64,000 nucleotides of DNA from Bradyrhizobium sp. Rc3b. GTDB taxonomy: Bacteria; Pseudomonadota; Alphaproteobacteria; Rhizobiales; Xanthobacteraceae. Both the position numbers and the translations under genes were made by a program. Positions 1 to 64,000 of this stretch are shown here, one piece after another (the stretch's first letter is position 1; each line of letters opens with the position of its first letter). Below the pieces are notes generated by a model. It did not search any database. It saw nothing but the letters and a program-made list of their open reading frames with translations, and was not told the DNA's origin. The DNA is taken from assembly GCF_900114915.1 (NCBI RefSeq), contig NZ_FOUS01000013.1:124001-188000 (forward strand), read 5' to 3'.

Positions 1-1275
1 CCGATGGCCTACTGGTCGATTCCAGAGGTCGTCGCGCGTGGTATGTCGAGGCAGCGTCCGAACGAGGAGGAGGTGCTGGAAGAGCTGGACCAGCGCCTGC
101 GCGGCATCGTGGCCGAGCACATGATCTCAGATGTACCATTGGGAGCGTTCCTGTCCGGCGGCATCGATTCTAGTTCGGTCACGGCCATCATGCAGGCCGT
201 GGGTGGTGGGGCCACCAAGACTTTCTCGATCGGTTTTCACGATCCAAGTTACAACGAAGCCCGATATGCCGCCGACGTCGCAAAGCATCTTCAGACCGAG
301 CACACCGAGCTCTACGTTTCCGATTCCGATGCGATGGCCGTCATTCCCTCGCTGCCTGACATCTATGACGAGCCCTTTGCGGATATCTCGCAGATACCGA
401 CCTTTCTTGTCTCGAAACTCGCGCGACACCAGGTGACGGTTGCGTTGTCCGGTGACGGTGGCGACGAACTGTTTGGAGGCTACAATCGTTATTTGTTTGT
501 CTCCGACTATTGGAAACGTCTGACCAGAATTCCCCATGCGTTGCGTCGCGTGGCGGCGTCCGGTCTGACCTCGGCCTCGCCAGCGAGCTGGGATGCTGCT
601 TTTCGCGCACTGAGCTACGTCCTTCCGCCGCACCTGCAGCCCGCCCTGCCAGGGCAGAAGATCCACAAGGTCGCGTCCGTGCTCGCATCCTCGAACTTGT
701 ACGAACTGCAAAGCAGGTTGGTGTCGCAATGGGCCAATCCCGAAACCGTATTGGTCTCGTCGGACGGTGTCGCTCTTGCAAGACCTGCGCCCCTGGTGCT
801 GGCGCCCGACGTTCCTGCGACAGTGGAGCAAATGGCCTGGGACATGTCGACCTATCTCGTGGACGACATACTGACCAAGGTTGATCGGGCAAGTATGCGT
901 GTCGGGCTCGAGGCGCGCGTGCCGCTCCTTGATCACCGTATGGTCGAATTCGCCTGGGAGATTCCCATCGCCCAGAAATTCAGGAACCGTTCGGGAAAAT
1001 ATATCCTTCGGCGTTTGCTGGAGCGTTACGTGCCGCGTGAGCTGTTCGAACGCCCGAAGATGGGCTTCGGCATTCCGATCGATGGCTGGTTGCGTGGCCC
1101 GCTGAAGGGCTGGGCCTCGGATTGGCTGTCCTCCAGCAATGACGAATTTTTTGATCGCAAAGCTATCAGCGACAACTGGCAGCAACATCAGATCGGTCGG
1201 GTGAACCGTGGTGGCCAGCTTTGGACCGTGCTGATGTTCGACCTGTGGCTTGAGCGGGCTAGGCAATGGGTCTGA
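1..1275 (+). CDS. Asparagine synthetase-like glutamine amidotransferase, C-terminal part (5' end outside window)
   Basis: The reading frame is open from the first base, so this is the 3' part of a longer gene. The visible 424 residues are the ATP-dependent synthetase domain of class B asparagine synthetases. The PP-loop SGGIDSS lies near residue 52 and the second nucleotide-binding motif SGDGGDELFGGY near residue 150. The N-terminal glutaminase domain (Cys2 nucleophile) would lie upstream. In polysaccharide loci such proteins often amidate uronic acids rather than make asparagine, and the downstream methyltransferase, glycosyltransferase and epimerase genes favour that role here. The 3' end overlaps the next gene by 10 bases, suggesting one operon. 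Family is clear; substrate is inferred. Confidence 0.9.
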   Translation, partial: PMAYWSIPEVVARGMSRQRPNEEEVLEELDQRLRGIVAEHMISDVPLGAFLSGGIDSSSVTAIMQAVGGGATKTFSIGFHDPSYNEARYAADVAKHLQTEHTELYVSDSDAMAVIPSLPDIYDEPFADISQIPTFLVSKLARHQVTVALSGDGGDELFGGYNRYLFVSDYWKRLTRIPHALRRVAASGLTSASPASWDAAFRALSYVLPPHLQPALPGQKIHKVASVLASSNLYELQSRLVSQWANPETVLVSSDGVALARPAPLVLAPDVPATVEQMAWDMSTYLVDDILTKVDRASMRVGLEARVPLLDHRMVEFAWEIPIAQKFRNRSGKYILRRLLERYVPRELFERPKMGFGIPIDGWLRGPLKGWASDWLSSSNDEFFDRKAISDNWQQHQIGRVNRGGQLWTVLMFDLWLERARQWV

Positions 1276-2132
1276 GTTCCTGCGTGCCATGGTGGGCCAA
1301 GCTGGGCATTAAGCTTGGTCTCGCGCGTCTGCCTGTTCCTTACGCCCTCTGGAAACGCATCGGGTTGTTCCGCCATGGCGAGATGATGGTTCCGGAGCGT
1401 GCAATCTCCGCGTTTGAAAGCCATTTCCAGTCCGCCGTTCAGCATGGGCAACTCCCTGCGAAGTTTCGTTCCCTCGAGCTTGGACCGGGAGACTCGGTCC
1501 TGTCGGGCTTCGCCGCCCGCGCGTTCGGTGCCGAAAAGGCATGGCTTGCAGATGCAGGACGGTTCGCCGAAACCGACATCGCCGGGTGCCGTGCACTTCT
1601 GGAGCTGCTTGCCTCGCGCGGGCGGGAAGTTGCGCCACTAAAGTCGGCGACCCTGCCGGATGCGATGAAGGAGTACGACGTCGTCTATCTGACGGAAGGC
1701 ACGAGCTCGCTCAAGACAATCCCTGACCAGTCGATCGATTTCTTCTGGTCCCAGGTCGTGCTCGAGCACATCTATCGCGACGAATTTCCGGCCCTGATGA
1801 AGGAGCTCCGCCGGATCGTGGCGCCCGGCGGGATCGGTGTTCATAGCATCGATTTCCGCGATCACCTTGGAGGCGGCTTGAACAATCTGCGCTTTGGAGA
1901 TGACGTCTGGGAGACCCCGGCTTTCCGGACCTCGGGCTTTTACACAAATCGCATCCGTCCGCGGGAAATGATCGGCCTGATGAAGGCGGCCAGCTTCAGC
2001 GTCGATGTTATCTCGGAGCAGCGATGGCCGGAGCTGCCGCTGGCTCGTGATCGGATGGCACCGCAGTTTCGGCCGTTTGCCGATGAGGACTTCATAACCT
2101 GCGAAATCCGCGTGATCATGAGGCCGGTGTGA
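1266..2132 (+). CDS. Class I SAM-dependent methyltransferase of the polysaccharide locus
   Basis: A 288-residue protein with a Rossmann-type methyltransferase core. The glycine-rich SAM loop reads LELGPGDS near residue 73. An acidic-loop region follows, then SIDFFWSQVVLEHI (motif IV region) near residue 157, and LRRIVAPGGIGVHSIDF, the usual strand 5 segment after the catalytic loop. It overlaps the preceding amidotransferase gene by 10 bases and the following glycosyltransferase gene by 4, so all three are probably translated together. A sugar or lipid-linked glycan acceptor is inferred from context. The acceptor cannot be read from the sequence. Confidence 0.85.
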   Translation: MGLSSCVPWWAKLGIKLGLARLPVPYALWKRIGLFRHGEMMVPERAISAFESHFQSAVQHGQLPAKFRSLELGPGDSVLSGFAARAFGAEKAWLADAGRFAETDIAGCRALLELLASRGREVAPLKSATLPDAMKEYDVVYLTEGTSSLKTIPDQSIDFFWSQVVLEHIYRDEFPALMKELRRIVAPGGIGVHSIDFRDHLGGGLNNLRFGDDVWETPAFRTSGFYTNRIRPREMIGLMKAASFSVDVISEQRWPELPLARDRMAPQFRPFADEDFITCEIRVIMRPV

Positions 2133-3283
2133 GGAAGGCCTCCGTTCTCGATCGGAAGCGGTTGCTGTTCGTGGTGACAGAGGATTGGTACTTTATCTCC
2201 CACCGCCTGCCGATCGCCAGGGCGGCGTTGGCCGCCGGCTACGAGGTATTGGTGGCAACGCGGCTTGGCGAGAAGGCCGATGCCATCGTGCGCGAAGGAT
2301 TCGTGCCCATCGCCCTGAAGCGCATGCGGCGCTCCGGCCGAAATCCGTTCCGCGAAGTGGCGAGCATCGCTGAACTGGTGACGCTCTACCGAAGCTATCG
2401 TCCGAGCATCGTTCATCACGTGGCGATGAAGCCCGTCCTATACGGTTCGATCGCGGCACGGCTCGCGGGCGTGGCTGCAATTGTCAATAACGTCGCGGGA
2501 TTGGGCTTCGTTTTCTCGTCCAAGGCGATCTATGCGCAGACCCTTCGCTGCCTAATCGCTCCGCTATTGAGGTATGCATTGAGGCAGCGGCGGGCGTTGA
2601 CGATTGTTCAGAACCGGGATGACGCGCAAGTATTGACCGATGACATCGGCGTCGCACCGGAGAAGATTCGCCTCGTCAAGGGATCGGGTGTCGATCTTGC
2701 ACAGTTCTCCCAAATACGCCGGGAGAGTTTCCCCCCCATAGTGCTCCTCGCGTCCCGGATGATCAAGGAGAAGGGGGTCGAGGATTTCGTGCGAGCCGCA
2801 GCTCAGCTGCGGAAAAAGAACGCGGCTGCGAGGTTCGTCCTTGCGGGCGCGCCCGACTCCGAAAACCCGCACTCCATTCCTGAAGCCGTTCTCAGGCAAT
2901 ACCACGACGATGGACTCGTCGAGTGGTGGGGACATCGCGACAACATCCCCGAGATCATCCGCGCGGCGGCGATCGTCTGTTTACCGACCACGTACGGGGA
3001 GGGGGTTCCCAAGACACTGATCGAAGCCGCCGCGGGCGAGTGCCCCATCGTGACTTATGATGTGCCGGGCTGCCGGGAGATCGTGACCGACGGTGTCAAC
3101 GGTATGCTCGTCCCGGCCGGCGACGTCGGCCGGCTCGTCGAGGCCATCGCGCAATTGCTGGCAGACCCGGGGCAGCGTCGTCGTATGGGAGCGCAAGGTC
3201 GAAAGCTCGTCCAGGCGGAGTTCTCCAAGGAGATCGTCGTTGCGCAGACACTTGCGATCTATTCCGAGCTTTTGGCGCCATGA
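2129..3283 (+). CDS. Glycosyltransferase family 4
   Basis: A 384-residue GT-B fold glycosyltransferase. The N-terminal half has the acceptor-side Rossmann domain starting at LLFVVTEDWYFISHRLP. The C-terminal half has the GT4 donor-binding region with YGEGVPKTLIEAAA near residue 292, where the E-x7-E type pair contacts the sugar nucleotide, followed by GCREIVTDGVNG. The start is GTG inside the 4-base overlap GTGA with the upstream methyltransferase stop. The next gene starts in an ATGA overlap, so coupling is tight. Expected role: cytoplasmic transfer of a sugar onto a lipid carrier during O-antigen or exopolysaccharide assembly. Confidence 0.92.
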   Translation: MRKASVLDRKRLLFVVTEDWYFISHRLPIARAALAAGYEVLVATRLGEKADAIVREGFVPIALKRMRRSGRNPFREVASIAELVTLYRSYRPSIVHHVAMKPVLYGSIAARLAGVAAIVNNVAGLGFVFSSKAIYAQTLRCLIAPLLRYALRQRRALTIVQNRDDAQVLTDDIGVAPEKIRLVKGSGVDLAQFSQIRRESFPPIVLLASRMIKEKGVEDFVRAAAQLRKKNAAARFVLAGAPDSENPHSIPEAVLRQYHDDGLVEWWGHRDNIPEIIRAAAIVCLPTTYGEGVPKTLIEAAAGECPIVTYDVPGCREIVTDGVNGMLVPAGDVGRLVEAIAQLLADPGQRRRMGAQGRKLVQAEFSKEIVVAQTLAIYSELLAP

Positions 3284-4233
3284 AGGTTCTGGTCGTCGGC
3301 GCTTCGGGGTTTGTCGGCGGGCATCTGGTCCGTCGTCTCGCTGCCGACGGAATTCCTCTACGCGCCGGTGTCCATCGCAATCGTGGAGATCTGCCGGCCG
3401 GAATCGACGTTGCCGAGAACGTCGATCTCGAAGGCCCTTCCGATTGGACATCTGCGGTTGCGGGATGTGATACCGTCGTGCATCTGGGGGCGCGTGTGCA
3501 TGTGATGCGCGAAAGCAGTGCAAATGCACTGGATGCATATCGTCGCGTCAATGTGGACGGAACTTTGTGTCTCGCACGTCAGGCTGCCGATGCCGGCGTT
3601 CGCCGCTTCGTGTTTCTCAGCTCGGTCAAGGTGTGCGGCGAATCCACAGCTCCCGACGCGCCTTTCGTCGAAACAGCAACGCCGCACCCGCAGGACCCGT
3701 ACGGACTGTCCAAGCTCGAAGCCGAATGTGGCTTGCTCGAACTCAGCCGCGCGAGCGGCATGCAGGTCGTCGTACTGCGTCCGCCCTTGATCTACGGGCC
3801 AGGTGTACGCGCGAATTTTCTATCGATGATGCGTTGGTTGCGACGCGGAGTTCCGCTGCCGCTTGGCCGCATCGAAAACCGCCGGAGCCTGATCGGCGTC
3901 GGCAATATGGTCGACCTGATCCGCGCCTGCTTGCGGCACCCTGCGGCGGCCGGTGAAGTCTTCATGGCTAGCGATGGTGAAGACCTGTCGACACCAGATC
4001 TTCTGGAAAGGATGGCGGTGGCTCTCGACACTAAGGCCCGCCTGCTTCCCGTTCCCGTTAGTCTGTTGGAGGGCGCGGCCGCATTGGCCGGCCAGCGAGC
4101 GCTGGCGCAGCGGCTCTGTCTCTCACTCTGTGTCGACAGTCAGAAAGCCCGCAAGATGCTCGGTTGGAGCCCGCCTTTCAGCGTCGACGAGGAATTGCAG
4201 CGCACCGCACGAGCGTTTCTAGTATCTCGCTAA
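3280..4233 (+). CDS. NAD-dependent epimerase/dehydratase (extended SDR)
   Basis: A 317-residue extended short-chain dehydrogenase. The N-terminal NAD-binding loop is GASGFVGG at residues 7-14. A catalytic Ser lies in VFLSSVKV and the Tyr-Lys pair in PYGLSKLEAE near residue 142. The C-terminal half ends in the SLSLCVDSQKARKMLGWSP segment, typical of WcaG/GalE-like proteins acting on nucleotide sugars. Its ATG overlaps the glycosyltransferase stop by 4 bases, making it the last gene of the first polysaccharide operon. The reaction is probably 4-epimerisation or 4-keto reduction of a UDP- or GDP-sugar; substrate is unknown. Confidence 0.88.
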   Translation: MKVLVVGASGFVGGHLVRRLAADGIPLRAGVHRNRGDLPAGIDVAENVDLEGPSDWTSAVAGCDTVVHLGARVHVMRESSANALDAYRRVNVDGTLCLARQAADAGVRRFVFLSSVKVCGESTAPDAPFVETATPHPQDPYGLSKLEAECGLLELSRASGMQVVVLRPPLIYGPGVRANFLSMMRWLRRGVPLPLGRIENRRSLIGVGNMVDLIRACLRHPAAAGEVFMASDGEDLSTPDLLERMAVALDTKARLLPVPVSLLEGAAALAGQRALAQRLCLSLCVDSQKARKMLGWSPPFSVDEELQRTARAFLVSR

Positions 4234-4266
4234 GACAGGCGGATCAGCACAAGAGAAGCGCCATGG

Positions 4267-5241
4267 TTACGCCTTCCGTGCGCGGCGGTATTCGAGTTCG
4301 CCGTCTGCCAGCAGCCTGACGACGTCCTTCATGAAGACCTTTGCCTCCCAGCCGAGTATCCGTTTCGCTTTGGCAGGGTCGGCCGAATTGCACTTCAGGT
4401 CGATCGGACGAAGCAGGCTTTCGTCGAAGTCGATGTGCTCTTGCCAATCGAGTCCGAAATAGCTGAATGCCTCGCGAACGAAGCTCTCGAGCGTATTAGT
4501 TTGTCCTGTTGCGATCACGAAGTCCTCGGGCGTTTCGGCCTGGAGCATCATCGCCATGGCTTCAACATATTCCGGCGCCCAGCCGAAGTCCCGGGAGACG
4601 TGCAGGTTCCCAATGCGCAGGCTGTCAGTCTTCTTCTCGGCAATATCGGCGGCGCCCGACACGATCTTTCGTGTGACAAAGCGCTGCGGACGCAACGGCG
4701 AGTCGTGATTGAACAAAAGTCCCGAGCACGCAAAGAGCCCGTGTGCGTCTCTGTAATTCGCTACGGTCCAAAATGCCGCGGCCTTTCCGACGCCATATGG
4801 GCTTCGTGGACCGAACGGGGTGGATTCGTCGGCAGGCAAATCGGTATTGCCGAAGCACTCGCTCGAACACGCATTGTAGACGCGAGAGCTCAGTTTTAAT
4901 CGATGGACGGAATCGACAATGTTGTGAGCGCTGAAAATGGTGGATTCTAGAGTCTGGATCGGTTGGTCAAATGACAGGCCGACGGAAGATTGACTTGCCA
5001 GATTGTAGATCTCGTCTGGAGTCGTGTCGGAAATGACGCGCAAGACGCTGCCGAAATCGGCAGGATCCACGGAATGGAGCGTCACCCGATCGCGGATACC
5101 CAGCCGCTGCAGGTTCGCGAAGATGCCGAGCTCCTTGTCGCGGGACGTTCCATGGATCGCATAGCCGCGCTCGAGCAGATGCGCGGCCAATAGCGAGCCG
5201 TCCTGTCCGGAGATTCCGAAAATAAGTGCTTTTTTGGACAT
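4267..5241 (-). CDS. GDP-mannose 4,6-dehydratase-like protein (Gmd paralogue)
   Basis: A 324-residue extended SDR of the Gmd family. It carries FGISGQDGSLLAAHLL at the NAD(P) site, NLASQSSVGLSFDQP, the catalytic Ser-Ser-Glu as CSSECFG, the Tyr-Lys pair in RSPYGVGKAAAFW, and LLFNHDSPLRPQRFVTRKI, all classical Gmd blocks. An upstream in-frame start exists at 5277, but the ATG at 5241 has a GGAAG-type ribosome site and leads directly into the Rossmann strand. It lies alone on the minus strand between two plus-strand sugar genes, which suggests separate insertion. It is more diverged than the second Gmd at 8594, so it may use another GDP-sugar. Confidence 0.85.
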   Translation of the reverse strand: MSKKALIFGISGQDGSLLAAHLLERGYAIHGTSRDKELGIFANLQRLGIRDRVTLHSVDPADFGSVLRVISDTTPDEIYNLASQSSVGLSFDQPIQTLESTIFSAHNIVDSVHRLKLSSRVYNACSSECFGNTDLPADESTPFGPRSPYGVGKAAAFWTVANYRDAHGLFACSGLLFNHDSPLRPQRFVTRKIVSGAADIAEKKTDSLRIGNLHVSRDFGWAPEYVEAMAMMLQAETPEDFVIATGQTNTLESFVREAFSYFGLDWQEHIDFDESLLRPIDLKCNSADPAKAKRILGWEAKVFMKDVVRLLADGELEYRRARKA

Positions 5242-5414
5242 GGCGAACTGACTTCCGAGCGGGGTTTGCGACACCATAGCTAGCTTTAAATGCAGGTCGC
5301 CTCAAGCGCTAGTAGCTTGGGCGAGGCCCGTCGCCGAAAGATAAGGGATTGCAACAGAGGTGCTTCCTAGCTAACGAGACGTTGCAGCGTAGTTCTGGCG
5401 AGGAGCTGACCGGT

Positions 5415-6698
5415 TTGCGAACTATCCGAAACATTGGCGTTATAGGCCTTGGTTACGTCGGCCTTCCAGTGGCGGTGGCGTTTGGTCGGGCCGGATATCG
5501 AGTCATCGGCTTCGACATCAGCGCGGAGCGGATCGCCGAGCTCCGCCGAGGTCAAGACCGTACGCGCGAAATCGAGATGGCCGATCTCCAGGTGGCACGG
5601 ATCGAATACACGAACCAGCCGTCAGGTTTGGCCGCGGCCGACTTCTTCATCGTAACGGTTCCAACTCCGATTGACGGCGCAAACAAGCCCGATCTCCGCG
5701 CGCTGTTGAGCGCATCCAAGTCCGTCGGCGGCGCCTTGAAGAAGGGAGACATCGTCGTCTACGAGTCGACCGTCTATCCCGGTGCGACGGAAGAGGAGTG
5801 CGTGCCAGTTCTCGAGCGAGCCTCCGGACTCAAGGCTGGCGTTGATTTCCACGTCGGATATTCTCCTGAGCGGATCAATCCCGGAGACAAGGAACATCGG
5901 TTCGAGACCATCCAAAAGGTGGTGTCCGCGCAGGACGCCGATTCGCTCAGGATCGTTGCTGATGTCTATGGCGCTGTCGTCAGGGCCGGCATCTATCAGG
6001 CGCCTTCGATCAAGGTCGCTGAAGCGGCCAAGGTGATCGAGAACACGCAACGAGATCTCAATATCGCCTTCATGAATGAGCTCTCGCAGATATTTCACAC
6101 GCTCGATCTCGATACCGGTGATGTGCTGGCGGCTGCCCGCACCAAATGGAATTTTCTCCCGTTTCAGCCCGGGCTGGTCGGCGGACACTGCATTGGGGTC
6201 GATCCCTATTATCTGACCCATCGCGCCGAGAGGGCGAAGTACCATCCTCAAGTCATCCTTGCGGGCCGGCGCATCAATGACGACATGGGTGCATGGATTG
6301 CGCGAGAGTGCATTCGGCGTCTCCTGAAGAGGGGATTGCGCGACGGGGTTGTCACGGTACTGGGCGTGACGTTCAAGGAGAACGTGCCGGACCTCCGCAA
6401 TTCCAAGGTCGTCGATATTGTTCGGGAACTGGAATCTTTCGGCATCAAGGTTCAGGTTAGCGATCCTTGGGCGAATCGCGCCGAGGCCCTTCACGAGTAT
6501 GGAATTGAGCTCTCCGATCACAAACAGCAGCAACCGGCCGACGCGGTCGTACTCGCCGTCGCGCACGACACTTTCGTCCATCTGGGCTGGCCATTCTTGC
6601 AGTCGCTCCTGAAAGAGGGGCACGGTCTAGTCTTGGACGTCAAGTCCCGGCTGGACCGGGCGAGCAAGCCGGCCGAGATAGAACTCTGGCGACTCTAG
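5415..6698 (+). CDS. UDP-N-acetylhexosamine C-6 dehydrogenase (WbpA/WbpO/TviB type)
   Basis: A nucleotide-sugar dehydrogenase of 427 residues from the TTG at 5415, which has GAGGAG nine bases upstream. A longer start at 5349 is possible but adds only unconserved residues. The NAD loop GVIGLGYVGLP is at the N-terminus. TVPTPID and ESTVYPGATEE follow. The catalytic Cys lies in GGHCIGVDPYYL, whose DPYYL continuation is typical of the UDP-HexNAc dehydrogenases rather than UDP-glucose dehydrogenases. The C-terminal domain starts at VLGVTFKENVPDLRNS. The enzyme oxidises C6 to a carboxylate in two NAD steps, making a uronic acid donor for polysaccharide synthesis. Confidence 0.92.
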   Translation: MRTIRNIGVIGLGYVGLPVAVAFGRAGYRVIGFDISAERIAELRRGQDRTREIEMADLQVARIEYTNQPSGLAAADFFIVTVPTPIDGANKPDLRALLSASKSVGGALKKGDIVVYESTVYPGATEEECVPVLERASGLKAGVDFHVGYSPERINPGDKEHRFETIQKVVSAQDADSLRIVADVYGAVVRAGIYQAPSIKVAEAAKVIENTQRDLNIAFMNELSQIFHTLDLDTGDVLAAARTKWNFLPFQPGLVGGHCIGVDPYYLTHRAERAKYHPQVILAGRRINDDMGAWIARECIRRLLKRGLRDGVVTVLGVTFKENVPDLRNSKVVDIVRELESFGIKVQVSDPWANRAEALHEYGIELSDHKQQQPADAVVLAVAHDTFVHLGWPFLQSLLKEGHGLVLDVKSRLDRASKPAEIELWRL

Positions 6699-6721
6699 CT
6701 CTTAAGCAGGTAACGGGCGCA

Positions 6722-7738
6722 ATGACTGATCAAAAAATACTGGTGACCGGCGCCGCCGGATTCATAGGTTTTCACGTCGCGCATCGGCTTGCGTCGGCTG
6801 GTCGGGAAGTCATTGGTCTCGATATCATCAATGACTATTATGATCCCACGCTGAAGGAAGCGCGCCTTTGTTTGCTGCAGGAATTTCCATCCTTCCGTTT
6901 TGTTAGAATGGATCTTGCCAATCGCGATGCAATCATTTCACTTTTTTCCGAATTCCATTTTTCCCATGTCGTGCATTTGGCGGCTCAAGCCGGCGTGCGA
7001 TATTCTCTCGAGAACCCGCGTGCTTATGTCGACGCGAACGTTCTAGGCTTCATGAACGTGCTTGAGGGCTGTCGGCATACGCAGTGTCGGCACCTTCTTT
7101 ATGCTTCGTCATCCTCAGTGTATGGCTCGAACGAGAAGCTGCCATTCTCTGTCCACGACAACGTGGATCATCCAATAAGCCTCTACGCGGCTTCCAAGAA
7201 GGCGAACGAGTTGATGGCGCATGCGTACAGCCATCTCTTCTCCGTGCCGACCACGGGTCTGCGGTTTTTCACGGTGTATGGACCGTGGGGCCGGCCCGAC
7301 ATGGCGATGTTCATATTTGCAAAAGCGATCGTGGAAGGAAGGCCCATAAAGCTTTTCAATCACGGGCAGATGTCGCGCGACTTCACCTATGTCGACGATG
7401 TCGTGGAGGCCATCGTGCGGCTGATTGATCGGCCGCCCGCTCCCGGGCAGCAGGCTCCGACTGATGCTCCGGATCCCTCACGTAGCGCTGCGCCTTGGAA
7501 GATCTACAACATCGGGAACAACAGACCAGAGCAGCTCATGCATGTCGTTTCCCTGCTTGAGAAGGAGCTGGGCCGTGTTGCAGCGAAGGAAATGCTTCCG
7601 ATGCAGCCCGGCGACGTTCCGGCCACATACGCCGATGTCGATGATCTGATGCGCGATGTCGGTTTCCGGCCGTCGACCAGCGCCGAGGAGGGGATCCACA
7701 AGTTTGTCAAATGGTATCGAGGATATTACAAAGTCTAG
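6722..7738 (+). CDS. UDP-glucuronate 4-epimerase-like protein
   Basis: A 338-residue extended SDR close to the LpsL/CapI group. The NAD site is VTGAAGFIGFHVA. The hallmark DIINDYYDPTLKEARL follows strand 2. The catalytic Ser lies in YASSSSVYGSNEKLPF and the Tyr-Lys pair in LYAASKKANELMAH. The substrate loop reads RFFTVYGPWGRPDMA and RDFTYVDDVVEAI. It follows the C-6 dehydrogenase by 23 bases and is probably cotranscribed: the first gene makes a uronic acid and this one would invert its C4. The GlcA versus GlcNAcA choice cannot be settled from sequence. Confidence 0.92.
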   Translation: MTDQKILVTGAAGFIGFHVAHRLASAGREVIGLDIINDYYDPTLKEARLCLLQEFPSFRFVRMDLANRDAIISLFSEFHFSHVVHLAAQAGVRYSLENPRAYVDANVLGFMNVLEGCRHTQCRHLLYASSSSVYGSNEKLPFSVHDNVDHPISLYAASKKANELMAHAYSHLFSVPTTGLRFFTVYGPWGRPDMAMFIFAKAIVEGRPIKLFNHGQMSRDFTYVDDVVEAIVRLIDRPPAPGQQAPTDAPDPSRSAAPWKIYNIGNNRPEQLMHVVSLLEKELGRVAAKEMLPMQPGDVPATYADVDDLMRDVGFRPSTSAEEGIHKFVKWYRGYYKV

Positions 7739-8071
7739 TTGAAGCGGTAGCCGCGGTGATCTCCCTTCTGACTACCAATCACGTCCTAAGGAGGGCTTTC
7801 CCGGCAAAATGAGTTGGATCTGCCGCATGATAGGCAAAATGTTGAGCTCATCACACGGACAGAACGCAAGAGGTTTCGTAGTCTCACTAAAGCCGAGGAG
7901 CATCCTTGCGGTGAGGAGTCAAGACGTCATCGGAAATCGTTGGCGCACAGGAGAATAGCCAAAATTGGCTCCCTTCAACACAACACTTGGCTGTACTACA
8001 GTCCTGAGCCCAAGCTTGACCGTCCGGTCCCCTGCAAAGGTAGCCTTCTTGCGTAACGAGGTAAGCCAACG
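7739..8071. other. Intergenic stretch with no gene seen
   Basis: Between the UDP-uronate epimerase and a possible small membrane protein I see no conserved reading frame, no RNA gene and no clear terminator. AAGGAGG appears at 7789-7795 but is not followed by a sensible frame. The base composition is lower in GC than the flanking core genes. Confidence 0.5.
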
Positions 8072-8299
8072 ATGGAATGGTTGATTGCACTCGTTGCCAC
8101 CTTCCTATTCGTCGGTGGACAGGATCGAGGCGCGTTCTGGATCATGGCACTCGCTGTAGTTGTGGGGATCGGCAGTATCGTGTTGCGTCTTCGCAGTGGC
8201 TATTCCGAGTCTGGATCGTGGCTTCCGCCCAAGCTGGTCATCTTGGCAGTCTTAATGAGCGCAGCGCTGTGGCTCGGTGCCCGATCTGCAATGATCTGA
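8072..8299 (+). CDS. Possible small membrane protein
   Basis: A 75-residue frame starting at ATG with AGGTAAG seven bases upstream. Three hydrophobic stretches can be seen: MEWLIALVATFLFVGG, GAFWIMALAVVVGIGSIVL and LVILAVLMSAALWLGA. They would fit a small inner-membrane protein. No family is recognised. It lies alone between two sugar-nucleotide genes. The hydrophobic pattern and ribosome site favour a real gene, but a short frame in such DNA can look like this by chance. Confidence 0.4.
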   Translation: MEWLIALVATFLFVGGQDRGAFWIMALAVVVGIGSIVLRLRSGYSESGSWLPPKLVILAVLMSAALWLGARSAMI

Positions 8300-8593
8300 G
8301 CCGCTCCTCCCAGGCTGTATCCTTTCTACCGTCCTGATCAAGTAGATCGTTGCGGAAGCTGCGGAAGCGAACTTGCGCAGCCGCAGTTGCCGGCGAGAGG
8401 CGTTCGAAGCGACTGCAGGTCCAGCGGTACTAATTTTATTGCTAGCGCCGTCAATATTGTGTGGCAAGGATACGTCGATCCCAGTATCCATTTCCAATTG
8501 AGCTTGGCTTGCTCAAAAGAACCAGTCCTTGCCGCCACCTACTGCTTACGAGCGCGAGGGCAAATTGTTTGTATTTCAAGAGGGCACCGCTAT

Positions 8594-9664
8594 ATGAACA
8601 GGCGTATTGCTTTGATCACCGGCGTAACTGGCCAGGATGGGGCCTATCTCGCCGAGCATCTGCTGTCGCTCGGTTATGTCGTGCACGGCATCAAACGGCG
8701 TTCGTCCTCATTCAATACTGCGCGCGTAGATCACCTCTATCAGGACCCGCATGCCGGCAATGTGCCGTTCCTGATGCACTATGGCGACATGACGGATTCA
8801 ACCAATCTGATCCGCCTGGTGCAGCAGATCCAGCCGACCGAGATCTACAATCTCGCCGCCCAAAGCCACGTTGCCGTCAGTTTCGAGACTCCTGAATATA
8901 CTGCTAACGCGGATGCGGTTGGCGTGCTGCGGCTTCTGGAGGCGATCCGCATTCTCGGTATGGAGAAAGAGACGCGGTTCTACCAGGCCTCGACCTCCGA
9001 ACTCTACGGCCTCGTGCAGGAAATCCCGCAGAAGGAGACCACGCCGTTTTATCCGCGCTCGCCTTACGGTGTTGCAAAACTCTATGGCTACTGGATCACG
9101 GTGAACTACCGCGAAGCTTACGGCATGTTCGCATCCAATGGCATCCTGTTCAACCATGAGAGCCCGATCCGCGGCGAGACCTTTGTAACGCGCAAGATCA
9201 CCCGTGGCGTCGCCCGCATAGAGGTCGGGCTGGAGGATATACTCTACCTTGGTAATCTGGAGGCCAAGCGCGACTGGGGGCATGCGCGGGACTACGTCGA
9301 GGGCATGCATATGATCCTCCAAGCCGACAAGCCGGACGACTTTGTGCTCGCCACCGGCGAAATGCGCTCAGTGCGGGAGATGGTCGAACTCGCCTTCGCA
9401 CATGTCGGCCGCCGCATCGAATGGCGCGGCAAGGGCGTTGATGAGATTGGAGTCGATGCCAAGAGCGGCAAAAGTATGGTTAAGATCGATCGCACCTATT
9501 TCCGACCCACTGAGGTCGATCTGCTCGTCGGCGACGCCAGCAAGGCGCGGCAGGTGCTCGGCTGGAAGCCGAAGCGGACCTTTGCCCAGCTCGTCGAGGA
9601 AATGGTAGCGAGCGATCTAGCGGAAGCAAAGCGGGACGCCGGAAGTGGCAAGCATACCGTTTGA
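8594..9664 (+). CDS. gmd: GDP-mannose 4,6-dehydratase
   Basis: A 356-residue Gmd. [15 protein letters not shown] forms the NADP site and [18 protein letters not shown] the Gmd-specific cofactor loop. The catalytic triad is in STSELYG and [32 protein letters not shown] and [19 protein letters not shown] complete the signature. The frame is open further upstream, but the ATG at 8594 has an AGAGGG site and matches the family start. It converts GDP-D-mannose to GDP-4-keto-6-deoxy-D-mannose for fucose, rhamnose or related sugars. The partner reductase directly downstream is broken, so the product needs an enzyme encoded elsewhere. Confidence 0.95.
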
Positions 9665-9955
9665 GCTCAAGGTAAGAGGGTTTATGTTGCCGGCCATCGG
9701 GCATGGTCGGTGGTGCACTCGTGCGCCGGCTCGCCCGAGAGGACATCAGACTCGTGACGGTCGCTTGGCGCGAGGTCGATCTCTGCAACCAGGCCGCCGT
9801 GTTCGACTGGTTCGCACAGATGCATCCGCAGGTCGTATTCCTCGCCGCCGCCAAAGCCGGAGGAATTTTCGCCAACGATATGTTGCGCGCTGAGTTCATC
9901 TACGACAACACCGTAATCGCGGCGAACGTTCTCCATGCTGCGCATCAAAGCGGCG
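9645..9955 (+). pseudogene. fcl: GDP-L-fucose synthase remnant, frameshifted and truncated
   Basis: The N-terminal third of GDP-L-fucose synthase can be followed across three frames. It starts at a GTG overlapping the gmd 3' end (IPFELK), moves to GKRVYVAGHR, then to MVGGALVRRLARED and REVDLCNQAAVFDWF through NVLHAAHQSG. Each frame change fits the loss of one G in a short G run, near 9671 and near 9698. Homology stops at about 9953, where the sequence changes to a methyltransferase-like fragment on the other strand. A normal protein is about 310 residues, so at most 100 remain and no active enzyme is possible. The gmd-fcl overlap is the usual operon arrangement, showing decay in place. Confidence 0.85.
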
Positions 9956-10121
9956 ACGATTGTGGCCCTTTGAGAAAAGGAGGCCGAAAACATGCTCATG
10001 CCATTCCTGGCTCCAACATCGATGATGACTGGCGATGCATCGATATGAGCAAATATGAGCTCTCCGACTGTCGCGCCTTCGTGAGCCACAGGCAGAACAG
10101 AGAAAAAGCAAGTGCTAGCAT
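9954..10121 (-). pseudogene. Fragment of a small membrane protein plus 5' part of a FkbM-like methyltransferase
   Basis: On the minus strand an ATG at 10121 opens with a hydrophobic segment containing SLFCLWLT. In another frame a GTG at 10089 gives SPVIIDVGARNGM, which resembles motif I of FkbM-type methyltransferases, followed by SFSQRATIV. That frame runs into the fucose synthase relic at about 9954, so only about 45 residues remain. The pair mirrors the intact small-protein/methyltransferase pair at 10138-11057 just upstream on the same strand, so it looks like a second, truncated copy of that arrangement. The family call rests on one motif. Confidence 0.5.
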
Positions 10122-10137
10122 CAGGGCGATCGTTCCC

Positions 10138-10938
10138 TCAGCGCCCTAGTAGGCGATAAGACGCCCCATAGAGTAGGGGAGCTAATTTGTACGCTCCAAG
10201 ACTCCAGAGAAGGCGGACGGCTGCGGGTTGGTGCAAGCCGAAGGATTTGCCCCACGTAGCCTTCATTGCTATGCGATTGCGCTCATCGAGGACAAGAACA
10301 CCGATCGAAGATGCTTCGAGTGGACGAACTGCTCCGACCCGCCTCGCATGATCGACATCTCGGCGGCGGAGTTCAACCCAATTGGGACCAGGGTTTGGGA
10401 TAGCGTTCTCGTAAAAAATGCTCCCATCGCCAATGCTGGTAAAATAATCGTACTCCATACTGCCCTGGTGCAGATTATGGCTGGCAACAACGGAAACATG
10501 ATCAGTCAGCGCGGCGGCCATCATGGAGATGGCAGGGGCGCCTTTTGGGCCGTCTGTGAGGAAGGCCGTTCGCTCTCGGGAATCTAGAGCGTAGCGCCCG
10601 AATTCCGCGTACGCGTTACCGCGGACTAAACGGAGAGATTTATAATTCACAAGGCGAAGACGGCATGCAACTGCGCGGTCTTGATCGCTCTCCAGGTCTA
10701 TGGAGATTATCTTGGCTCCGGTGCGATCACCCCAGTCGCCAAGGATGGCGGTCGAGTAACCATCCTGTCTGCCGCTTTCGATGACTTTTTTTATCTTTTG
10801 GGAGTCGCAAACGGCTAGAAAGAACGCCATTTCGCTAGGGAAAATCGAGCCTTCAACCCATCGTTCAACGTGGCCGCCATCGAGTATGAGCTTCGCAGCA
10901 GATTCTGCCGCCTCAGAAAGGGTAAGATTATGGGTCAT
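10138..10938 (-). CDS. Methyltransferase-like protein of the polysaccharide locus
   Basis: A 266-residue protein. The segment KKVIESGRQDGYSTAILGDW followed by AKIISIDLES looks like SAM-binding motif I and the acidic end of strand 2 of class I methyltransferases, and FLTDGPKGAP could be the strand 4 region. The ATG at 10938 overlaps the stop of the upstream small gene as TGATG, so I prefer it over an in-frame TTG at 10968. Composition is more AT-rich than the core genes nearby. Modification of a surface glycan is inferred from the locus. I do not recognise a named family, and catalytic activity is not proven. Confidence 0.65.
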   Translation of the reverse strand: MTHNLTLSEAAESAAKLILDGGHVERWVEGSIFPSEMAFFLAVCDSQKIKKVIESGRQDGYSTAILGDWGDRTGAKIISIDLESDQDRAVACRLRLVNYKSLRLVRGNAYAEFGRYALDSRERTAFLTDGPKGAPAISMMAAALTDHVSVVASHNLHQGSMEYDYFTSIGDGSIFYENAIPNPGPNWVELRRRDVDHARRVGAVRPLEASSIGVLVLDERNRIAMKATWGKSFGLHQPAAVRLLWSLGAYKLAPLLYGASYRLLGR

Positions 10939-11057
10939 CAATGCGGGAACTTGTCGGCGGTGAGCCAAAGACAGAATAGCGCGAAAAGGACCGCGGCAAG
11001 GAAAGCCATGGTTCCGACCTCATCGGAGTGGTAGAATTTTCGCTCGTCTGGTTTCAT
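10938..11057 (-). CDS. Small membrane protein (39 residues) coupled to the methyltransferase-like gene
   Basis: The frame encodes 39 residues. A charged start (MKPDERKFYHSDEVG) is followed by one hydrophobic helix containing AAVLFALFCLWLTADK. The stop TGA shares one base with the start of the next gene (TGATG), a classical coupling signal. The helix end FCLWLT recurs in the fragment at 10121. No family is recognised. A single-pass inner-membrane peptide made with its methyltransferase neighbour is the most that can be said. Confidence 0.5.
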   Translation of the reverse strand: MKPDERKFYHSDEVGTMAFLAAVLFALFCLWLTADKFPH

Positions 11058-11136
11058 GTAGAGCACTCTGCCAGAGCAGGCCAACTACGTAAAGCAGTCC
11101 AGCCAGCGAAATTGCGCTGCGGAAATGGGGCAACGA

Positions 11137-11158
11137 GCCGCCTTGGGGCGGCTTTTCT
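11137..11158 (+). terminator. Rho-independent terminator without a visible gene
   Basis: A perfect 6-base-pair stem GCCGCC/GGCGGC with loop TTGG is followed by TTTTCT. It has terminator form on the plus strand only. No intact plus-strand gene precedes it, so it may be left from a deleted gene or serve an unrecognised small RNA. Confidence 0.6.
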
Positions 11159-11206
11159 ATGGAGAAATGAAAATGTCCTGGCGCCTCGTCGAGGGCTCGT
11201 GGCGCG

Positions 11207-11790
11207 CTACTTGTGAGTATCAATCACGCGGGTGAGTGCTGGATGTGTCCGGTTCTTCACCTTGATCCAATCCTTCGACCGGCCGGCGCATACCGCCGTT
11301 CGCGTCGTTTCGAGACGAGGCCTTCAAGCCCCATCTCGCAGGCCATGCGAAATAAATCTGTCCGATCTTGCCAATCTCAAACGGGGCGACGAACATGCCG
11401 TCAGAACGTCCTCTCAATAGGCGTGCTGCGTTGGCCTTGCGATCGTCAGGGGAAGCGGCGCAGGTCCTCGCCGTCGAGTGCGAGGATATGGAAGGCGTAG
11501 AGCTGCACCTCGTCGTCGTGCTGGCTGGAGTGCAGCGCGTTAAAATCTGATGCGCCATCGACCCCGAGCACTACAGCCTCGCCGTCGATGATGAATTGCT
11601 GCTCGCGGTTCTTGAGTGTGGCCTCGTGGCCATTCTTGGTGATCAGCCGCACGGCCTCGCCCTTGCGCCCGACGTGCAGGTGATAGCCGTCGCACCTGAT
11701 TTCGTGGAGCCAGTCGTGGCCGATGGGAACGGCTTTGGCGGCCTTTGGCAGGCAGAACTCGAACGCGTGGGCAGATCGGGAGATAGTGCG
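11207..11790 (-). pseudogene. ATP-dependent DNA ligase remnant
   Basis: Pieces of a bradyrhizobial-type ATP-dependent DNA ligase can be followed on the minus strand. FEFCLPKAAKAVP and HDWLHEIRCDGYHLHV are near 11,700-11,763. FIIDGEAVVLGVDGASDFNA and VQLYAFHILALDGEDL follow. In another frame RGRSDGMFVAPFE appears, and in a third KVKNRTHPALTRVIDTHK with a stop at 11207. The active-site motif KxDG reads RCDG, so the AMP-accepting Lys is lost. A stretch after RLITKNG is shortened, and at least two frameshifts separate the blocks. The gene is dead. Such ligases are often carried on plasmids, phages and islands. Confidence 0.75.
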
Positions 11791-12140
11791 GTACCGGCGC
11801 GGCGGAGTTCGTTGGTGCTGGGTCGGCTCTTCCGGGATCTCCTGGCCGTGCAGATGGTCGAGGGCCTCGCCGAGCTCGCGCATCTCCGGGCCTGCATTTT
11901 CCGAATCGGCTTCCCCTGCTCGCCCTGCCCAGTGCGTATGTTGAGGAAGTTGGATTGAGCCAGTTTCTATCGATGCTGCTGATTGTCCGCCGCAGTGGTG
12001 TTGACGGTCTGTTTCGGTGTGGCTGCATGGCGCCTCTCCGACGAGAGAGACGATGACATTACGGGCCGAATCCCGCATCAGTCCTACGGCTGGAAGTCGA
12101 AGCCAAGCAGCTGATCCTTGCTCCTCAGCACTGAAGCTGG
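11791..12140. other. Gap upstream of the ligase relic
   Basis: The minus-strand frame of the ligase relic continues open to 12078, but the added residues are arginine- and histidine-rich and resemble nothing known. I see no promoter, RNA gene or repeat. This is probably rearranged sequence left by the event that removed the ligase start. Confidence 0.4.
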
Positions 12141-12380
12141 TTATTTGGCCGTCCCAGTATAGTATCCTTCTTTATTGCCGTTCTTTGAGAATCTGGGACA
12201 GACGCAAAAGCTACCCGGCGAGCTGCGGGTAGGGCACATGACCCTTGGCGCTCCCGGCGGCAGTTCGGCCGCGCTCACGAGGCACTCTGAGTTGGGTCTC
12301 GGATCGTGCGGCGCGCTCTTGGCGAACGCGCCGGGTTCAGCGCTGGCTAGGAAAATTAGCAGCATCTGAAAGAAGCGCAC
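12141..12380 (-). CDS. Small secreted Cys-containing protein
   Basis: A 79-residue frame starting with GTG and a good AGGAGAG site about seven bases upstream. It begins with a hydrophobic signal-like segment (MRFFQMLLIFLASAEPGAFA) that could be cleaved near residue 20. The mature part has four cysteines, at EC, VMCP and FCVCP, with several Pro and Gly. Disulphide-linked export to the periplasm is plausible. No family is recognised. The ribosome site and signal-like start argue for a real gene despite its isolation among decayed sequences. Confidence 0.55.
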   Translation of the reverse strand: MRFFQMLLIFLASAEPGAFAKSAPHDPRPNSECLVSAAELPPGAPRVMCPTRSSPGSFCVCPRFSKNGNKEGYYTGTAK

Positions 12381-12603
12381 GCGGATCTCTCCTCTGTTCC
12401 AGCCCTTAAACTGGCGATCCGCCGAACGCTAGGGGTGGGTCCCGAGGGGTATCGAAACCGCCCACATTACTGCACCGGGGATTGATCAAGTTGCACCGAA
12501 GATAAATCCGCGTTAACCCTGTCGAGGGCCGCAACGGTGATTGCCATTGGTCCCGGTTTCGATCTAATTGGCCCCAGCTCCTCAAGCTCTACTGAGGCCA
12601 TAA

Positions 12604-12732
12604 ATGGAGACACCGGTGAAACTTCTTGCAATTGGCTGGATCGCGTTCGCGATGTGCTGTGGGTTGGTGCTGAAACTCAATATCGACCAGGTCAAAGAGT
12701 ACGAAAACGCGATGCCGAAGGATAGAAACTAG
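12604..12732 (+). CDS. Small single-pass membrane protein (38-42 residues)
   Basis: A 42-residue frame from ATG 12604, or 38 residues from GTG 12616. The latter has GGAG six bases upstream and is the better start. It has one hydrophobic helix, KLLAIGWIAFAMCCGLVLKL, followed by a charged tail ending EYENAMPKDRN. No known family. The clean helix, charged tail and well-placed ribosome site support it. Confidence 0.45.
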   Translation: METPVKLLAIGWIAFAMCCGLVLKLNIDQVKEYENAMPKDRN

Positions 12733-12854
12733 CGCTCGGACCTGCCTGTTTTCTTTTTGTCTAGGACACTCGATGTCGAACGCCTAGTCAATCGATTGAT
12801 CGTTCAATATCTCATCGAGCGCATGGCGCGACGGGTGGCGGCTTTACGTTCGGC

Positions 12855-14072
12855 ATGAGCCGTGCGAAGTATTCCTCAATACTTCTGGAGAGAAATGCTT
12901 TGCAACGCTTCGGGGACGCTGGAGATCAACGCTATCCTTGGCTGGATGCAGTACGAGGCCTCGCGGCGTTCATCGTGGTTCTGAGCCACACCGCAGCATT
13001 CGTAATGTTTGACAACAAGGATCTTTGGGCGACCGCCCAACTCCCGCCATTCGGCCTCCTATTTTCCGGCCATCAGGCCGTGATCGTGTTCTTTGTTTTG
13101 AGCGGCTTTGCGCTGTATCTCATGTGCGAGAGAGCTTCGCTTACAGCCGGAACTTTCCTGAAGGCCAGATTCGTCCGAATTTACCTTCCATACCTTGCCG
13201 CCCTCATCATCGCAGCCGCCACGCTCAAGATCCCGTTCTGGTCTGGCGTCGAATGGCCGCGACTGGAAACGGGCTTGGTACCGCGTGGCAGCTTTTCTCT
13301 GAGTGCATTCGTAAACCACGTTTTTCTGATCGGCCATTTCAGTCCAAAGCTCATAAATCCGCCCATTTGGTCCCTCGTCTATGAAATGCGCCTGTCGATA
13401 ATATTTCCATTCATATTCTGGATCGTCGCGCGAACCTCCGCTGCGATCCTCGTTGGCCCGATACTGTTTTCTTGCGCTTTATCGGCGGCCCTTTACTTCC
13501 CAGCCCTCAACAAAACGATCGTCGATGACGGCAAACTGCTGGATTCTCTACGCACCATCCACTTTGCCGGGATGTTCTTCATTGGGGCTTACGTCGCAAA
13601 GTATCGAACACAGATCGTACGTTGGGCAATTCACAGATCGAGAGGCGTGCTCTGGGCTTTTGGGGCGACGGCGGTTGGCGTTTATTTCTATTCTTTTGGC
13701 TACTCCTGGCCCCAATGGCCTCGATACATCGGCGAGTTGTTTACTGCCGCTGCTGCTGCCGGATTCATCTCGCTAGCCGTTGCCTCGCCAATTGCAGTCC
13801 CAGCACCACTGCGAAGACTAGGCCGCATATCTTTCAGCTTGTTCTTGATCCACTATCCCGTGATGCACATTGTCGAGATCTACGGACACGGGCGGTTGAA
13901 TGGCTGGACACTCTGGATCGTCGCGGTCTCTGGCTCCTTGATTTCAGCCGATCTATTTTTCCGATTTGTTGAGCGTCCGTCTCATTCAATGTCCAAGCGT
14001 ATCCAGAAGGAAAACCAGTCTCTAAAAGCCGCATCGCTAGTAGAGGACTTTCCTGGCGCCGCAGCTTCGTGA
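12855..14072 (+). CDS. Acyltransferase family 3 (OafA-like O-acyltransferase)
   Basis: A 405-residue integral membrane protein of the acyltransferase 3 family. The N-terminal signature is PWLDAVRGLAAFIVVLSHTA at about residues 27-46, including the RG pair and the catalytic-type His. About ten hydrophobic helices follow, ending in FLIHYPVMH and a last helix with FRFVERPSH. These proteins move acyl groups, usually acetyl, from the cytoplasm to sugars of O-antigen, exopolysaccharide or Nod-factor-like glycans. It is the one clearly intact large gene in this decayed stretch and may serve the adjacent polysaccharide locus. Confidence 0.92.
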   Translation: MSRAKYSSILLERNALQRFGDAGDQRYPWLDAVRGLAAFIVVLSHTAAFVMFDNKDLWATAQLPPFGLLFSGHQAVIVFFVLSGFALYLMCERASLTAGTFLKARFVRIYLPYLAALIIAAATLKIPFWSGVEWPRLETGLVPRGSFSLSAFVNHVFLIGHFSPKLINPPIWSLVYEMRLSIIFPFIFWIVARTSAAILVGPILFSCALSAALYFPALNKTIVDDGKLLDSLRTIHFAGMFFIGAYVAKYRTQIVRWAIHRSRGVLWAFGATAVGVYFYSFGYSWPQWPRYIGELFTAAAAAGFISLAVASPIAVPAPLRRLGRISFSLFLIHYPVMHIVEIYGHGRLNGWTLWIVAVSGSLISADLFFRFVERPSHSMSKRIQKENQSLKAASLVEDFPGAAAS

Positions 14073-14308
14073 CCGTGCGACCGTGGGAGCTAAGCCCGAA
14101 CGCGCATGCCTTAAGCACAAAGAGCTGCCACCCTCCTACTCCTCTCCGCCTGCTGGTCTCGGCTCAGCGGCGGGCATTTGTCGGTATTCCACAGATGCTC
14201 AAGCCGGGGTTGAATGGTGTAGTCGTTCAGCAGCGTCGTTTGGCCGCTCATTTGTCGTTCAGGATTCATTCGTCATAATGGCCCTTGGTCAAAAGAGGAG
14301 ACGGGACA

Positions 14309-14605
14309 GTGAGGTTTTTATTGGCGACGTTGATTACAGCATCGGCGATTACGATGTCGATTATGCCAGCAGCCGCCCAAATGGGGTACCCCTACGGCTA
14401 CGACCGATACGGTCGGAGTTTGGATCCAGATTGTTATCGGGGACCAAATCAGGTGTACGTTTGCGGCCCTCCGGGCGCCACCCTTCGGCGCGATCACTAT
14501 GAGCGCCGCTATTATCGGAGAGCGCCGGGCTACGATCTCGACCAATATGGACGAAGCACTGATCCCAATTGCTATCGCGGCCCGTACGGTGCCTACGTCT
14601 GCTAA
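14309..14605 (+). CDS. Small secreted protein with a duplicated Tyr/Cys-rich motif
   Basis: A 98-residue protein from GTG 14309, with AGAGGAGA seven bases upstream. It has a clear Sec signal peptide (MRFLLATLITASAITMSIMP, then AAAQ). The mature part holds two copies of a motif of about 20 residues, YGRSLDPDCYRGPNQVYVC and YGRSTDPNCYRGPYGAYVC, separated by an Arg-rich linker. Each copy contributes two Cys. Internal duplication of a disulphide-forming unit is likely. It should be periplasmic or extracellular. No functional family is recognised. Confidence 0.7.
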   Translation: MRFLLATLITASAITMSIMPAAAQMGYPYGYDRYGRSLDPDCYRGPNQVYVCGPPGATLRRDHYERRYYRRAPGYDLDQYGRSTDPNCYRGPYGAYVC

Positions 14606-14733
14606 CGTTCAAGGTTTAGAGCGACCAGCAACGTGTAGCCCCCTAATTAAGAGTCTGTTAACCATCAGCAGTTGATCGTTTCTGCATTGATTCTGTTCGG
14701 CAGCGTCCATTGCCAAGGTTATGGGAGACCACT

Positions 14734-15057
14734 ATGGGGTTGCTTGCGTATGGCGTCACCACCATCGCTGCGGTTGCATTGACGGTTACGGCATTTACCT
14801 TGAACGAGGAGCGTCATGGATTGCCCACCTGCGATTCCGCTCTCGTGAAGAAAATTATCAACGAAAACGTCAACCAGGAAACGCAGAATTTAGTCGTCAG
14901 CGGATTGATTGACGTTACCAGTGAGCAGCGCGATGGCGCTTTGGATTGCGCGGCTGCGCTAGACACTGACCGCGGACCGATCCCCATCAAATACTCGCTA
15001 AAACTTGTTGGCCCTGGGAATCTGCAGGTGTCGATGGCGGCTTCATTGCCTAAGTGA
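14734..15057 (+). CDS. Hypothetical exported or membrane-anchored protein
   Basis: A 107-residue protein from ATG 14734, with GGGAGA at a suitable distance. The N-terminal hydrophobic segment GLLAYGVTTIAAVALTVTAF could be an uncleaved anchor or a signal. The rest is a compact soluble domain with two Cys (PTCDSALVKKI and ALDCAAALD), ending in a beta-rich PIKYSLKLVGPGNLQVSMAA. I know similar small proteins of unknown role in rhizobia but cannot name a domain. It points the same way as the secreted protein upstream, 128 bases away. Confidence 0.6.
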   Translation: MGLLAYGVTTIAAVALTVTAFTLNEERHGLPTCDSALVKKIINENVNQETQNLVVSGLIDVTSEQRDGALDCAAALDTDRGPIPIKYSLKLVGPGNLQVSMAASLPK

Positions 15058-15241
15058 GTTTGGTTAACCCTGATGGCCCCAGCTCCGTGCCCCCACGGTA
15101 TTCCCGGCGAGCTGGGACGATTTTGACGCAGAGGACGTCAGCTCATTTCTATTGCTCAAGACTTGGGGTCTCCTCTGGCAAGGGCCCGTAATGAAAGAGG
15201 CCAACCAGCCGATGAAATGGCGACGCTAGAACTAGCGAACC

Positions 15242-15462
15242 CTGAAAGACGCTGACCGCCGTGATCCGGTCGTCATTCCCGCGGGAGGACGATCGAACCT
15301 TTCGTTACGCTTCCTCGCGTCCGGCCTGGACATTGTTAGCAAGACGCTGAGCCAGCAGGAAATCGCTACCATCCAGACCACCCTGATCGAGCAGATCACG
15401 GGCCGGATCCATCTCACCACCCTGCTTGCCCATACCTCCGGAGAATGGATCTCCCCGGACCT
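15242..15462 (+). pseudogene. ERF-type recombination protein, middle segment (inverted relative to its start)
   Basis: The plus strand encodes [20 protein letters not shown], then [20 protein letters not shown] and [12 protein letters not shown]. These match the conserved middle of ERF-superfamily single-strand annealing proteins as I remember them from bradyrhizobial genomes. There is no start codon or N-terminal block on this strand. The expected N-terminal block lies on the minus strand immediately to the right (15430-15511). The frame loses similarity at about 15462. This segment and the next entry look like one gene split by an inversion. Confidence 0.6.
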
Positions 15463-15511
15463 GAGCGAGGGCAGCCGCGATGGTCCCGATCCTCTCACTG
15501 GACTGGTGCAT
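15430..15511 (-). pseudogene. ERF-type recombination protein, N-terminal segment
   Basis: On the minus strand an ATG at 15511 gives [14 protein letters not shown], then in a second frame GEIHSPE. This is the usual ERF start (residues 1-25), with a frameshift between the two pieces. The start overlaps the end of the YqaJ-type relic by 17 bases, as expected of two genes of one recombination operon. After GEIHSPE the similarity continues on the opposite strand. The turning point lies at GGAGA-ATGGA-TCTCC (15440-15454), a short inverted repeat. Confidence 0.55.
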
Positions 15512-15980
15512 CGAAGCCCACCGTCAACTGGGCCTCGAAGCTCACCGCGCCGGATTTGGAGCGCTTGCCTTTGATGCCGTGGCCCGTTGCGTCAGCTTCT
15601 TCAGATGCACCTTGGCGGTTTCATGCTTGCCATGCGCCTCTCGGGTTCGAAGGTATATCGCAGCATGCGCGGCCCATTGAATGGACATCGACATGTCGAT
15701 GTCTTTAACCGCTTCCAAACGCGGGCGCGGTGTCCCGATACTGAAGAGTGCAGCGGCTCGCCGACCCTGGACGCAGCGCTAGAATTTTTTCTCGGCTGGT
15801 AGCAATAGATGCCGGTAGAGCGGATCGGCGGACTTTGATCTCGACCCACTTTCCGCCGTCGGCGATGATGCACCCACATTTTGTGTTGCAGCTGCTCCAT
15901 GTGCTTCTCGGCAGCGGCTTCCTCGGTAGAGGCCCAGGGCAGCATGAATTTGGCCTCGAAGATTGCACCGGTCTGTTCGA
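15495..15980 (-). pseudogene. YqaJ-type recombinase/exonuclease remnant
   Basis: Reading the minus strand from about 15,980 gives, in shifting frames, FEAKFMLPWASTEEAAAEKH and MEQLQHKMWV, then ADGGKWVEIKV, then ADPLYRHLLLPAEKKF, and finally [18 protein letters not shown] with a stop at 15495. These are C-terminal blocks of YqaJ-like phage recombinases. At least three frameshifts and an in-frame stop are present, and the N-terminal nuclease region is missing or unrecognisable. Together with the ERF relic it forms a phage-type recombination module. No active product is possible. Confidence 0.65.
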
Positions 15981-16367
15981 CCTCCTACGCAAGGCCAAGC
16001 GGCTTACTTGCCGCACTGTCTGAAGCCCCGCGTCCGCGAGGCGAGATACCGGCGCTATGATGGTCGCTGGCGCCCGGTCGAATCGGTAACGCTCCAATCG
16101 CCGTTGGATGCCAGTCCTTTCTGCAGCAATATCATTGCTCGTTTTAGCCGCGGAATAGCTCTTGTTCTCGCGCGCTGAAGGCAGGGACGACCGGAGGCCG
16201 ACCAGCATAATGCGACAAAACGAAGCCAATTTACGCCTTAAAGGCAAATAGATGGACGCAAAAGGCACCGCGCAGACAAGGATCCTGTCTACGCGCGACA
16301 TGTTGAAATAAAGCAGTCATTGTCGGAAGATCGGTAGTATCCCTTCCAGCGTGGGCAAGAGAGCTTT
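15981..16367. other. Gap between phage relics and gmhB
   Basis: The minus strand may hold further unrecognisable N-terminal parts of the YqaJ relic. The last 100 bases before the phosphatase gene are lower in GC and probably carry its promoter, but I cannot assign convincing boxes. No RNA gene or repeat is seen. Confidence 0.35.
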
Positions 16368-16928
16368 ATGCGTCCGGCAGTCTTCTTTGATCGTGACGGC
16401 GTCCTCAACGAGGACGATGGCTACGCTTTTGATCCGAACAAGATCCGGTGGGTTGAGGGAGCCCAACAGGCCGTCAAAGCGGTCAATGACGCCGGGTATT
16501 TTGCATTTGTGGTGACGAACCAATCAGGAATTGCGAGGGGGTTTTACGAGGAACGTCATGTTCGCAATTTGCACGAATGGATGTCGCGTGAGCTTGGAAG
16601 CTTTGGCGCGCATATCGATGCGTTCGAGTTTTGCCCACATCACCCAGATGGCCTGATTGAGCGTTACCGTGTCCTCTGCAATTGTCGTAAGCCGCAGCCG
16701 GGGATGATCAGAGCCCTGCTTGAGCGGTACCCGGTTGATATCGATGCTAGTTTCATGATCGGCGACAAGCAGAGTGATCTTGATGCGGCGCAAGCGGCCG
16801 GCATCGCGGCCTACCTATTTGATGGGGCAAACCTCCATTCGTTCATCGCCCAGCTGTTAACAGACCGGCCCCTGGATCCCCTGCCTCAAATACATTCGCG
16901 TAGCGGAGCTGCGAGGAATGAGGATTGA
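16368..16928 (+). CDS. gmhB: D-glycero-D-manno-heptose 1,7-bisphosphate 7-phosphatase-like HAD hydrolase
   Basis: A 186-residue HAD phosphatase of the GmhB group. The nucleophile motif is FFDRDGVLNED (Asp8 and Asp10). HAD motif II is VVTNQSGIARGF. The zinc-loop Cys/His set is in FCPHHPDG and CNCRKPQPGM. The last acidic motif is MIGDKQSDLDAA. It would dephosphorylate heptose bisphosphate in the cytoplasm on the way to ADP- or GDP-heptose for lipopolysaccharide. No kinase or isomerase partner is present in this window. Similar HADs act on other sugar or histidinol phosphates, so the exact substrate is an inference. Confidence 0.85.
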   Translation: MRPAVFFDRDGVLNEDDGYAFDPNKIRWVEGAQQAVKAVNDAGYFAFVVTNQSGIARGFYEERHVRNLHEWMSRELGSFGAHIDAFEFCPHHPDGLIERYRVLCNCRKPQPGMIRALLERYPVDIDASFMIGDKQSDLDAAQAAGIAAYLFDGANLHSFIAQLLTDRPLDPLPQIHSRSGAARNED

Positions 16929-17001
16929 TGCCGTCGATTTCGCGACCTGACGAATCATATCGCTAGCTAGTGAAATCCGAGGGGAAGTTGGGGTCAAAGC
17001 G

Positions 17002-17112
17002 ATGATCGAAGCCAATCGCGCAAACGCAGCGAAGCGTACCGGTCCGCGAACAAGCGCTGCTGGGAAAGCAATATCGGGCCGCAACACTCGTCGGCATGGA
17101 TTATCTCATTAG
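17002..17112 (+). pseudogene. Relic of a small rhizobial protein with an ANRxNAxKxTGPRT-type N-terminus
   Basis: A short frame encodes IEANRANAAKRTGPRTSAAG and NTRRHGLSH before a stop. This resembles the start of a widespread rhizobial protein of unknown role that begins with an Arg/Asn-rich, possibly nucleic-acid-binding segment ending in RHGL. The normal protein continues for 100 or more residues. A later piece, LLSNLERYDKAAAFAQML, near 17,290-17,340 may be its C-terminal part in another frame. I take it as a decayed gene. Confidence 0.45.
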
Positions 17113-17486
17113 GCCGAAGCGGATCTTTATGGTTCGATCGGTTCGATGCAGTTCTTGCCGAGAATCTGGCGCGGATATGGAAGCCGCACTTCAAGATCTG
17201 ACTCAACCCAGGAGTCGGCTGGATCGCCTGCGAGCTCCTCAGGCTAGGTCTGATCCCAGTCGTGGTTGAGGGCGCTGAACAAAGGAATGAGATTGCTGTC
17301 GAACTTGGAGCGGTATGACAAGGCTGCGGCTTTCGCTCAGATGCTTATAGCGGCACAACGTATGAGGATCACAAGCGGGTTGGGACCGTAGAGGCGGGAC
17401 TCAAAGCGCGTGCGCAAGCCGGGGAACTTCGTCCGATTGGACAGCTCGCAATCCGCTGCTAGTATTTTCATAGCCTTGGAGGGTGC
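17113..17486. other. Decayed sequence downstream of the short relic
   Basis: Apart from the possible C-terminal piece of the relic near 17,290-17,340, there is no reading frame, hairpin or repeat I can support. Confidence 0.4.
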
Positions 17487-17624
17487 ATGAACTACATTTT
17501 CCCACTGCTGGCCGTCGCCATCACCATGAGCCTTTTTGTGCTCTACGCGATGGTGCGGCAGAACTTTGGTCGATCCGGTCCCACCGATGAGATTCCTTAT
17601 TGGCCTGACTCCAGCCTGAGATAA
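17487..17624 (+). CDS. Small single-pass membrane protein (45 residues)
   Basis: A 45-residue frame starting at ATG, with a strong GGAGGG ribosome site five bases upstream. It has one N-terminal hydrophobic helix, FPLLAVAITMSLFVLYAMV, followed by a polar tail ending TDEIPYWPDSSLR. The helix boundaries, ribosome site and Pro/Trp tail look like a genuine small inner-membrane protein. No family or partner is visible. Confidence 0.55.
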   Translation: MNYIFPLLAVAITMSLFVLYAMVRQNFGRSGPTDEIPYWPDSSLR

Positions 17625-17782
17625 GGCGTCTCAGCGACTTACACCAGCCATTCGGTAGGCTTCGGCCCAAGATCCAGCGGTCGCCAAAAAGGACACATCG
17701 AAAAAACCGAAATTTCGCTTGCTCCGTCGGGCAAAACAGTGGTTCATGAGATGCTGGTCCAGCCGCTAATGGAGCCCAGCCA

Positions 17783-17995
17783 ATGGCCGACGAATGCAAG
17801 GCTTTGTCCGATCTGCCGGAAGTAGCTAAGCTTAACGGAGAATTCCGAAGGAACTACGGGAAGCTTCTTGGAGCTTTCTTATATCTGCGTTCTATCAGTG
17901 CCGCCCGCGGACGGTCCTGGTTTTGGACCGCTTTGCTTTCAGCCGTTTGCTCCGCCGCGCTGGCGTGGCTGGGGAAGCGGGGGGTCTCGCTATGA
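17783..17995 (+). CDS. Doubtful small membrane protein
   Basis: A 70-residue frame with a polar N-terminal half (SDLPEVAKLNGEFRRNYGKL) and a C-terminal hydrophobic segment (WFWTALLSAVCSAALAWLG). The ribosome site is weak (GGAG about ten bases upstream). The amphipathic-then-hydrophobic pattern is plausible, but no relative is recognised and the surrounding 500 bases hold nothing else. It may be a chance frame. Confidence 0.3.
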   Translation: MADECKALSDLPEVAKLNGEFRRNYGKLLGAFLYLRSISAARGRSWFWTALLSAVCSAALAWLGKRGVSL

Positions 17996-18154
17996 GCCGG
18001 TGATCGGCTGGAACACAATTGGCCGTCGGCGGTGCATGATTTACGCCCGCGCTCTCTCAATCAAAGGGCGACGCACCTCATGACCAGGCGAGCGATTTCT
18101 CCAAGCGCTGCGGCGAGATCGCTGCAAGGTGCAGACATGCTGACGAGGGGCCCG

Positions 18155-18361
18155 TTAAACCACCCCGCCGAAGTCGATGCCTTCCTTGGCGAGCTTCTCG
18201 GCTTCCTCTGCGGAAGCAGTGGGCTTCGTGTCAAGGTAGGGATGTTCAGAAGCCGGCAGGATGGTGCGGATGTTTTGGCCATCCGCCCGCGTGATGCGGG
18301 CAACCCAGCCCCGCGGACCGTGCTCAACTCGCTCGATGTGGTACTGCTTGTACGTAATCAT
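18155..18361 (-). CDS. Conserved hypothetical small protein
   Basis: A 68-residue soluble protein from ATG 18361. It starts with MITYKQYHIERVEHGPRGWV, a beta-hairpin-like segment with a central Gly-Trp, then ARITRADGQNIRT. It ends in a helix, SAEEAEKLAKEGIDFGG. I recognise the general YKxYxI...GxWxARI pattern from small rhizobial proteins of unknown function. The charged, balanced composition differs from the shadow frames around it. Confidence 0.55.
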   Translation of the reverse strand: MITYKQYHIERVEHGPRGWVARITRADGQNIRTILPASEHPYLDTKPTASAEEAEKLAKEGIDFGGVV

Positions 18362-18376
18362 GACTCTCAAACGCAA

Positions 18377-18826
18377 CTGACGCTGAAGGCCTTATCTATA
18401 TGAGCCGGCGCCGCTGCACAACAGGTGTTAAAGCCAAGTTAATATCCCGCCAGTCCGGACCGGCGCCTCATCGTTCTTAAGGTTCATGGAAAAACCCGCC
18501 GACTTGGGAGCCGGCGGGAGTTAACTGAGAATGCGACCGCGTTAGTGGTCGCCTGCTGTCCATAGCACGGCGGCTTGCCAGTGTTAAACGGGGGGCTTGC
18601 CCGTTTTTTGCTCATCCATGCACGGTCTGCGGCCGGCGACGACGGCGTTGTGGTTTACAGCAGCCGAAGCTGAGATTGCTGACCCGGCAGCAGCCCGGTC
18701 GGTACCACCCGCCCTTTCGAGCCTGACGCGATCCGCGCTCTGCAACTTGCCGACGGAGGTCGGGCCGGCTCGGTGGCGCCCCAATACTTGCTTGGCCGGT
18801 CGTCGAAGCAGCACCTCGAGAGGAGG
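18377..18826. other. Intergenic stretch with one terminator
   Basis: The only supported element is the minus-strand terminator at 18489-18519. Open frames on both strands around 18,590-18,830 mirror each other and are Arg/Ala-rich, so I do not call them. There is no RNA gene or repeat. Confidence 0.4.
18489..18519 (-). terminator. Rho-independent terminator (minus strand)
   Basis: On the minus strand a 7-base-pair stem CCCGCCG/CGGCGGG with a ten-base loop is followed by TTTTT. It would end transcripts from the small minus-strand gene at 18827-19015. Confidence 0.6.
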
Positions 18827-19015
18827 CTAGTCGCGACCTGGGCCTAGGGCGGCGAAATCACGAGCGGCAAGCTCCAATTCGAGCTCGGTGATCCGCTCGA
18901 AGATGCGAGCAGCGATCCTCTCCGACTCCTGGACAGTCAGCGACCGGATACCCAAAGAGGTGAGTTCGTCCCTTAGGATTTTCGCGACAATTGACCTAAC
19001 ACTCATACTTGGCAC
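18827..19015 (-). CDS. Small helical hypothetical protein
   Basis: A 62-residue frame from GTG 19015, or 59 residues from ATG 19006. It reads as an amphipathic helical protein: SVRSIVAKILRDELTSLGIR, SLTVQESERIAARIFERI, then TELELELAARDF. Leu/Glu/Arg heptad-like spacing suggests a coiled coil or dimer. A weak AGGA lies upstream. No family is recognised. The downstream terminator adds some support. Confidence 0.45.
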   Translation of the reverse strand: MPSMSVRSIVAKILRDELTSLGIRSLTVQESERIAARIFERITELELELAARDFAALGPGRD

Positions 19016-19267
19016 TCATAGAGGCATATCCTAAATGCGAGCATCAAAGCTGACCCTGAGCGTCGGCACAAGTTCTCAAATGCGGTCTGCCTGACGTCGA
19101 CGTCGTCGGTGGATGTTGCTGGCTTTGAGTTGCGGCGCTTTCGGCCGCCCGCTCCTCGGCTTCTGGGCGTGGGACGTAAAATCCGGTTTTGTTAGTCGTC
19201 GGGCGATGGCTTGGACGAGGCCATTGATCGTCTTGAAGCGCGCAATTCCCCGCCGCGCTCGCGCTGA

Positions 19268-20000
19268 TTAGGAAAAGCGGATCGTGCGTCTTACTTTGCC
19301 GTTGGTCGGCAACAATACGTAATCGAGTACGGTTTTGTTGTGCTCGGCTAGCCGGATAGCGGCAATCCAGCCGTCAGGGAGGCACGCCTCGCGCTGGATG
19401 CTCCAGTGGGGGCATGGCTTGGCTTTCGACCAGGGGTCCAGCGGGCCGCCCTAACGGAGAGACAGGCCATCCCGTTCACCCGCAGGCAATCGCTCCAGCC
19501 GCCCGAACTGATGCGCCCGCCTGCCGCCTTAATCGCGGCGGCGGTCTGTTCGACAAGCTTTGACCTCAACTCGGACCAGACAGGACGAGCGTCGAGAAAT
19601 TCGTAACTCCGCTTCGGTGTGTAACCGAGCAATCGATAGAGATTTTCGAAAATTGCCGAAATGCGTTTGACACGTCACAGGAGCTGGGAAGTCCCGCAGT
19701 CCGATCCATGTTGGCGTCAAACCCCTTTTTGAGGAGAGTCTTCCGCAGCCGAACGAGCATCTCTGCCTCGGAAAGATCGGGGCGCCGGTCCTCGATAATC
19801 CTCCCGACGCTGAAAACGACCTCGCGATCGATGATGGGTTCGATGCAGCTCTCGCTTTCGACTCATTGCTCAGGAGGGTTTTTCACGGTGTTCTGCCGTA
19901 GCTTCCGGACTTCCGGCTGAAGATCAGGTTTCCGATATAGCTCTCTGAGCACAATACCAACCGCAGCGCGGTCCATGGCGCTCTTCTGTGCTCGAGACGA
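19268..20000 (-). pseudogene. Large serine recombinase remnant (C-terminal region)
   Basis: Minus-strand pieces match the C-terminal extension of large rhizobial serine recombinases as I know them. In order they are SCIEPIIDREVVFSVGRIIE, EAEMLVRLRKTLLKKGFD, RTAGLPAPVTCQTHFGNF, LLGYTPKRSYEFLDARPVW, SELRSKLVEQTAAAIKAAGG, and KTVLDYVLLPTNGKVRRTIR with a stop at 19268. At least three frame changes and an in-frame stop (near 19,866) interrupt them. The N-terminal resolvase domain with its catalytic Ser is absent. It is a dead integrase-type gene at the right edge of the decayed region, directly beside the core-like PaaK gene. Confidence 0.65.
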
Positions 20001-20198
20001 GTCCTTCTGGTTGAGCTCCCAGGCAATCACAGTTTCGGACCAAGAAGTTTTCGAATATCAGGTTTGGAATTCCCTGTTATTTTCCACCCATGCTCGCCAG
20101 AGACGCGCAGTCAGGATATTCCGTGGTTTTTGCGCGGATCCACGCCTGAATAGAGCTCAGCTTGCGAAATATTCGCTGCTAAGGAACGAAATTCAGCG

Positions 20199-21422
20199 TT
20201 ATCGTTCGTCCGCGATCACCTTGCCGTCGTTCGGTAGCGCGCCAGGACTGACGAACTCGACGCTTCCGCCAAGTTTCGTCACGGCGCGCAAGCTTGTCGC
20301 GATCTCCTCGCGCAACGCCTCGCTCGCCGCCGCCGTTTCCGCTTTCAGCGTCATTGTGTCGGTCTCGCCCTGCCGTGTGACGACGAGGCGTAGTCTTCCG
20401 AGCGCAGAATGACGCTTGCCGATCTCGGCGATCTGTTCGGGACGGATGAACATGCCCTTGACCTTGGTGGTCTGGTCGGCGCGGCCCATCCAGCCCTTGA
20501 TGCGCATGTTGGTGCGGCCGCACTTGCTTGGCCCCGGCAGCGCTGCGGTGAGGTCGCCGAGGGCGAGCCGGATCCAGGGATGGTGTTGATCGAGCGACGT
20601 CACCACGATCTCGCCGACGTCGCCCGGCGCAACGGGATCGCCGGTGCCGGGCTTGACGATCTCCATGATCAGATCCTCGTTCACGACCATGCCCTCGCGC
20701 GCCTCGGTCTCGAACGCGATCAGGCCGAGGTCGGCGGTGCCGAAGGCTTGGTAGGCATCGATGCCGCGCGCCTTGATCTCAGCCTGCAGCGAGGGCGGGA
20801 ACGCCGCGCCAGAAACCAGTGCGCGCTTGATCGAGGAGACGTCCCGTCCCGAACTCGCTGCGGCATCGAGCAACATCTTCAGGAAGTCCGGCGTGCCGCT
20901 GTAGCCGACCGGGCGGTAGGCCTCGATCAGCTCGAATTGCTGTTCGGTGTTGCCGGGCCCTGCCGGGATTACGGCGCAGCCGAGCGCACGCGCCGAGGCA
21001 TCGAAGATGAAGCCACCGGGGGTGAGATGGTAGCTGAAGGTGTTGAGGACGATGTCATCGGGTCGGAACCCGGCCGCGAACAACGCCCTTGCGCCGCGCC
21101 AGGGATCGGCCTGCCGCCCCTCCGGTTCGAAAATAGGGCCTGGGGAGGTGAAAAGGCGGGCGAATGACCCCGGCGCCGCTGCCACGAAGCCTCCGAAGGG
21201 CGCAGAGGCCTTGTGCAGGGCGGGCAGTTCCGACTTGTGCAGTACCGGCAGGCCCGCCAGTGCCTCCCGGGAGGTCACTGCGGCGGGATCGAGGCCTCTC
21301 AGCCGCTCGGCATAGGCCGGAGCGGCCATCGCGGCTCGCAGCACCTCTGGCAGGCGGGAGAACAGATCGGCCTCGCGGGCGGCTTGTTCGCGCGTCTCGC
21401 GGGCATCGTAGTGGGCGGTCAT
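20199..21422 (-). CDS. Phenylacetate-CoA ligase-like AMP-forming acyl-CoA ligase
   Basis: A 407-residue adenylate-forming enzyme of the PaaK group. The short form lacks the long N-terminus of acyl-CoA synthetases. LFTSPGPIFEPEG replaces the usual Ser/Thr/Gly P-loop. YSGTPDFLKML and QAFGTADLGLIAFE (motif A5) follow. GDVGEIVVTSLDQHHPWIRL and MRIKGWMGRADQTTKVKGMF complete the hinge and C-terminal lid. It would activate an aromatic or other organic acid with ATP and CoA in the cytoplasm. It sits next to a LIV-type importer that also contains an acyl-CoA synthetase, supporting an organic-acid uptake and catabolism role. Confidence 0.85.
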   Translation of the reverse strand: MTAHYDARETREQAAREADLFSRLPEVLRAAMAAPAYAERLRGLDPAAVTSREALAGLPVLHKSELPALHKASAPFGGFVAAAPGSFARLFTSPGPIFEPEGRQADPWRGARALFAAGFRPDDIVLNTFSYHLTPGGFIFDASARALGCAVIPAGPGNTEQQFELIEAYRPVGYSGTPDFLKMLLDAAASSGRDVSSIKRALVSGAAFPPSLQAEIKARGIDAYQAFGTADLGLIAFETEAREGMVVNEDLIMEIVKPGTGDPVAPGDVGEIVVTSLDQHHPWIRLALGDLTAALPGPSKCGRTNMRIKGWMGRADQTTKVKGMFIRPEQIAEIGKRHSALGRLRLVVTRQGETDTMTLKAETAAASEALREEIATSLRAVTKLGGSVEFVSPGALPNDGKVIADER

Positions 21423-21508
21423 GGCTGTTCTTTCCGTGTTGGCATCCGTTGCGCGCCGCCGCTGGCGTGGGTATCAGACGGCCATTGGCGAGGCCTGGAG
21501 AGGACGCG

Positions 21509-22663
21509 ATGGCGGACGAAGGAATCATTGCGGCGGAGGAAGCGACGGACGTCGTCGCGCGCCTTAAGCGCCGCATGATCGAGAAGGCGCTGCCGCTGTG
21601 GTCGACCGTCGGCTGGGATCCTGCCGCAGGCGGTTTCATCGACCGGCTGCACCGCGACGGCACGGCGGATGCGGCCGCGCCGCGGCGCGTGTTCGTGCAG
21701 GCCCGCCAGATCTATTGCTACGCCAAGGCCGCACAGATGGGCTGGTACACTGAGGGCCGCGCCATCGCGCTGAAGGGGTTGGAGCATTTGCTCGGCAAGG
21801 CCAAAGCGCCCGATGGCCGGCCCGGCTATGTGCACCGGTTGACGCCGGAAGGTGCGGTGCTGGACGGCCGGCGCGATGCCTACGACCACGCTTTCATCCT
21901 GTTTGCGCTCGCGACCGTCTACGCGCTCGACCAGGATGCGCAGGTTCGTGCCGAGATCGACGCGCTGCTGGCTTTCCTCGACGGCCATCTCCGCTCGCCG
22001 CATGGAGGCGTGCACGAAAGCCTTCCGGTGTCGCTGCCGCGCCGGCAGAACCCGCACATGCATCTGTTCGAGGCTATGATCGCGTGTTTCGAGGCGACCC
22101 ACGACCTGTCGTTCCAGAACCGTGCCGGCGAGTTTTTCGCGCTGTTCCTGGCCAATCTCTACGACAAGCAGAAGCGCATCCTGACCGAGTATTTTGAGGA
22201 AGACTGGTCGAAGATCGAGCCGGTCAGCGTCGAGCCGGGCCACCAGGCGGAATGGGTATGGCTGCTGAAGGGGTTCGAGCGCATCACGGGATGCCCGACC
22301 GGTCAGCGCCGTGCCGAGTTGCTTGCGACCTCGATGCGCTATCGCGACGAGGTCACGGGCTGCTTGATCGACGAAGGCGACGACATCGGCAATATCCGCC
22401 GCAGCACGCGCCGGCTGTGGCCGCAGACCGAGATCGCGAAGGCGTGGATCGCGCAGGCCGAATCCGGCGAGGCGGGTGCGGCGGACGAGGCGCGCGCGGC
22501 GCTGGTGCGGCTCGAACGGCATTATCTCAGCCATCCCGTGAGGGGCGGCTGGTACGACCAGTTCGATCGCGACGGCAAATCGCTGATCGACACCATTCCT
22601 GCGTCGTCGTTCTATCATGTTCTCTGCGCGGTCACGGAAGCGGAGCAGGTGCTCGAACCCTAA
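21509..22663 (+). CDS. AGE-family N-acylglucosamine 2-epimerase / mannose isomerase-like protein
   Basis: A 384-residue (alpha/alpha)6-barrel protein. It contains WDPAAGGFIDRLHRDG, VFVQARQIYCYAKAAQMGW, the substrate-site DAYDHAFILFALA, NPHMHLFEAMIACFEAT, PGHQAEWVWLLKGFER with the catalytic-type His, and RRLWPQTEIAKAW. The ATG at 21509 has GGAGAGGA immediately upstream; the frame stays open further up but that part is antisense to the ligase gene. It probably interconverts free or phosphorylated hexoses such as mannose and fructose. It is divergent from the PaaK-like gene and ends 4 bases before the convergent importer ATPase gene. Confidence 0.85.
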   Translation: MADEGIIAAEEATDVVARLKRRMIEKALPLWSTVGWDPAAGGFIDRLHRDGTADAAAPRRVFVQARQIYCYAKAAQMGWYTEGRAIALKGLEHLLGKAKAPDGRPGYVHRLTPEGAVLDGRRDAYDHAFILFALATVYALDQDAQVRAEIDALLAFLDGHLRSPHGGVHESLPVSLPRRQNPHMHLFEAMIACFEATHDLSFQNRAGEFFALFLANLYDKQKRILTEYFEEDWSKIEPVSVEPGHQAEWVWLLKGFERITGCPTGQRRAELLATSMRYRDEVTGCLIDEGDDIGNIRRSTRRLWPQTEIAKAWIAQAESGEAGAADEARAALVRLERHYLSHPVRGGWYDQFDRDGKSLIDTIPASSFYHVLCAVTEAEQVLEP

Positions 22664-22667
22664 GAGT

Positions 22668-23507
22668 TCAGAGCCAGCGCTTGCGCCGCTTGAAGCTCTT
22701 GAGGTTCTTGAAGCTCTTGCGCTGGTCGCCGGCCCCGCCGAGGTAGAATTCCTTGACGTCCTCGTTGTCGCGCAATTCGTCCGCGGTGCCGTCGAGCACG
22801 ACCTTGCCCTGCTCCATGATGTAGCCGTGGCTCGCCACCGACAGCGCGGCGCGTGCGTTCTGCTCGACCAGGAGGATGGTGACGCCGAGATCGCGGTTGA
22901 TCTTCTGGATGATGGAGAACACCTCTTTCACCAGCAGCGGCGACAGGCCCATCGACGGCTCGTCCATCAGGATCATCTTCGGGCGCGCCATCAGCGCGCG
23001 GCCGATCGCGAGCATCTGCTGCTCGCCGCCGGAGAGATAGCCGGCAAGGCCGGTGCGTTCCTTCAGGCGCGGGAAATAGTTGAACACCATGTCGAGATCG
23101 GCATCGACCTCGCGGTCCCTGCGGGTGAAGGCGCCGAGCTTGAGGTTCTCCAGCGAGGTCATGTCGGCGACGATGCGCCGGCCCTCCATCACCTGGAAGA
23201 TGCCGCGGCGGACGATCTTGTCGGGGTCGATGCCGTTGATCCGCTCGTTCTCGAACACGATTTCGCCGCGTGTGACCTCGCCGTCCTCGGTCTTGAGCAG
23301 CCCCGAGATCGCCTTCAGCGTCGTCGATTTGCCGGCGCCGTTGGCGCCCAGCAGCGCCACGATCGCGCCCTTGGGTACGTCGAGGCTGAGGCCGCGCAGC
23401 ACCAGGATGACGTCGTCATAGACGACCTCGATGTTGCGCACGGCGAGGAGGGCGGCGGCGGGCACTGCTGTGGGAGTGGTGCGAGTGGCTTCTGCGATCT
23501 GACTCAT
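22668..23507 (-). CDS. livF: LIV-type ABC importer ATPase, LivF-like (system 1)
   Basis: A 279-residue ABC ATPase. Walker A is GANGAGKST, the signature is LSGGEQQMLAIGRAL, Walker B is MILMDEPSMGL, and the switch His is replaced in LLVEQNARAAL, as is usual in LivF. An N-terminal extension of about 20 residues and a basic C-terminal tail (KSFKNLKSFKRRKRW) are longer than normal. It is the last gene of the minus-strand cluster and is separated from the binding-protein gene by a repeat element. It powers uptake through the two permeases upstream. Confidence 0.93.
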   Translation of the reverse strand: MSQIAEATRTTPTAVPAAALLAVRNIEVVYDDVILVLRGLSLDVPKGAIVALLGANGAGKSTTLKAISGLLKTEDGEVTRGEIVFENERINGIDPDKIVRRGIFQVMEGRRIVADMTSLENLKLGAFTRRDREVDADLDMVFNYFPRLKERTGLAGYLSGGEQQMLAIGRALMARPKMILMDEPSMGLSPLLVKEVFSIIQKINRDLGVTILLVEQNARAALSVASHGYIMEQGKVVLDGTADELRDNEDVKEFYLGGAGDQRKSFKNLKSFKRRKRWL

Positions 23508-23514
23508 GCTTCAA

Positions 23515-23640
23515 AACTCCGCTGCTGTCGCCCGGCTTGACCGGGCGACCCAGTATTCCAGAGACGCCTGACGTTCCCCGAGAGGCCGCGGCGTACTGGA
23601 TCCCCCGCCTTCGCGGGGGATGACAGTTGTGTGTAGGGAA
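23515..23640. repeat. Intergenic palindromic repeat, copy A (core inverted relative to 50.1 kb copy)
   Basis: The element starts AACTCCGCTG, contains the palindromes GCCCGGCTTGACCGGGC and CCCCCGCCTTCGCGGGGG around a core with CCAGTATTCC and GTACTGGAT, and ends near TGTGTAGGG. The copy at 50,091-50,214 has the same outer ends in the same orientation but the core reversed. It probably forms stable RNA hairpins between the binding-protein and ATPase genes. Confidence 0.7.
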
Positions 23641-23650
23641 ACAGCGTGCC

Positions 23651-24934
23651 TCACCAGCCCAGCAATTCCGGCTTGCGCGGCAGCTCGACGGTCTTGACCT
23701 TCTCGAGCTTGATCGTGCCCTTGGCCATGAGGTCGTTGAGGTCGCCGTCGGTCGCGCCCGAGACCTTGGTGCGATAGAGATCGACCTTCAGCGTGCCGCG
23801 ATGGTCCTTGTCGGTCCAGGTCGAGGGATTGCAGACGCCTTCCATGCCGGCCGGCACCCAATCCTTCTTCTGGTAGAAGCCCTTGGCGACGTTGTCTCCG
23901 GTGGCGCCGCCGTTCTTGGCAGCCCAGTCGATCGCCTCCTTCATGTACAGCGCAGAGCAGACCGCCGCCACGTAGTGCACGGGACGGTAGACCTTGCCGC
24001 TGGCGTCGGACATCTTCGAGATCTCCATCAGCGTCTTCATGCCGGGCGCGTCGCCGCCCCAGCTCACCGCGGTGCGCAAGGGGAAGATCACGCCGTTGGC
24101 GGCGTCTCCGGCCGTCTTGGCGGCGTTCTCGTCCATGCCCCAGACATTGCCCATGAACTGGATCTCGACGCCGGCAGTCTTGCAGGCCTTCATCACCGAG
24201 ATGTTGGAGGCGGCGGTGTTGCCGAGATAGGCGTAGTTGGCGCCCGAGGATTTCAGGCTCAGGCACTGGGCGCTGTAGTCACCCGGCGCGAGCGCGAACA
24301 CCAGCGGCGGCAGCACCTCGAAGCCGAGCTCCTGCGCCATCGCTTCACCGGCGGCCTTCGGCGCGTTCGGATAGGGATGGTTGGCGCCCATGTGCACGAA
24401 TTTCGGCTTGCCGGACTTGCCCTTGGCCTTCCAGTCCTCGGCCGCCCACATCAGCATCGCGCGCAGCGAGTCCGAATAGCTAGGGCCATAGAAGAAATTG
24501 TAGGGCGCGGGCTTGGCCTTGCCGCTGACGCCCTCGGGGTCGGTGAGGGCGGCGGCATAGGAGCCGGACATGTCGGGAATCTTGTCCTGGGCGAGGAAGC
24601 CGGTCAGCGCCTCGGTGTCGGCGGTGCCCCAACCCATGATCGCGGCGACCTTGCTGTCCGGCGCCGACCACTTCTTGTAGAGCGCGATCGCGCGCGGCAC
24701 CTGGTAGCCATAGTCGTTGGTGTCGACGTTGATCTGCTTGCCGCCGACGCCGCCGTTCTTGTTGACCCAGGCGAAGGTGTCGGCGACGGCCTGGCCATAG
24801 GGCGTGCCGACGTCGGAGGTGCCGCCGGAATAGTCGGCGAGGTGCCCGATCGCGATCTGCGCCTGTGCGCCGGCCGAGAATGCGGCGATCGCGACGGCGA
24901 GCGATGCGGTGCTCAAAAAGGATTTCATCGTCAT
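23651..24934 (-). CDS. livK: LIV-type ABC importer periplasmic binding protein (system 1)
   Basis: A 427-residue periplasmic type I binding protein. The signal peptide is SFLSTASLAVAIAAFSAGAQ and the mature protein starts AQIAIGHLADYSG. The Ser/Thr ligand loop TSDVGTPYGQ, WGTADTEALTGFL and LGNTAASNISVMK are typical of Leu/Ile/Val/amide-binding relatives that often bind aromatic or fatty acids. It is longer than amino-acid LivK proteins (about 370), fitting the organic-acid subgroup. Its gene lies between the permease genes and livF. Ligand is inferred from the two neighbouring CoA ligases. Confidence 0.9.
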   Translation of the reverse strand: MTMKSFLSTASLAVAIAAFSAGAQAQIAIGHLADYSGGTSDVGTPYGQAVADTFAWVNKNGGVGGKQINVDTNDYGYQVPRAIALYKKWSAPDSKVAAIMGWGTADTEALTGFLAQDKIPDMSGSYAAALTDPEGVSGKAKPAPYNFFYGPSYSDSLRAMLMWAAEDWKAKGKSGKPKFVHMGANHPYPNAPKAAGEAMAQELGFEVLPPLVFALAPGDYSAQCLSLKSSGANYAYLGNTAASNISVMKACKTAGVEIQFMGNVWGMDENAAKTAGDAANGVIFPLRTAVSWGGDAPGMKTLMEISKMSDASGKVYRPVHYVAAVCSALYMKEAIDWAAKNGGATGDNVAKGFYQKKDWVPAGMEGVCNPSTWTDKDHRGTLKVDLYRTKVSGATDGDLNDLMAKGTIKLEKVKTVELPRKPELLGW

Positions 24935-24978
24935 GGGTCGGTTCCTCCTGTTTATTGTTTAAGTGAAGTTGCCCGCGC

Positions 24979-26052
24979 TCAATGCGAGAACGGGTAGAGT
25001 TTCCAATACGCCTTGATCTGCCGCCAGCGATGCGCGAGCCCGTCGGGTTCGAACATCAGGAAGGCGATGATGATCACCCCGATCGCGATCTCGCGCAGGA
25101 AGGTGATGTTGGTGTTGAGCGACAGCGCCTTGTCGATCGCGCCGCCCTTCAAATAATGGCTGATGAACTCCATCCCTTCGGGCAGCAGCACCACGAAGGC
25201 GGTGCCCATCAGCGTGCCCATGATCGAGCCGGTACCGCCGATGATGATCATGGCCAGGAACAGGATCGAGCGCTCGATACCGAAACCTTCCTGCGACACC
25301 ACGAGCTGGTAGTGCGCATAGAGCGCGCCGGCGATGCCGGCGAAGAAGGCGGCGAGCCCGAACGACAGCGTACGGTATTTGGTGAGGTTGATGCCCATGA
25401 TCTCAGCCGAGAGATAATGGTCGCGGATCGCCACCAGCGCGCGGCCGTCGCGGGTGCGCATCAGGTTGGTGACGAGGATGTAGCTGAGCAGCACATAGGC
25501 CAGAACGACGTAGAAATACTGTTTGTCGCCGCGTAGCGTGTAACCGAAGATCGAGAACGGGTTGGCGCTCGCCGGCACCGAGCCGCCGGTGAACCATTCG
25601 GCGCGGGAGAAGAAGTCGAGCAGGATATACTGCGCGGCCAGCGTCGCGATGACGAGATAGAGCCCCTTCAGCCGCGCCGCCGGGATGCCGAAGATCAGGC
25701 CGACCAGCGCGGTGACGATTCCGGCGAGCGGGATCGCGAAGAACACCGGGATCGGCGCGTTGTTGGAGATGTAAGCCGAGGTGAAAGCGCCGAGCAGGAA
25801 GAAGGCGGCATGCCCGATCGAGATCTGGCCGGTGAAGCCGACCAGGATGTTGAGCCCGAGCGCCGCGATCGAGAAGATGCCGATCTGGATCAGGACGCTG
25901 AGCCAGTATCCGCTGAAGAATTGCGGCGCGAGGCATAGCAACAGCACGCCTGCGATGGCGAAGTTGCGGCTGGTCGTGGTCGGGAAGATCGTGGTGTCGG
26001 CCGCATAAGTGGTGCGGAAATCACCAGCAGGAATGAGGGCAGGGCCGGCCAT
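24979..26052 (-). CDS. livM: LIV-type ABC importer permease, LivM-like (system 1)
   Basis: A 357-residue inner-membrane permease with eight or more hydrophobic helices. The LivM signatures are present: LNILVGFTGQISIGHAAFFL, the coupling-loop region RDGRALVAIRDHYLSAEIMG, and IIGGTGSIMGTLMGTAFVVL. A hydrophilic N-terminal segment of about 30 residues precedes the first helix. It starts three bases after the livH stop, so the two are translated together and should form the membrane channel heterodimer. Confidence 0.93.
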   Translation of the reverse strand: MAGPALIPAGDFRTTYAADTTIFPTTTSRNFAIAGVLLLCLAPQFFSGYWLSVLIQIGIFSIAALGLNILVGFTGQISIGHAAFFLLGAFTSAYISNNAPIPVFFAIPLAGIVTALVGLIFGIPAARLKGLYLVIATLAAQYILLDFFSRAEWFTGGSVPASANPFSIFGYTLRGDKQYFYVVLAYVLLSYILVTNLMRTRDGRALVAIRDHYLSAEIMGINLTKYRTLSFGLAAFFAGIAGALYAHYQLVVSQEGFGIERSILFLAMIIIGGTGSIMGTLMGTAFVVLLPEGMEFISHYLKGGAIDKALSLNTNITFLREIAIGVIIIAFLMFEPDGLAHRWRQIKAYWKLYPFSH

Positions 26053-26055
26053 GGG

Positions 26056-26949
26056 TCAGATCCGCTCGATGTCGTGGGTGCCGAACAGCCCGTAGGGCTT
26101 GATCATCAGCACGATGATGAGGACGTAGAACGGCGCGATCTCGTAGAGATTGCCCCAGTGCAGGTACTCGCTGTCGACATATTGCGCGACATTTTCGAGC
26201 AGGCCGATGATAATGCCGCCGAGCACGGCGCCGCCGACGGAGTCGAGCCCGCCGAGGATCGCCGCCGGAAACACCTTGATGCCATAGGCGGCAAGGCCCG
26301 AGGACACGCCGTTCACGACCGCAACGACGACGCCCGCGACCGCCGACACCGTCGCCGAGATCGCCCAGGCCATCGCGAACACGCTTTTCACGGAAATGCC
26401 GAGCGATTGGGCGACCTGCTGGTTGAACGCGGTGGCGCGCATCGCAAGGCCGTATTTGGAGGCGCGGAAGAACCAGGCCATGCCGATCATCATGGCGACG
26501 GAGACCACCAGGCTCATGACATAGACGGTCTGGATCTGTAAGCCCAGCAAGCTGACCGACTGGCTCTCGAACACGCGCGGGAACGGCTGCGGATTGACGC
26601 CGAACATCCATTTCAGCGTTGCCTGGAGCACGGTGGAGAGGCCGATCGTCACCATGATCACGGAGATGATGGGCTCGCCGATCATCGGCCGCAGGATCAG
26701 CACCTGGACCGCGATGCCGAACACGAACATGAACACAAGCGTCATCGGCATGCCGATCCAGAACGGCACCTGATATTTGGCGAGCAGAGCCCAGCACACC
26801 CAGGCGCCGACCAGCAGCAATTCACCTTGCGCGAAGTTGACGACCTGCGTCGCCTTGTAGATCAGCACGAACGACATCGCGACCACGCCATAGAGCGTGC
26901 CGACCACGAGACCGTTGACCAGGAGCTGGATGAGGAAGGCGGTGTTCAT
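26056..26949 (-). CDS. livH: LIV-type ABC importer permease, LivH-like (system 1)
   Basis: A 297-residue permease. The family start is LIQLLVNGLVVGTLYGVVAM and LIYKATQVVNFAQGELLLVG is the LivH signature. The coupling segment is YGLAMRATAFNQQVAQSLGI, and ILGGLDSVGGAVLGGIIIGL lies near the C-terminus. It pairs with the LivM-like protein encoded next. A palindromic repeat fills the 118 bases separating it from the acyl-CoA synthetase gene upstream in the cluster. Confidence 0.93.
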   Translation of the reverse strand: MNTAFLIQLLVNGLVVGTLYGVVAMSFVLIYKATQVVNFAQGELLLVGAWVCWALLAKYQVPFWIGMPMTLVFMFVFGIAVQVLILRPMIGEPIISVIMVTIGLSTVLQATLKWMFGVNPQPFPRVFESQSVSLLGLQIQTVYVMSLVVSVAMMIGMAWFFRASKYGLAMRATAFNQQVAQSLGISVKSVFAMAWAISATVSAVAGVVVAVVNGVSSGLAAYGIKVFPAAILGGLDSVGGAVLGGIIIGLLENVAQYVDSEYLHWGNLYEIAPFYVLIIVLMIKPYGLFGTHDIERI

Positions 26950-26965
26950 GTCGGTTGACCCAGCT

Positions 26966-27057
26966 CGTCATTGCCGGGCTTGACCCGGCAATCCATCGAT
27001 GCGGAAGGAAGATTGTTCGGAAGAGGATGGATGCGCGGGTCAAGCCCGCGCATGACG
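26966..27057. repeat. Intergenic palindromic repeat with CGTCATTGCC / CATGACGA ends
   Basis: The left arm is CGTCATTGCCGGGCTTGACC plus CGGCAATCCAT. The right arm is GGATGGATGCGCGGGTCAAG plus CCCGCGCATGACG. Each arm is itself a hairpin and together they form a larger inverted repeat. It belongs to the same general class as the elements at 23.5, 45.4, 50.1 and 53.2 kb, all placed between genes. Confidence 0.65.
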
Positions 27058-27067
27058 ACCATTTGTT

Positions 27068-28999
27068 TCACTCCGCAGCCTCCGCCATATGCCCGTGCCC
27101 GCCGAGGTCGACCACGCGCAGTGTCGTCCGCACGCGCTGGGTGGTGCCGTCCTGGAAGCGGATCACGGTGTCGACGGGGATGTCAGCATCGCCGCGGTAG
27201 ATGGCATCGATGATGCCTTCGTATTTCTCGTTGATGACGCTGCGGCGCACCTTTCTTGTGCGGGTGAGCTCGCCGTCGTCGGCGTCGAGCTCCTTGTAGA
27301 GCAGCAAGAAGCGCGAGATGCGCTGGGCCGGCGGCAGCGTGGCGTTGACGGTCTCGACCTCCTTCTGAAGCAGCGTATAGACCTCCGGCCGCGAGGCGAG
27401 ATCGCTGTAGGTCGTGAAGGAGAGGCGATTCTTCTCCGCCCATTTCGAGATGATGGAGTAGCGGATGCAGATCATCGCCGCGAGCGCATCGCGGCCGGCC
27501 CCGAGCACCACGGCTTCGGCGATATAGGGCGAAAACTTCAGCTTGTTCTCGATGAACTGCGGCGAGAAGCGCTCGCCGCGCGAGGTCTCGGCGAGATCCT
27601 TGATACGGTCGATGACGACGAGCTGCTGGTTCGCGTTGAAATAGCCGGCGTCGCCCGACAACATCCAGCCGTCCTTGATGTCGGCGACGCTTGCCTCGGG
27701 ATTCTTGTAGTAGCCGAGGAACATGTTGGGATGCCGCACCACGATCTCGCCGACGCCGTGGACGTCGGCATTGTCGATGCGGATCTCGACCTGGTCGGAC
27801 ATAGGAACGCCCGTGGTGTCGGGATCGACCTTGCCCTCGGGATGCAGCGTATAGGCCCCCAGCAGCTCGGTCTGGCCGTACAGCGTGCGCAGCGGCACGC
27901 CCATGGCCTGAAAGAACTTGAAGGTCTCGGGCCCGAGCGCCGCGCCGCCGGTCGCGGCCGAACGCAGCCGGGTGAAACCGAGGCGGTCGCGCAGCGCCCG
28001 GAACAGGATCGCGTCGGCAAGGCTCGAGCGCTTGCCGTGTTCGAGCGCGGCGAGGCCGCTCTTCATGCCGACGTCGAACAGGCGCCGCTTGAGAGGCGTC
28101 GCGTCCATCACCTTGGCGCGGACGTCGGCGGCGATCGATTCCCAGACCCTTGGGGCAAAGAGCACGAATGTCGGCGCGATCTCGCGCAGATCGTTCATCA
28201 TCGTGTCGGGCTCTTCGACGAAGTTGATCTTCATCCGGCAGAGCAGGCCTTTGCCGAGCACGTAGACCTGCTCCATGATCCAGGGCAGCGGCAGCACCGA
28301 GACGTATTCGTCGTCCGGGCCCTTGGGATCGAAGGCAAGATAGGTCGCGCAGTGGCCGAGCACGCGGCCGGCGGCGAGCATCGCGAGCTTGGGATGGGAC
28401 GTGGTGCCCGACGTCGTGCAGAGGATCGCGACGTCCTCGCCCTTGGTGGCATCGACCAGTCTGTCGTAGAGCTCCGGCTCACGCGCGGCACGTGCCCGGC
28501 CGAGCTCGGCAAACCTCTCCGCCGACATCAGCCTGGAGTCGTCATATTTCCGCATCCCGCGCGGATCGGAATAGATGATGTGCTTCAGCTTCGGCGCGCG
28601 GTCGGCGAGGGTGAGCAGCTTGTCGACCTGCTCCTCGTCCTCGGCGAAGACGAGCTGCGCCTCGCCATAGTTGAGCAGATAGGAGGCTTCCTCGTCCAGC
28701 ACGTCGCGATAAAGTCCGAGGCTGAGGCCGCCGATGGCGTGCGTCGCCACTTCCGCCGCCACCCAATCCGGCCGGTTATCGCCGATGATGCCGATGACGT
28801 CGCCGCGGCCAAGGCCCAATTCGAGAAGGCCGAGCGCAAAATCGCGCACGCGGGTCTGGTAGTCGCTCCAGGTGAACAGCCGCCAGAGCCCGAGATCCTT
28901 CTCGCGGAGCGCGATTTCGTTGCCATGCTCCTTCGCGTTGAGCCGGAGCATCTTCGGATAGGTGTCGGCCCGTGCGACGCGGCCTGCGTAATCCATCAT
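27068..28999 (-). CDS. Long-chain-type acyl-CoA synthetase (AMP-forming)
   Basis: A 643-residue adenylate-forming ligase of the long-chain group. The P-loop reads LCTTSGTTSHPKLAML, with Ser-His replacing the usual Gly-x. LYGQTELLGAYTLHPEGKVD is motif A5. GDAGYFNANQQLVVIDRIKD is the hinge with its Asp-Arg, and AETSRGERFSPQFIENKL leads into the lid domain. Its ATG overlaps the livG stop by four bases, and livH follows 118 bases later. It sits inside the importer operon, so imported acid is probably activated to its CoA ester on entry. Confidence 0.92.
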   Translation of the reverse strand: MMDYAGRVARADTYPKMLRLNAKEHGNEIALREKDLGLWRLFTWSDYQTRVRDFALGLLELGLGRGDVIGIIGDNRPDWVAAEVATHAIGGLSLGLYRDVLDEEASYLLNYGEAQLVFAEDEEQVDKLLTLADRAPKLKHIIYSDPRGMRKYDDSRLMSAERFAELGRARAAREPELYDRLVDATKGEDVAILCTTSGTTSHPKLAMLAAGRVLGHCATYLAFDPKGPDDEYVSVLPLPWIMEQVYVLGKGLLCRMKINFVEEPDTMMNDLREIAPTFVLFAPRVWESIAADVRAKVMDATPLKRRLFDVGMKSGLAALEHGKRSSLADAILFRALRDRLGFTRLRSAATGGAALGPETFKFFQAMGVPLRTLYGQTELLGAYTLHPEGKVDPDTTGVPMSDQVEIRIDNADVHGVGEIVVRHPNMFLGYYKNPEASVADIKDGWMLSGDAGYFNANQQLVVIDRIKDLAETSRGERFSPQFIENKLKFSPYIAEAVVLGAGRDALAAMICIRYSIISKWAEKNRLSFTTYSDLASRPEVYTLLQKEVETVNATLPPAQRISRFLLLYKELDADDGELTRTRKVRRSVINEKYEGIIDAIYRGDADIPVDTVIRFQDGTTQRVRTTLRVVDLGGHGHMAEAAE

Positions 29000-29820
29000 G
29001 CCGCGCTCTCCTGCGCGGGTGCAGCGTCATCCGGATCGACCAGCACCTCGTCTTCTTCACCAAGATAGGCGCGCCTGACGTGAGGATCGGCGAGCACCGT
29101 CGCCGGATCGCCTTCGGCGATCTTCTTGCCGAAATCCAGCACCATGACGCGGTGGGAGATGTCCATCACCACGCCCATGTCGTGCTCGATCATCACCACC
29201 GTCATCCCGAATTCCTCGTTGAGATCGACGATGTAGCGGGCCATGTCCTCCTTCTCCTCGAAGTTCATGCCGGCCATCGGCTCGTCGAGGAGAATGAGAC
29301 GCGGCTCCAGCGCCATGGCGCGGGCGAGCTCCACGCGCTTGCGCAGGCCGTAGGAGAGGGTGCCGGCGGTGGCCTTCCGCACCGATTGGAGGTCGAGGAA
29401 GTCGATGATCTCCTCGACCTTGCGGCGGTGCTCGAGCTCCTCCTTGCGCGCGCCGGTGAGCCAGTACAGCGAGCCCGTGAGGAAATTGTTCTTCAGGAGG
29501 TGGTGGCGGCCGACCATGATGTTGTCGAGCACGCTCAGGTGGTGGAACAGCGCGAGATTCTGGAAGGTGCGGCCGATCCCGAGCGAGGCGCGGGCGTTCG
29601 GCGTCAGGGCGGTGATGTCGCGGCCCTGGTAGAACAGCTGGCCTTCGGTCGGCTTGTAGCGGCCGGAAATACAGTTCACGATCGAGGTCTTGCCGGCGCC
29701 GTTAGGGCCGATGATCGAGAACAGCTCGCCCTCCCTGATGGAAAAGCCGACGTCGGTCAGCGCCCGGACGCCGCCGAATCGCAAGGACACGTCGCGCACT
29801 TCAAGACTGGTAGCCACCAA
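28996..29820 (-). CDS. livG: LIV-type ABC importer ATPase, LivG-like (system 1)
   Basis: A 274-residue ABC ATPase. Walker A is GPNGAGKTS, the LivG-type signature is LSYGLRKRVELARAM, Walker B is LILLDEPMAGM, and the His loop is VVMIEHDMGVVM. It opens the minus-strand cluster, so the promoter should lie in 29,821-30,154. Its partner LivF-like ATPase is encoded four genes downstream rather than next door, because a CoA synthetase, the permeases and the binding protein lie between. Confidence 0.93.
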   Translation of the reverse strand: MVATSLEVRDVSLRFGGVRALTDVGFSIREGELFSIIGPNGAGKTSIVNCISGRYKPTEGQLFYQGRDITALTPNARASLGIGRTFQNLALFHHLSVLDNIMVGRHHLLKNNFLTGSLYWLTGARKEELEHRRKVEEIIDFLDLQSVRKATAGTLSYGLRKRVELARAMALEPRLILLDEPMAGMNFEEKEDMARYIVDLNEEFGMTVVMIEHDMGVVMDISHRVMVLDFGKKIAEGDPATVLADPHVRRAYLGEEDEVLVDPDDAAPAQESAA

Positions 29821-30154
29821 ACGAAACCCTCCCGGTGATGGCGCTTTTTAGCGGCGCTCTTCGTCCGTTCCTTCCCAGCGATCCTAGTACGGTGGTGCCG
29901 GTGAGGCCATGCAGCAGATGGTCTCGACCGGATCCGCGCCACTCTCGTTCCCGTCAGGGATCAAAAGCCGCATCGTCCGAGGTGGTCCTCAATAGGGGAA
30001 AGCGCTATTTTGAAATGTCTCGCGGCCGACAATTCTGCGACAAAGTTTGCCGGGCGGCGGCGGCCTTCATCTTTCGTCGGATGGCGGTTGGAAGCATCAT
30101 GCTGCAATGCAGCAGAAGATGGAGTGACGAAACGGTGCGGCTGGCCGCGAGATC
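29821..30154. other. Divergent promoter region between livG and the Crp/Fnr gene
   Basis: This 334-base gap must hold promoters for both the minus-strand importer cluster and the plus-strand Crp/Fnr gene. I see no convincing paired boxes and no FNR-type TTGAT-N4-ATCAA palindrome. No gene or RNA is visible. Confidence 0.4.
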
Positions 30155-30829
30155 ATGATTTCAGAAGATCAACTGAAGCGCGTCGCCGCATGGTCGCGCG
30201 AGCTCACGCAAGCGGAGATCGAGGTCGCGCGCGCCGGAATCACGGAGCGGTCCTACGGCACCGGCGAGACCGTGTTCATGCGCGGTGATATTTTTGGCTA
30301 CTGGGCCGGCATGGTGGGCGGCCTGGCCCGCATGGGCGGGGTCTCCAGGGACGGCAAGGAGACCAGCCTCGCCGGGCTGACGGCAGGGGCCTGGTTCGGC
30401 GAGGGCAGCGTGCTCAAGAACGAGCCGCGCCGCTACGATGTGGTCGCGCTGCGCGACAGCCGCGTCGCGCTGATGGAACGCAGCGCCTTCATGTGGCTGT
30501 TCGAGAACAGCGTCGGCTTCAACCGCTTTCTGGTGCGCCAGCTCAACGAACGGCTCGGCCAGTTCATCGGCATGCTCGAGGTCAACCGCACCCTGGACGC
30601 CACCGCACGCCTCGCCCGCAGCATCGCCTCACTGTTCAATCCGATCCTCTATCCGGAATCGACCGCTCATCTGGAGATCACCCAGGAGGAGATCGGTGCG
30701 CTCTCCGGCATGTCCCGCCAGAACGCCAACCGCGCGCTGAACCGGCTGGAGAAGGAGGGACTGCTGCGGCTCGAATATGGCGGCGTCACCATCCTCGATA
30801 TCGAGCGGCTGCGCGGGTATGGCGATTAG
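30155..30829 (+). CDS. Crp/Fnr-family transcriptional regulator
   Basis: A 224-residue regulator. The N-terminal half is a cyclic-nucleotide-binding fold with GTGETVFMRGDI, GAWFGEGSVLKNEPRRYDVV and a long dimer helix (VGFNRFLVRQLNERLGQFIG). The C-terminal winged HTH is ITQEEIGALSGMSRQNANRA. At the phosphate-binding cassette the Arg-Ser of E. coli CRP is Arg-Tyr, so cAMP binding is uncertain. There are no N-terminal Fnr-type cysteines. It is divergent from the importer cluster, which it may control, and lies about 2 kb before the cyclase genes. Confidence 0.88.
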   Translation: MISEDQLKRVAAWSRELTQAEIEVARAGITERSYGTGETVFMRGDIFGYWAGMVGGLARMGGVSRDGKETSLAGLTAGAWFGEGSVLKNEPRRYDVVALRDSRVALMERSAFMWLFENSVGFNRFLVRQLNERLGQFIGMLEVNRTLDATARLARSIASLFNPILYPESTAHLEITQEEIGALSGMSRQNANRALNRLEKEGLLRLEYGGVTILDIERLRGYGD

Positions 30830-30835
30830 GCGCGG

Positions 30836-32098
30836 TCATCGCGCATTGGCAGGCGCGTGCACCGGCCAGAGGTCGGCGCGCCAGCGGATCGCGATCGCCA
30901 GCATGGCGATGAAGCCGGCGGCGGCATAGAGCGAACCCGTCGCGGAATAACCGATGACGTCGATCAGGCTGCCGGCCGCGAGCAATCCGATCGGCAGGCC
31001 GTAGATCACCATCATGCGCACGCCCATCACGCGGCCGCGAAGGTGTGCGCTTGCGGTGCGCATAAGGATCACGGCCGCCGAGATCATGGACATGCTCTGG
31101 GCGATGCCGGCGAGCACGAGGCAGGCCATCGCCACCGGCATGGTCCTGATCTCGACGAATACCAGCAGCATGGCGTACCAGGCCAGCGTCGCGCCGATCA
31201 GAAGCCGGGCAATGCGCAGTCCGCCGACCAGGCTGAGCGTGATGGAGCCGATCAGCGAGCCGACCGCGAAGCTCGCCGAGAGGTAGCCGAGGCCGGTCTG
31301 GTCGGTATGAAAGATCTCCCGGGCGATGTAGGGCAGCAATCCGCCGGTGAACGGGAATGCGGTGAGATTGGCCAGGAAGGCGACGCACAGCGCCGCACGC
31401 ATTCCCGGGCCACTCCAGGCGTAGACGATCCCTTCCTTCAGATCGCCGAGCAGCCGCGAGATGGCATGGCTATTCGCCGGAAGATCGCTCGTGATGACGG
31501 CCCTCTTGGGCCGGGTCAGACACAGCATGAGAAGCGCTGCCACGAAGTAAAGACAGGCAATCGCCACGTAAACGAGGCCAATGCCGAGGACGGCGAACAG
31601 CCCGGCGCCCGTCAACGCTCCGGCGATGCGGGCGCTGTCCTGGGTCGTGCGCGCAACGCTGATGGCACCCACCAGCTGCTCGGCCGGCATGATCTCGGCG
31701 AGCAGCGCGCCGCGGACGCCCAGATCCGAGGGACGAATCAGGCCCATGACCGCGACGATGATCATGACGCTCAGCGGCGACAGATGACCGGTCAGCGCCA
31801 GAACCATGATGGTCGACGAGAGCACCGTATAGGCAAGACGCATCGCGACCAGCAGATCGCGATGGCCCATGCGGTCGCCGATCATGCCGAACACCGGCGC
31901 GACCAAGGTCCCGACGAACTGGAGCGAGGCAAGCACGGTCAGCAGCAGCACCGAGCCGGTCTCGACCAGGATGTACCAGCCCAGCACCAGCGTCTCGACC
32001 TCGAAAGCCCAGGAGGTGAGCAGGTCGGACGGCCATTGGAAGCGATAGTTGCGGATGCGGAATGGCGCGAGCGCCGACGCCCGCGTGGCTGCGCTCAA
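30836..32098 (-). CDS. MFS transporter (DHA/enterobactin-exporter-like group)
   Basis: A 420-residue membrane protein with about twelve hydrophobic helices. FGMIGDRMGHRDLLVAMRLA is the loop 2-3 signature and VARTTQDSARIAGALTGAGL resembles motif C-type helix 5 of EntS-like exporters. TRPKRAV marks the central cytoplasmic loop. The start is uncertain: the first codon at 32098 is TTG without a strong ribosome site. It converges with the Crp/Fnr gene six bases away. Efflux of a small compound is expected; substrate is unknown. Confidence 0.85.
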   Translation of the reverse strand: MSAATRASALAPFRIRNYRFQWPSDLLTSWAFEVETLVLGWYILVETGSVLLLTVLASLQFVGTLVAPVFGMIGDRMGHRDLLVAMRLAYTVLSSTIMVLALTGHLSPLSVMIIVAVMGLIRPSDLGVRGALLAEIMPAEQLVGAISVARTTQDSARIAGALTGAGLFAVLGIGLVYVAIACLYFVAALLMLCLTRPKRAVITSDLPANSHAISRLLGDLKEGIVYAWSGPGMRAALCVAFLANLTAFPFTGGLLPYIAREIFHTDQTGLGYLSASFAVGSLIGSITLSLVGGLRIARLLIGATLAWYAMLLVFVEIRTMPVAMACLVLAGIAQSMSMISAAVILMRTASAHLRGRVMGVRMMVIYGLPIGLLAAGSLIDVIGYSATGSLYAAAGFIAMLAIAIRWRADLWPVHAPANAR

Positions 32099-32377
32099 GA
32101 CGCGATGACGCGTGTCACGGCGAATCCCTTGCCTTGTTGTTTCTTCTTTCGGATCAGCAACGTAGCGTTGGCGACGCGCGTGTCAATCGGACCCGCCGCA
32201 TGCTGCCATGCATGGCTGCATCAGCACGGCCGCCCGCGGGCGCGTGACCGTCCGTACGAATGTCGTCCCCTGGTTTCTGCGATCGGTTCGTCCATGGACG
32301 CAGGAGGCGGTCATAGTGTCTTCATCTTGCTGTGGCCCAACAGGTCGCGGGCGCGGGGGGATCGGAGCGATCGCAGC

Positions 32378-35300
32378 ATGTGGATAGGGTGGCCGAGGTT
32401 TGCCGCGCAGTCTTTTTGTTTTGTACTTCTCGTAAGCGTCATGGTCTCGCCGGGGCAGGCGGGGTCGCAAGACATGTTGGCGCTGATGCAGCGCATTACG
32501 GCGCTGGCGAAGGAGGGCCGCTATGGCGAGGCGGTCGGCTTTGCCAGGAAGCTCGTCGTTGAGGCCGAGAAAAGCACGGGGCGACAATCGCCCCTGACCG
32601 CGACCACGCTCGTCGTGCTGGGTCAGGCGCTCCAGACGAAAGGCGAGACCGCTGAGGCCGAAAGCGTGCTGAGGCGGGCCCTCGTCATTCGCGAGAAGAG
32701 CCTTGGTCCCAATCATCCCGATGTCGCAGCCGTGCTCGCTACGCTGGGCCAGATCGAGCTCGGCCAGAACCGGCTCGGCGATGCCGAACGCGACATGTCG
32801 CGCGCGATCGCCATCGACGAGAGCGTGCTGGGCCCTGACCATCTCACCACGGCGCTGGCGCGGATGCAGCTCGGCAATCTCCGTCACCGCCAGTTGAAGG
32901 AGACCGAGGCGCTCGATCTGTTCAACCGTGCGCTCGTGGTGTTCAGGAAATCTCCGGAACAGGCTGACATCATGATCCCGGTGACCTTGAACAACATCGC
33001 GGAGGTCAATCGGGCGCAAGGGCGGTTGCAGCAGGCCGAGGCGAGTTTTGCCGAAGCGCTTGTGCTTCAGGAGAAGCAGCATGGCCCGGACAGCATCTAT
33101 CTGACTGCGACGCTCAACAATCTCGGCGAGCTCCGGCGGGCGCAGGGACGGCTCCCGGAGGCCGAGCAATTGGCCCTGCGGACTTTGGCCATCAGGGAGA
33201 AGGCGCTCGGACCTGATCATCCCGATGTCGCCGCGAGCCTCAACAATCTGGCCCTGGTGTTCTCGCGCGAGGGCCGGGACGCCGAGGCCGAGGGGCTGCT
33301 GACCCGGGCGCTCGCGATTCAGGAGAAGACCGTCGGGATAGCGCATCCGAACGTGGCGACGGCATTGAACAACCTTGCAGGGGCCTGGGCCCATCTCAAT
33401 CGCAAGCAGGAGGCGGAGCAGCTGTTCCGCAAGTCGCTGGCGATCCGCGAGAAGGCGCTCGGTCCGGCGCATCTGGATGTCGCGATCGCGCTCGACAATC
33501 TGGTGACGCTGATGAGCGAGGCCGATCGTTACGCCGAGGCCGAACCGTTCGCGCGCCGGTCGCTTGCGATACGCGAGGCTGCGGTCGGGCATTCTCACCC
33601 GCTGGTCGCCAACAGTCTCAACAATCTGGCCGTCATTCTGGACAGCACCGGCCGGCCGCAGGAGGCCGAGCCGCTGCTGAAGCGCGCGCTGGATATCCGC
33701 CTGCGCGCTCTCGGCGAGCAGCATCCGGATGTTGCCAACAGCTTCGCCAATCTCGGCGCCCATCATATCGATTCGAAGGATTGGCAGCAGGCCCGCGACG
33801 CCTTCGCGCGCGCGGTCGCGATCCAGAACGGCCGCCGCGCCGCCGAGCAGGAGAGCCGCGGCGATGTGAAGGTCCATGAAGAGACCAATCCCTATCCCGG
33901 ACTGATCGTTGCTGCCTATAATCTCGCGAGCGCCAATGCGGGGCAGGCCGGCGCATTGCGATCGCAGGCGTTCGAGGCGGCGCAATGGATCGGTGACGAG
34001 CAGGCTGCGCGGGCAATCGCCGGCATGTCGGCCCGCATCGCCGATGGCAGCGGGGATCTCGCCGCGCGCGTCCGCGAGCGGCAGGATCTCGCCGCGCAAG
34101 CCGTCGCGACCGACAAGATGCTCGTGGCGGCGATCTCGCAGGCGGATGCTGCGCGCAACCCGGCGGCGGAGCAGGCGCTTCGTGCCCGAGCCTCAACCAT
34201 CGCAGGTCAAATCCGGGAATTGGATCGCACGATCGCTGCGCAGTTTCCGGACTATGCAGCGCTCGTCACCAAGGCGCCGATTGCAATCGAGGATGCCCAG
34301 AAGCAGCTTCGTCCCAACGAGGCGATGTTGCTGTTCACGACGACATCGCGCGCCACCTTCGTCTGGACCGTGACGCGCTCGGACGTGCGCTGGCATTCGG
34401 CAGATCTCGGCGAAAAGCAACTCGCTGAGGCCGTCGGCGCCTTGCGCTGCGGTCTGGATACGGATGCATGGCTGGACAAGGCGTCCACATGTCCGCAGAA
34501 GCTCGGCCGCAAGACCCCGCTTGGGGTGGACGAGCCATTGCCGTTCGACCAGGAGCGAGCCTTTGCGCTCTACCAGGCGCTGCTCGGGCCTGTCGCGCGC
34601 GACATCGACGGCAAGGAGCTGATCCTGGTGCCGTCAGGCCCGCTTGCGACGCTGCCCTTTCAGGTCTTGCTGACCGAGAAACCGGCTGCCGGCCAGGACC
34701 TCGCGAAGGCGCCCTGGCTGGTCAAGCGATTTGCCACCACAGTGCTGCCCTCCGTCTCCAGCCTCAAGGCATTGCGGCAGGTCGCACGCAAGAGCGCCGC
34801 GTCGAAACCGTTTCTCGGCGTCGGCAATCCCGTGCTCGACGGCGATGGCCGCAGCGATGTCGCGATGGCGCGTGCCAAGCTGGCGCGCCAGATCCAGACC
34901 TGCGCCGCTATTCCGACACAGACGACCCAGGTCGCACAACGGAGCTTGCGCGCCGTGGACGCGCTGTCGGGCGGCACGGCGGACATCGTCCAGCTCAGGC
35001 GGCAGATGCCGCTGCCGGAAACTGCGCTCGAACTATGCGCGGTGGCCAGCACCTTCGCGCCCATCAAGGGCGACGTCATCCTAGCCGGCGACGCCTCCGA
35101 GACCAGGATGAAGGCGCTCGGCCAAAGCGGCGATCTCGCGAAATACCGCATCCTGCATTTTGCGACCCATGGCGCGCTTGCGGGGCAGGTGCGTGGATCG
35201 ATCGAGCCAGGACTCATCCTCAGCCCGCCAGCGGCGCCGACGCCCACCGATGACGGCTATCTCTCGTCGTCGGAGATATCCGGCCTCAAGCTCGATGCCG

Positions 35301-35608
35301 ATTGGGTGATCCTGTCGGCCTGCAACACCGCCGGAGGGCAGGCCGCCAATTCGGAGGCCTTCTCCGGTCTTGCGCGGGCGTTCTTCTATGCCGGCACGCG
35401 CGCGCTGCTGGTGTCGCACTGGGCGGTGAACTCGGACGCCGCGGTCGCCATCACCACCGGTACGATCGACGCGATGAAGACGCATCCCGATATTGGCCGC
35501 GCCGAGGCGCTGCGTCGCTCGCTCTCGGCACTGATCACCAAGGGCGGCGACAGCGCGCAGCCCGCAACTTGGGCGCCCTTCGTGCTGGTGGGGGCCGGCG
35601 CCATGTAG
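32378..35608 (+). CDS. Exported TPR-CHAT protein (caspase-like peptidase domain)
   Basis: A 1,076-residue protein from ATG 32378. The frame is open much further up, but that part is antisense to the MFS gene. An N-terminal hydrophobic signal (FAAQSFCFVLLVSVMVSPG) suggests export. Residues about 60-480 hold ten tandem 42-residue TPRs of the kinesin-light-chain type, each starting with a G-P-x-H-P-like turn (for example GPDHPDVAASLNNLALV). A helical spacer follows. Residues about 720-1076 are a CHAT domain with the catalytic His in LHFATHGALAG (His931) and the Cys in LSACNTAGGQ (Cys982), the caspase-fold dyad. It is probably a periplasmic peptidase or scaffold. It is first of four plus-strand genes that include two cyclases. 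Substrate is unknown. Confidence 0.88.
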   Translation: MWIGWPRFAAQSFCFVLLVSVMVSPGQAGSQDMLALMQRITALAKEGRYGEAVGFARKLVVEAEKSTGRQSPLTATTLVVLGQALQTKGETAEAESVLRRALVIREKSLGPNHPDVAAVLATLGQIELGQNRLGDAERDMSRAIAIDESVLGPDHLTTALARMQLGNLRHRQLKETEALDLFNRALVVFRKSPEQADIMIPVTLNNIAEVNRAQGRLQQAEASFAEALVLQEKQHGPDSIYLTATLNNLGELRRAQGRLPEAEQLALRTLAIREKALGPDHPDVAASLNNLALVFSREGRDAEAEGLLTRALAIQEKTVGIAHPNVATALNNLAGAWAHLNRKQEAEQLFRKSLAIREKALGPAHLDVAIALDNLVTLMSEADRYAEAEPFARRSLAIREAAVGHSHPLVANSLNNLAVILDSTGRPQEAEPLLKRALDIRLRALGEQHPDVANSFANLGAHHIDSKDWQQARDAFARAVAIQNGRRAAEQESRGDVKVHEETNPYPGLIVAAYNLASANAGQAGALRSQAFEAAQWIGDEQAARAIAGMSARIADGSGDLAARVRERQDLAAQAVATDKMLVAAISQADAARNPAAEQALRARASTIAGQIRELDRTIAAQFPDYAALVTKAPIAIEDAQKQLRPNEAMLLFTTTSRATFVWTVTRSDVRWHSADLGEKQLAEAVGALRCGLDTDAWLDKASTCPQKLGRKTPLGVDEPLPFDQERAFALYQALLGPVARDIDGKELILVPSGPLATLPFQVLLTEKPAAGQDLAKAPWLVKRFATTVLPSVSSLKALRQVARKSAASKPFLGVGNPVLDGDGRSDVAMARAKLARQIQTCAAIPTQTTQVAQRSLRAVDALSGGTADIVQLRRQMPLPETALELCAVASTFAPIKGDVILAGDASETRMKALGQSGDLAKYRILHFATHGALAGQVRGSIEPGLILSPPAAPTPTDDGYLSSSEISGLKLDADWVILSACNTAGGQAANSEAFSGLARAFFYAGTRALLVSHWAVNSDAAVAITTGTIDAMKTHPDIGRAEALRRSLSALITKGGDSAQPATWAPFVLVGAGAM

Positions 35609-35780
35609 CCGACCAGCGCGCCGGCGCGTGCTGAACCGGGATGAGCGAAGCCGCGCCCGCGGCCGTTAACCATCCACCGCTTGCTCTTCCTGTACGACGA
35701 GCCCATGCTTGCCAGGTTGCTGGGCCCATCGGACAGGTCCAGTAGACCGCGTCATCGCGGCTTCCGCGGGGTCTTGACCC

Positions 35781-38700
35781 ATGAACTGCTCTTGCTGCGG
35801 ATCCGAAGTTCAGAGCGGCTTTGCTTTCTGCCCGAAGTGCGGCACGAAGCAGCCGAACGCGTGCCCCGGCTGCGGCTATGCATGCGCACCGGATTTCGCG
35901 TATTGCCCGAAATGCGGTGCCCTCGTCAGTGAGGCTCCCAAAGCCGGGGGACAGGCGCAGCCGAGCCGGCCGACAGCGCCGGTCAGAGCGTCGTCACCGC
36001 CGCTGGCGCCGGCGGTCGACGCTCACCAGGCTTTTCGACCGCAGCCGGGCAGGATGGACAACGAAGCCAACCGCCGCACCATTACCGTGCTGTTTGCCGA
36101 TCTCAGCGGCTTCACCGCGATGAGCGAGCGCCTCGACCCCGAGGTCATGCAGATGCTTCAGAACGAATTGTTCGAGGAGCTGACGGAAGCGGTGCAAGGC
36201 TTTGGCGGCTTCGTGGACAAATTCATCGGCGATGCGCTGCTAGCGCTGTTCGGCGCGCCAGCAGCGCACGAGGACGATCCGGAGCGGGCGGTCCGCGCTG
36301 CACTCGACATGATCAAGCGGACGGAGCAGCTCAGCGAGCGTGCGAAGGTCTATGCCGGCGCCCCGCTGCAGCTCCACATCGGCATCAATACCGGGCACGT
36401 GGTTGCGGGCGGACTGGGTGTCGGCGCTGCCAAGTCCTATTCGGTAACCGGCGACACGGTGAATACCGCGCAGCGATTGCAGTCGATGGCGCCGCCGGAC
36501 GAAGTGCTGGTCGGGCCGTTGACGCACCGCCTGACGCGGCATGCGTTCTCGTATGAATCGCTCGGAGAGGTCTCGCTCAAGGGCAAGATGGGCAGTGTCC
36601 TGGTCCATCGTCTCAAGGGACCGCTCGACATGCCGCGTGCGGCGCGAGGCCTCGACACGCTGGGCCTCAGTGCGCCGCTGATCGGCCGCGACGCCGAGCT
36701 TGCCCGCATGATCGGCAGCCTCGATCGCGCGTGCGGCGGTGCGGCGCAACTGGTGCGGCTGGTCGGCGAAGCGGGTATCGGCAAAACGCGCCTAGTGAAC
36801 GAATTCGTCGCCCGCATCCGCGATGAGGAGCGCTTCGCAGGTGTGGCGATTCGGCAGGCCGCCTGCTCGCCACTCGGCGAACAATCCTACGGCACGCTCG
36901 CCGCGGTCCTGCGCAGCGCCTATGGCATCGCGCAGAAGGCCAGCGCCGCGGCGGCTGAGGCCAGGCTGGCTGAGGCGCTGTCGGAGCTTGGCCTTGCGGC
37001 CGGAGAGGCAGAGCGGCTGATGCCGCTCTATGTGCATGTTCTTGGCCTCGGCGGCCCCGACGCCGCATTGCAGCACATCGAGCCGGAACAGCTTCGGCGG
37101 CAGATCTTTTTTGCGATCCGGACCGTTTTCGAACGGCGCCTGGCCTTGTCACCGCTTCTGATCATCGTCGAGGATCTGCATTGGGCCGACGCCGTCTCCC
37201 TTGAGGCGCTGCGGTTCCTGATGGATCGGCTGGAGCGCACGCGGTTGATGCTGTTGTTTACGCATCGGCCAATGCTGGAGCTGGATCAGTTCGGTTCGGG
37301 TCGGATCAGCCACACGACCCTTCGATTGCTTCCGCTCGGTGACGCCGACGGACAGAACTTGCTGGCGGCTTATTTCAGTCACGGTTGGCGCGAGCCGCCG
37401 GGAAATCTGTTCAGTCGAATCCTGGAGCGCGCGAGCGGCAATCCGCTTTTCCTCGAGGAAATCATCCGCGGTCTCATCGAGGCCGGCGCCTTGGAGCGTG
37501 ACGGCTCGCAGTGGCGGATAAAGTCGGATGAGGCCGCCGCCGACATCCCGGCAAGCATTCAGGCGCTGTTGCTGGCGCGGCTGGACCGGCTGCCGCATGA
37601 GGTGCGCCGGCTGGCCCAGGAGGCCGCGGTGATCGGCCCGCGCTTCGACGCGGCTCTGCTCGGTGCGACGGCAACCGCGCCGGCGAAGGTCGAAGTGGGC
37701 CTCGAACTTCTGTGCGACGCCGAGATTGTCGAGGAGGTTGCGGGCGCAAACTCGATCTCGCTGCGATCCTACCGTTTCACGCAGACCATGCTGCAGGACG
37801 TGATCTATCAAAACCTGCTGTTGCAGCGGCGGATCGAGCTCCATGGACGGATTGGTGCCGCGCTGGAGCGGCTCTATGGCAGCGAGCCCGAACGGCTCGA
37901 GGACCTCATCCTGCTCGGCCATCATTTCAGCCTGAGCGCGCACAAGTCGAAAGGCGCGCGCTATCTGCGCGCGGCCGGCGATCGTGCACGCGCGACCTAT
38001 GCCAATGCCGATGCCATCCGTCTCTACCAGCAGGCCCTCGCCATGTTGTTGACCGGCGGCGAATGCGTGCCGGAGCGCCTGGTTCTATACGAGCGGATCG
38101 CGGACCTCTGCGCCGCGGCGGGCCGCCGCAACACGGCCGAGGAGCACTACCAGAGCGCACTGGAGGGGCACCGCGCCGCAGAGGACCGCATTGGCGAAGC
38201 GCGAATCCTTCGCAAGCTTGGCAGGTTGTTGTGGGACGCCGGCAAGCGCATCAACGCAGAGAGGCATTACGCCGAGGCGGCTGACCTGCTTGGAGGGACC
38301 GATGCGCCGATCGAACGGGCGCACCTCTTGCAGGAGCGCGGTCGTCTCGCGTTTCGCATGGGCGATCACGTGGCCGCCGCGACATGGGCGGACGAGGCGC
38401 TTGGCTACGCCCGATCCGTCCCGGCGGACGCGGACGAGCAAGCCGGATTCGAGGCGGCGCGCGCCATTGCCGAGGCTCTCAATACCAAGGCGGTTGCGCT
38501 GGCACGGCTTGGACGACACCAGGATGCGGTGCGCGAAGTGGAGCAAAGTGTCGCGGCAGCCGAAGCCGCCGGCCTTCTCAATGTGGCCTGCCGCGGCTAC
38601 ACCAATCTCAGCGTGCTCTACACGATCGTTGACCCGGCGCAGGCCATGGAGGTTTGCCGGCGCGGACTGGACGTCGCGCATCGTATTGGCGATCTCGGGT

Positions 38701-39098
38701 TCCAGGCGCGTCTTCTCGCCAATTTTGCCGTTGCCTGTTGCACCTTCACGGACAAATGCACCGACGAAGGTGTGCCGGCTGCCGAAAAGGCAATCGAGAT
38801 CGACCGTGCGCTCGATCAGCGCGAGCATCTCCCCGTGCCCCTGATCGTGCTCGGGCAAATCCATCAATGCCATTTCCGGCCCGATCAGGCCGCCCGCTGC
38901 TACAATGAGGCCATCAAGGTCGCGAGCGAAACCGGCGAGCCGCAGCAGCTTTTTCCGTGCTATGATGGTCTTGCGACGCTGAACCTTGATCGCGGCGACA
39001 TGCCCGAGGCCGAGCGGTATTTCGCGCTGGCCGATGACGTCTGCACCAAGCACGGGCTTGATCCCGCCGGACTGATTGTATTGCCATTTCTTGACTAG
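35781..39098 (+). CDS. Zinc-ribbon / class III adenylate cyclase / AAA ATPase / TPR signalling protein
   Basis: A 1,105-residue cytoplasmic multidomain protein. Residues 3-46 are a double zinc ribbon (Cys3/5/6, 17, 20, 28, 31, 42, 45). Residues about 98-270 are a class III cyclase with metal Asp107 and Asp151, Lys147 in VDKFIGDA, and Asn228/Arg232 in GDTVNTAQRL, so all catalytic residues are present. Residues about 310-640 are a STAND-like ATPase with Walker A GEAGIGKT (329-336) and Walker B LLIIVEDLHWAD near 460. The rest is helical, TPR-like. It lies 172 bases after the CHAT gene and 21 before a redoxin gene. It probably makes cAMP under control of the ATPase/TPR sensor; the signal is unknown. 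Confidence 0.9.
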   Translation: MNCSCCGSEVQSGFAFCPKCGTKQPNACPGCGYACAPDFAYCPKCGALVSEAPKAGGQAQPSRPTAPVRASSPPLAPAVDAHQAFRPQPGRMDNEANRRTITVLFADLSGFTAMSERLDPEVMQMLQNELFEELTEAVQGFGGFVDKFIGDALLALFGAPAAHEDDPERAVRAALDMIKRTEQLSERAKVYAGAPLQLHIGINTGHVVAGGLGVGAAKSYSVTGDTVNTAQRLQSMAPPDEVLVGPLTHRLTRHAFSYESLGEVSLKGKMGSVLVHRLKGPLDMPRAARGLDTLGLSAPLIGRDAELARMIGSLDRACGGAAQLVRLVGEAGIGKTRLVNEFVARIRDEERFAGVAIRQAACSPLGEQSYGTLAAVLRSAYGIAQKASAAAAEARLAEALSELGLAAGEAERLMPLYVHVLGLGGPDAALQHIEPEQLRRQIFFAIRTVFERRLALSPLLIIVEDLHWADAVSLEALRFLMDRLERTRLMLLFTHRPMLELDQFGSGRISHTTLRLLPLGDADGQNLLAAYFSHGWREPPGNLFSRILERASGNPLFLEEIIRGLIEAGALERDGSQWRIKSDEAAADIPASIQALLLARLDRLPHEVRRLAQEAAVIGPRFDAALLGATATAPAKVEVGLELLCDAEIVEEVAGANSISLRSYRFTQTMLQDVIYQNLLLQRRIELHGRIGAALERLYGSEPERLEDLILLGHHFSLSAHKSKGARYLRAAGDRARATYANADAIRLYQQALAMLLTGGECVPERLVLYERIADLCAAAGRRNTAEEHYQSALEGHRAAEDRIGEARILRKLGRLLWDAGKRINAERHYAEAADLLGGTDAPIERAHLLQERGRLAFRMGDHVAAATWADEALGYARSVPADADEQAGFEAARAIAEALNTKAVALARLGRHQDAVREVEQSVAAAEAAGLLNVACRGYTNLSVLYTIVDPAQAMEVCRRGLDVAHRIGDLGFQARLLANFAVACCTFTDKCTDEGVPAAEKAIEIDRALDQREHLPVPLIVLGQIHQCHFRPDQAARCYNEAIKVASETGEPQQLFPCYDGLATLNLDRGDMPEAERYFALADDVCTKHGLDPAGLIVLPFLD

Positions 39099-39119
39099 GT
39101 CATGTGAAGGAGTTCAACC

Positions 39120-39800
39120 ATGTCAGAACGTCATGTCGATGGACCGCTGCAACCGGGTGATCGCGCACCGAACATCGTGCTGGACGCCATCACCCGCGAA
39201 GGGAAGATCGCGCTCGAGGATTTTCGCGGGCAAAGTCCGATATTGGTCGGCCTGTTTCGAGGCCTGCACTGCCCGTTCTGCCGCCGCCATATCGCGGCCC
39301 AGGCGCAGCTTGACGCGGCACTGCGCGACAAGGGCGTCGAAAGTCTGACGGTCGTCAATACGCCGATCGAGCGTGCTCGGCTCTACTTCCGTTATCACCC
39401 GTTGCCCAATCTGCTTGCCGCGTCCGATCCCGAGCGGATCTCGCACCGCGCGTTCGGCCTGCCCAATCTGGAATTCACCGAGAAGGAAACCGAGTGGCCG
39501 CGCAAGGTGGGCATGGATGTGGTCATGAGCATGCAAGTGGACATTCCCGGAGAATTGCCCGGGCCGATGAATCGTTTGGCGGCCGCCGAGCAGCTCAACA
39601 ACAAGGATGGCTACGAGATGATGGAGGCCGATCAGCGCATGGCGGCAACCGGCCAGGGTCAGCTATTCGGCCAGTTCCTGCTCGATCGGGAAGGGGTCGT
39701 GCGCTGGGCCTTTACAGAAGTTCCGGAAGGCGGCCAGCGCATGTTCGGGATGCCGAGCCCAGGTGAGTTGATGTCGGCAGCCTCGCAGGTGGCGGGCTAG
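39120..39800 (+). CDS. AhpC/TSA-like thioredoxin-fold protein with CPFC motif
   Basis: A 226-residue thioredoxin-fold protein. GDRAPNIVLDAITREGKIAL is the AhpC/TSA-type start. The active site is GLHCPFCRRHIAAQ (Cys51, Cys54), a CxxC in place of the single peroxidatic Cys of classical peroxiredoxins. GQFLLDREGVVRWAF is the later strand-turn-strand. There is no signal peptide, so it should be cytoplasmic. The ATG has GAAGGAG upstream and begins 21 bases after the cyclase-ATPase gene, so it is probably cotranscribed. A thiol-disulphide or peroxide role linked to the neighbouring signalling proteins is an inference. Confidence 0.82.
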   Translation: MSERHVDGPLQPGDRAPNIVLDAITREGKIALEDFRGQSPILVGLFRGLHCPFCRRHIAAQAQLDAALRDKGVESLTVVNTPIERARLYFRYHPLPNLLAASDPERISHRAFGLPNLEFTEKETEWPRKVGMDVVMSMQVDIPGELPGPMNRLAAAEQLNNKDGYEMMEADQRMAATGQGQLFGQFLLDREGVVRWAFTEVPEGGQRMFGMPSPGELMSAASQVAG

Positions 39801-39937
39801 GCATCGTCGCGCGGTTGGCGTGGTGCCCCTGACCGCAGCAGGCACGAGCCGGTGCGCGCGAGGTGCTGCCGCCATTTTCCCGACCACGCCTGCGCATGAC
39901 GAACGATTAATCCGAGCGCACTTAATCCGAGCGCACA

Positions 39938-41383
39938 ATGACCGACATTCAGGAAAGGCTCCTCGAAAGCAAGATGACCGAGATCGAGCGGGCCCGATCC
40001 TGGAGCCCCCGCGTGATCTCCAAGTTCGAAACGCTCATCAGGAGCGGTGACGATCTATCGCTCTACCGCGTCAATCCGCTGGCATTCGCGCGCGACCGCG
40101 CCATTGCAGAGCCGGAAAGTATTGACCTGTTTCTCTATGCGACGAGAAGCGGGCTATTCGAGATGAGCTGGGACGTTGTTTGTCCCCAATCCGGCATGGT
40201 GCTCGATAGCTTCGGCGCCTTGCGCACGCTCAAGACGCACTATGTTTGTGGTTTGTGCGACGTCACTGGTGAAACCGATCTCGACGACTTCATAGAGGTC
40301 ACGTTTACGGTATCGCCCCAGCTTCGGCGGCTTCCGTTTCATGATCCTGCCTCCCTCTCGGTCGAGGATTTCCATTGGAAGCTTCGATTTCTGAATGACG
40401 CGCGGATACCTGGCCAACAAATCCGATTTCTCGACTATTTGCATGCGTTCGTTCGCGGCCTTTCGTTCTTGCCGCCAGGCTCCGCCACGACCATTCGTTG
40501 CGAACTCGGTCTCGGTGCGCTGGCGGGGGTCAATATTCAAAGCCAGGCCGCGTTCGTCGTCGCGGTGGCCGGCGAGCCGACAACCTCGCCGACAATCCTG
40601 CGAATTGGATACGACGGACAGCGCTTTTCCCCCTCGCTGGCCGCCGTGCCGCCCGGCCCCGTCATTGTCGAGGCGGAGAACCGCGGATCTACGCGAGGCT
40701 CCCTGCTCCTGATCAACTGGCCGCCTGAGGTTCTGGCTCAAGCGATCAAGCCGCCGCTTGATTTCGATCCCTACATGTCCGGCGGGATGTTGCTTGCGAG
40801 ACAAACGTTTCGCCGCCTGTTCCGGTCAGAACGCGTGGACGAAAAGGAGGGCCTGGGTATTCGGCAGGTGACCCTGCTGTTCACGGATCTCAAAGGTTCG
40901 ACCGCCATGTACGAACGGCTCGGCGATCTCAATGCCTATGCGCTGGTCCGCGAACATTTTGCTTTGCTCGGTGCGACCGTTCAGGAACATTCCGGGGCCA
41001 TCGTCAAGACGATCGGCGATGCGGTCATGGCGGTCTTCTCTCGCCCGACGGACGCGATTTCGGCGGCGCTCCACATACTGGGGGAAATCGAACGTTACAA
41101 TTCCGACCATGGCGATCCGAGCATCATCCTGAAGATTGGAGCCCATTGCGGCCCCTCCATCGCCGTGACCCTGAACGACAATCTGGATTATTTCGGCCAG
41201 ACCGTAAACGTTGCCGCGCGTGTCCAGTCGCTGGCGGACGCGGGCGAGATTTGTATCTCGGAGGCGCTGTATTCGGCGCCGGGAGTGAGCGATCTCCTTT
41301 CCGGGCATGCAATCGCAGTGTTTGAAGCTCCTCTTCGCGGCGTTGAAGGAAATGCCAGCGTGTATCGTGTCGTGCCCGGGTAG
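39938..41383 (+). CDS. Class III adenylate cyclase with DUF5939-like N-terminal domain
   Basis: A 481-residue soluble protein. Residues 1 to about 290 form a DUF5939-like region: YRVNPLAFARDRAI, ATRSGLFEMSWDVVCPQSG with a paired CGLC further on, and a beta-rich segment before the catalytic domain. Residues about 300-480 are a class III cyclase with metal Asp in LLFTDLKGSTAM and IVKTIGDAVMAVF (Lys and second Asp), and Asn/Arg in GQTVNVAARVQ. All residues needed for activity are present. It follows the redoxin by 137 bases and may have its own promoter. It is the second, differently built cyclase within 6 kb. Confidence 0.88.
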   Translation: MTDIQERLLESKMTEIERARSWSPRVISKFETLIRSGDDLSLYRVNPLAFARDRAIAEPESIDLFLYATRSGLFEMSWDVVCPQSGMVLDSFGALRTLKTHYVCGLCDVTGETDLDDFIEVTFTVSPQLRRLPFHDPASLSVEDFHWKLRFLNDARIPGQQIRFLDYLHAFVRGLSFLPPGSATTIRCELGLGALAGVNIQSQAAFVVAVAGEPTTSPTILRIGYDGQRFSPSLAAVPPGPVIVEAENRGSTRGSLLLINWPPEVLAQAIKPPLDFDPYMSGGMLLARQTFRRLFRSERVDEKEGLGIRQVTLLFTDLKGSTAMYERLGDLNAYALVREHFALLGATVQEHSGAIVKTIGDAVMAVFSRPTDAISAALHILGEIERYNSDHGDPSIILKIGAHCGPSIAVTLNDNLDYFGQTVNVAARVQSLADAGEICISEALYSAPGVSDLLSGHAIAVFEAPLRGVEGNASVYRVVPG

Positions 41384-41388
41384 GACCC

Positions 41389-42228
41389 TTACGTCCCTTG
41401 CCGGGGCAGCTTCTCCGCGAGCGCGACTGCCATCGCCGAGATCAGCGGTCGCATGAAATAGGCGTCTTCCGCGGGCGAGACGTCCGTCCGCAGTCCATGC
41501 GCAGCAAGCTCGCCCGAAACCGCCGGGCCCACCGACGCAATCAGCGTCCGGTCGAAGCCGGCGCGCAGCTTCGCCTCGCTGCCATGCGCCTTCGCGGCCT
41601 CGATCAGGCGGCGGACCTGGCCGAGATTGGTGAGCGCGACGGCATCGATCCGCCCCGCGGCCATGTCGTCGATCGCGGTGACGATGTTGGCATCCGCTGC
41701 CTTGGAATCGTAGGCATAGGGCAGCACGGCATCGACCTCGGCGCCTTGCGCGGCAAGGGCACCGATCAGCGCGCCATGGTCCTTGTCGGGATAGAGCTGA
41801 AGGCCAAGGCGCCGGCCCTTCAGGTCGAGCTTGCCCAGCATCTCGATCACGCCCTCGGTGGTCGGTTTCTCCGTGGTCTGCTGAGCCTCGAGGCCGATCT
41901 CACGCAGCGCCTTGCCGGGCTTCGGGCCGCGGGTGAATTTTCGCGATCCGGCGAGCGCCGCGACAAACGCGCCGTCGAGCCCACGCGCCCGCGCGAGCTT
42001 CATGATCCGCCGAAGGCCTTCGCCGGTCATCAGCACAAGGTCGTCAAGGGGCCTGTCGATGGCGCGGCGGATCCAGGCCTCGACCGGAGCAGGGTCCGGT
42101 GCATCCTGGATGGTAAACATCGGGCATTGCACGACCTCGGCGCCTTGCTCGGCCAGAAGCTTCGAGAACTGCGCCTCCTCGCGCGTTTCCAGGATCAGGA
42201 TGCGGTAGCCGTTCAAGCGCTCGGCCAT
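41389..42228 (-). CDS. Uroporphyrinogen-III synthase (HemD) family protein
   Basis: A 279-residue two-domain protein of the HemD fold. It starts RLNGYRILILETREEAQFSK with domain 1. LVLMTGEGLRRIMKLAR and SRKFTRGPKPGKALREIGL follow. TEKPTTEGVIEML leads into the second half. AVALTNLGQVRRLIEAAKA and LIASVGPAVSGELAAHGL match HemD-like blocks. The ATG at 42228 has GGAG eight bases upstream; the frame stays open beyond it, but that part is antisense to purU. HemD sequences diverge widely, so a role in tetrapyrrole synthesis is likely but may be taken by a paralogue elsewhere. It is convergent with the cyclase gene, five bases apart. Confidence 0.78.
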   Translation of the reverse strand: MAERLNGYRILILETREEAQFSKLLAEQGAEVVQCPMFTIQDAPDPAPVEAWIRRAIDRPLDDLVLMTGEGLRRIMKLARARGLDGAFVAALAGSRKFTRGPKPGKALREIGLEAQQTTEKPTTEGVIEMLGKLDLKGRRLGLQLYPDKDHGALIGALAAQGAEVDAVLPYAYDSKAADANIVTAIDDMAAGRIDAVALTNLGQVRRLIEAAKAHGSEAKLRAGFDRTLIASVGPAVSGELAAHGLRTDVSPAEDAYFMRPLISAMAVALAEKLPRQGT

Positions 42229-42403
42229 GGGCGTACTCCGGTTATTCAAAGCAATCGTCCGTTCATCCTGACTCCGCGCTTCAGGTCGAAGCAAGTCTTG
42301 GGATTGGCGCAAGGGGACGTCGGTGATAGAGCAGGGCGCAAATCGCGGGTCGTTCCGCATCATTTGCCCAAACCTTCATCAAGAGCCAAGCCTGTTCATC
42401 AAC

Positions 42404-43267
42404 ATGCCCGATCATCAATATGTCCTGACCCTGTCCTGTCCGGATCGTCCCGGCATCGTCTCGGCCGTGTCGACGTTCCTCGCCCACAACGGACAGAACA
42501 TTCTCGATGCTCAGCAGTTCGACGACATCGAGACCAAGAAGTTCTTCATGCGCGTGGTGTTCACCGCGGCCGATCTCGCCGTGGAACTGTCGGCGCTGCA
42601 GACCGGCTTTGCCGCGATCGCCGAGCGTTTCGGCATGGACTGGCAGATGCGCGACCGGGCTGCGCATCGCAAGGTGATGCTGCTGGTGTCGAAGTCGGAC
42701 CACTGCCTGGTCGACATCCTCTATCGCTGGCGCACCGGCGAACTGCCGATGACGCTTGCTGCCATCGTCTCCAACCACCCGCGCGAGGTCTATGGTGGGC
42801 TCGATTTCGGCGGCATCCCGTTCCACCATCTGCCCGTGACCAAGGAGACCAAGCGCGAGCAGGAGGCACAGATCCTTGACCTCGTCGCCAAGACCAAGAC
42901 CGATCTCGTCGTGCTCGCCCGGTACATGCAGATCCTGTCGGATGATCTGTCGGCGCAGCTTTCGGGGCGCTGCATCAACATCCACCACTCGTTCCTGCCG
43001 GGCTTCAAGGGCGCCAAGCCCTATCACCAGGCCCATGAGCGCGGCGTCAAGCTGATCGGGGCTACCGCGCATTACGTCACGCGCGACCTCGACGAGGGCC
43101 CGATCATCGACCAGGACGTCGAGCGCATCAGCCATCGCGACACGCCGGAGGATCTGGTCCGCAAGGGCCGCGATATCGAGCGCCGCGTGCTGGCCCGTGC
43201 GATCCGCTACCATCTCGACGACCGCGTCATCCTCAACGGCCGCAAGACCGTGGTGTTCGTGGATTAG
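42404..43267 (+). CDS. purU: Formyltetrahydrofolate deformylase
   Basis: A 287-residue PurU. An N-terminal ACT domain ([20 protein letters not shown]) senses small ligands, usually glycine/methionine. A formyltransferase-fold hydrolase domain follows, with [20 protein letters not shown] and [20 protein letters not shown] supplying the Asn, His and Asp of the active site. It splits 10-formyl-THF to formate and THF, balancing one-carbon pools. An earlier start at 42323 is possible but lacks the family N-terminus. It is divergent from the hemD-like gene. The one-carbon link fits the methionine synthase-like, metK and ahcY genes 6-10 kb away. Confidence 0.95.
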
Positions 43268-43338
43268 CGAATAGGGAGTGGCGAATAGCGAGTGGAAGCG
43301 GGAGAGCGCCTTATTCGCTACTCCCTATTCGCCATTTG
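43264..43338. repeat. Inverted repeat between purU and the lipoprotein gene
   Basis: AGCGAATAGGGAGTGGCGAA at the left is matched, with two mismatches, by the reverse complement of TTCGCTACTCCCTATTCGCC at the right, about 30 bases away. The arms lie between two convergent genes, so it could act as a bidirectional transcription stop. Repeats built on GCGAATAG units are a known kind of intergenic element in rhizobia. Confidence 0.6.
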
Positions 43339-43343
43339 TTTCC

Positions 43344-43631
43344 TTAACGCACCGCGCTGCCCGACGTCGTCCCCGTCGCGCCCTTCTGCGCCTGCTCTTC
43401 CTTCTCGCGATCCGCCGCCGGCAACAGCCGCTTGCGTTCGCGCTCCTTCATGTAGGCATCGTATTGCGGCGTGCCCGCTCGCGGCGGGGCGTCGGCCGGC
43501 AGCCCGCCGGCCCATTGCGGGACGTAGTCGCCCATGCCGGCGGAGAGTCTTTCGTTGACGGTGCCGCAGCCTGCAAGGTTGGAAGCCAGCAAGGCAATGA
43601 CGGCAGCGATTGAAGGCAAACGGAAACGCAT
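43344..43631 (-). CDS. Small lipoprotein
   Basis: A 95-residue protein from the second Met of the frame. The N-terminus is a lipoprotein signal (MRFRLPSIAAVIALLASN) with lipobox LAGC, so Cys22 would be acylated and the protein anchored in a membrane. The mature part is polar, with Pro-rich PQWAGGLPADAPPRAGTP and a charged, probably helical KERERKRLLPAADREKEEQ. No named family. Similar short lipoproteins are common in Bradyrhizobium. It is convergent with purU and faces away from the liv operon. Confidence 0.75.
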   Translation of the reverse strand: MRFRLPSIAAVIALLASNLAGCGTVNERLSAGMGDYVPQWAGGLPADAPPRAGTPQYDAYMKERERKRLLPAADREKEEQAQKGATGTTSGSAVR

Positions 43632-43743
43632 GAGCATCTTCTGGGTCGAACTGGACCGGGCGCGGATGGCGGGACGCCCGATGGCGCCAGCGGCGCACTC
43701 TAGTCCTCAACAAGTAAAATTGGCTTATTCGGCGGCGAATTTG

Positions 43744-43755
43744 TTTGTATACATT
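43744..43755. promoter_or_regulatory. Palindrome TGTATACA (possible GntR-type operator)
   Basis: TTTGTATACATT contains a perfect 8-base palindrome with the GTATAC core. It resembles half-site spacing used by FadR/GntR-type repressors. It may serve the lipoprotein gene on the left or the liv operon on the right. Assignment is by pattern only. Confidence 0.35.
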
Positions 43756-43804
43756 AAGGTAAGATAATACGCTGTTTTTGGCATTGATCGCCTTTGCCAA
43801 GGTG

Positions 43805-43824
43805 ATACGGTATACAATCCGTAT
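43805..43824. promoter_or_regulatory. Inverted repeat ATACGG-N8-CCGTAT
   Basis: A perfect 6-base inverted repeat with 8-base spacing whose spacer begins TATACAAT, sharing the GTATAC core of the neighbouring palindrome. It has the size of a dimer-binding operator. No regulator gene is adjacent. Confidence 0.4.
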
Positions 43825-43986
43825 TCACGTTTAAGGGGAGGGATTGGGAATTCGATCCGGTGATGCCCGGCAAATGTTCGAATTCTGCAAAGCAGAGGCG
43901 GATTTCTCCAACCACGTCGCCGCCGGGCGTTCTTAGAGTGCAGCATCGGCCCGGAGGGCCAGCCAGCGCAGCGAAAGGCTTTCTTG

Positions 43987-44022
43987 TTGACATCGCCATT
44001 TTATTTGTACAATCGTACAAAT
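43987..44022 (+). promoter_or_regulatory. Probable promoter overlapped by operator ATTTGTAC-N4-GTACAAAT (liv operon 2)
   Basis: TTGACA at 43987-43992 and TACAAT at 44008-44013 are spaced by 15 bases, slightly short for a sigma-70 promoter. The second box lies inside a perfect 8-base inverted repeat (44003-44010 and 44015-44022, spacer AATC). An operator over the -10 box suggests repression, and TNGTAC...GTACNA fits FadR-subgroup GntR regulators. The first gene downstream is livK at 44210. Confidence 0.5.
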
Positions 44023-44209
44023 GCCTCCCCCGCTGTCGATCCGATCGCGCGGCTTGCGCCGAATGGTCGCCCAACGTCCGATTGACAACGGGGTTGCAGA
44101 GGACGCCATGTGGCCGTGCGGCATGGCTTGTCCGTAGGTTAGAGCGCGGCAAGGACCGGGTACTCGGTCTGGCGCACAACAGGTCAGGAATGAAGGGGAG
44201 GGACATCGG

Positions 44210-45388
44210 ATGTTCGAACGCAGAATTTTTTCACGCACCGTCGCAGCAGCCGCCATCGCGGGCGTTGCAGGCCTTGCGCCTGCCAAGGCGGAGGACAGCG
44301 TCAAGGTCGGCCTGATCCTGCCGATGACCGGCGGCCAGGCCTCGACCGGCAAGCAGATCGAGAACGCGATCAAGCTCTATATGCAGCAGAAGGGCGACGC
44401 CGTCGCTGGCAAGAAGATCGAGATCATCCTCAAGGACGACGCGGCGATCCCGGATAAGACCAAGACTGCCGCGCAGGAGCTGATCGTCAACGACAAGGTC
44501 AATTTCATCGCCGGCTTCGGCGTGACGCCGGCTGCGCTCGCGGCCGCGCCGCTGGCTACGCAGGCCAAGATCCCGGAAGTCGTGATGGCGGCCGGCACCT
44601 CCATCATCACCGAGCGCTCGCCCTATATCGTGCGCACCAGCTTCACGCTGGCGCAGTCCTCGACCATCATCGGCGACTGGGCGGTGAAGAACGGCATCAA
44701 GAAGGTGGCGACGCTGACCTCGGACTACGCGCCGGGCAATGACGCGCTGAACTTCTTCAAGCAGAACTTTACAGCCGGCGGCGGCGAGGTGGTCGAAGAG
44801 GTCAAGACGCCGCTGCAAAACCCCGACTTCGCGCCGTTCCTGCAGCGCATGAAGGACGCCAAACCGGACGCGATCTTCGTGTTCGTGCCGGCCGGCCAGG
44901 GCGGCAACTTCATGAAGCAATATGCCGAGCGCGGCCTCGACAAGGCCGGCATCAAGGTGATCGGGCCGGGCGACGTCACCGACGACGACCTGCTCAACAA
45001 CATGGGCGATGCGGTGCTCGGCACGGTTACCGCGCATCTCTACTCCGCGGCGCACCCCTCGCAGATGAACAAGGATTTCGTCGCAGCCTACAAGAAGGCG
45101 TTCGGCAATCGTCCGGGCTTCATGGCGGTGAGCGGCTATGACGGCATCCACCTGATTTACGAGGCGCTCAAGAAGACGAATGGCGACACCGACGGCACCA
45201 AGCTGGTCGAGGCCATGAAGGGCCAGAAGTGGGAGAGCCCGCGCGGTCCGATCTCGATCGACCCCGAGACCCGCGACATCGTGCAGAACATCTACATCCG
45301 CAAGGTCGAGAAGGTCGACGGCGAGCTCTACAATGTCGAGTTCGCGACCTTCGAAGCCGTCAAGGATCTCGGCAAGACCAAGAAGTGA
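44210..45388 (+). CDS. livK: LIV-type ABC importer periplasmic binding protein (system 2)
   Basis: A 392-residue type I periplasmic binding protein. The signal peptide runs from FERRIFSRTVAAAAIAGVAG to APAKA, followed by EDSVKVGLILPMTGGQASTG. LIVNDKVNFIAGFGVTPAAL, VMAAGTSIITERSPYIVRTS and the second-lobe TLTSDYAPGNDALNFF follow the family order. A strong AAGGGGAGGG site precedes the ATG. It is the first gene of a plus-strand operon livK-H-M-G-F with a complete component set. Ligand is not readable, but linkage to a methionine synthase-like gene hints at amino acid or sulfur compound uptake. Confidence 0.92.
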   Translation: MFERRIFSRTVAAAAIAGVAGLAPAKAEDSVKVGLILPMTGGQASTGKQIENAIKLYMQQKGDAVAGKKIEIILKDDAAIPDKTKTAAQELIVNDKVNFIAGFGVTPAALAAAPLATQAKIPEVVMAAGTSIITERSPYIVRTSFTLAQSSTIIGDWAVKNGIKKVATLTSDYAPGNDALNFFKQNFTAGGGEVVEEVKTPLQNPDFAPFLQRMKDAKPDAIFVFVPAGQGGNFMKQYAERGLDKAGIKVIGPGDVTDDDLLNNMGDAVLGTVTAHLYSAAHPSQMNKDFVAAYKKAFGNRPGFMAVSGYDGIHLIYEALKKTNGDTDGTKLVEAMKGQKWESPRGPISIDPETRDIVQNIYIRKVEKVDGELYNVEFATFEAVKDLGKTKK

Positions 45389-45400
45389 CGCGCGAAAGTG

Positions 45401-45550
45401 CGTCATCCCGGGGCGCGCATTAGCACGAACCCGGGATCTCATGCCCCTTGCTCCGCGTCATGCCCGGGCTGTTCCGGGCATCCACGCGAAGCCAGGAAAA
45501 CAAAGTCCGGACAAGAACGTGGATGGCCGGGGACAAGCCCGGCCATGACG
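45401..45550. repeat. Intergenic palindromic repeat pair between livK and livH
   Basis: Two units lie back to back. CGTCATCCCGGGGCGCGCAT pairs with a CCCGGGAT arm. CGTCATGCCCGGGCTGTTCC pairs with a right arm ending in GGACAAGCCCGGCCATGACG. They can form stable hairpins between the binding-protein gene and the permease genes, a usual place for differential mRNA protection in importer operons. Confidence 0.65.
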
Positions 45551-45569
45551 ATAACTCTAAGCTGAGACG

Positions 45570-46439
45570 ATGACCTCTATCCTCACCAACCTGTTCGATG
45601 GCGTCGCCTACGGCATGCTGCTGTTCGTGCTCGCGTGCGGGCTCGCGGTCACGCTTGGATTGATGAACTTCGTCAATCTCGCCCATGGCGCCTTCGCCAT
45701 GGCCGGCGGCTATATCTGCATGGTGCTGGTCAACCGGATGGGCTGGCCGTTCTTCGCAGCGCTCCCGCTCGCTTTCGTCTCCTCTGCCGCGATCGGCATC
45801 GCGCTCGAACGGACGCTGTACCGCCACCTCTATGCGCGCAGCCATCTCGATCAGGTGCTGTTCACCATCGGCCTGACCTTCATGTCGGTCGCCGCCGTCG
45901 ATTACATCCAGGGGTCCTCGCGCGTCTTCATCAACCTGCCGGCGGCGCTTCAGGGCCAGTTCGACCTGTTCGGCGTCGGCATCGGCCGCTACCGGCTGAT
46001 GATCATCGTGATCTGCGGCCTGCTCACCATCGCGCTCCAGATGGTGCTGGCAAAGACCCGCTTCGGCAGCCGCTTGCGCGCCGCCGTCGACGACCCCCGC
46101 GCCGCGAGCGGCCTCGGCATCAACGTGCCGCAGGTGTTCGCCTTCACCTTTGCCTTCGGTTGCGGCCTCGCCGGTCTCGGCGGCGCGCTGAGTGCCGAGA
46201 TCCTCGGCCTCGATCCGTATTTCCCGCTGAAGTTCATGATCTACTTCCTGATCGTGGTCACTGTCGGCGGCTCGTCCTCGATCACCGGCCCGTTCCTGGC
46301 CTCGCTCCTGCTCGGCATCGGCGACGTCGCCGGCAAATATTACGTGCCGAAGATGGGCCCGTTCGTGATCTACACCATGATGATCGTAATCCTGATCTGG
46401 CGTCCGAACGGCCTGTTCGGACGCACGGCCGCGCGTTGA
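45570..46439 (+). CDS. livH: LIV-type ABC importer permease, LivH-like (system 2)
   Basis: A 289-residue permease. The N-terminal signature is FDGVAYGMLLFVLACGLAVT plus LGLMNFVNLAHGAFAMAGGY. FGSRLRAAVDDPRAASGLGI is the coupling segment and VTVGGSSSITGPFLASLLLG the C-terminal block. It has eight or so hydrophobic helices. It is followed after eight bases by the LivM-like gene; the two form the membrane pore. Confidence 0.93.
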   Translation: MTSILTNLFDGVAYGMLLFVLACGLAVTLGLMNFVNLAHGAFAMAGGYICMVLVNRMGWPFFAALPLAFVSSAAIGIALERTLYRHLYARSHLDQVLFTIGLTFMSVAAVDYIQGSSRVFINLPAALQGQFDLFGVGIGRYRLMIIVICGLLTIALQMVLAKTRFGSRLRAAVDDPRAASGLGINVPQVFAFTFAFGCGLAGLGGALSAEILGLDPYFPLKFMIYFLIVVTVGGSSSITGPFLASLLLGIGDVAGKYYVPKMGPFVIYTMMIVILIWRPNGLFGRTAAR

Positions 46440-46447
46440 GTTCGCCG

Positions 46448-47476
46448 ATGAGCGCTTCCTCCGACGTCGGTTTTCACGCCCAGCGCCAGGCGCGCTGGCA
46501 CTACGGCGAAGTCGCCTTCTGGCTGATCGTGCTGGCCTGCGGCTTTGCATTTCCCACGCGCTATCTGATCATGACCGACATCCTGCGGCTGGCGCTGTTT
46601 GCGATGTCGCTCGATCTCATCCTCGGCTATGCCGGCATCGTCTCGCTCGGGCATGCTGCCTTCTTCGGCGTCGGCGCCTATGCCGCGGGGCTTCTCGCGC
46701 TCCATGGTATCGTGAGCGAGCCCGTGCTGGCGCTGATCGTCGCTGGCCTCGCCGCGATGGTGCTCGGCTTTGCCACCAGCTTCCTGGTGATCCGCGGCGT
46801 TGACCTGACGCGCTTGATGGTGACGCTCGGCATCGCGCTGCTGCTGGAAGCGCTCGCCGAACGCTTCTCCAACATCACCGGCGGCACCGACGGCCTGCAG
46901 GGCATCGAGATGCAGCCGATCTTCGGCGCGATTCCGTTCGACATGTTCGGCAAGGCCGGCTTCTTCTATTCGCTGGCTGTCCTGTTCCTCCTCTTCCTGT
47001 TCGCCCGCCGCGTCGTGCATTCGCCGTTCGGCCTGTCGCTGCGCGCGATCAAGAACAATCCGCTGCGCGCCGCCGCGATCGGCATTCCCGTCAACCGCCG
47101 CCTGATCGCGATCTATACGCTCGCGGCGTTCTACGCCGGCGTCGCGGGCGCGCTGTTCACCCAGACAACGGCGATCGCCTCGCTCGATGTGTTTGCCTTC
47201 GAACGCTCCGCCGATCTGATGCTGGTGCTCGTCATCGGTGGGACCGGTTACCTCTATGGCGGACTGGTTGGCGCGGTGATCTTCCGCATGCTCCAGGAAG
47301 TGTTCTCCACCATCACCCCGCAATACTGGCAGTTCTGGATCGGCCTGGTGCTGGTCGTGATCGTGCTGGTCGGCCGTCAGCGCCTGCACCGCTGGGTGCT
47401 GTACCTGCCCAATCTGGTCATCAGGCAGATTGCGGGACGCAAGGCCATCGTCGCCGTGCCGGAAAGCGACGCATGA
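46448..47476 (+). CDS. livM: LIV-type ABC importer permease, LivM-like (system 2)
   Basis: A 342-residue permease from ATG 46448; upstream in-frame sequence is antisense or livH coding and is excluded. LILGYAGIVSLGHAAFFGVG is the LivM signature. FGLSLRAIKNNPLRAAAIGI is the cytoplasmic coupling loop, and VIGGTGYLYGGLVGAVIFRM lies near the end. The N-terminus has a charged segment of about 25 residues before the first helix. The stop overlaps the livG ATG by four bases. Confidence 0.93.
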   Translation: MSASSDVGFHAQRQARWHYGEVAFWLIVLACGFAFPTRYLIMTDILRLALFAMSLDLILGYAGIVSLGHAAFFGVGAYAAGLLALHGIVSEPVLALIVAGLAAMVLGFATSFLVIRGVDLTRLMVTLGIALLLEALAERFSNITGGTDGLQGIEMQPIFGAIPFDMFGKAGFFYSLAVLFLLFLFARRVVHSPFGLSLRAIKNNPLRAAAIGIPVNRRLIAIYTLAAFYAGVAGALFTQTTAIASLDVFAFERSADLMLVLVIGGTGYLYGGLVGAVIFRMLQEVFSTITPQYWQFWIGLVLVVIVLVGRQRLHRWVLYLPNLVIRQIAGRKAIVAVPESDA

Positions 47477-48228
47477 CCATCGTGCTCGAAACCCAAAATC
47501 TCGAAAAGCAGTTCGGCGGGCTGCGCGTCACCCGCGATCTGTCCTTGAAGATCGAGCAGGGCGCCCGCCACGCGCTGATCGGCCCGAACGGCGCCGGCAA
47601 GACCACGGTCATCAACCAGCTCACCGGCGTGCTCAAGCCGAATTCGGGCCGCATCCTGCTCGAGGGCCAGGACATCACCGATCTGCCCGTGCACAAGCGC
47701 GTGCTGCGTGGCCTCTCGCGCACCTTCCAGATCAACCAGCTTTATCCCGACCTGACTCCGCTCGAGACCATTGGCCTAGCCGTCTCCGAGCGCCTCGGCC
47801 ATGGCGGCGACTGGTGGCGGCGGATGGGCACGCGCAGCGACGTCAACGGCGAGATCGCCGATCTGCTGGCGGGCTTCCATCTGCTCGACGTCATGAATGA
47901 GCAGACCGTGACGCTGCCCTACGGCAAGCAGCGCCTGCTCGAGATCGCGGTCGCGATCGCCGCCAAACCGCGCGTGCTGCTGCTCGATGAGCCCGCCGCC
48001 GGCGTGCCCGAGAGCGAGCGCCACGACATTCTCGCCGTGGTCGGCGCGCTGCCGCGCGACGTCACGGTGCTGCTGATCGAGCACGACATGGATCTCGTAT
48101 TCTCCTTCGCCGACCGCATCTCCGTGCTGGTTTCGGGTGCGCTGCTCACCGAGGGCCCGCCCGAGCAGGTGGCGCGCGATCCGCAGGTCAAGGCCGTCTA
48201 TCTCGGCGAGGAGGCGGTCAATGTCTGA
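47473..48228 (+). CDS. livG: LIV-type ABC importer ATPase, LivG-like (system 2)
   Basis: A 251-residue ABC ATPase. Walker A is GPNGAGKTT, the signature-equivalent is LPYGKQRLLEIAVAI, Walker B is VLLLDEPAAGV, and the His loop is VLLIEHDMDLVF. Its ATG overlaps livM and its 3' end overlaps livF by eight bases, so the ATPases are made together. It couples ATP hydrolysis to uptake through LivH/LivM of the same operon. Confidence 0.94.
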   Translation: MTIVLETQNLEKQFGGLRVTRDLSLKIEQGARHALIGPNGAGKTTVINQLTGVLKPNSGRILLEGQDITDLPVHKRVLRGLSRTFQINQLYPDLTPLETIGLAVSERLGHGGDWWRRMGTRSDVNGEIADLLAGFHLLDVMNEQTVTLPYGKQRLLEIAVAIAAKPRVLLLDEPAAGVPESERHDILAVVGALPRDVTVLLIEHDMDLVFSFADRISVLVSGALLTEGPPEQVARDPQVKAVYLGEEAVNV

Positions 48229-48937
48229 CCTGCTCGCGATCGAGGCTTTGCGCGCCGGCTATGGCGAGGCGGTGGTGCTGCCCAACATGTCCTTGCGCCT
48301 CGCCGAGGGCCAGGTGCTGGCGCTGCTGGGCCGCAACGGCACCGGCAAGACCACGCTGATCAATTCGATCGTCGGCGTCACCCGCCGCTTCTCAGGCAGC
48401 GTGGCACTCGCTGGCACCGATGTCACTTCGCTCCGGCCCGACCAGCGCGCGCGCGCCGGCATCGGCTGGGTGCCGCAGGAGCGCAACATCTTTCGCTCGC
48501 TCACTGTGGAAGAGAACATGACCGCGGTGGCGCAGCCCGGTCCCTGGACGGTCGAGAAGGTCTACGAGATGTTTCCGCGGCTGAAGGAGCGGCGGAGCAA
48601 TTTCGGCAACCAGCTCTCCGGCGGCGAGCAGCAGATGCTGGCGATCGGCCGGGCGCTCACCCTCAACCCGAAAGTGCTGCTGCTGGACGAGCCGACCGAG
48701 GGCCTTGCTCCCATCATCGTCGAGGAGCTCTTGAAGGCGATCGGCAGCATCACGCGGGCAGGCGGCATCTGCTCGATCATCGTCGAACAGAATGCCCAAA
48801 AGATTCTGGGGCTGGCCGACCGCGTTGTGATATTGGAGCGCGGAACGATCGTCCACGACGCTCCGAGCGCCGCGCTGAAAACCGACCCCTCGGTCCTGGA
48901 ACGCCATCTCGGCGTCGCCGGGGCGGCGGCTCACTAA
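48221..48937 (+). CDS. livF: LIV-type ABC importer ATPase, LivF-like (system 2)
   Basis: A 238-residue ABC ATPase from ATG 48221. Walker A is GRNGTGKTT, the signature is LSGGEQQMLAIGRAL, Walker B is VLLLDEPTEGL, and IIVEQNAQKIL is the LivF-type switch region without His. It starts inside livG and ends 24 bases before the methionine synthase-like gene, which is probably cotranscribed. Confidence 0.94.
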   Translation: MSDLLAIEALRAGYGEAVVLPNMSLRLAEGQVLALLGRNGTGKTTLINSIVGVTRRFSGSVALAGTDVTSLRPDQRARAGIGWVPQERNIFRSLTVEENMTAVAQPGPWTVEKVYEMFPRLKERRSNFGNQLSGGEQQMLAIGRALTLNPKVLLLDEPTEGLAPIIVEELLKAIGSITRAGGICSIIVEQNAQKILGLADRVVILERGTIVHDAPSAALKTDPSVLERHLGVAGAAAH

Positions 48938-48961
48938 ACTAAAATGTCCAGGGAGTAAGAC

Positions 48962-50077
48962 ATGCAGCGAACCAAAGCCCCCTTCCGCGCCGACGAGGTC
49001 GGCAGCCTCCTGCGTCCGGCCAAGATCAAGGAAGCCCGTAGCCGGCTCGAGAAGGGCGAGATCTCGGCCGACGATCTGCGCAAGATCGAGGACATGGAGA
49101 TCGAGAAGGTCGTGCACAAGCAGGCCTCGATCGGGCTCAAGCTCGCGACCGACGGCGAGTTCCGCCGCTCCTGGTGGCATTTCGACTTCCTCGCCAAGCT
49201 CACCGGCTGCGAGCTGTTTCATCCTGACACCGGCATCCAGTTCGCAGGCGTGCAGACCCGGCACGACGCGGTGCGGGTGATCGACAAGCTCGACTTTCCC
49301 GACGACCACCCGATGCTGGACCACTTCCGCTTCCTGAAGAAGGTCGCCGACCAGGCCCACGTGGCCGCCAAGATGACGATACCTTCGCCGGCGGTGCTGC
49401 ACTTCCGCGGCGGCCGCAAGTCGATTTCCAAGGACGTCTATCCCGATCTCGAAGCCTTCTACGAAGACCTCGGCAAGACCTACCGGAAAGCCGTCAAGGC
49501 GTTCTACGACGCCGGCTGCCGCTATCTCCAGTTCGACGACACCGTGTGGGCCTATCTCTGCTCGCAGGATGAACTGCAGAAGGCGCGCGAGCGCGGCGAC
49601 AATCCGGACGGTCTCCAGCAGATCTATGCCCGCATCATCAACTACGCGCTGGCCGAGAAGCCCGCGGACATGGTGGTGACGACGCATGTCTGCCGCGGCA
49701 ATTTCCGTTCGACCTGGATTTCTTCGGGCGGCTATGAGCCGGTTGCCGAGACCATGCTCGCCGGCACCAATTACGACGGCTATTTCCTCGAATATGACAG
49801 CGACCGCGCCGGCGGCTTCGAGCCGCTGCGCTTCCTGCCCAAGGGCAACAAGGTCGTCGTGGTCGGCGTCATCACCTCGAAGTTCGGCGAGCTCGAGAAG
49901 AAGGACGATATCAAGCGCCGTCTGGAAGAAGCCGCCAAGTTCGCCCCGCTGGAGCAGCTCGCGCTGTCGCCGCAATGTGGCTTTGCCTCGACGGAAGAGG
50001 GCAACGTCCTCTCTGAGGAAGAGCAGTGGGCGAAGCTGAGCCTTGCGGTCGAGATCGCGAAGGAAGTGTGGGGCTAG
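48962..50077 (+). CDS. Cobalamin-independent methionine synthase-like methyltransferase (MetE C-terminal type)
   Basis: A 371-residue single-domain protein related to the catalytic half of MetE (full MetE is about 750 residues). RADEVGSLLRPAKIKEAR opens the barrel. TDGEFRRSWWHFDFL, FDDTVWAYLCSQDEL, TTHVCRGNFRSTW with zinc ligands His and Cys, FLEYDSDRAGGFEPL, and LALSPQCGFAST with the second zinc Cys follow in order. It should bind zinc and a thiol substrate. Short MetE-like proteins use varied methyl donors, so the reaction is not certain. Position 24 bases after livF ties it to the importer. Confidence 0.88.
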   Translation: MQRTKAPFRADEVGSLLRPAKIKEARSRLEKGEISADDLRKIEDMEIEKVVHKQASIGLKLATDGEFRRSWWHFDFLAKLTGCELFHPDTGIQFAGVQTRHDAVRVIDKLDFPDDHPMLDHFRFLKKVADQAHVAAKMTIPSPAVLHFRGGRKSISKDVYPDLEAFYEDLGKTYRKAVKAFYDAGCRYLQFDDTVWAYLCSQDELQKARERGDNPDGLQQIYARIINYALAEKPADMVVTTHVCRGNFRSTWISSGGYEPVAETMLAGTNYDGYFLEYDSDRAGGFEPLRFLPKGNKVVVVGVITSKFGELEKKDDIKRRLEEAAKFAPLEQLALSPQCGFASTEEGNVLSEEEQWAKLSLAVEIAKEVWG

Positions 50078-50090
50078 TAAGCGTCACAGA

Positions 50091-50214
50091 ACTCCGCTGT
50101 CATTCCCCGCGAAGGCGAGGAATCCAGTACGTCGCGGCTTCTCCGTATCACGTCGGCGTCTCCGGAATACTGGATCGCCCGGTCAAGCCGGGCGATGACA
50201 CCTGAGTGTAGGGC
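50091..50214. repeat. Intergenic palindromic repeat, copy B (core inverted relative to 23.5 kb copy)
   Basis: The outer ends AACTCCGCTGTC and GAGTGTAGGG are in the same orientation as in the copy at 23.5 kb. The core, with CCAGTACGTCGCGGCTTC and GGAATACTGGATCGCCCGGT, reads as its reverse complement. Hairpin arms are CCCCGCGAAGGCGAGG and GCCCGGTCAAGCCGGGC. Confidence 0.7.
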
Positions 50215-50554
50215 CAATAGCGCGGCGCTCCTGACCTGCGGGCGCGCAAGCCCACCCTCACTTCTCCGCCAGACCTCGCCCGGCAGCATCGACCACGCAC
50301 CTGCTTATTCGTCGTGGCCGACTCCGCCTCCCCCCGCACCCGCGTCATCATCTCTGCTCAACCTTCAGACTTGGCGCCGCGCATGGCGCGCGAGCGGCGA
50401 GTCGCGCCTCGGTTGTCGAACGCAACCTGGCCGGCGCGATCGCATCGGCAAGTGGATGGGGACTGCGGCGCAACGGCATGGATCCCCTATTTCCTGAGTG
50501 GGCAGAATTTGCTAGGAGGCAGATCCCAATCATTCTGCCCACCGCGTCCCACTC
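50215..50554. other. Intergenic stretch before the HTH-methyltransferase gene
   Basis: About 340 bases follow the repeat. Frames on both strands are Ser/Arg/Pro-rich and unconvincing. The last 60 bases are AT-richer (TTTGCTAGGAGGCAGATCCC) and may include the promoter. The AGGAGG there is too far from the ATG to be its ribosome site. Confidence 0.4.
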
Positions 50555-51910
50555 ATGAAAAACGACGAAATCCTGAGCCAGATCACGGAGTTCTGCCGCA
50601 AGGCGGACATGGCGGAATCGACGTTCGGCCGGCGCGCGGTGAACGATGGGAAGCTGGTGCATCGCCTGCGCGAGGGCAAGCGCATCACCATCGATACGCT
50701 GGACCGGATCCAGGCCTATATGGCGGCGTCCATGGCCGGCGGCGTGCCGCCGCCGCGCGGGCTTCAGGTGCCGCCCGAAAAGCGCGATCCGCGCGGCAAT
50801 TTCCGCTTTTTCGAGAACCGCCAGAAATACCTGCTGTTCGTCCACACCTGCAGCGAAAAGCGGGTGATCGCCGACAGGGTCGCGCTGGAGCTTTCCTCCA
50901 TCCATCCGCGCCCGCCGGCCCTGCGCGTGTTCGACGCCGGCGTCGGCGACGGCACGGTGCTGGCGCGGGTGCTGCGCGCGACGCACCAGCGCTACCCGCA
51001 CATGCCGTTCTACGTCGCCGGCAAGGAGCTCAGCCTGGAGGACCTGCGCCTGACGCTGGAGAAGGTGCCGGATCGCATTTTCGAGCATCCGGCGTCGGTG
51101 TTCGTCTTCACCAACATGTTCTATTCGGAGGCGCCCTGGCTGACACCGGCATCGCCTGCGGCGGCGGCGGCGACCGTCTGGCATGAGGTCCCGCTGCGGG
51201 GCGCCTCATCGGGCGAGTTCGAGCAGCAGATCGCGGAGCTGAGGCCGTTCCTCGAGCAGAACTGGCGTGCCGCGATCAGCCCACGCACCGCCATGCCGCT
51301 GTACGAGCGGCCGGTCGTCCTGGTGCTCTATCGCGAGGACCACAGGTTCTTGCTGGATTCGACCATTCCGCGGCCGGGCCAGACCGAAGCCAATTTCGAC
51401 CTCGTCATCGCATCCCAGCCCTACCGCGCCCTGTCCTCGGTCAACTTCCGGGCCAAGCGGATCATCGCGCCCCTGGCGCGGGCGCTTCGGCCGGGAGGCC
51501 GTCTGATCGGAATCCACTCCCATGGCCAGGATCCGGGCATGGAAATGATCCAGGCGATCTGGCCCGGAGAAAATCCTTTCGCTGTGAGCCGTCATGAGCT
51601 ATTGCGCGCCGTTAAGTACGAACTTGGTTCGTTGGGCCGCGACTTAAATTTTAATGCGTATGCGGATAACCGCTCGATCTTCAGGTATGATATGGAAGCG
51701 CTGCCCAACGAGGTAACCGGGACGATCGGAACCTCGACGGCCTTTGCAGCGTGGAATGCGGCGGTGTATGTCGCTCAGATTGAGGACGACCGGTTGACAG
51801 AAATGACTCAAAACGGCCGCACTCTGGATGCCGCCAGGGACGTGCTGCGGAAGTACAATGGGCTCTGGTTTCTCGACGAATCCTACGTCATCTCGCGCCG
51901 GCGTGATTGA
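50555..51910 (+). CDS. SAM-dependent methyltransferase with an N-terminal HTH-like segment
   Basis: A 451-residue protein. Residues 1-60 (QITEFCRKADMAESTFGRRA, NDGKLVHRLREGKRITIDTL) look like the compact HTH found in small rhizobial regulators. Residues about 80-330 carry a class I methyltransferase fold: RVFDAGVGDGTVLARVLRAT is the SAM loop (near 125), and ALRPGGRLIGIHSHGQDPGM the strand 5 region. The C-terminal 110 residues are unassigned. It lies upstream of metK and ahcY, which make SAM and clear SAH, so it may belong to the same functional group. Substrate could be a small molecule or nucleic acid. Confidence 0.75.
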   Translation: MKNDEILSQITEFCRKADMAESTFGRRAVNDGKLVHRLREGKRITIDTLDRIQAYMAASMAGGVPPPRGLQVPPEKRDPRGNFRFFENRQKYLLFVHTCSEKRVIADRVALELSSIHPRPPALRVFDAGVGDGTVLARVLRATHQRYPHMPFYVAGKELSLEDLRLTLEKVPDRIFEHPASVFVFTNMFYSEAPWLTPASPAAAAATVWHEVPLRGASSGEFEQQIAELRPFLEQNWRAAISPRTAMPLYERPVVLVLYREDHRFLLDSTIPRPGQTEANFDLVIASQPYRALSSVNFRAKRIIAPLARALRPGGRLIGIHSHGQDPGMEMIQAIWPGENPFAVSRHELLRAVKYELGSLGRDLNFNAYADNRSIFRYDMEALPNEVTGTIGTSTAFAAWNAAVYVAQIEDDRLTEMTQNGRTLDAARDVLRKYNGLWFLDESYVISRRRD

Positions 51911-51938
51911 CATCATCCACAGGTAAACATCGCAAACG

Positions 51939-51970
51939 CCCGCCGGTCTAGCGGCGGAACAAGGGGTTAC
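51939..51970 (+). promoter_or_regulatory. Leader hairpin and ribosome site of metK
   Basis: CCCGCCGGTCTAGCGGCGGA can fold into a short GC stem (CCGCC/GGCGG). It is followed closely by AACAAGGGGTTACTG, which holds the ribosome site before the metK ATG. The leader is only about 60 bases long. It does not match the SAM-II or SAM/SAH riboswitch sequences I know, but a compact SAM-family fold cannot be excluded. Confidence 0.3.
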
Positions 51971-51972
51971 TG

Positions 51973-53169
<1,197 letters not shown>

Positions 53170-53177
53170 TTCACTTG

Positions 53178-53270
53178 CGTCATTCCGGGGCGCCGCAACA
53201 GCGGCGAACCCGGAATCTCGAAATGCTTGATTCCGGGTTCGCTCGTTTCGCGAGCGGGTCCGGAATGACG
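53178..53270. repeat. Intergenic palindromic repeat between metK and ahcY
   Basis: It opens CGTCATTCCGGGGCGCCGCA and ends CGGGTCCGGAATGACG, so the outer arms CGTCATTCCGG/CCGGAATGACG are perfect inverted repeats. Inner arms (GAACCCGGAATC and GATTCCGGGTTC) form a second stem. This is the classical CGTCATTCCGGG-type rhizobial palindromic element. Confidence 0.7.
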
Positions 53271-53293
53271 AGCCAAACAAACAGGAACCTCCA

Positions 53294-54715
53294 ATGAACG
53301 CGAAGCCCGGCTTCACCGATTACATCGTCAAGGACATTTCGCTCGCCGATTTCGGCCGCAAGGAGCTCTCGCTCGCCGAGACCGAGATGCCCGGCCTGAT
53401 GGCCACCCGCGAAGAGTACGGCCCGAAGCAGCCGCTGAAGGGCGCCCGCATCGCCGGCTCCTTGCACATGACGATCCAGACCGGCGTGCTGATCGAGACG
53501 CTGGCAGCCCTCGGCGCCGACATTCGCTGGGTCTCCTGCAACATCTATTCGACGCAGGACCACGCTGCCGCCGCGATCGCGGCCGCCGGCATCCCCGTCT
53601 TCGCCGTCAAGGGCGAGACGCTGACCGAGTACTGGGACTACACCGCAAAACTGTTCGACTGGCACGGCGGCGGTCACCCGAACATGATCCTCGATGACGG
53701 CGGCGACGCCACCATGTACGTCCATCTCGGTCTGCGCGCCGAGAACGGCGACGCTGCGTTCCTGGACAAGCCGGGTTCGGAAGAAGAGGAAGTCTTCTTC
53801 GCGCTGCTGAAGAAGCAGCTCAAGGAAAAGCCCAAGGGCTACTTCGCCGAGATCGCCAAGAGCATCAAGGGCGTGTCCGAAGAGACCACCACGGGCGTGC
53901 ATCGTCTCTACGACATGCAGAAGGCCGGCACGCTGCTGTGGCCCGCCATCAACGTCAACGACAGCGTCACCAAGTCGAAGTTCGACAATCTCTACGGCTG
54001 CCGTGAATCGCTGGTCGACGGCATCCGCCGCGGCACCGACGTGATGATGTCGGGCAAGGTCGCGATGGTCGCCGGCTTCGGCGACGTCGGCAAGGGTTCG
54101 GCGGCCTCGCTGCGTCAGGCCGGTTGCCGCGTCATGGTGTCGGAAATCGATCCGATCTGCGCGCTGCAGGCCGCGATGGAAGGCTACGAAGTCGTGACCA
54201 TGGAAGACGCCGCGCCCCGCGCCGACATCTTCGTCACCGCGACCGGCAACAAGGACATCATCACCATCGAGCACATGCGCGCGATGAAGGATCGCGCCAT
54301 CGTCTGCAACATCGGTCACTTCGACAACGAGATCCAGATCGCGGGTCTGCGTAACCTGAAGTGGACCAACATCAAGCCGCAGGTCGACGAGATCGAATTC
54401 CCCGACAAGCATCGCATTATCATGCTGTCGGAAGGCCGCCTCGTGAACCTCGGCAACGCGATGGGCCATCCGTCCTTCGTGATGTCGGCCTCCTTCACCA
54501 ACCAGACGCTGGCGCAGATCGAGCTGTTCGCCAACAACAAGGACGGCAAGTACAAGAAGGAAGTCTACGTGCTGCCGAAGTCGCTCGACGAGAAGGTCGC
54601 GCGCCTGCACCTCGCCAAGATCGGCGTCAAGCTCACCGAGCTGCGCAAGGACCAGGCCGACTACATCGGCGTCAAGCAGGAAGGTCCGTACAAGTCGGAC
54701 CACTACCGCTACTGA
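53294..54715 (+). CDS. ahcY: S-adenosyl-L-homocysteine hydrolase
   Basis: A 473-residue AdoHcyase of the long bacterial type. [20 protein letters not shown] binds the substrate. Catalytic-site blocks are [20 protein letters not shown] and [20 protein letters not shown] with the Lys/Asp region [13 protein letters not shown]. The NAD loop is [19 protein letters not shown], and the C-terminus KSDHYRY is diagnostic. It splits SAH to adenosine and homocysteine. A strong terminator follows 20 bases after the stop. Confidence 0.98.
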
Positions 54716-54735
54716 TCCGCACGCAGTTGCGACAC

Positions 54736-54767
54736 AAAGGCCCCGGCGTGATCCGGGGCCTTTTTTT
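54736..54767 (+). terminator. Rho-independent terminator after ahcY
   Basis: AAAGGCCCCGG and CCGGGGCCTTT form an 11-base-pair stem around CGTGAT, followed by a run of T. It is the strongest terminator in the window and ends the metK-ahcY transcription unit. Confidence 0.9.
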
Positions 54768-54881
54768 GTTGGGCCTTCCTGTGGTACGCTTTCAGGTAGA
54801 GCCGAAACAAGCCTGCCACTTCCGGAGCGGGCGGCCGCTTTTTCCTACGTTCATTGTCAAAATGCATATGGAGGGAATGCG

Positions 54882-55301
54882 ATGTCCAGCGAAGCCAACG
54901 TTCAGCTTCTGAAGGAAGCCTATCGCGAGTGGAGCGAGAGCAAGGGCAAGAACGTCGACTATTGGTTCGACCATGTCATTGGCCCGCAAATCAAATTCGA
55001 TTCGATTCCGCAGGGAGCTGCGGCGGTGCCTTTTGCCAAGCGTTATGACGATCGCAATGCGCTGCGCAGCTATTTCGACGGTCTGCTGGCCGACTGGAGC
55101 ATGCAGTACTATACGATGGACGAATTCGTCGCGCAGGGCGACACCGTCTTCGCGCGCGGCGAATGCGCGTGGACGAACAAGAAGACCAACAAGGTCGCGA
55201 AGACGCCGAAGGTCGATTACTGGCGCTTCAAGGACGGCAAGGTGGTCGAATTCCACGAGTATTTCGACACCGCCACAGTCTACGGCGCCACCGTCCCGTG
55301 A
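54882..55301 (+). CDS. NTF2-like (SnoaL-type) protein
   Basis: A 139-residue protein of the NTF2-like fold. A helix (EANVQLLKEAYREWSESKGK) leads into a cone of beta strands: YDDRNALRSYFDGLLADWSM, FVAQGDTVFARGECAWTNKK, then VDYWRFKDGKVVEFHEYFDT. GKVVEFHEYFDT is the usual end of the fold with the pocket-facing His. Members are small-molecule isomerases, hydrolases or binding proteins. It lies 49 bases before the flavin monooxygenase gene in the same direction and may act in the same pathway. Confidence 0.85.
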   Translation: MSSEANVQLLKEAYREWSESKGKNVDYWFDHVIGPQIKFDSIPQGAAAVPFAKRYDDRNALRSYFDGLLADWSMQYYTMDEFVAQGDTVFARGECAWTNKKTNKVAKTPKVDYWRFKDGKVVEFHEYFDTATVYGATVP

Positions 55302-55350
55302 TGTTGCAATTCGGCGCGGCGCTGCCCATGCTATGACGAGGGAGAACGCC

Positions 55351-56817
55351 ATGACCGAAGCCAAAGAACATTTCGACGTCCTCATCGTCGGTGCCGGGCT
55401 GTCCGGCATCGGCGCGGGTTATCACTTGCAGACCAAGTGCCCCACCAAGAGCTACGTCATCCTGGAGGGGCGCGACTGCATCGGCGGCACCTGGGACCTG
55501 TTCCGCTACCCCGGCATCCGCTCCGACAGCGACATGTTCACGCTCGGCTATTCGTTCAAGCCGTGGACCGATCCGAAGGCGATCGCCGACGGGGCGCAGA
55601 TCCTGAACTATGTGCGCGAGACCGCGGCCGAGAACGGCATCGAGAAGCACATCCGCTTCCGCCATCGCGTCAAGCGGGCTTCGTGGTCGACGCCGGACGC
55701 GCGCTGGACCATCGAGGCCGAGCGCATCACGGGCGAGGGCGCGACGGAGCTGGTGCGCTTCACCTGCAATTTTCTCTTCATGTGCTCGGGCTATTACAAA
55801 TACGAGGCGGGCTACACGCCGGAGTTCAAGGGCTCCGCTGATTTCGTCGGCCGCATCGTGCATCCGCAGAAATGGACCGAGGACATCGACTACGCGGGCA
55901 AGCGCGTCGTGGTGATCGGCTCGGGCGCGACCGCGGTGACGCTGGTGCCGGAGCTCGCCAAGAAGGCGACACAGGTCATTATGCTGCAGCGCTCGCCGAC
56001 CTACGTGGTGTCGCGCCCGGCGCAGGATCCCGTCGCCAACAAGATCCGCCGAAATCTGCCGACGCGGCTTGCCTATCATGTCATCCGCTGGCGCAACGTG
56101 ATGTGGGGGATGTTCTTCTTCCAGCTTAGCCGGCGCCGGCCTGCGAAGGTCAAGGAGCTCGTCCTCAAGGGCGTGCAGATGGCGCTCGGTCCGGACTACG
56201 ACGTCGCCACCCATTTCACGCCGCGCTACAATCCCTGGGACCAGCGGCTCTGCCTGGTGCCCGATGGCGACCTGTTCAAGGCGATCCGCGAGCAGCGCGT
56301 CGCCGTCGTGACGAGCGAGATCGACACGTTCACGCGCGAGGGTGTTCGCCTGAAGGATGGCAGCGAACTTGCGGCCGACATCATCGTGACGGCGACCGGG
56401 CTGGTGCTTCAGGTCGTCGGCGGTCTCGACGTCAGTGTCGACGGCCGTGCCGTCGATTTCGCCAATACGCTGACCTACAAGGGCATGATGTATGCGGACG
56501 TGCCCAACATGGCCTCGGCCTTCGGCTACACCAATGCGTCCTGGACGCTGAAATGCGACCTCACCTGCGAATATGTCTGCCGGCTCATCAACTACATGGA
56601 CCGGCACAATTTCCGCCAGTGCGTGCCGCATAATGACGACCCCGAGATCACCGCGCAGCCGTCGCTGGACTTCACCTCGGGCTATGTGCAGCGCTCGGTG
56701 GCCAAGATGCCAAAGCAGGGCTCCAAGCAGCCGTGGCGGCTGTACCAGAACTACGCGCTCGACATCGTCTCCTTGCGCTTCGGCCGGATCGACGACGGCG
56801 TGATGCGATATTCCTGA
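55351..56817 (+). CDS. Flavin-containing / Baeyer-Villiger-type monooxygenase
   Basis: A 488-residue flavoprotein from ATG 55351, which has GAGGGAGAA upstream. The FAD loop is VLIVGAGLSGIGAGYHL near residue 11, and GGTWDLFRYPGIRSDSDMFT is typical of Baeyer-Villiger enzymes. The fingerprint FxGxxxHxxxW is present as FVGRIVHPQKW near residue 165. A second dinucleotide loop, VVVIGSGATAVTLVPELA, binds NADPH, and IIVTATGLVLQ marks the C-terminal flavin side. It uses NADPH and O2 on ketones or heteroatoms. It is convergent with the MFS gene. Confidence 0.92.
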   Translation: MTEAKEHFDVLIVGAGLSGIGAGYHLQTKCPTKSYVILEGRDCIGGTWDLFRYPGIRSDSDMFTLGYSFKPWTDPKAIADGAQILNYVRETAAENGIEKHIRFRHRVKRASWSTPDARWTIEAERITGEGATELVRFTCNFLFMCSGYYKYEAGYTPEFKGSADFVGRIVHPQKWTEDIDYAGKRVVVIGSGATAVTLVPELAKKATQVIMLQRSPTYVVSRPAQDPVANKIRRNLPTRLAYHVIRWRNVMWGMFFFQLSRRRPAKVKELVLKGVQMALGPDYDVATHFTPRYNPWDQRLCLVPDGDLFKAIREQRVAVVTSEIDTFTREGVRLKDGSELAADIIVTATGLVLQVVGGLDVSVDGRAVDFANTLTYKGMMYADVPNMASAFGYTNASWTLKCDLTCEYVCRLINYMDRHNFRQCVPHNDDPEITAQPSLDFTSGYVQRSVAKMPKQGSKQPWRLYQNYALDIVSLRFGRIDDGVMRYS

Positions 56818-56835
56818 TCGCGCCGCCGCCGGTCG

Positions 56836-58089
56836 TTACGCCTTGCGCCTGGCAAGCGCCATTGCAAGGTCGACCGCGAGCGCCAGCACCACCGCGCCGC
56901 CGCCGAGTGCGAACAGCACCTGATAATCGCCGCCGGTCTGCGCGTAGATCCAGGAGAAGCCGTAAGCGGCCGCGGCCTGGAACAGTGCAAAGCTGGTAGT
57001 GGCATGGCTCCAGGTCGCGCGCTGCTGCTCGGCGGAGTGCGGAACGAGTTCATGGATGCGTCCGAGCACCAGCGGCACGATGCCGGGCGTGAAGCCGCCG
57101 ATCACGATGCTCGATACGATCAGCGAAAGAGGCGCGGTGCTGACGGTCGGCAGCAGCACGGCGGCCGCCTCGATCAGAAAGGCCGCCCGCAGCGCCGGAC
57201 CGAACCCGGCGCGGTCACCGAGATGGCCGGTGACGAGCGGACCGACGATGGCGCCGAGGCCGTACAGCACCCAATAGCGCGATCCAGCGGCAATGCCCTG
57301 GCCGAGGCCGCGCGCCACGAAATCGACGATGAAGACCATGTGCGGCACCAATGCCACCGCGTTGAGGCCGTACTGGATCATCAGCGCGCGGGCGATGGGC
57401 GAGGTTTGGTGCTTGGTTTGAGAAGGCGCAGTGTCGCTGTTCGCTTCGGCAGGCCAGTTCCACCAGCTTGCGAGGGTGAGCAGGGCGGAGAGCACGCCGA
57501 GCCCATACCAGCTCTGCTGCAGTCCCTGTTGCAGCAGCAGCGGCACCAGCGTGCCCGATGCGGCGACGCCGAGGCCGACGCCGGCGAAGATCACGCCGCC
57601 GACGATGCCGCGCCTCGCAGCTGAGGTGTGCGGCAGAATGACGGAGGCCGCCAGCACCATGATGATTCCGCCAGTAAGGCCGGAGAGGAAGCGCCAGGCG
57701 AAGAACCAGGTGAACGACACCGGCGATGAGCTGGCGAAGAAGGAGAGAGTCGCAAGCAGCATCATCGCCCGCAGCGCGCGAACCGCGCCGATCCGACTGG
57801 CGGCACGCCGTGCGGTGAGCGCGCCGGCGAGATAACCGGCGAGGTTCGCAGCACCGAGATAGACGACATCCGATGCGCTGAACCAGTTTGCAGCGATCAG
57901 GGCGGGGATCAGCGGCGTGTAGGAAAAGCGGGCGAGGCCAAGTCCGACGAGTGAGGCGGACAATCCCGCCACCGCATATCGCCAGGTCTGTTGCGAAGAA
58001 CGTTGCTTTGACGAAGCCTCTCGTGAAGCCGATGCCGCCGTCGGATGCGGCCGAGCCTCGACGAGTGGTTTCAGATCTGCGCTGGTCAT
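56836..58089 (-). CDS. MFS transporter, YbfB/YjiJ-like
   Basis: A 417-residue membrane protein with twelve predicted helices from ATG 58089, which has AGGAGGATGA upstream. The first helix, GLSASLVGLGLARFSYTPLI, is a signature of the YbfB/YjiJ group, including the ARFxYTPLIP motif. LGAANLAGYLAGALTARR is the loop 2-3 region and FLSGLTGGIIMVLAASVI follows. It is last in a minus-strand operon after an SDR and a tautomerase, so it may export or import the compound they act on. Confidence 0.9.
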   Translation of the reverse strand: MTSADLKPLVEARPHPTAASASREASSKQRSSQQTWRYAVAGLSASLVGLGLARFSYTPLIPALIAANWFSASDVVYLGAANLAGYLAGALTARRAASRIGAVRALRAMMLLATLSFFASSSPVSFTWFFAWRFLSGLTGGIIMVLAASVILPHTSAARRGIVGGVIFAGVGLGVAASGTLVPLLLQQGLQQSWYGLGVLSALLTLASWWNWPAEANSDTAPSQTKHQTSPIARALMIQYGLNAVALVPHMVFIVDFVARGLGQGIAAGSRYWVLYGLGAIVGPLVTGHLGDRAGFGPALRAAFLIEAAAVLLPTVSTAPLSLIVSSIVIGGFTPGIVPLVLGRIHELVPHSAEQQRATWSHATTSFALFQAAAAYGFSWIYAQTGGDYQVLFALGGGAVVLALAVDLAMALARRKA

Positions 58090-58121
58090 GTCATCCTCCT
58101 GCGCGCACGATCGCGCGCGGA

Positions 58122-58358
58122 TCATCCTGTCTGGGCGGCGCGACGGCGCCGGAACTCCGGCACGGGCAGGCCGCCCCAGCCCCAATTGTCGGTGTCGACT
58201 TCCTCGATCACGACGAATGTCGAATCGAGCGGCTTGCCGAGCACGTCGAGCAGCAGCTGGCTCGATCCCTTGATCAGCGCGGCCTTCTCCTCCGCGGTGA
58301 GCGACGCCGCTCCCGGCGTCGTTCCTTCGCGGGTCACTTGGATGGTGACGATGGGCAT
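58122..58358 (-). CDS. 4-oxalocrotonate tautomerase-like protein
   Basis: A 78-residue tautomerase-superfamily protein. After Met removal the N-terminal Pro of MPIVTIQVTREG would be the catalytic base. KAALIKGSSQLLLDVLGKPL is the helix, and STFVVIEEVDTDNWGWGGLP the strand and loop before the C-terminus. The ATG at 58358 has GAGGAG at a good distance. It lies between the SDR gene (19 bases) and the MFS gene (32 bases) on the same strand, so one operon is likely. It probably catalyses keto-enol conversion in a catabolic step. Confidence 0.88.
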   Translation of the reverse strand: MPIVTIQVTREGTTPGAASLTAEEKAALIKGSSQLLLDVLGKPLDSTFVVIEEVDTDNWGWGGLPVPEFRRRRAAQTG

Positions 58359-58377
58359 CGTGGCTCTCCTCTCACGC

Positions 58378-59088
58378 TCAGTGGCCGGCGCTCTGGCCGC
58401 CGTCGACATGCAGGATCTCGCCGGTGACGAAGGAGGCGCCCTCGAGATAAAGGACGGCTTCGACGATGTCGGACATCTCGCCCATGTGACCGACCGGGTG
58501 CAGCGCGTTTAGCTGGGCATGCGTCGCGACCGGATGCATCGGCGACTTGATGATCCCCGGCGAGACCGCGTTTACGCGAATGCCGCGCTTGGCGTATTCG
58601 ATCGCAAGCGACTTGGTCGCGGCGTTCAGGCCGCCCTTGCTCAGCGAGGCCAGCACCGCGGGAACGTTCGAATTGGCCTGATCGGTCAGCGTGGTCGTGA
58701 TCTGAACGACATGGCCCGAACCCTGCTTCTCCATCTCGGCGATGGCGAGCTGCGTGATGTGGAAGAAGCCCGCGACGTTGGTGCCCATCACCGCCGCGTA
58801 ATCCTCGGCCGTGTACTGCGTGAACGGCTTTGCGACGAAGATGCCGGCATTATTGACCAGCGTGTCGACTCGTCCGAAGCGGGCGACGGCCTGCGAAACC
58901 ACACGCTCGGCGGTGCTCCGCTCGGCGATGTCGCCCGCCACGGCGAGGACGTCGTCGTCACCCGACGGCTTGATGGAGCGTGCCGTTGCGACGACGCGGT
59001 AGTTGCGATCGCGAAAACCCTGGACCAGGGCGGCGCCGATGCCCTGCGAAGCACCGGTGATGATGGCGACTTTCTGCTCGATACCCAT
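58378..59088 (-). CDS. SDR-family oxidoreductase lacking the canonical catalytic Tyr
   Basis: A 236-residue classical-size SDR. The NAD loop is TGASQGIGAALVQGF and NNAGIFVAKPF the structural motif. The usual Y-x-x-x-K reads A-S-L-S-K in VPAVLASLSKGGLNAATKSL: the Lys is kept but Tyr is replaced by Ala. The catalytic Ser region is Thr-rich (VQITTTLTD). VNAVSPGIIKSPMHP and the C-terminal HVDGGQSAGH are normal. The ATG at 59088 has AGGAG upstream. Altered catalysis or a binding role is possible. It is first gene of the SDR-tautomerase-MFS operon, divergent from a LysR regulator. Confidence 0.88.
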   Translation of the reverse strand: MGIEQKVAIITGASQGIGAALVQGFRDRNYRVVATARSIKPSGDDDVLAVAGDIAERSTAERVVSQAVARFGRVDTLVNNAGIFVAKPFTQYTAEDYAAVMGTNVAGFFHITQLAIAEMEKQGSGHVVQITTTLTDQANSNVPAVLASLSKGGLNAATKSLAIEYAKRGIRVNAVSPGIIKSPMHPVATHAQLNALHPVGHMGEMSDIVEAVLYLEGASFVTGEILHVDGGQSAGH

Positions 59089-59302
59089 GACGGGCTCCTG
59101 TTGTTGGCCTTGAGAACCTGCGTCAGCACTCGGCTGGCTTGGGTCCTGAGGTACGCTGCGGCAGCCCGGCCGCGAATGCCCGCCGTCCGTCAGACACTCT
59201 TTCGCGGCGCGTACGAATGACGGGTCGGCGCCTGGCGACGGTTGTCGCCGCGGAGGGGAACGCCTAGCCTGCGGCCGGAATCCAAGGGGGCGACGGGAAG
59301 GC

Positions 59303-60226
59303 ATGGATCGTCTGGATGCGATGAAAGTGTTCGTCCTTGCGGTGGACGAGGGCAGCCTGGCTGCCGTCGGCCGCAAGCTCGGCCGCTCGCCGGCGGCGGT
59401 GAGCCGCGCCATCGCCTTTCTCGAGGAACGGGTCGGCGCGGAGCTGCTGCACCGGACGACGCGCTCGATCAAGCTCAGCGAGGAGGGCGAGCGCTATGTC
59501 GCGATCTGCCGTCGCGTGCTCACCGAGTTGGAGGAGGCCGACGACATCGCGGCCGGACCGCGGTCGGCGCCGCGCGGCCTGCTCACGATCACCGCTCCCG
59601 TGGTGTCGGGCGAGATAGTGTTGCGGCCGATTCTGGATGCATTTCTCGACGCCTGTCCGACGGTGTCGGCCAAGCTGTTGCTGTTCGATCGCGCTGTCAA
59701 TCTGATCGAGGAGGGCATCGACATCGCGCTTCGCATCGGCCCTCTCGCGGACTCGGCAATGGTGGCGATGCGGGTCGGCGAGATCAGCCGCGTGGTCGTC
59801 GCGGCCCCGCGCTATCTGAAGCAGCATCCCCGCATCACCGAGCCCGGCGATCTTGCCAAGCATCAGATCGTGGCGATGGCCCATCTGCCCAATTCCTGGA
59901 CCTTCGCGCCGCAGGCCGGTGGGTCGGTGCCGCGTACGGTGCAGTTCACGCCGCGTCTTATCGTCAACAGCACCTACGCGGCCGTAGCCTCCGCCGTTGC
60001 CGGCCGCGGCGTCGCGCGGATGTATTCGTACCAGGTGGCCGAGCAGGTTGCGCGCGGCGAGCTCGAGATCGTGCTGGCCGGCGAGAAGGATCCGGAGATG
60101 CCGGCGCACCTGATCTGCCCGCAGGGTCGGCTCTCCGTGCCGAAGGTGCGGGCCTTTACCGATTTTGCCGTGCCGCGGCTGAAGAAGCACTTTGCGCAGC
60201 TGAAGAAGAGCGTGAGTGCACACTGA
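59303..60226 (+). CDS. LysR-family transcriptional regulator
   Basis: A 307-residue LTTR. The N-terminal winged HTH is MDRLDAMKVFVLAVDEGSLA plus GRKLGRSPAAVSRAIAFLEE, followed by ELLHRTTRSIKLSEEG. The effector domain starts GLLTITAPVVSGEIVLRPIL, in the group with DIALRIGPLADS near residue 145. It is divergent from the SDR operon with 214 bases between starts, the usual layout for a LysR protein controlling the neighbouring genes in response to their substrate. Confidence 0.93.
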   Translation: MDRLDAMKVFVLAVDEGSLAAVGRKLGRSPAAVSRAIAFLEERVGAELLHRTTRSIKLSEEGERYVAICRRVLTELEEADDIAAGPRSAPRGLLTITAPVVSGEIVLRPILDAFLDACPTVSAKLLLFDRAVNLIEEGIDIALRIGPLADSAMVAMRVGEISRVVVAAPRYLKQHPRITEPGDLAKHQIVAMAHLPNSWTFAPQAGGSVPRTVQFTPRLIVNSTYAAVASAVAGRGVARMYSYQVAEQVARGELEIVLAGEKDPEMPAHLICPQGRLSVPKVRAFTDFAVPRLKKHFAQLKKSVSAH

Positions 60227-60372
60227 GTTACCGCGCGCCCGGCAATGCGTCGTTTTACGTATTCGGCCGCGAGGAGGAATCGGCGACGCTGCCCCGAACG
60301 GTTAACGCCGGATTAACCGCGGACTCCTAGCCTGTCTCGGCCGGGGTTACTCGCAAGGCCGAGGTGAGCCTA

Positions 60373-60528
60373 ATGGAAGCCCAGAAGATCGCGGTCGACG
60401 CCGTTGTCGCGCTGACCGATTGCGACCGCAGCGCTGTCGTAGCCTTTATCCGCCAGCTCTATCTCGCCGGGGTGACCGACCCCAAACGCCTGACCTTCAA
60501 GGGTCTGCAGGCACTGTCGCGGGCGTAG
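60373..60528 (+). CDS. Small hypothetical protein (51 residues)
   Basis: A 51-residue frame from ATG 60373 with GAGGTGA seven bases upstream. The residues are balanced and helical: EAQKIAVDAVVALTDCDRSA, VVAFIRQLYLAGVTDP, then a short basic end KRLTFKGLQALSRA. It has no signal or membrane segment. Family is unknown to me. Its codon usage resembles core genes, unlike the short frames in the decayed region. Confidence 0.6.
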   Translation: MEAQKIAVDAVVALTDCDRSAVVAFIRQLYLAGVTDPKRLTFKGLQALSRA

Positions 60529-60656
60529 CCGGCTGGTTTCGGCGGGCCATCCCTGCGCTCTCGCCAGTGCGACCGCAGCGCAGCGGTGAATATATTGCCG
60601 CTCGGCCCGGCTCAAGGTAGATGACGTCCTCAGCTAAGTCTCTGGGGAACGGGGAT

Positions 60657-61586
60657 ATGCTGAAACAGCTTTTTGCACCGCAACTTGTCATCCTTTATGT
60701 GCTTGCGGCCTCGACGATTTACGTTCACTTCCGCGGCAAGCAGCGATTGCGCTTTGCGCGCCAGCTCGGCGATCACTCGACCTATCTCGCGCCCTACAAT
60801 GTGCTGATGTATGCGGGCTCGGCGGTGCCGAACAAGCCGGTGATCCCGGTCGAGCAATTTCCGGAGTTGAAGCCGCTCAGTGCGAACTGGGAGACGATCC
60901 GTGACGAGGCGGTGCGCCTGTTCGACGAAGGCTTCATCCGCGCGGCTGCGAAGAACAACGACTGGGGCTTCTACTCGTTCTTCAAGAGCGGCTGGAAGCG
61001 GTTTTACCTGAAATGGTATGACGACTTCCTGCCTTCGGCGCGCACGCTGTGCCCGAAGACGGTGGAGCTGCTCAACGCGATCCCGAGCGTGCACGGCGCG
61101 ATGTTCGCGATGCTGCCGCCGGGCGGCAAACTCGGTGCCCATCGAGATCCGTTCGCGGGCTCGCTGCGCTACCACCTCGGGCTCGTCACGCCGAACTCGA
61201 GCAAGTGCCGCATCCTGGTCGACGGCGTCGAATGCGTCTGGCGTGACGGCGAGGCCTTCATGTTCGACGAGACCTTCATCCACAGCGCCGAGAATGCGAC
61301 CGACGTCAACCGCATCATCCTGTTCTGCGACGTTGAGCGCCCGATGAAATTCGGCTTCATGACCGCGATCAACCGCTGGGTCAGCCATCACATCGTCAAG
61401 GCGTCGGCGACCCAGAACGTCGACGGCGAGAATGTCGGCGTGCTCAACAAGGTGTTCGGCAAGCTCTACGAGATCCACCTCGCCAGCCGCAAGGTCAAGG
61501 CATGGAATCGCAACGTCTATTATGCGCTGAAATACTCGCTGACCGCGCTGATCCTCGGCCTGATCGTGTTGTCCGCGCTGCGCTAA
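60657..61586 (+). CDS. lpxO: LpxO-like aspartyl/asparaginyl beta-hydroxylase (lipid A hydroxylase)
   Basis: A 309-residue protein. An N-terminal anchor (PQLVILYVLAASTIYVHF) puts it at the inner membrane. The catalytic double-stranded beta helix has the iron motif H-x-D in GAHRDPFAGSLRYHLGL and the distal His in FDETFIHSAENATD; Arg of NRIILFCDVERP binds 2-oxoglutarate. A C-terminal hydrophobic segment (SLTALILGLIVLSAL) is a second anchor. A start at 60621 is also possible. LpxO adds a 2-hydroxyl to a lipid A acyl chain using Fe, O2 and 2-oxoglutarate. Confidence 0.88.
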   Translation: MLKQLFAPQLVILYVLAASTIYVHFRGKQRLRFARQLGDHSTYLAPYNVLMYAGSAVPNKPVIPVEQFPELKPLSANWETIRDEAVRLFDEGFIRAAAKNNDWGFYSFFKSGWKRFYLKWYDDFLPSARTLCPKTVELLNAIPSVHGAMFAMLPPGGKLGAHRDPFAGSLRYHLGLVTPNSSKCRILVDGVECVWRDGEAFMFDETFIHSAENATDVNRIILFCDVERPMKFGFMTAINRWVSHHIVKASATQNVDGENVGVLNKVFGKLYEIHLASRKVKAWNRNVYYALKYSLTALILGLIVLSALR

Positions 61587-61913
61587 GTACGAATGCGTAG
61601 GGTGGATCAGCGAAGCGTAATCCACCATTCGGCATATCGGCGATTGACGATTCCCGTGTGGCACGATGCGTTGGCGGATTACGCTGCGCTAACCCGCCCT
61701 GCGATTTCTGCGGTGATCCCGCGCGTGTCTAGTGATGGTGTTTGTGCCCTGCGGAGCTATCAGGGCGCTGGTAGCCTCGCAGTTCTGCGTATCTTTGCAT
61801 TTGGCTCTGATTGAGCAAGGCCGCGGTCGACAGGTAAGTCCATATCTTGCTGGAAGGTCTGTCCCATGGCAACAAGGCTTGCCGTGATCACGTAGCCGAA
61901 GATGGAGCAGGTG
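61587..61913. other. Gap holding a GTGGATTACGC-type repeat
   Basis: Apart from the repeat at 61597-61700 there is no gene or RNA I can support. A short plus-strand frame through the repeat is not convincing. Confidence 0.4.
61597..61700. repeat. Intergenic repeat of the GTAGGGTGGATNAGCGAAGCG type
   Basis: The left arm GTAGGGTGGATCAGCGAAGC plus GTAATCCACC is matched in inverted sense by the right arm GGCGGATTACGCTGCGCTAA plus CCCGCC. This is a widespread proteobacterial intergenic repeat whose arms form an imperfect hairpin of about 100 bases. Confidence 0.6.
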
Positions 61914-62372
61914 ATGGCCCGCTTGCCGACCGCCGACAGCGAGACGAAGCAGTTCTTCCTGGCCTGGCTGGAAACCTTCGCGGGCTACGTCCGCGAGGTC
62001 GACTACGCCTCGGCGCGGCCGCTCTTCCATCCGGACGTGCTTGCCTTCGGCACGCATAACGACGTCATCCCCGGCCTCGATCAGTGGGTCTCGACGCAAT
62101 GGGACAATGTCTGGCCGAAGACGACGGACTTCCGTTTTGTGCTCGATCAGACCTCGGTCCTGGCATCCCGCGACGGCACGATGGCCACGGTGATCGCGCC
62201 GTGGACGAGCACGGGCTATCATTCCGACGGCGGCGCCTTTCCGCGCCCGGGCCGTGCGACCATGATCTTTGCGAAGAATGCCGATGGCTGGCTGTGCGTG
62301 CATTCGCACATGTCGCTCAATCGCGGTGTGCCGCAGGTGAGCCACGCCAATCGGCCGGTGAAGGCCTGGTAG
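61914..62372 (+). CDS. SnoaL-like / DUF4440-type protein
   Basis: A 152-residue NTF2-like protein. The helix FFLAWLETFAGYVREVDYAS leads to LFHPDVLAFGTHNDVIPGLD, then a strand cluster with MATVIAPWTSTGYHSDGGAF and a terminal KNADGWLCVHSHMSLNRGVP, the DUF4440-like end with pocket His. ATG 61914 has GGAG six bases upstream; ATG 61902 is a possible longer start. It stands alone and is convergent with the fumarylacetoacetate hydrolase-family gene across a terminator. Function is unknown. Confidence 0.82.
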   Translation: MARLPTADSETKQFFLAWLETFAGYVREVDYASARPLFHPDVLAFGTHNDVIPGLDQWVSTQWDNVWPKTTDFRFVLDQTSVLASRDGTMATVIAPWTSTGYHSDGGAFPRPGRATMIFAKNADGWLCVHSHMSLNRGVPQVSHANRPVKAW

Positions 62373-62397
62373 ATCCACCCCGTCCGCCCGAAATGCA

Positions 62398-62428
62398 AAA
62401 GGCCCCGGACACGTCCGGGGCCTTTCGA
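62398..62428. terminator. Bidirectional Rho-independent terminator
   Basis: AAAGGCCCCGGAC and GTCCGGGGCCTTT are perfect inverted arms, with an A run on the left and a T run on the right. It can end transcription in both directions between two convergent genes. Confidence 0.9.
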
Positions 62429-62447
62429 TTTCCGGATGTCGTGCGGC

Positions 62448-63149
62448 CTATTCAGGCTGGCCGATGCTCACCTTCAGCGTGCCGACGCCGTCGACGCCGC
62501 ATTCGAGCTTGTCGCCGGGCTGGAGCTGGGAGACGCCGGCGGGGGTGCCCGTCATGATGATGTCGCCGGCGGCGAGCTTCACCTGCTGGGAGAGCTGCCA
62601 GATGATCTCGGGCACGTTCCAGATCAGCTCGGTCAGGTCGCCCTTCTGGGCTTCCTTGCCGTTGACCGTGAGCCAGATCTTGCCCTTGGCGGGATGGCCG
62701 ATCTTGGAGGCCGGCTGAATCGCGGAGGACGGCGCGGAGCCGTCGAACGACTTGCCGATCTCCCAGGGACGCTCCTTCTTGCGCGAGGCGATCTGGAGGT
62801 CGCGGCGGGTGAGATCGATGCCGACGGCATAGCCATAGACGTGCTCCAGCGCCTTGTCGGCGGGAATGTTCAGGCCGCCGCTCTTCATCGCGACGATCAG
62901 CTCGACCTCGTGATGCAAATCCTTGGTCAGCGGCGGATAGGGAATGGTGGCGCCATCAGGCACCAGCATGTCGGCGTGCTTGGCGAAGAAGAACGGCGGG
63001 GCGCGCTCGTCATTGCCCATCTCGCGGATGTGCTCGAGATAGTTGCGGCCGACGCACCAGATGCGGCGCACCGGATAGCGGCCGCTTTCGCCGACGACGG
63101 GAAGCGAAGCCTGGGGCGGAAGCGGGATGACGTAGGAGGCGGCGTTCAT
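62448..63149 (-). CDS. Fumarylacetoacetate hydrolase family protein
   Basis: A 233-residue FAH-domain protein. The start region VRRIWCVGRNYLEHIREMGN is typical. The metal-binding segment is TKDLHHEVELIVAM (Glu pair), followed by the Asp of GIDLTRRDLQIASRKKERPW. GKSFDGSAPSSAIQPA and AAGDIIMTGTPAGVSQLQPG complete the family signature. ATG 63149 is chosen because upstream residues are unconserved. Members hydrolyse or decarboxylate acylpyruvates and related keto acids with Mg. It lies 34 bases after the ABC exporter gene. Confidence 0.93.
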   Translation of the reverse strand: MNAASYVIPLPPQASLPVVGESGRYPVRRIWCVGRNYLEHIREMGNDERAPPFFFAKHADMLVPDGATIPYPPLTKDLHHEVELIVAMKSGGLNIPADKALEHVYGYAVGIDLTRRDLQIASRKKERPWEIGKSFDGSAPSSAIQPASKIGHPAKGKIWLTVNGKEAQKGDLTELIWNVPEIIWQLSQQVKLAAGDIIMTGTPAGVSQLQPGDKLECGVDGVGTLKVSIGQPE

Positions 63150-63183
63150 GCGGGTCTCGCTGCTCTTGAGGTGAAGTGGAACT

Positions 63184-64000
63184 CTATGCGGTTGCGCTGA
63201 TCGGCGCCAGAGCGCCGGCATCGTAGTGTTGCAGGCGGAAGAACGAGGCATAGCGGCCGCCGCGGCGGAGCAGCTCGTCATGCCGGCCCTGCTCGACGAT
63301 CTCGCCGCCCTCGATCACCAGGATCGCGTCGGCATGCATGATGGTGTGCAGGCGATGCGCGATCACGATGGTGGTGCGGTTCTGGCAGAGATGCTCGATC
63401 GCCTCCTGCACCTGCCGCTCGGATTCGGAATCGAGCGCGGCGGTGGCTTCGTCCAACAGGATGATCGGTGCATTCTTGATCAGCGCGCGCGCCACGGCGA
63501 TGCGCTGGCGCTGGCCGCCTGAAAGCTGCGTGCCGTGCTCGCCGACCGGCGTGTCGTAGCCGAGCGGAAAGCCCATGATGAAATCATGCGCGCAAGCCGC
63601 TTTCGCCGCCTCGGTGATCTCGTCCTCGCTCGCGCCTGGCCGGCCGAAAGCGATGTTGTTGCGGATGGTGTCGCGGAACAGATAGACGTCCTGCCCGACA
63701 TAGGCGGTCTGCGCCCGCAGCGACTTGCGAGAGACTGCGCCGATCGACTGGCCGTCGATCACGATGTCGCCTTGCGTCACTTCATAGAAGCGGAGCAGCA
63801 GCGCCAGCACGGTCGACTTGCCGCCGCCGGAGGGGCCGACCAGCGCGGTGACCTTGCCGGGCTCGGCGGTAAAGCTCATCCGGTTGAGCACAGTCTCATT
63901 GGCGCGATAGGAGAAGCTGACGTCGCGCAGCTCGATCCGGGCGTCGGAGAGCTTCAGCGCCGGCTTGTCGTCGTCGGAGTGCTCGCTCGCCGGGCTGTCG
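63184..64000 (-). CDS. ABC exporter, C-terminal ATPase part (5' end outside window)
   Basis: The frame is open to the right edge, so about 270 C-terminal residues of a larger protein are seen. They form the nucleotide-binding domain of an exporter-type ABC protein. Walker A is GPSGGGKST, the Q-loop follows in RAQTAYVGQDVYLFRDTI, the signature is LSGGQRQRIAVARALI, Walker B is IILLDEATAALDSE, and the His switch is TIVIAHRLHTI. The linker EHSDDDKPALKLSDARIELR before the domain suggests a fused permease upstream (MsbA/LapB-like). Lipid, peptide or drug export is possible. Confidence 0.9.
   Translation of the reverse strand, partial: DSPASEHSDDDKPALKLSDARIELRDVSFSYRANETVLNRMSFTAEPGKVTALVGPSGGGKSTVLALLLRFYEVTQGDIVIDGQSIGAVSRKSLRAQTAYVGQDVYLFRDTIRNNIAFGRPGASEDEITEAAKAACAHDFIMGFPLGYDTPVGEHGTQLSGGQRQRIAVARALIKNAPIILLDEATAALDSESERQVQEAIEHLCQNRTTIVIAHRLHTIMHADAILVIEGGEIVEQGRHDELLRRGGRYASFFRLQHYDAGALAPISATA

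Follow-up and report, generated by a model that had tools for sequence, protein, structure and literature searches.

The mammalian soluble adenylyl cyclase ADCY10 has a class III cyclase-AAA/STAND-TPR architecture, and the class IIIb (soluble adenylyl cyclase-like) enzymes are marked by a Lys-Thr substrate pair and by stimulation with bicarbonate. Craspase Csx29 is a TPR-CHAT protease, and the peroxidatic motif of peroxiredoxins is PxxxT/SxxC. To our knowledge, the signal sensed by most rhizobial class III cyclases has not been established. Rhizobia are exceptionally rich in these cyclases: the available part of one report counts 32 such enzymes in B. japonicum and 24 in S. meliloti (PMC554113), and that of another counts 28 in S. 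meliloti (PMC13001267). For one of the S. meliloti enzymes, the class III cyclase CyaB, the available part of the latter report proposes that the signal is perceived via an interacting enzyme, Dxs (PMC13001267). Searches of mostly open-access literature, covering rhizobial cyclases, cyclases combined with redox, STAND, or TPR components, and the annotation terms, listed no description of the gene pair reported below.

This pair lies in the window, the whole 64,000-nucleotide stretch of Bradyrhizobium sp. Rc3b DNA analyzed here. As the first-pass annotation had described, four consecutive plus-strand genes (P1 to P4) are separated by gaps of 172, 21, and 137 nucleotides, and Pfam searches bore out the domain content that it had given to all four. 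The features are as follows.

30155..30829, plus strand: Crp/Fnr-type regulator (Pfam), which belongs to the site
30836..32098, minus strand: MFS transporter (Pfam), left border of the variable site
32378..35608, plus strand: P1, TPR-CHAT protein (Pfam), a local neighbor outside the conserved unit
35781..39098, plus strand: P2, double zinc ribbon, class III cyclase, STAND/AAA_16, and TPR, 1105 amino acids (Pfam), first gene of the pair
36075..36605, plus strand: P2 cyclase domain, residues 99 to 275, with Asp107/Asp151, Lys147/Thr223, and Asn228/Arg232 (Pfam, conservation)
36675..37253, plus strand: P2 STAND/AAA_16 NTPase, residues 299 to 491, P-loop kept (Pfam, conservation)
38421..39095, plus strand: P2 C-terminal Cys-TPR, residues 881 to 1105 (ortholog alignment, structure model)
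39099..39119, plus strand: 21-nucleotide P2-P3 gap with an AAGGAG ribosome-site-like stretch
39120..39800, plus strand: P3, thioredoxin-fold redoxin, 226 amino acids (Pfam AhpC-TSA/Redoxin), second gene of the pair
39938..41383, plus strand: P4, DUF5939 and class III cyclase (Pfam), a facultative companion of the pair
41389..42363, minus strand: HEM4 (uroporphyrinogen-III synthase-like) gene (Pfam), right border of the variable site

The Pfam matches were TPR and CHAT (2.9e-50) for P1; double zinc ribbon, Guanylate_cyc (2.3e-27), AAA_16 (5.2e-21), and TPR for P2; AhpC-TSA/Redoxin (1.9e-8 and 3.1e-8) for P3; and DUF5939 (6.2e-44) with Guanylate_cyc (4.7e-21) for P4. The CHAT domain of P1 retains its dyad, with the His motif HFATHG at 927 and the Cys motif LSACNTA at 979. 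The longest P1 open reading frame begins at 30857; homologs elsewhere match the ATG at 32378 instead. A Crp/Fnr gene does lie upstream of the four genes, but it ends ~1.5 kb rather than 2 kb away, and the opposite-strand MFS gene stands between. The closeness of two cyclases is unremarkable by itself, because class III cyclases are common in this genome (30 PF00211 matches in 8.4 Mb).

P2 and P3 form a conserved two-gene unit across numerous rhizobia and in a small number of other bacteria. Among 60 genomes of the genus, orthologs of both genes occur in the same 13, where they are invariably adjacent (13/13) and always 21 nucleotides apart (13/13). The P2 orthologs of these 13 genomes are full length (85 to 100%), and other P2 matches reach at most 36% among the matches listed. 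P3 gave matches at E<=0.001 in 33 of the 60, with orthologs (88 to 100%) in only 13; the non-orthologous matches are a 45-residue fragment in G037 and a remainder that is short and weak. A family-wide search recovered P3 in 9 of 248 genomes, our own included, with P2 directly upstream in all 9; five of these genomes represent another genus. The pair is conserved at more than one genomic site: four loci, three from the other genus and one (G286) from the same genus, have no Bradyrhizobium border genes nearby. When named genomes from six named genera were scanned, P2 stood directly upstream of P3 on the same strand in 80/80 loci, these being the best 80 of 216 relatives, with records near our own genome possibly left out. 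P2 was full length in 79 of the 80 and in two pieces in L207. The named loci overlap in species with the surveyed genomes and hence are not independent samples of them. Other alphaproteobacterial families also carry the two genes side by side (G489, G374 on a short contig, and three genomes of family f278), as does a plasmid of the betaproteobacterium Variovorax. A profile of the Cys-TPR searched against 353 genomes of the class, with at most eight candidates scored per genome, gave four matches at E<=1e-15, all of 1e-103 or better, in our own genome and in three others, each of which has a P3-family gene as well. Distances among P2 and P3 sequences correlate (r of 0.87 to 0.93, leaving out L207, whose interrupted P2 lacks the N-terminal part), as is expected from shared descent.

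The sequence of P2 indicates a cyclase with an attached STAND NTPase and a cysteine-rich C terminus. P2 and P4 score 96.2 and 75.7 bits against a PF00211 cutoff of 21.9, which identifies both as class III nucleotide cyclases, and both hold the cyclase catalytic motifs, as had been claimed for them. In P2, D107, K147, D151, N228, and R232 are kept in 95/95 rows covering them and T223 in 94/95; in the Variovorax P2, the transition-state Asn column is Ser. The features of a STAND NTPase come next, namely an AAA_16 match at residues 299 to 491 with largely conserved GEAGIGK and EDLHWAD motifs, followed by TPR. P2 falls outside the TOMM kinase/cyclase fusion family TIGR03903 (254.5 bits against 705.75, over model positions 275 to 922 only). 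In its last 170 residues, C937, C959, C987, C993, C1030, C1060, and C1088 are invariant in 96/96 distinct orthologs (101 P2 and 101 P3 sequences were extracted, 96 of each being distinct), and the same seven are kept in 5/5 further divergent orthologs examined. P2 orthologs carry 8 to 11 cysteines in the last 200 residues, versus a mean of 2.4 (1 to 5) in 17 unlinked paralogs, beside which no P3 match was found within the <=1.5 kb of flank searched. The structure model of residues 690 to 1105 is all helical (pLDDT 90.8, pTM 0.85), and its fold matches are generic TPRs.

P3 scores 34.7 and 34.0 bits against the AhpC-TSA and Redoxin cutoffs of 26 and 26.6, which assigns it to the thioredoxin fold. 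Both cysteines of its C51-x-F-C54 motif (CPFC) are present in 96/96 distinct orthologs, and P82, which we infer to be the cis-Pro, is present in 12/12 rows of alignment A2. The best sequence match and nearest solved relative is ResA (8.9e-5). ResA is also the best fold match (1.4e-4) of a structure model that is poor (pLDDT 58.8) and usable for "thioredoxin fold" at most. A peroxiredoxin was ruled out, as the motif positions for Pro and for Thr/Ser ahead of C51 are taken by invariant Gly44 and Gly48 (alignments A1 and A3). We also rejected the SelL-related redox protein family NF040769 (50.6 bits against a cutoff of 120).

The pairing of a seven-cysteine cyclase with a redox protein suggests a cell-signaling switch set by thiol chemistry. 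In the reading that we prefer, and to which we give roughly even chances, P2 is a cyclase of the STAND type that senses thiol redox state or metal through its C-terminal Cys-TPR, and this sensor is serviced by a dedicated partner, P3. The functional unit would be the P2-P3 operon, presumably co-transcribed, and not the four-gene island. P2 would be cytoplasmic, combining the zinc ribbon and cyclase domain with the AAA_16 STAND NTPase as switch and the TPR superhelix as sensor, and its seven TPR cysteines would sense thiol chemistry via a reversible disulfide, a persulfide, or a thiol-held metal. P3, produced in step with P2, would be a thioredoxin-fold thiol-disulfide oxidoreductase that acts on P2 to set or reset the redox state of the C-terminal cysteines. 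A redox change there may release or restore the STAND switch and thereby gate synthesis of cAMP, the likely product, with control presumably running from the cysteines to the cyclase. Elsewhere in the cell, Crp-type regulators could then respond to this cAMP.

The two genes are also found apart or damaged. Four Rhizobiaceae genomes contain 11 solitary P3-family copies with no P2 beside them. Three of the 11 lie within 3 kb of other cyclases, against ~0.3 expected, and the remaining eight have none that close; the 3-kb limit was set after the data were seen, two of the three cases come from one genome, and one of them, L325, is a truncated P3. R. etli p42f has one solitary copy, and plasmid records with P3 (134 at E<=1e-5) compare with 23 that have the Cys-TPR (E<=1e-20), 5 of the 23 carrying only part of it. 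In G616, P2 is present with no P3 adjoining. Two further strains, S. medicae WSM419 and S. meliloti LMB1, have a mere P3-like fragment directly behind P2, together with a convergent gene distantly similar to P3 within ~500 nt, and in S. fredii CCBAU 83666 P3 is retained next to what is only a remnant of P2. It looks as if the partner P3 was replaced, or P2 decayed, in some Sinorhizobium loci.

Solitary P3 paralogs, frequent in Rhizobiaceae and on plasmids, would fit a reading in which P3 protects thiols generally and happens to share an operon with a mobile cyclase, so that the two have transcription but not mechanism in common. We consider this quite unlikely: the pair is intact across families and in one betaproteobacterium, at different loci; the cysteine array sits in P2 and is absent from the 17 paralogs examined; and the two Sinorhizobium loci with a P3 fragment each have that other P3-like gene close by. 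An alternative that we regard as unlikely, although less so, is that the Cys-TPR holds a metal or cofactor (Zn, Cu, Fe-S, or the like) with which it senses metal, oxygen, or NO, with P3 assembling or repairing this site or shielding its thiols and no disulfide signaling taking place. This alternative overlaps in part with the preferred explanation. Seven invariant cysteines in ~150 residues of helical repeat fit a metal site as well, and P2 may already bind metal, to judge from its N-terminal double zinc ribbon. However, the invariant C-terminal set lacks CxxC or CxxxC ligand pairs, its closest spacing being C987-x5-C993, and P3 belongs with the thiol oxidoreductases rather than with any recognized metallochaperone.

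The first-pass annotation had gone further and taken all four genes together as a possible caspase-like/cyclic-nucleotide signaling island. All four are open in the window genome and also occur in its near twin G005, yet a linkage check of the kind that the annotation itself had named as a refutation found the full set in these two alone of the 60 genus genomes. TPR-CHAT adjoins P2 in 2 of the 8 surveyed genomes that carry it (G039, with P1 fragments of 77% over 145 residues, is excluded from the 8); G021 has it at the same site with the pair absent, and in the other 5 it lies elsewhere with no P2 ortholog in the genome. P4 adjoins P3 in 3 of the 9 genomes having it and is located elsewhere in 6. 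Two named Bradyrhizobium loci, L199 and L207, do show CHAT upstream of the pair, with the DUF5939 gene reduced to a remnant. P4 was also seen near the pair in further Bradyrhizobium and Mesorhizobium loci. P1 has a signal-like N terminus by inspection; it looks exported and therefore may not share a compartment with P2 to P4. A role for the four genes as one signaling island is thus very improbable, and as a conserved system the island was rejected, since P1 and P4 are mostly unlinked to the pair; for CHAT, the idea is by now largely refuted. The DUF5939 cyclase accompanies P2-P3 occasionally, and the TPR-CHAT gene is probably a local neighbor, eye-catching but incidental. The Crp/Fnr gene was likewise rejected as a member, because it persists in non-carriers: it was retained in 12/12 empty-site loci seen (46 non-carrier genomes had a HEM4 match; 20 loci of these were examined, plus G021). 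The idea that cyclic-nucleotide and redox functions are joined here survives in smaller form, as the P2-P3 unit, because that unit is strongly conserved and P4 turns up close to it, perhaps by chance, in at least two genera. Similarly remote is the prospect that P2-P3 is a Pycsar-like anti-phage or conflict system in which the STAND cyclase both senses and makes the messenger. The cyclase domain matches PADLOC Pycsar cyclase models (6e-21), and the distribution is patchy, with an empty site in non-carriers. Against this, the PADLOC matches of P2 and P4 are confined to the cyclase domain, and in none of the four genes did Pfam reveal a TM or TIR effector bearing a cyclic-nucleotide domain. Among ten flanking genes examined, two that encode ABC ATPases match defense ATPase models (mad3, mad8, and others), and the other eight gave no match. 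Pycsar operons pair a cyclase with a cyclic-nucleotide-activated effector, whereas the partner here is a redoxin, and we rejected the assignment.

Returning to the preferred reading of P2-P3 as a sensor cyclase with its redox partner, we would propose more broadly, and with somewhat less than even confidence, that the pair is an undescribed redox-signaling module in which a TPR ladder of seven cysteines, all of them essential, is read and reset by P3 and converts thiol redox state into cAMP. Such a mobile pair would have spread among rhizobia, further alphaproteobacterial lineages, and one betaproteobacterium; the P3 family at large may serve several cyclase types. If true, this would link thiol redox state to cAMP signaling in plant-associated bacteria. 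One cyclase subfamily has a candidate signal partner and seven fixed cysteines, and its sensed signal is therefore directly testable.

Known systems resemble P1, P2, and P3 in part. P1 resembles Csx29 in having TPR and CHAT with His and Cys motifs; unlike Csx29, it has a signal-like N terminus and is an unstable neighbor of a cyclase. P3 shares the thioredoxin fold and redox-active cysteines with ResA-type oxidoreductases and Bcp/AhpE peroxiredoxins, but it is longer, carries CPFC, and by inspection has no signal-like N terminus, and it lacks the peroxiredoxin PxxxT/SxxC motif around C51. Its match to SelL-related NF040769 is weak, far under the cutoff. With Pycsar, P2 has a similar cyclase domain but differs in its STAND-TPR architecture and redoxin partner, and a Pycsar effector is absent among the four genes. 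CyaB, as presented in the available part of the report, has no sensory domains and is linked to a metabolic enzyme, Dxs, whereas P2 has a STAND/TPR sensor and a co-encoded redoxin (PMC13001267). Like ADCY10 and the rhizobial paralogs, P2 runs from a cyclase through a P-loop STAND NTPase to TPR; the solved ADCY10 cyclase domains are among its sequence matches, and its Lys-Thr pair would fit class IIIb. In contrast to ADCY10 and these paralogs, P2 combines a single cyclase domain with a double zinc ribbon at the N terminus, the seven-cysteine array, and a redoxin encoded with it.

The first-pass annotation proposed a possible caspase-like/cyclic-nucleotide signalling island of four consecutive genes, and their order and gaps (172, 21, and 137 nt) were borne out. 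Pfam matches identify them as follows:

32378-35608, + strand: P1, a TPR-CHAT protein
35781-39098, + strand: P2, 1105 aa, with double zinc ribbon, cyclase, AAA_16 (STAND), and TPR domains
39120-39800, + strand: P3, 226 aa, an AhpC-TSA/Redoxin protein with a CPFC motif
39938-41383, + strand: P4, a DUF5939 and cyclase protein

To assess conservation, each gene was searched against one common set of 60 genus genomes. P2 orthologues (85-100% over full length; other matches were at 36% or less among the matches listed) were found in 13 genomes, and P3 orthologues (88-100%) in exactly the same 13. P1 orthologues (68% or more) occurred in 8 genomes and adjoined P2 in 2 of them, while P4 orthologues (65% or more) occurred in 9 and adjoined P3 in 3; thus, within this set, the full arrangement was limited to the window genome and genome G005, and the proposed linkage of all four genes did not hold (2/60). 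P1 lay elsewhere in five of its eight genomes, and genome G021 carries it at the same site without the P2-P3 pair. P4 orthologues stand beside the pair in four further Bradyrhizobium loci (L196, L197, L206, and L211), P4 is decayed to remnants in two named loci that have both CHAT gene and pair (L199 and L207), and fragments lie near the pair in genome G831. Among 30 Mesorhizobium loci, P4 is near the pair in three (L220, L239, and L255), at a different orientation or distance. P4 is an apparent facultative companion of the pair and no fixed member.

Crp/Fnr and MFS genes flank the four genes on the left, and a HEM4-like gene and purU flank them on the right. The MFS gene abuts HEM4, with the Crp/Fnr gene nearby, in 12 of 20 fetched noncarrier loci (L151-L155, L157-L162, and L168), and the arrangement differs in the remaining eight; this site is a spot of variable gene content. 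Homologues of the window's genes at positions 8459-10149 lie between Crp/Fnr and HEM4 in three loci from more distant genus genomes (L165, L166, and L170) and beside HEM4 in L164, with a piece in L169, which suggests a general insertion hotspot. One locus of G021 (L138; G021:C1:6640000-6652000) has a TPR-CHAT gene between MFS and HEM4 without P2-P3; stretches upstream of it are ~80% like the window's, and its match is split in two pieces, so that the frame may be broken near the start.

P2 and P3 form a unit. The gap between them is 21 nt in all 13 genus carriers and, in the window, contains a ribosome-site-like AAGGAG. In a family search, P3 was detected (E<=1e-8) in 9 of 248 genomes, five of them of another genus, and P2 was directly upstream in all nine. 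The Bradyrhizobium border genes are absent around the pair in three of these five and in G286, of the window's own genus, and the pair therefore occupies other sites there. A named-genome scan, from which the best 80 of 216 relatives were kept (Bradyrhizobium, 18; Tardiphaga, 2; Bosea, 2; Mesorhizobium, 30; Rhizobium, 22; Sinorhizobium/Ensifer, 5; one further Rhizobiales), placed P2 upstream of P3 on the same strand in all 80 kept loci, in varied surroundings; L207 has P2 split into two pieces, and the other 79 have it at full length. Distant pairs occur in other families (G489, G374, and three f278 genomes; P2, 46-51%; P3, 35-42%), that of G374 (L188) on a short contig with two tandem P3 copies, and on a betaproteobacterial plasmid of Variovorax SRS16 (P2, ~45%; P3, 35%; 23 nt apart).

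Several individual loci have additional features. B. iriomotense NBRC 102520 has a tandem duplication of P3 following P2 (L258 5289-6678). On the Variovorax plasmid, a divergent cyclic-nucleotide-binding-domain gene directly upstream of the pair (L334 4448-5158) is a candidate receptor. In locus L134, three copies of a short GAGGTCTTGGGCCATGA-like unit lie ~60 nt before P2 at 8081, just ahead of the P2 start, and related single copies occur in several other genomes.

The catalytic residues of the P2 cyclase are retained: the metal Asp residues plus the Lys, Asn, and Arg in 95/95 alignment rows covering them and the Thr in 94/95, with the P-loop also kept; Variovorax P2 has Ser in the Asn column. 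Seven C-terminal cysteines (C937, C959, C987, C993, C1030, C1060, and C1088) are invariant in 96/96 distinct orthologues and are also present in Variovorax, Phyllobacterium, G616, S. medicae, and G374. The last 200 residues hold 8-11 cysteines in P2 orthologues versus 1-5 (mean, 2.4) in 17 unlinked paralogues, and 7/9 cysteines there are invariant compared to 61/200 positions overall (chance, 0.004). This cysteine-bearing TPR part (Cys-TPR) is about as conserved toward two far clades as the cyclase domain (alignment distances: Cys-TPR, 0.46; cyclase, 0.45; preceding TPR, 0.53; STAND, 0.57), and residues 690-1105 are confidently modeled as helical repeats. The seven-cysteine C terminus is a new observation. 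For P3, both CPFC cysteines are kept in 96/96 distinct orthologues, the nearest solved relative is ResA, and the peroxiredoxin motif is absent. Since the CPFC cysteines are kept and this motif is absent, P3 is, from its sequence, more likely a thiol-disulfide oxidoreductase than a peroxidase.

A Cys-TPR profile (E<=1e-15) matched 4 of 353 class genomes (the window genome, G374, G489, and G616), all at 1e-103 or better, and the latter three were also P3 positive in a class search of 385 genomes, with P2 and the P3-like gene of G616 on separate contigs. That search also returned a solitary P3-like gene in G527, which may lie outside the 353 genomes, and a weak match in G595. In S. medicae WSM419 (L333 7726-8773) and S. 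meliloti LMB1 (L336 6800-7818), only a P3-like fragment lies right behind P2, and within ~500 nt there is a convergent P3-like gene that is intact and distantly related (38-39%); the partner has likely been replaced. S. fredii CCBAU 83666 retains P3 next to a P2 remnant, and solitary P3 paralogues are common in Rhizobiaceae; hence, P3 does not require P2. One such paralogue (68%), in R. etli CFN42 p42f (L331 5345-9579), has soxR and a vapBC-like toxin-antitoxin pair in its vicinity. Among 11 solitary P3 copies from four genomes, 3 have a different class III cyclase within 3 kb, of the cyclase-nSTAND1-WD40, cyclase-TPR, and CHASE2 types (~0.3 expected; P ~0.003, with the limit picked afterwards and two cases sharing one genome). 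In locus L320, a 1541-aa cyclase-nSTAND1-WD40 protein (130-4755) is divergent from a solitary P3 paralogue (67%; 5364-6008), and the two may represent a second type of partnership between cyclase and redoxin.

In the best reading of the observed pair, catalytic residues, and invariant cysteines, P2 would be a STAND cyclase whose Cys-TPR serves as a thiol-redox (or metal) sensor, and the P3 redoxin, made together with P2, would set the state of the Cys-TPR. Here we infer that P2 and P3 are cotranscribed and that P3 acts on P2, as well as which signal is sensed, what product is made, and in which direction control runs. CyaB-Dxs offers a precedent for a rhizobial cyclase proposed to perceive via a partner enzyme (PMC13001267).

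Cyclase-STAND-TPR proteins are an already known kind: the P2 search gave 16-95 first-look candidates per genome across the 60 genus genomes, and the window genome has 30 PF00211 matches. Rhizobial SAM-domain proteins unite cyclase and AAA ATPase domains (PMC4653623), and cNMP cyclases occur within NTP-dependent conflict systems (PMC7159879, in which the redoxin terms looked for do not occur). The literature searched on rhizobial or redox/STAND/TPR cyclases yielded no description of a cyclase-redoxin pairing or a seven-cysteine TPR.
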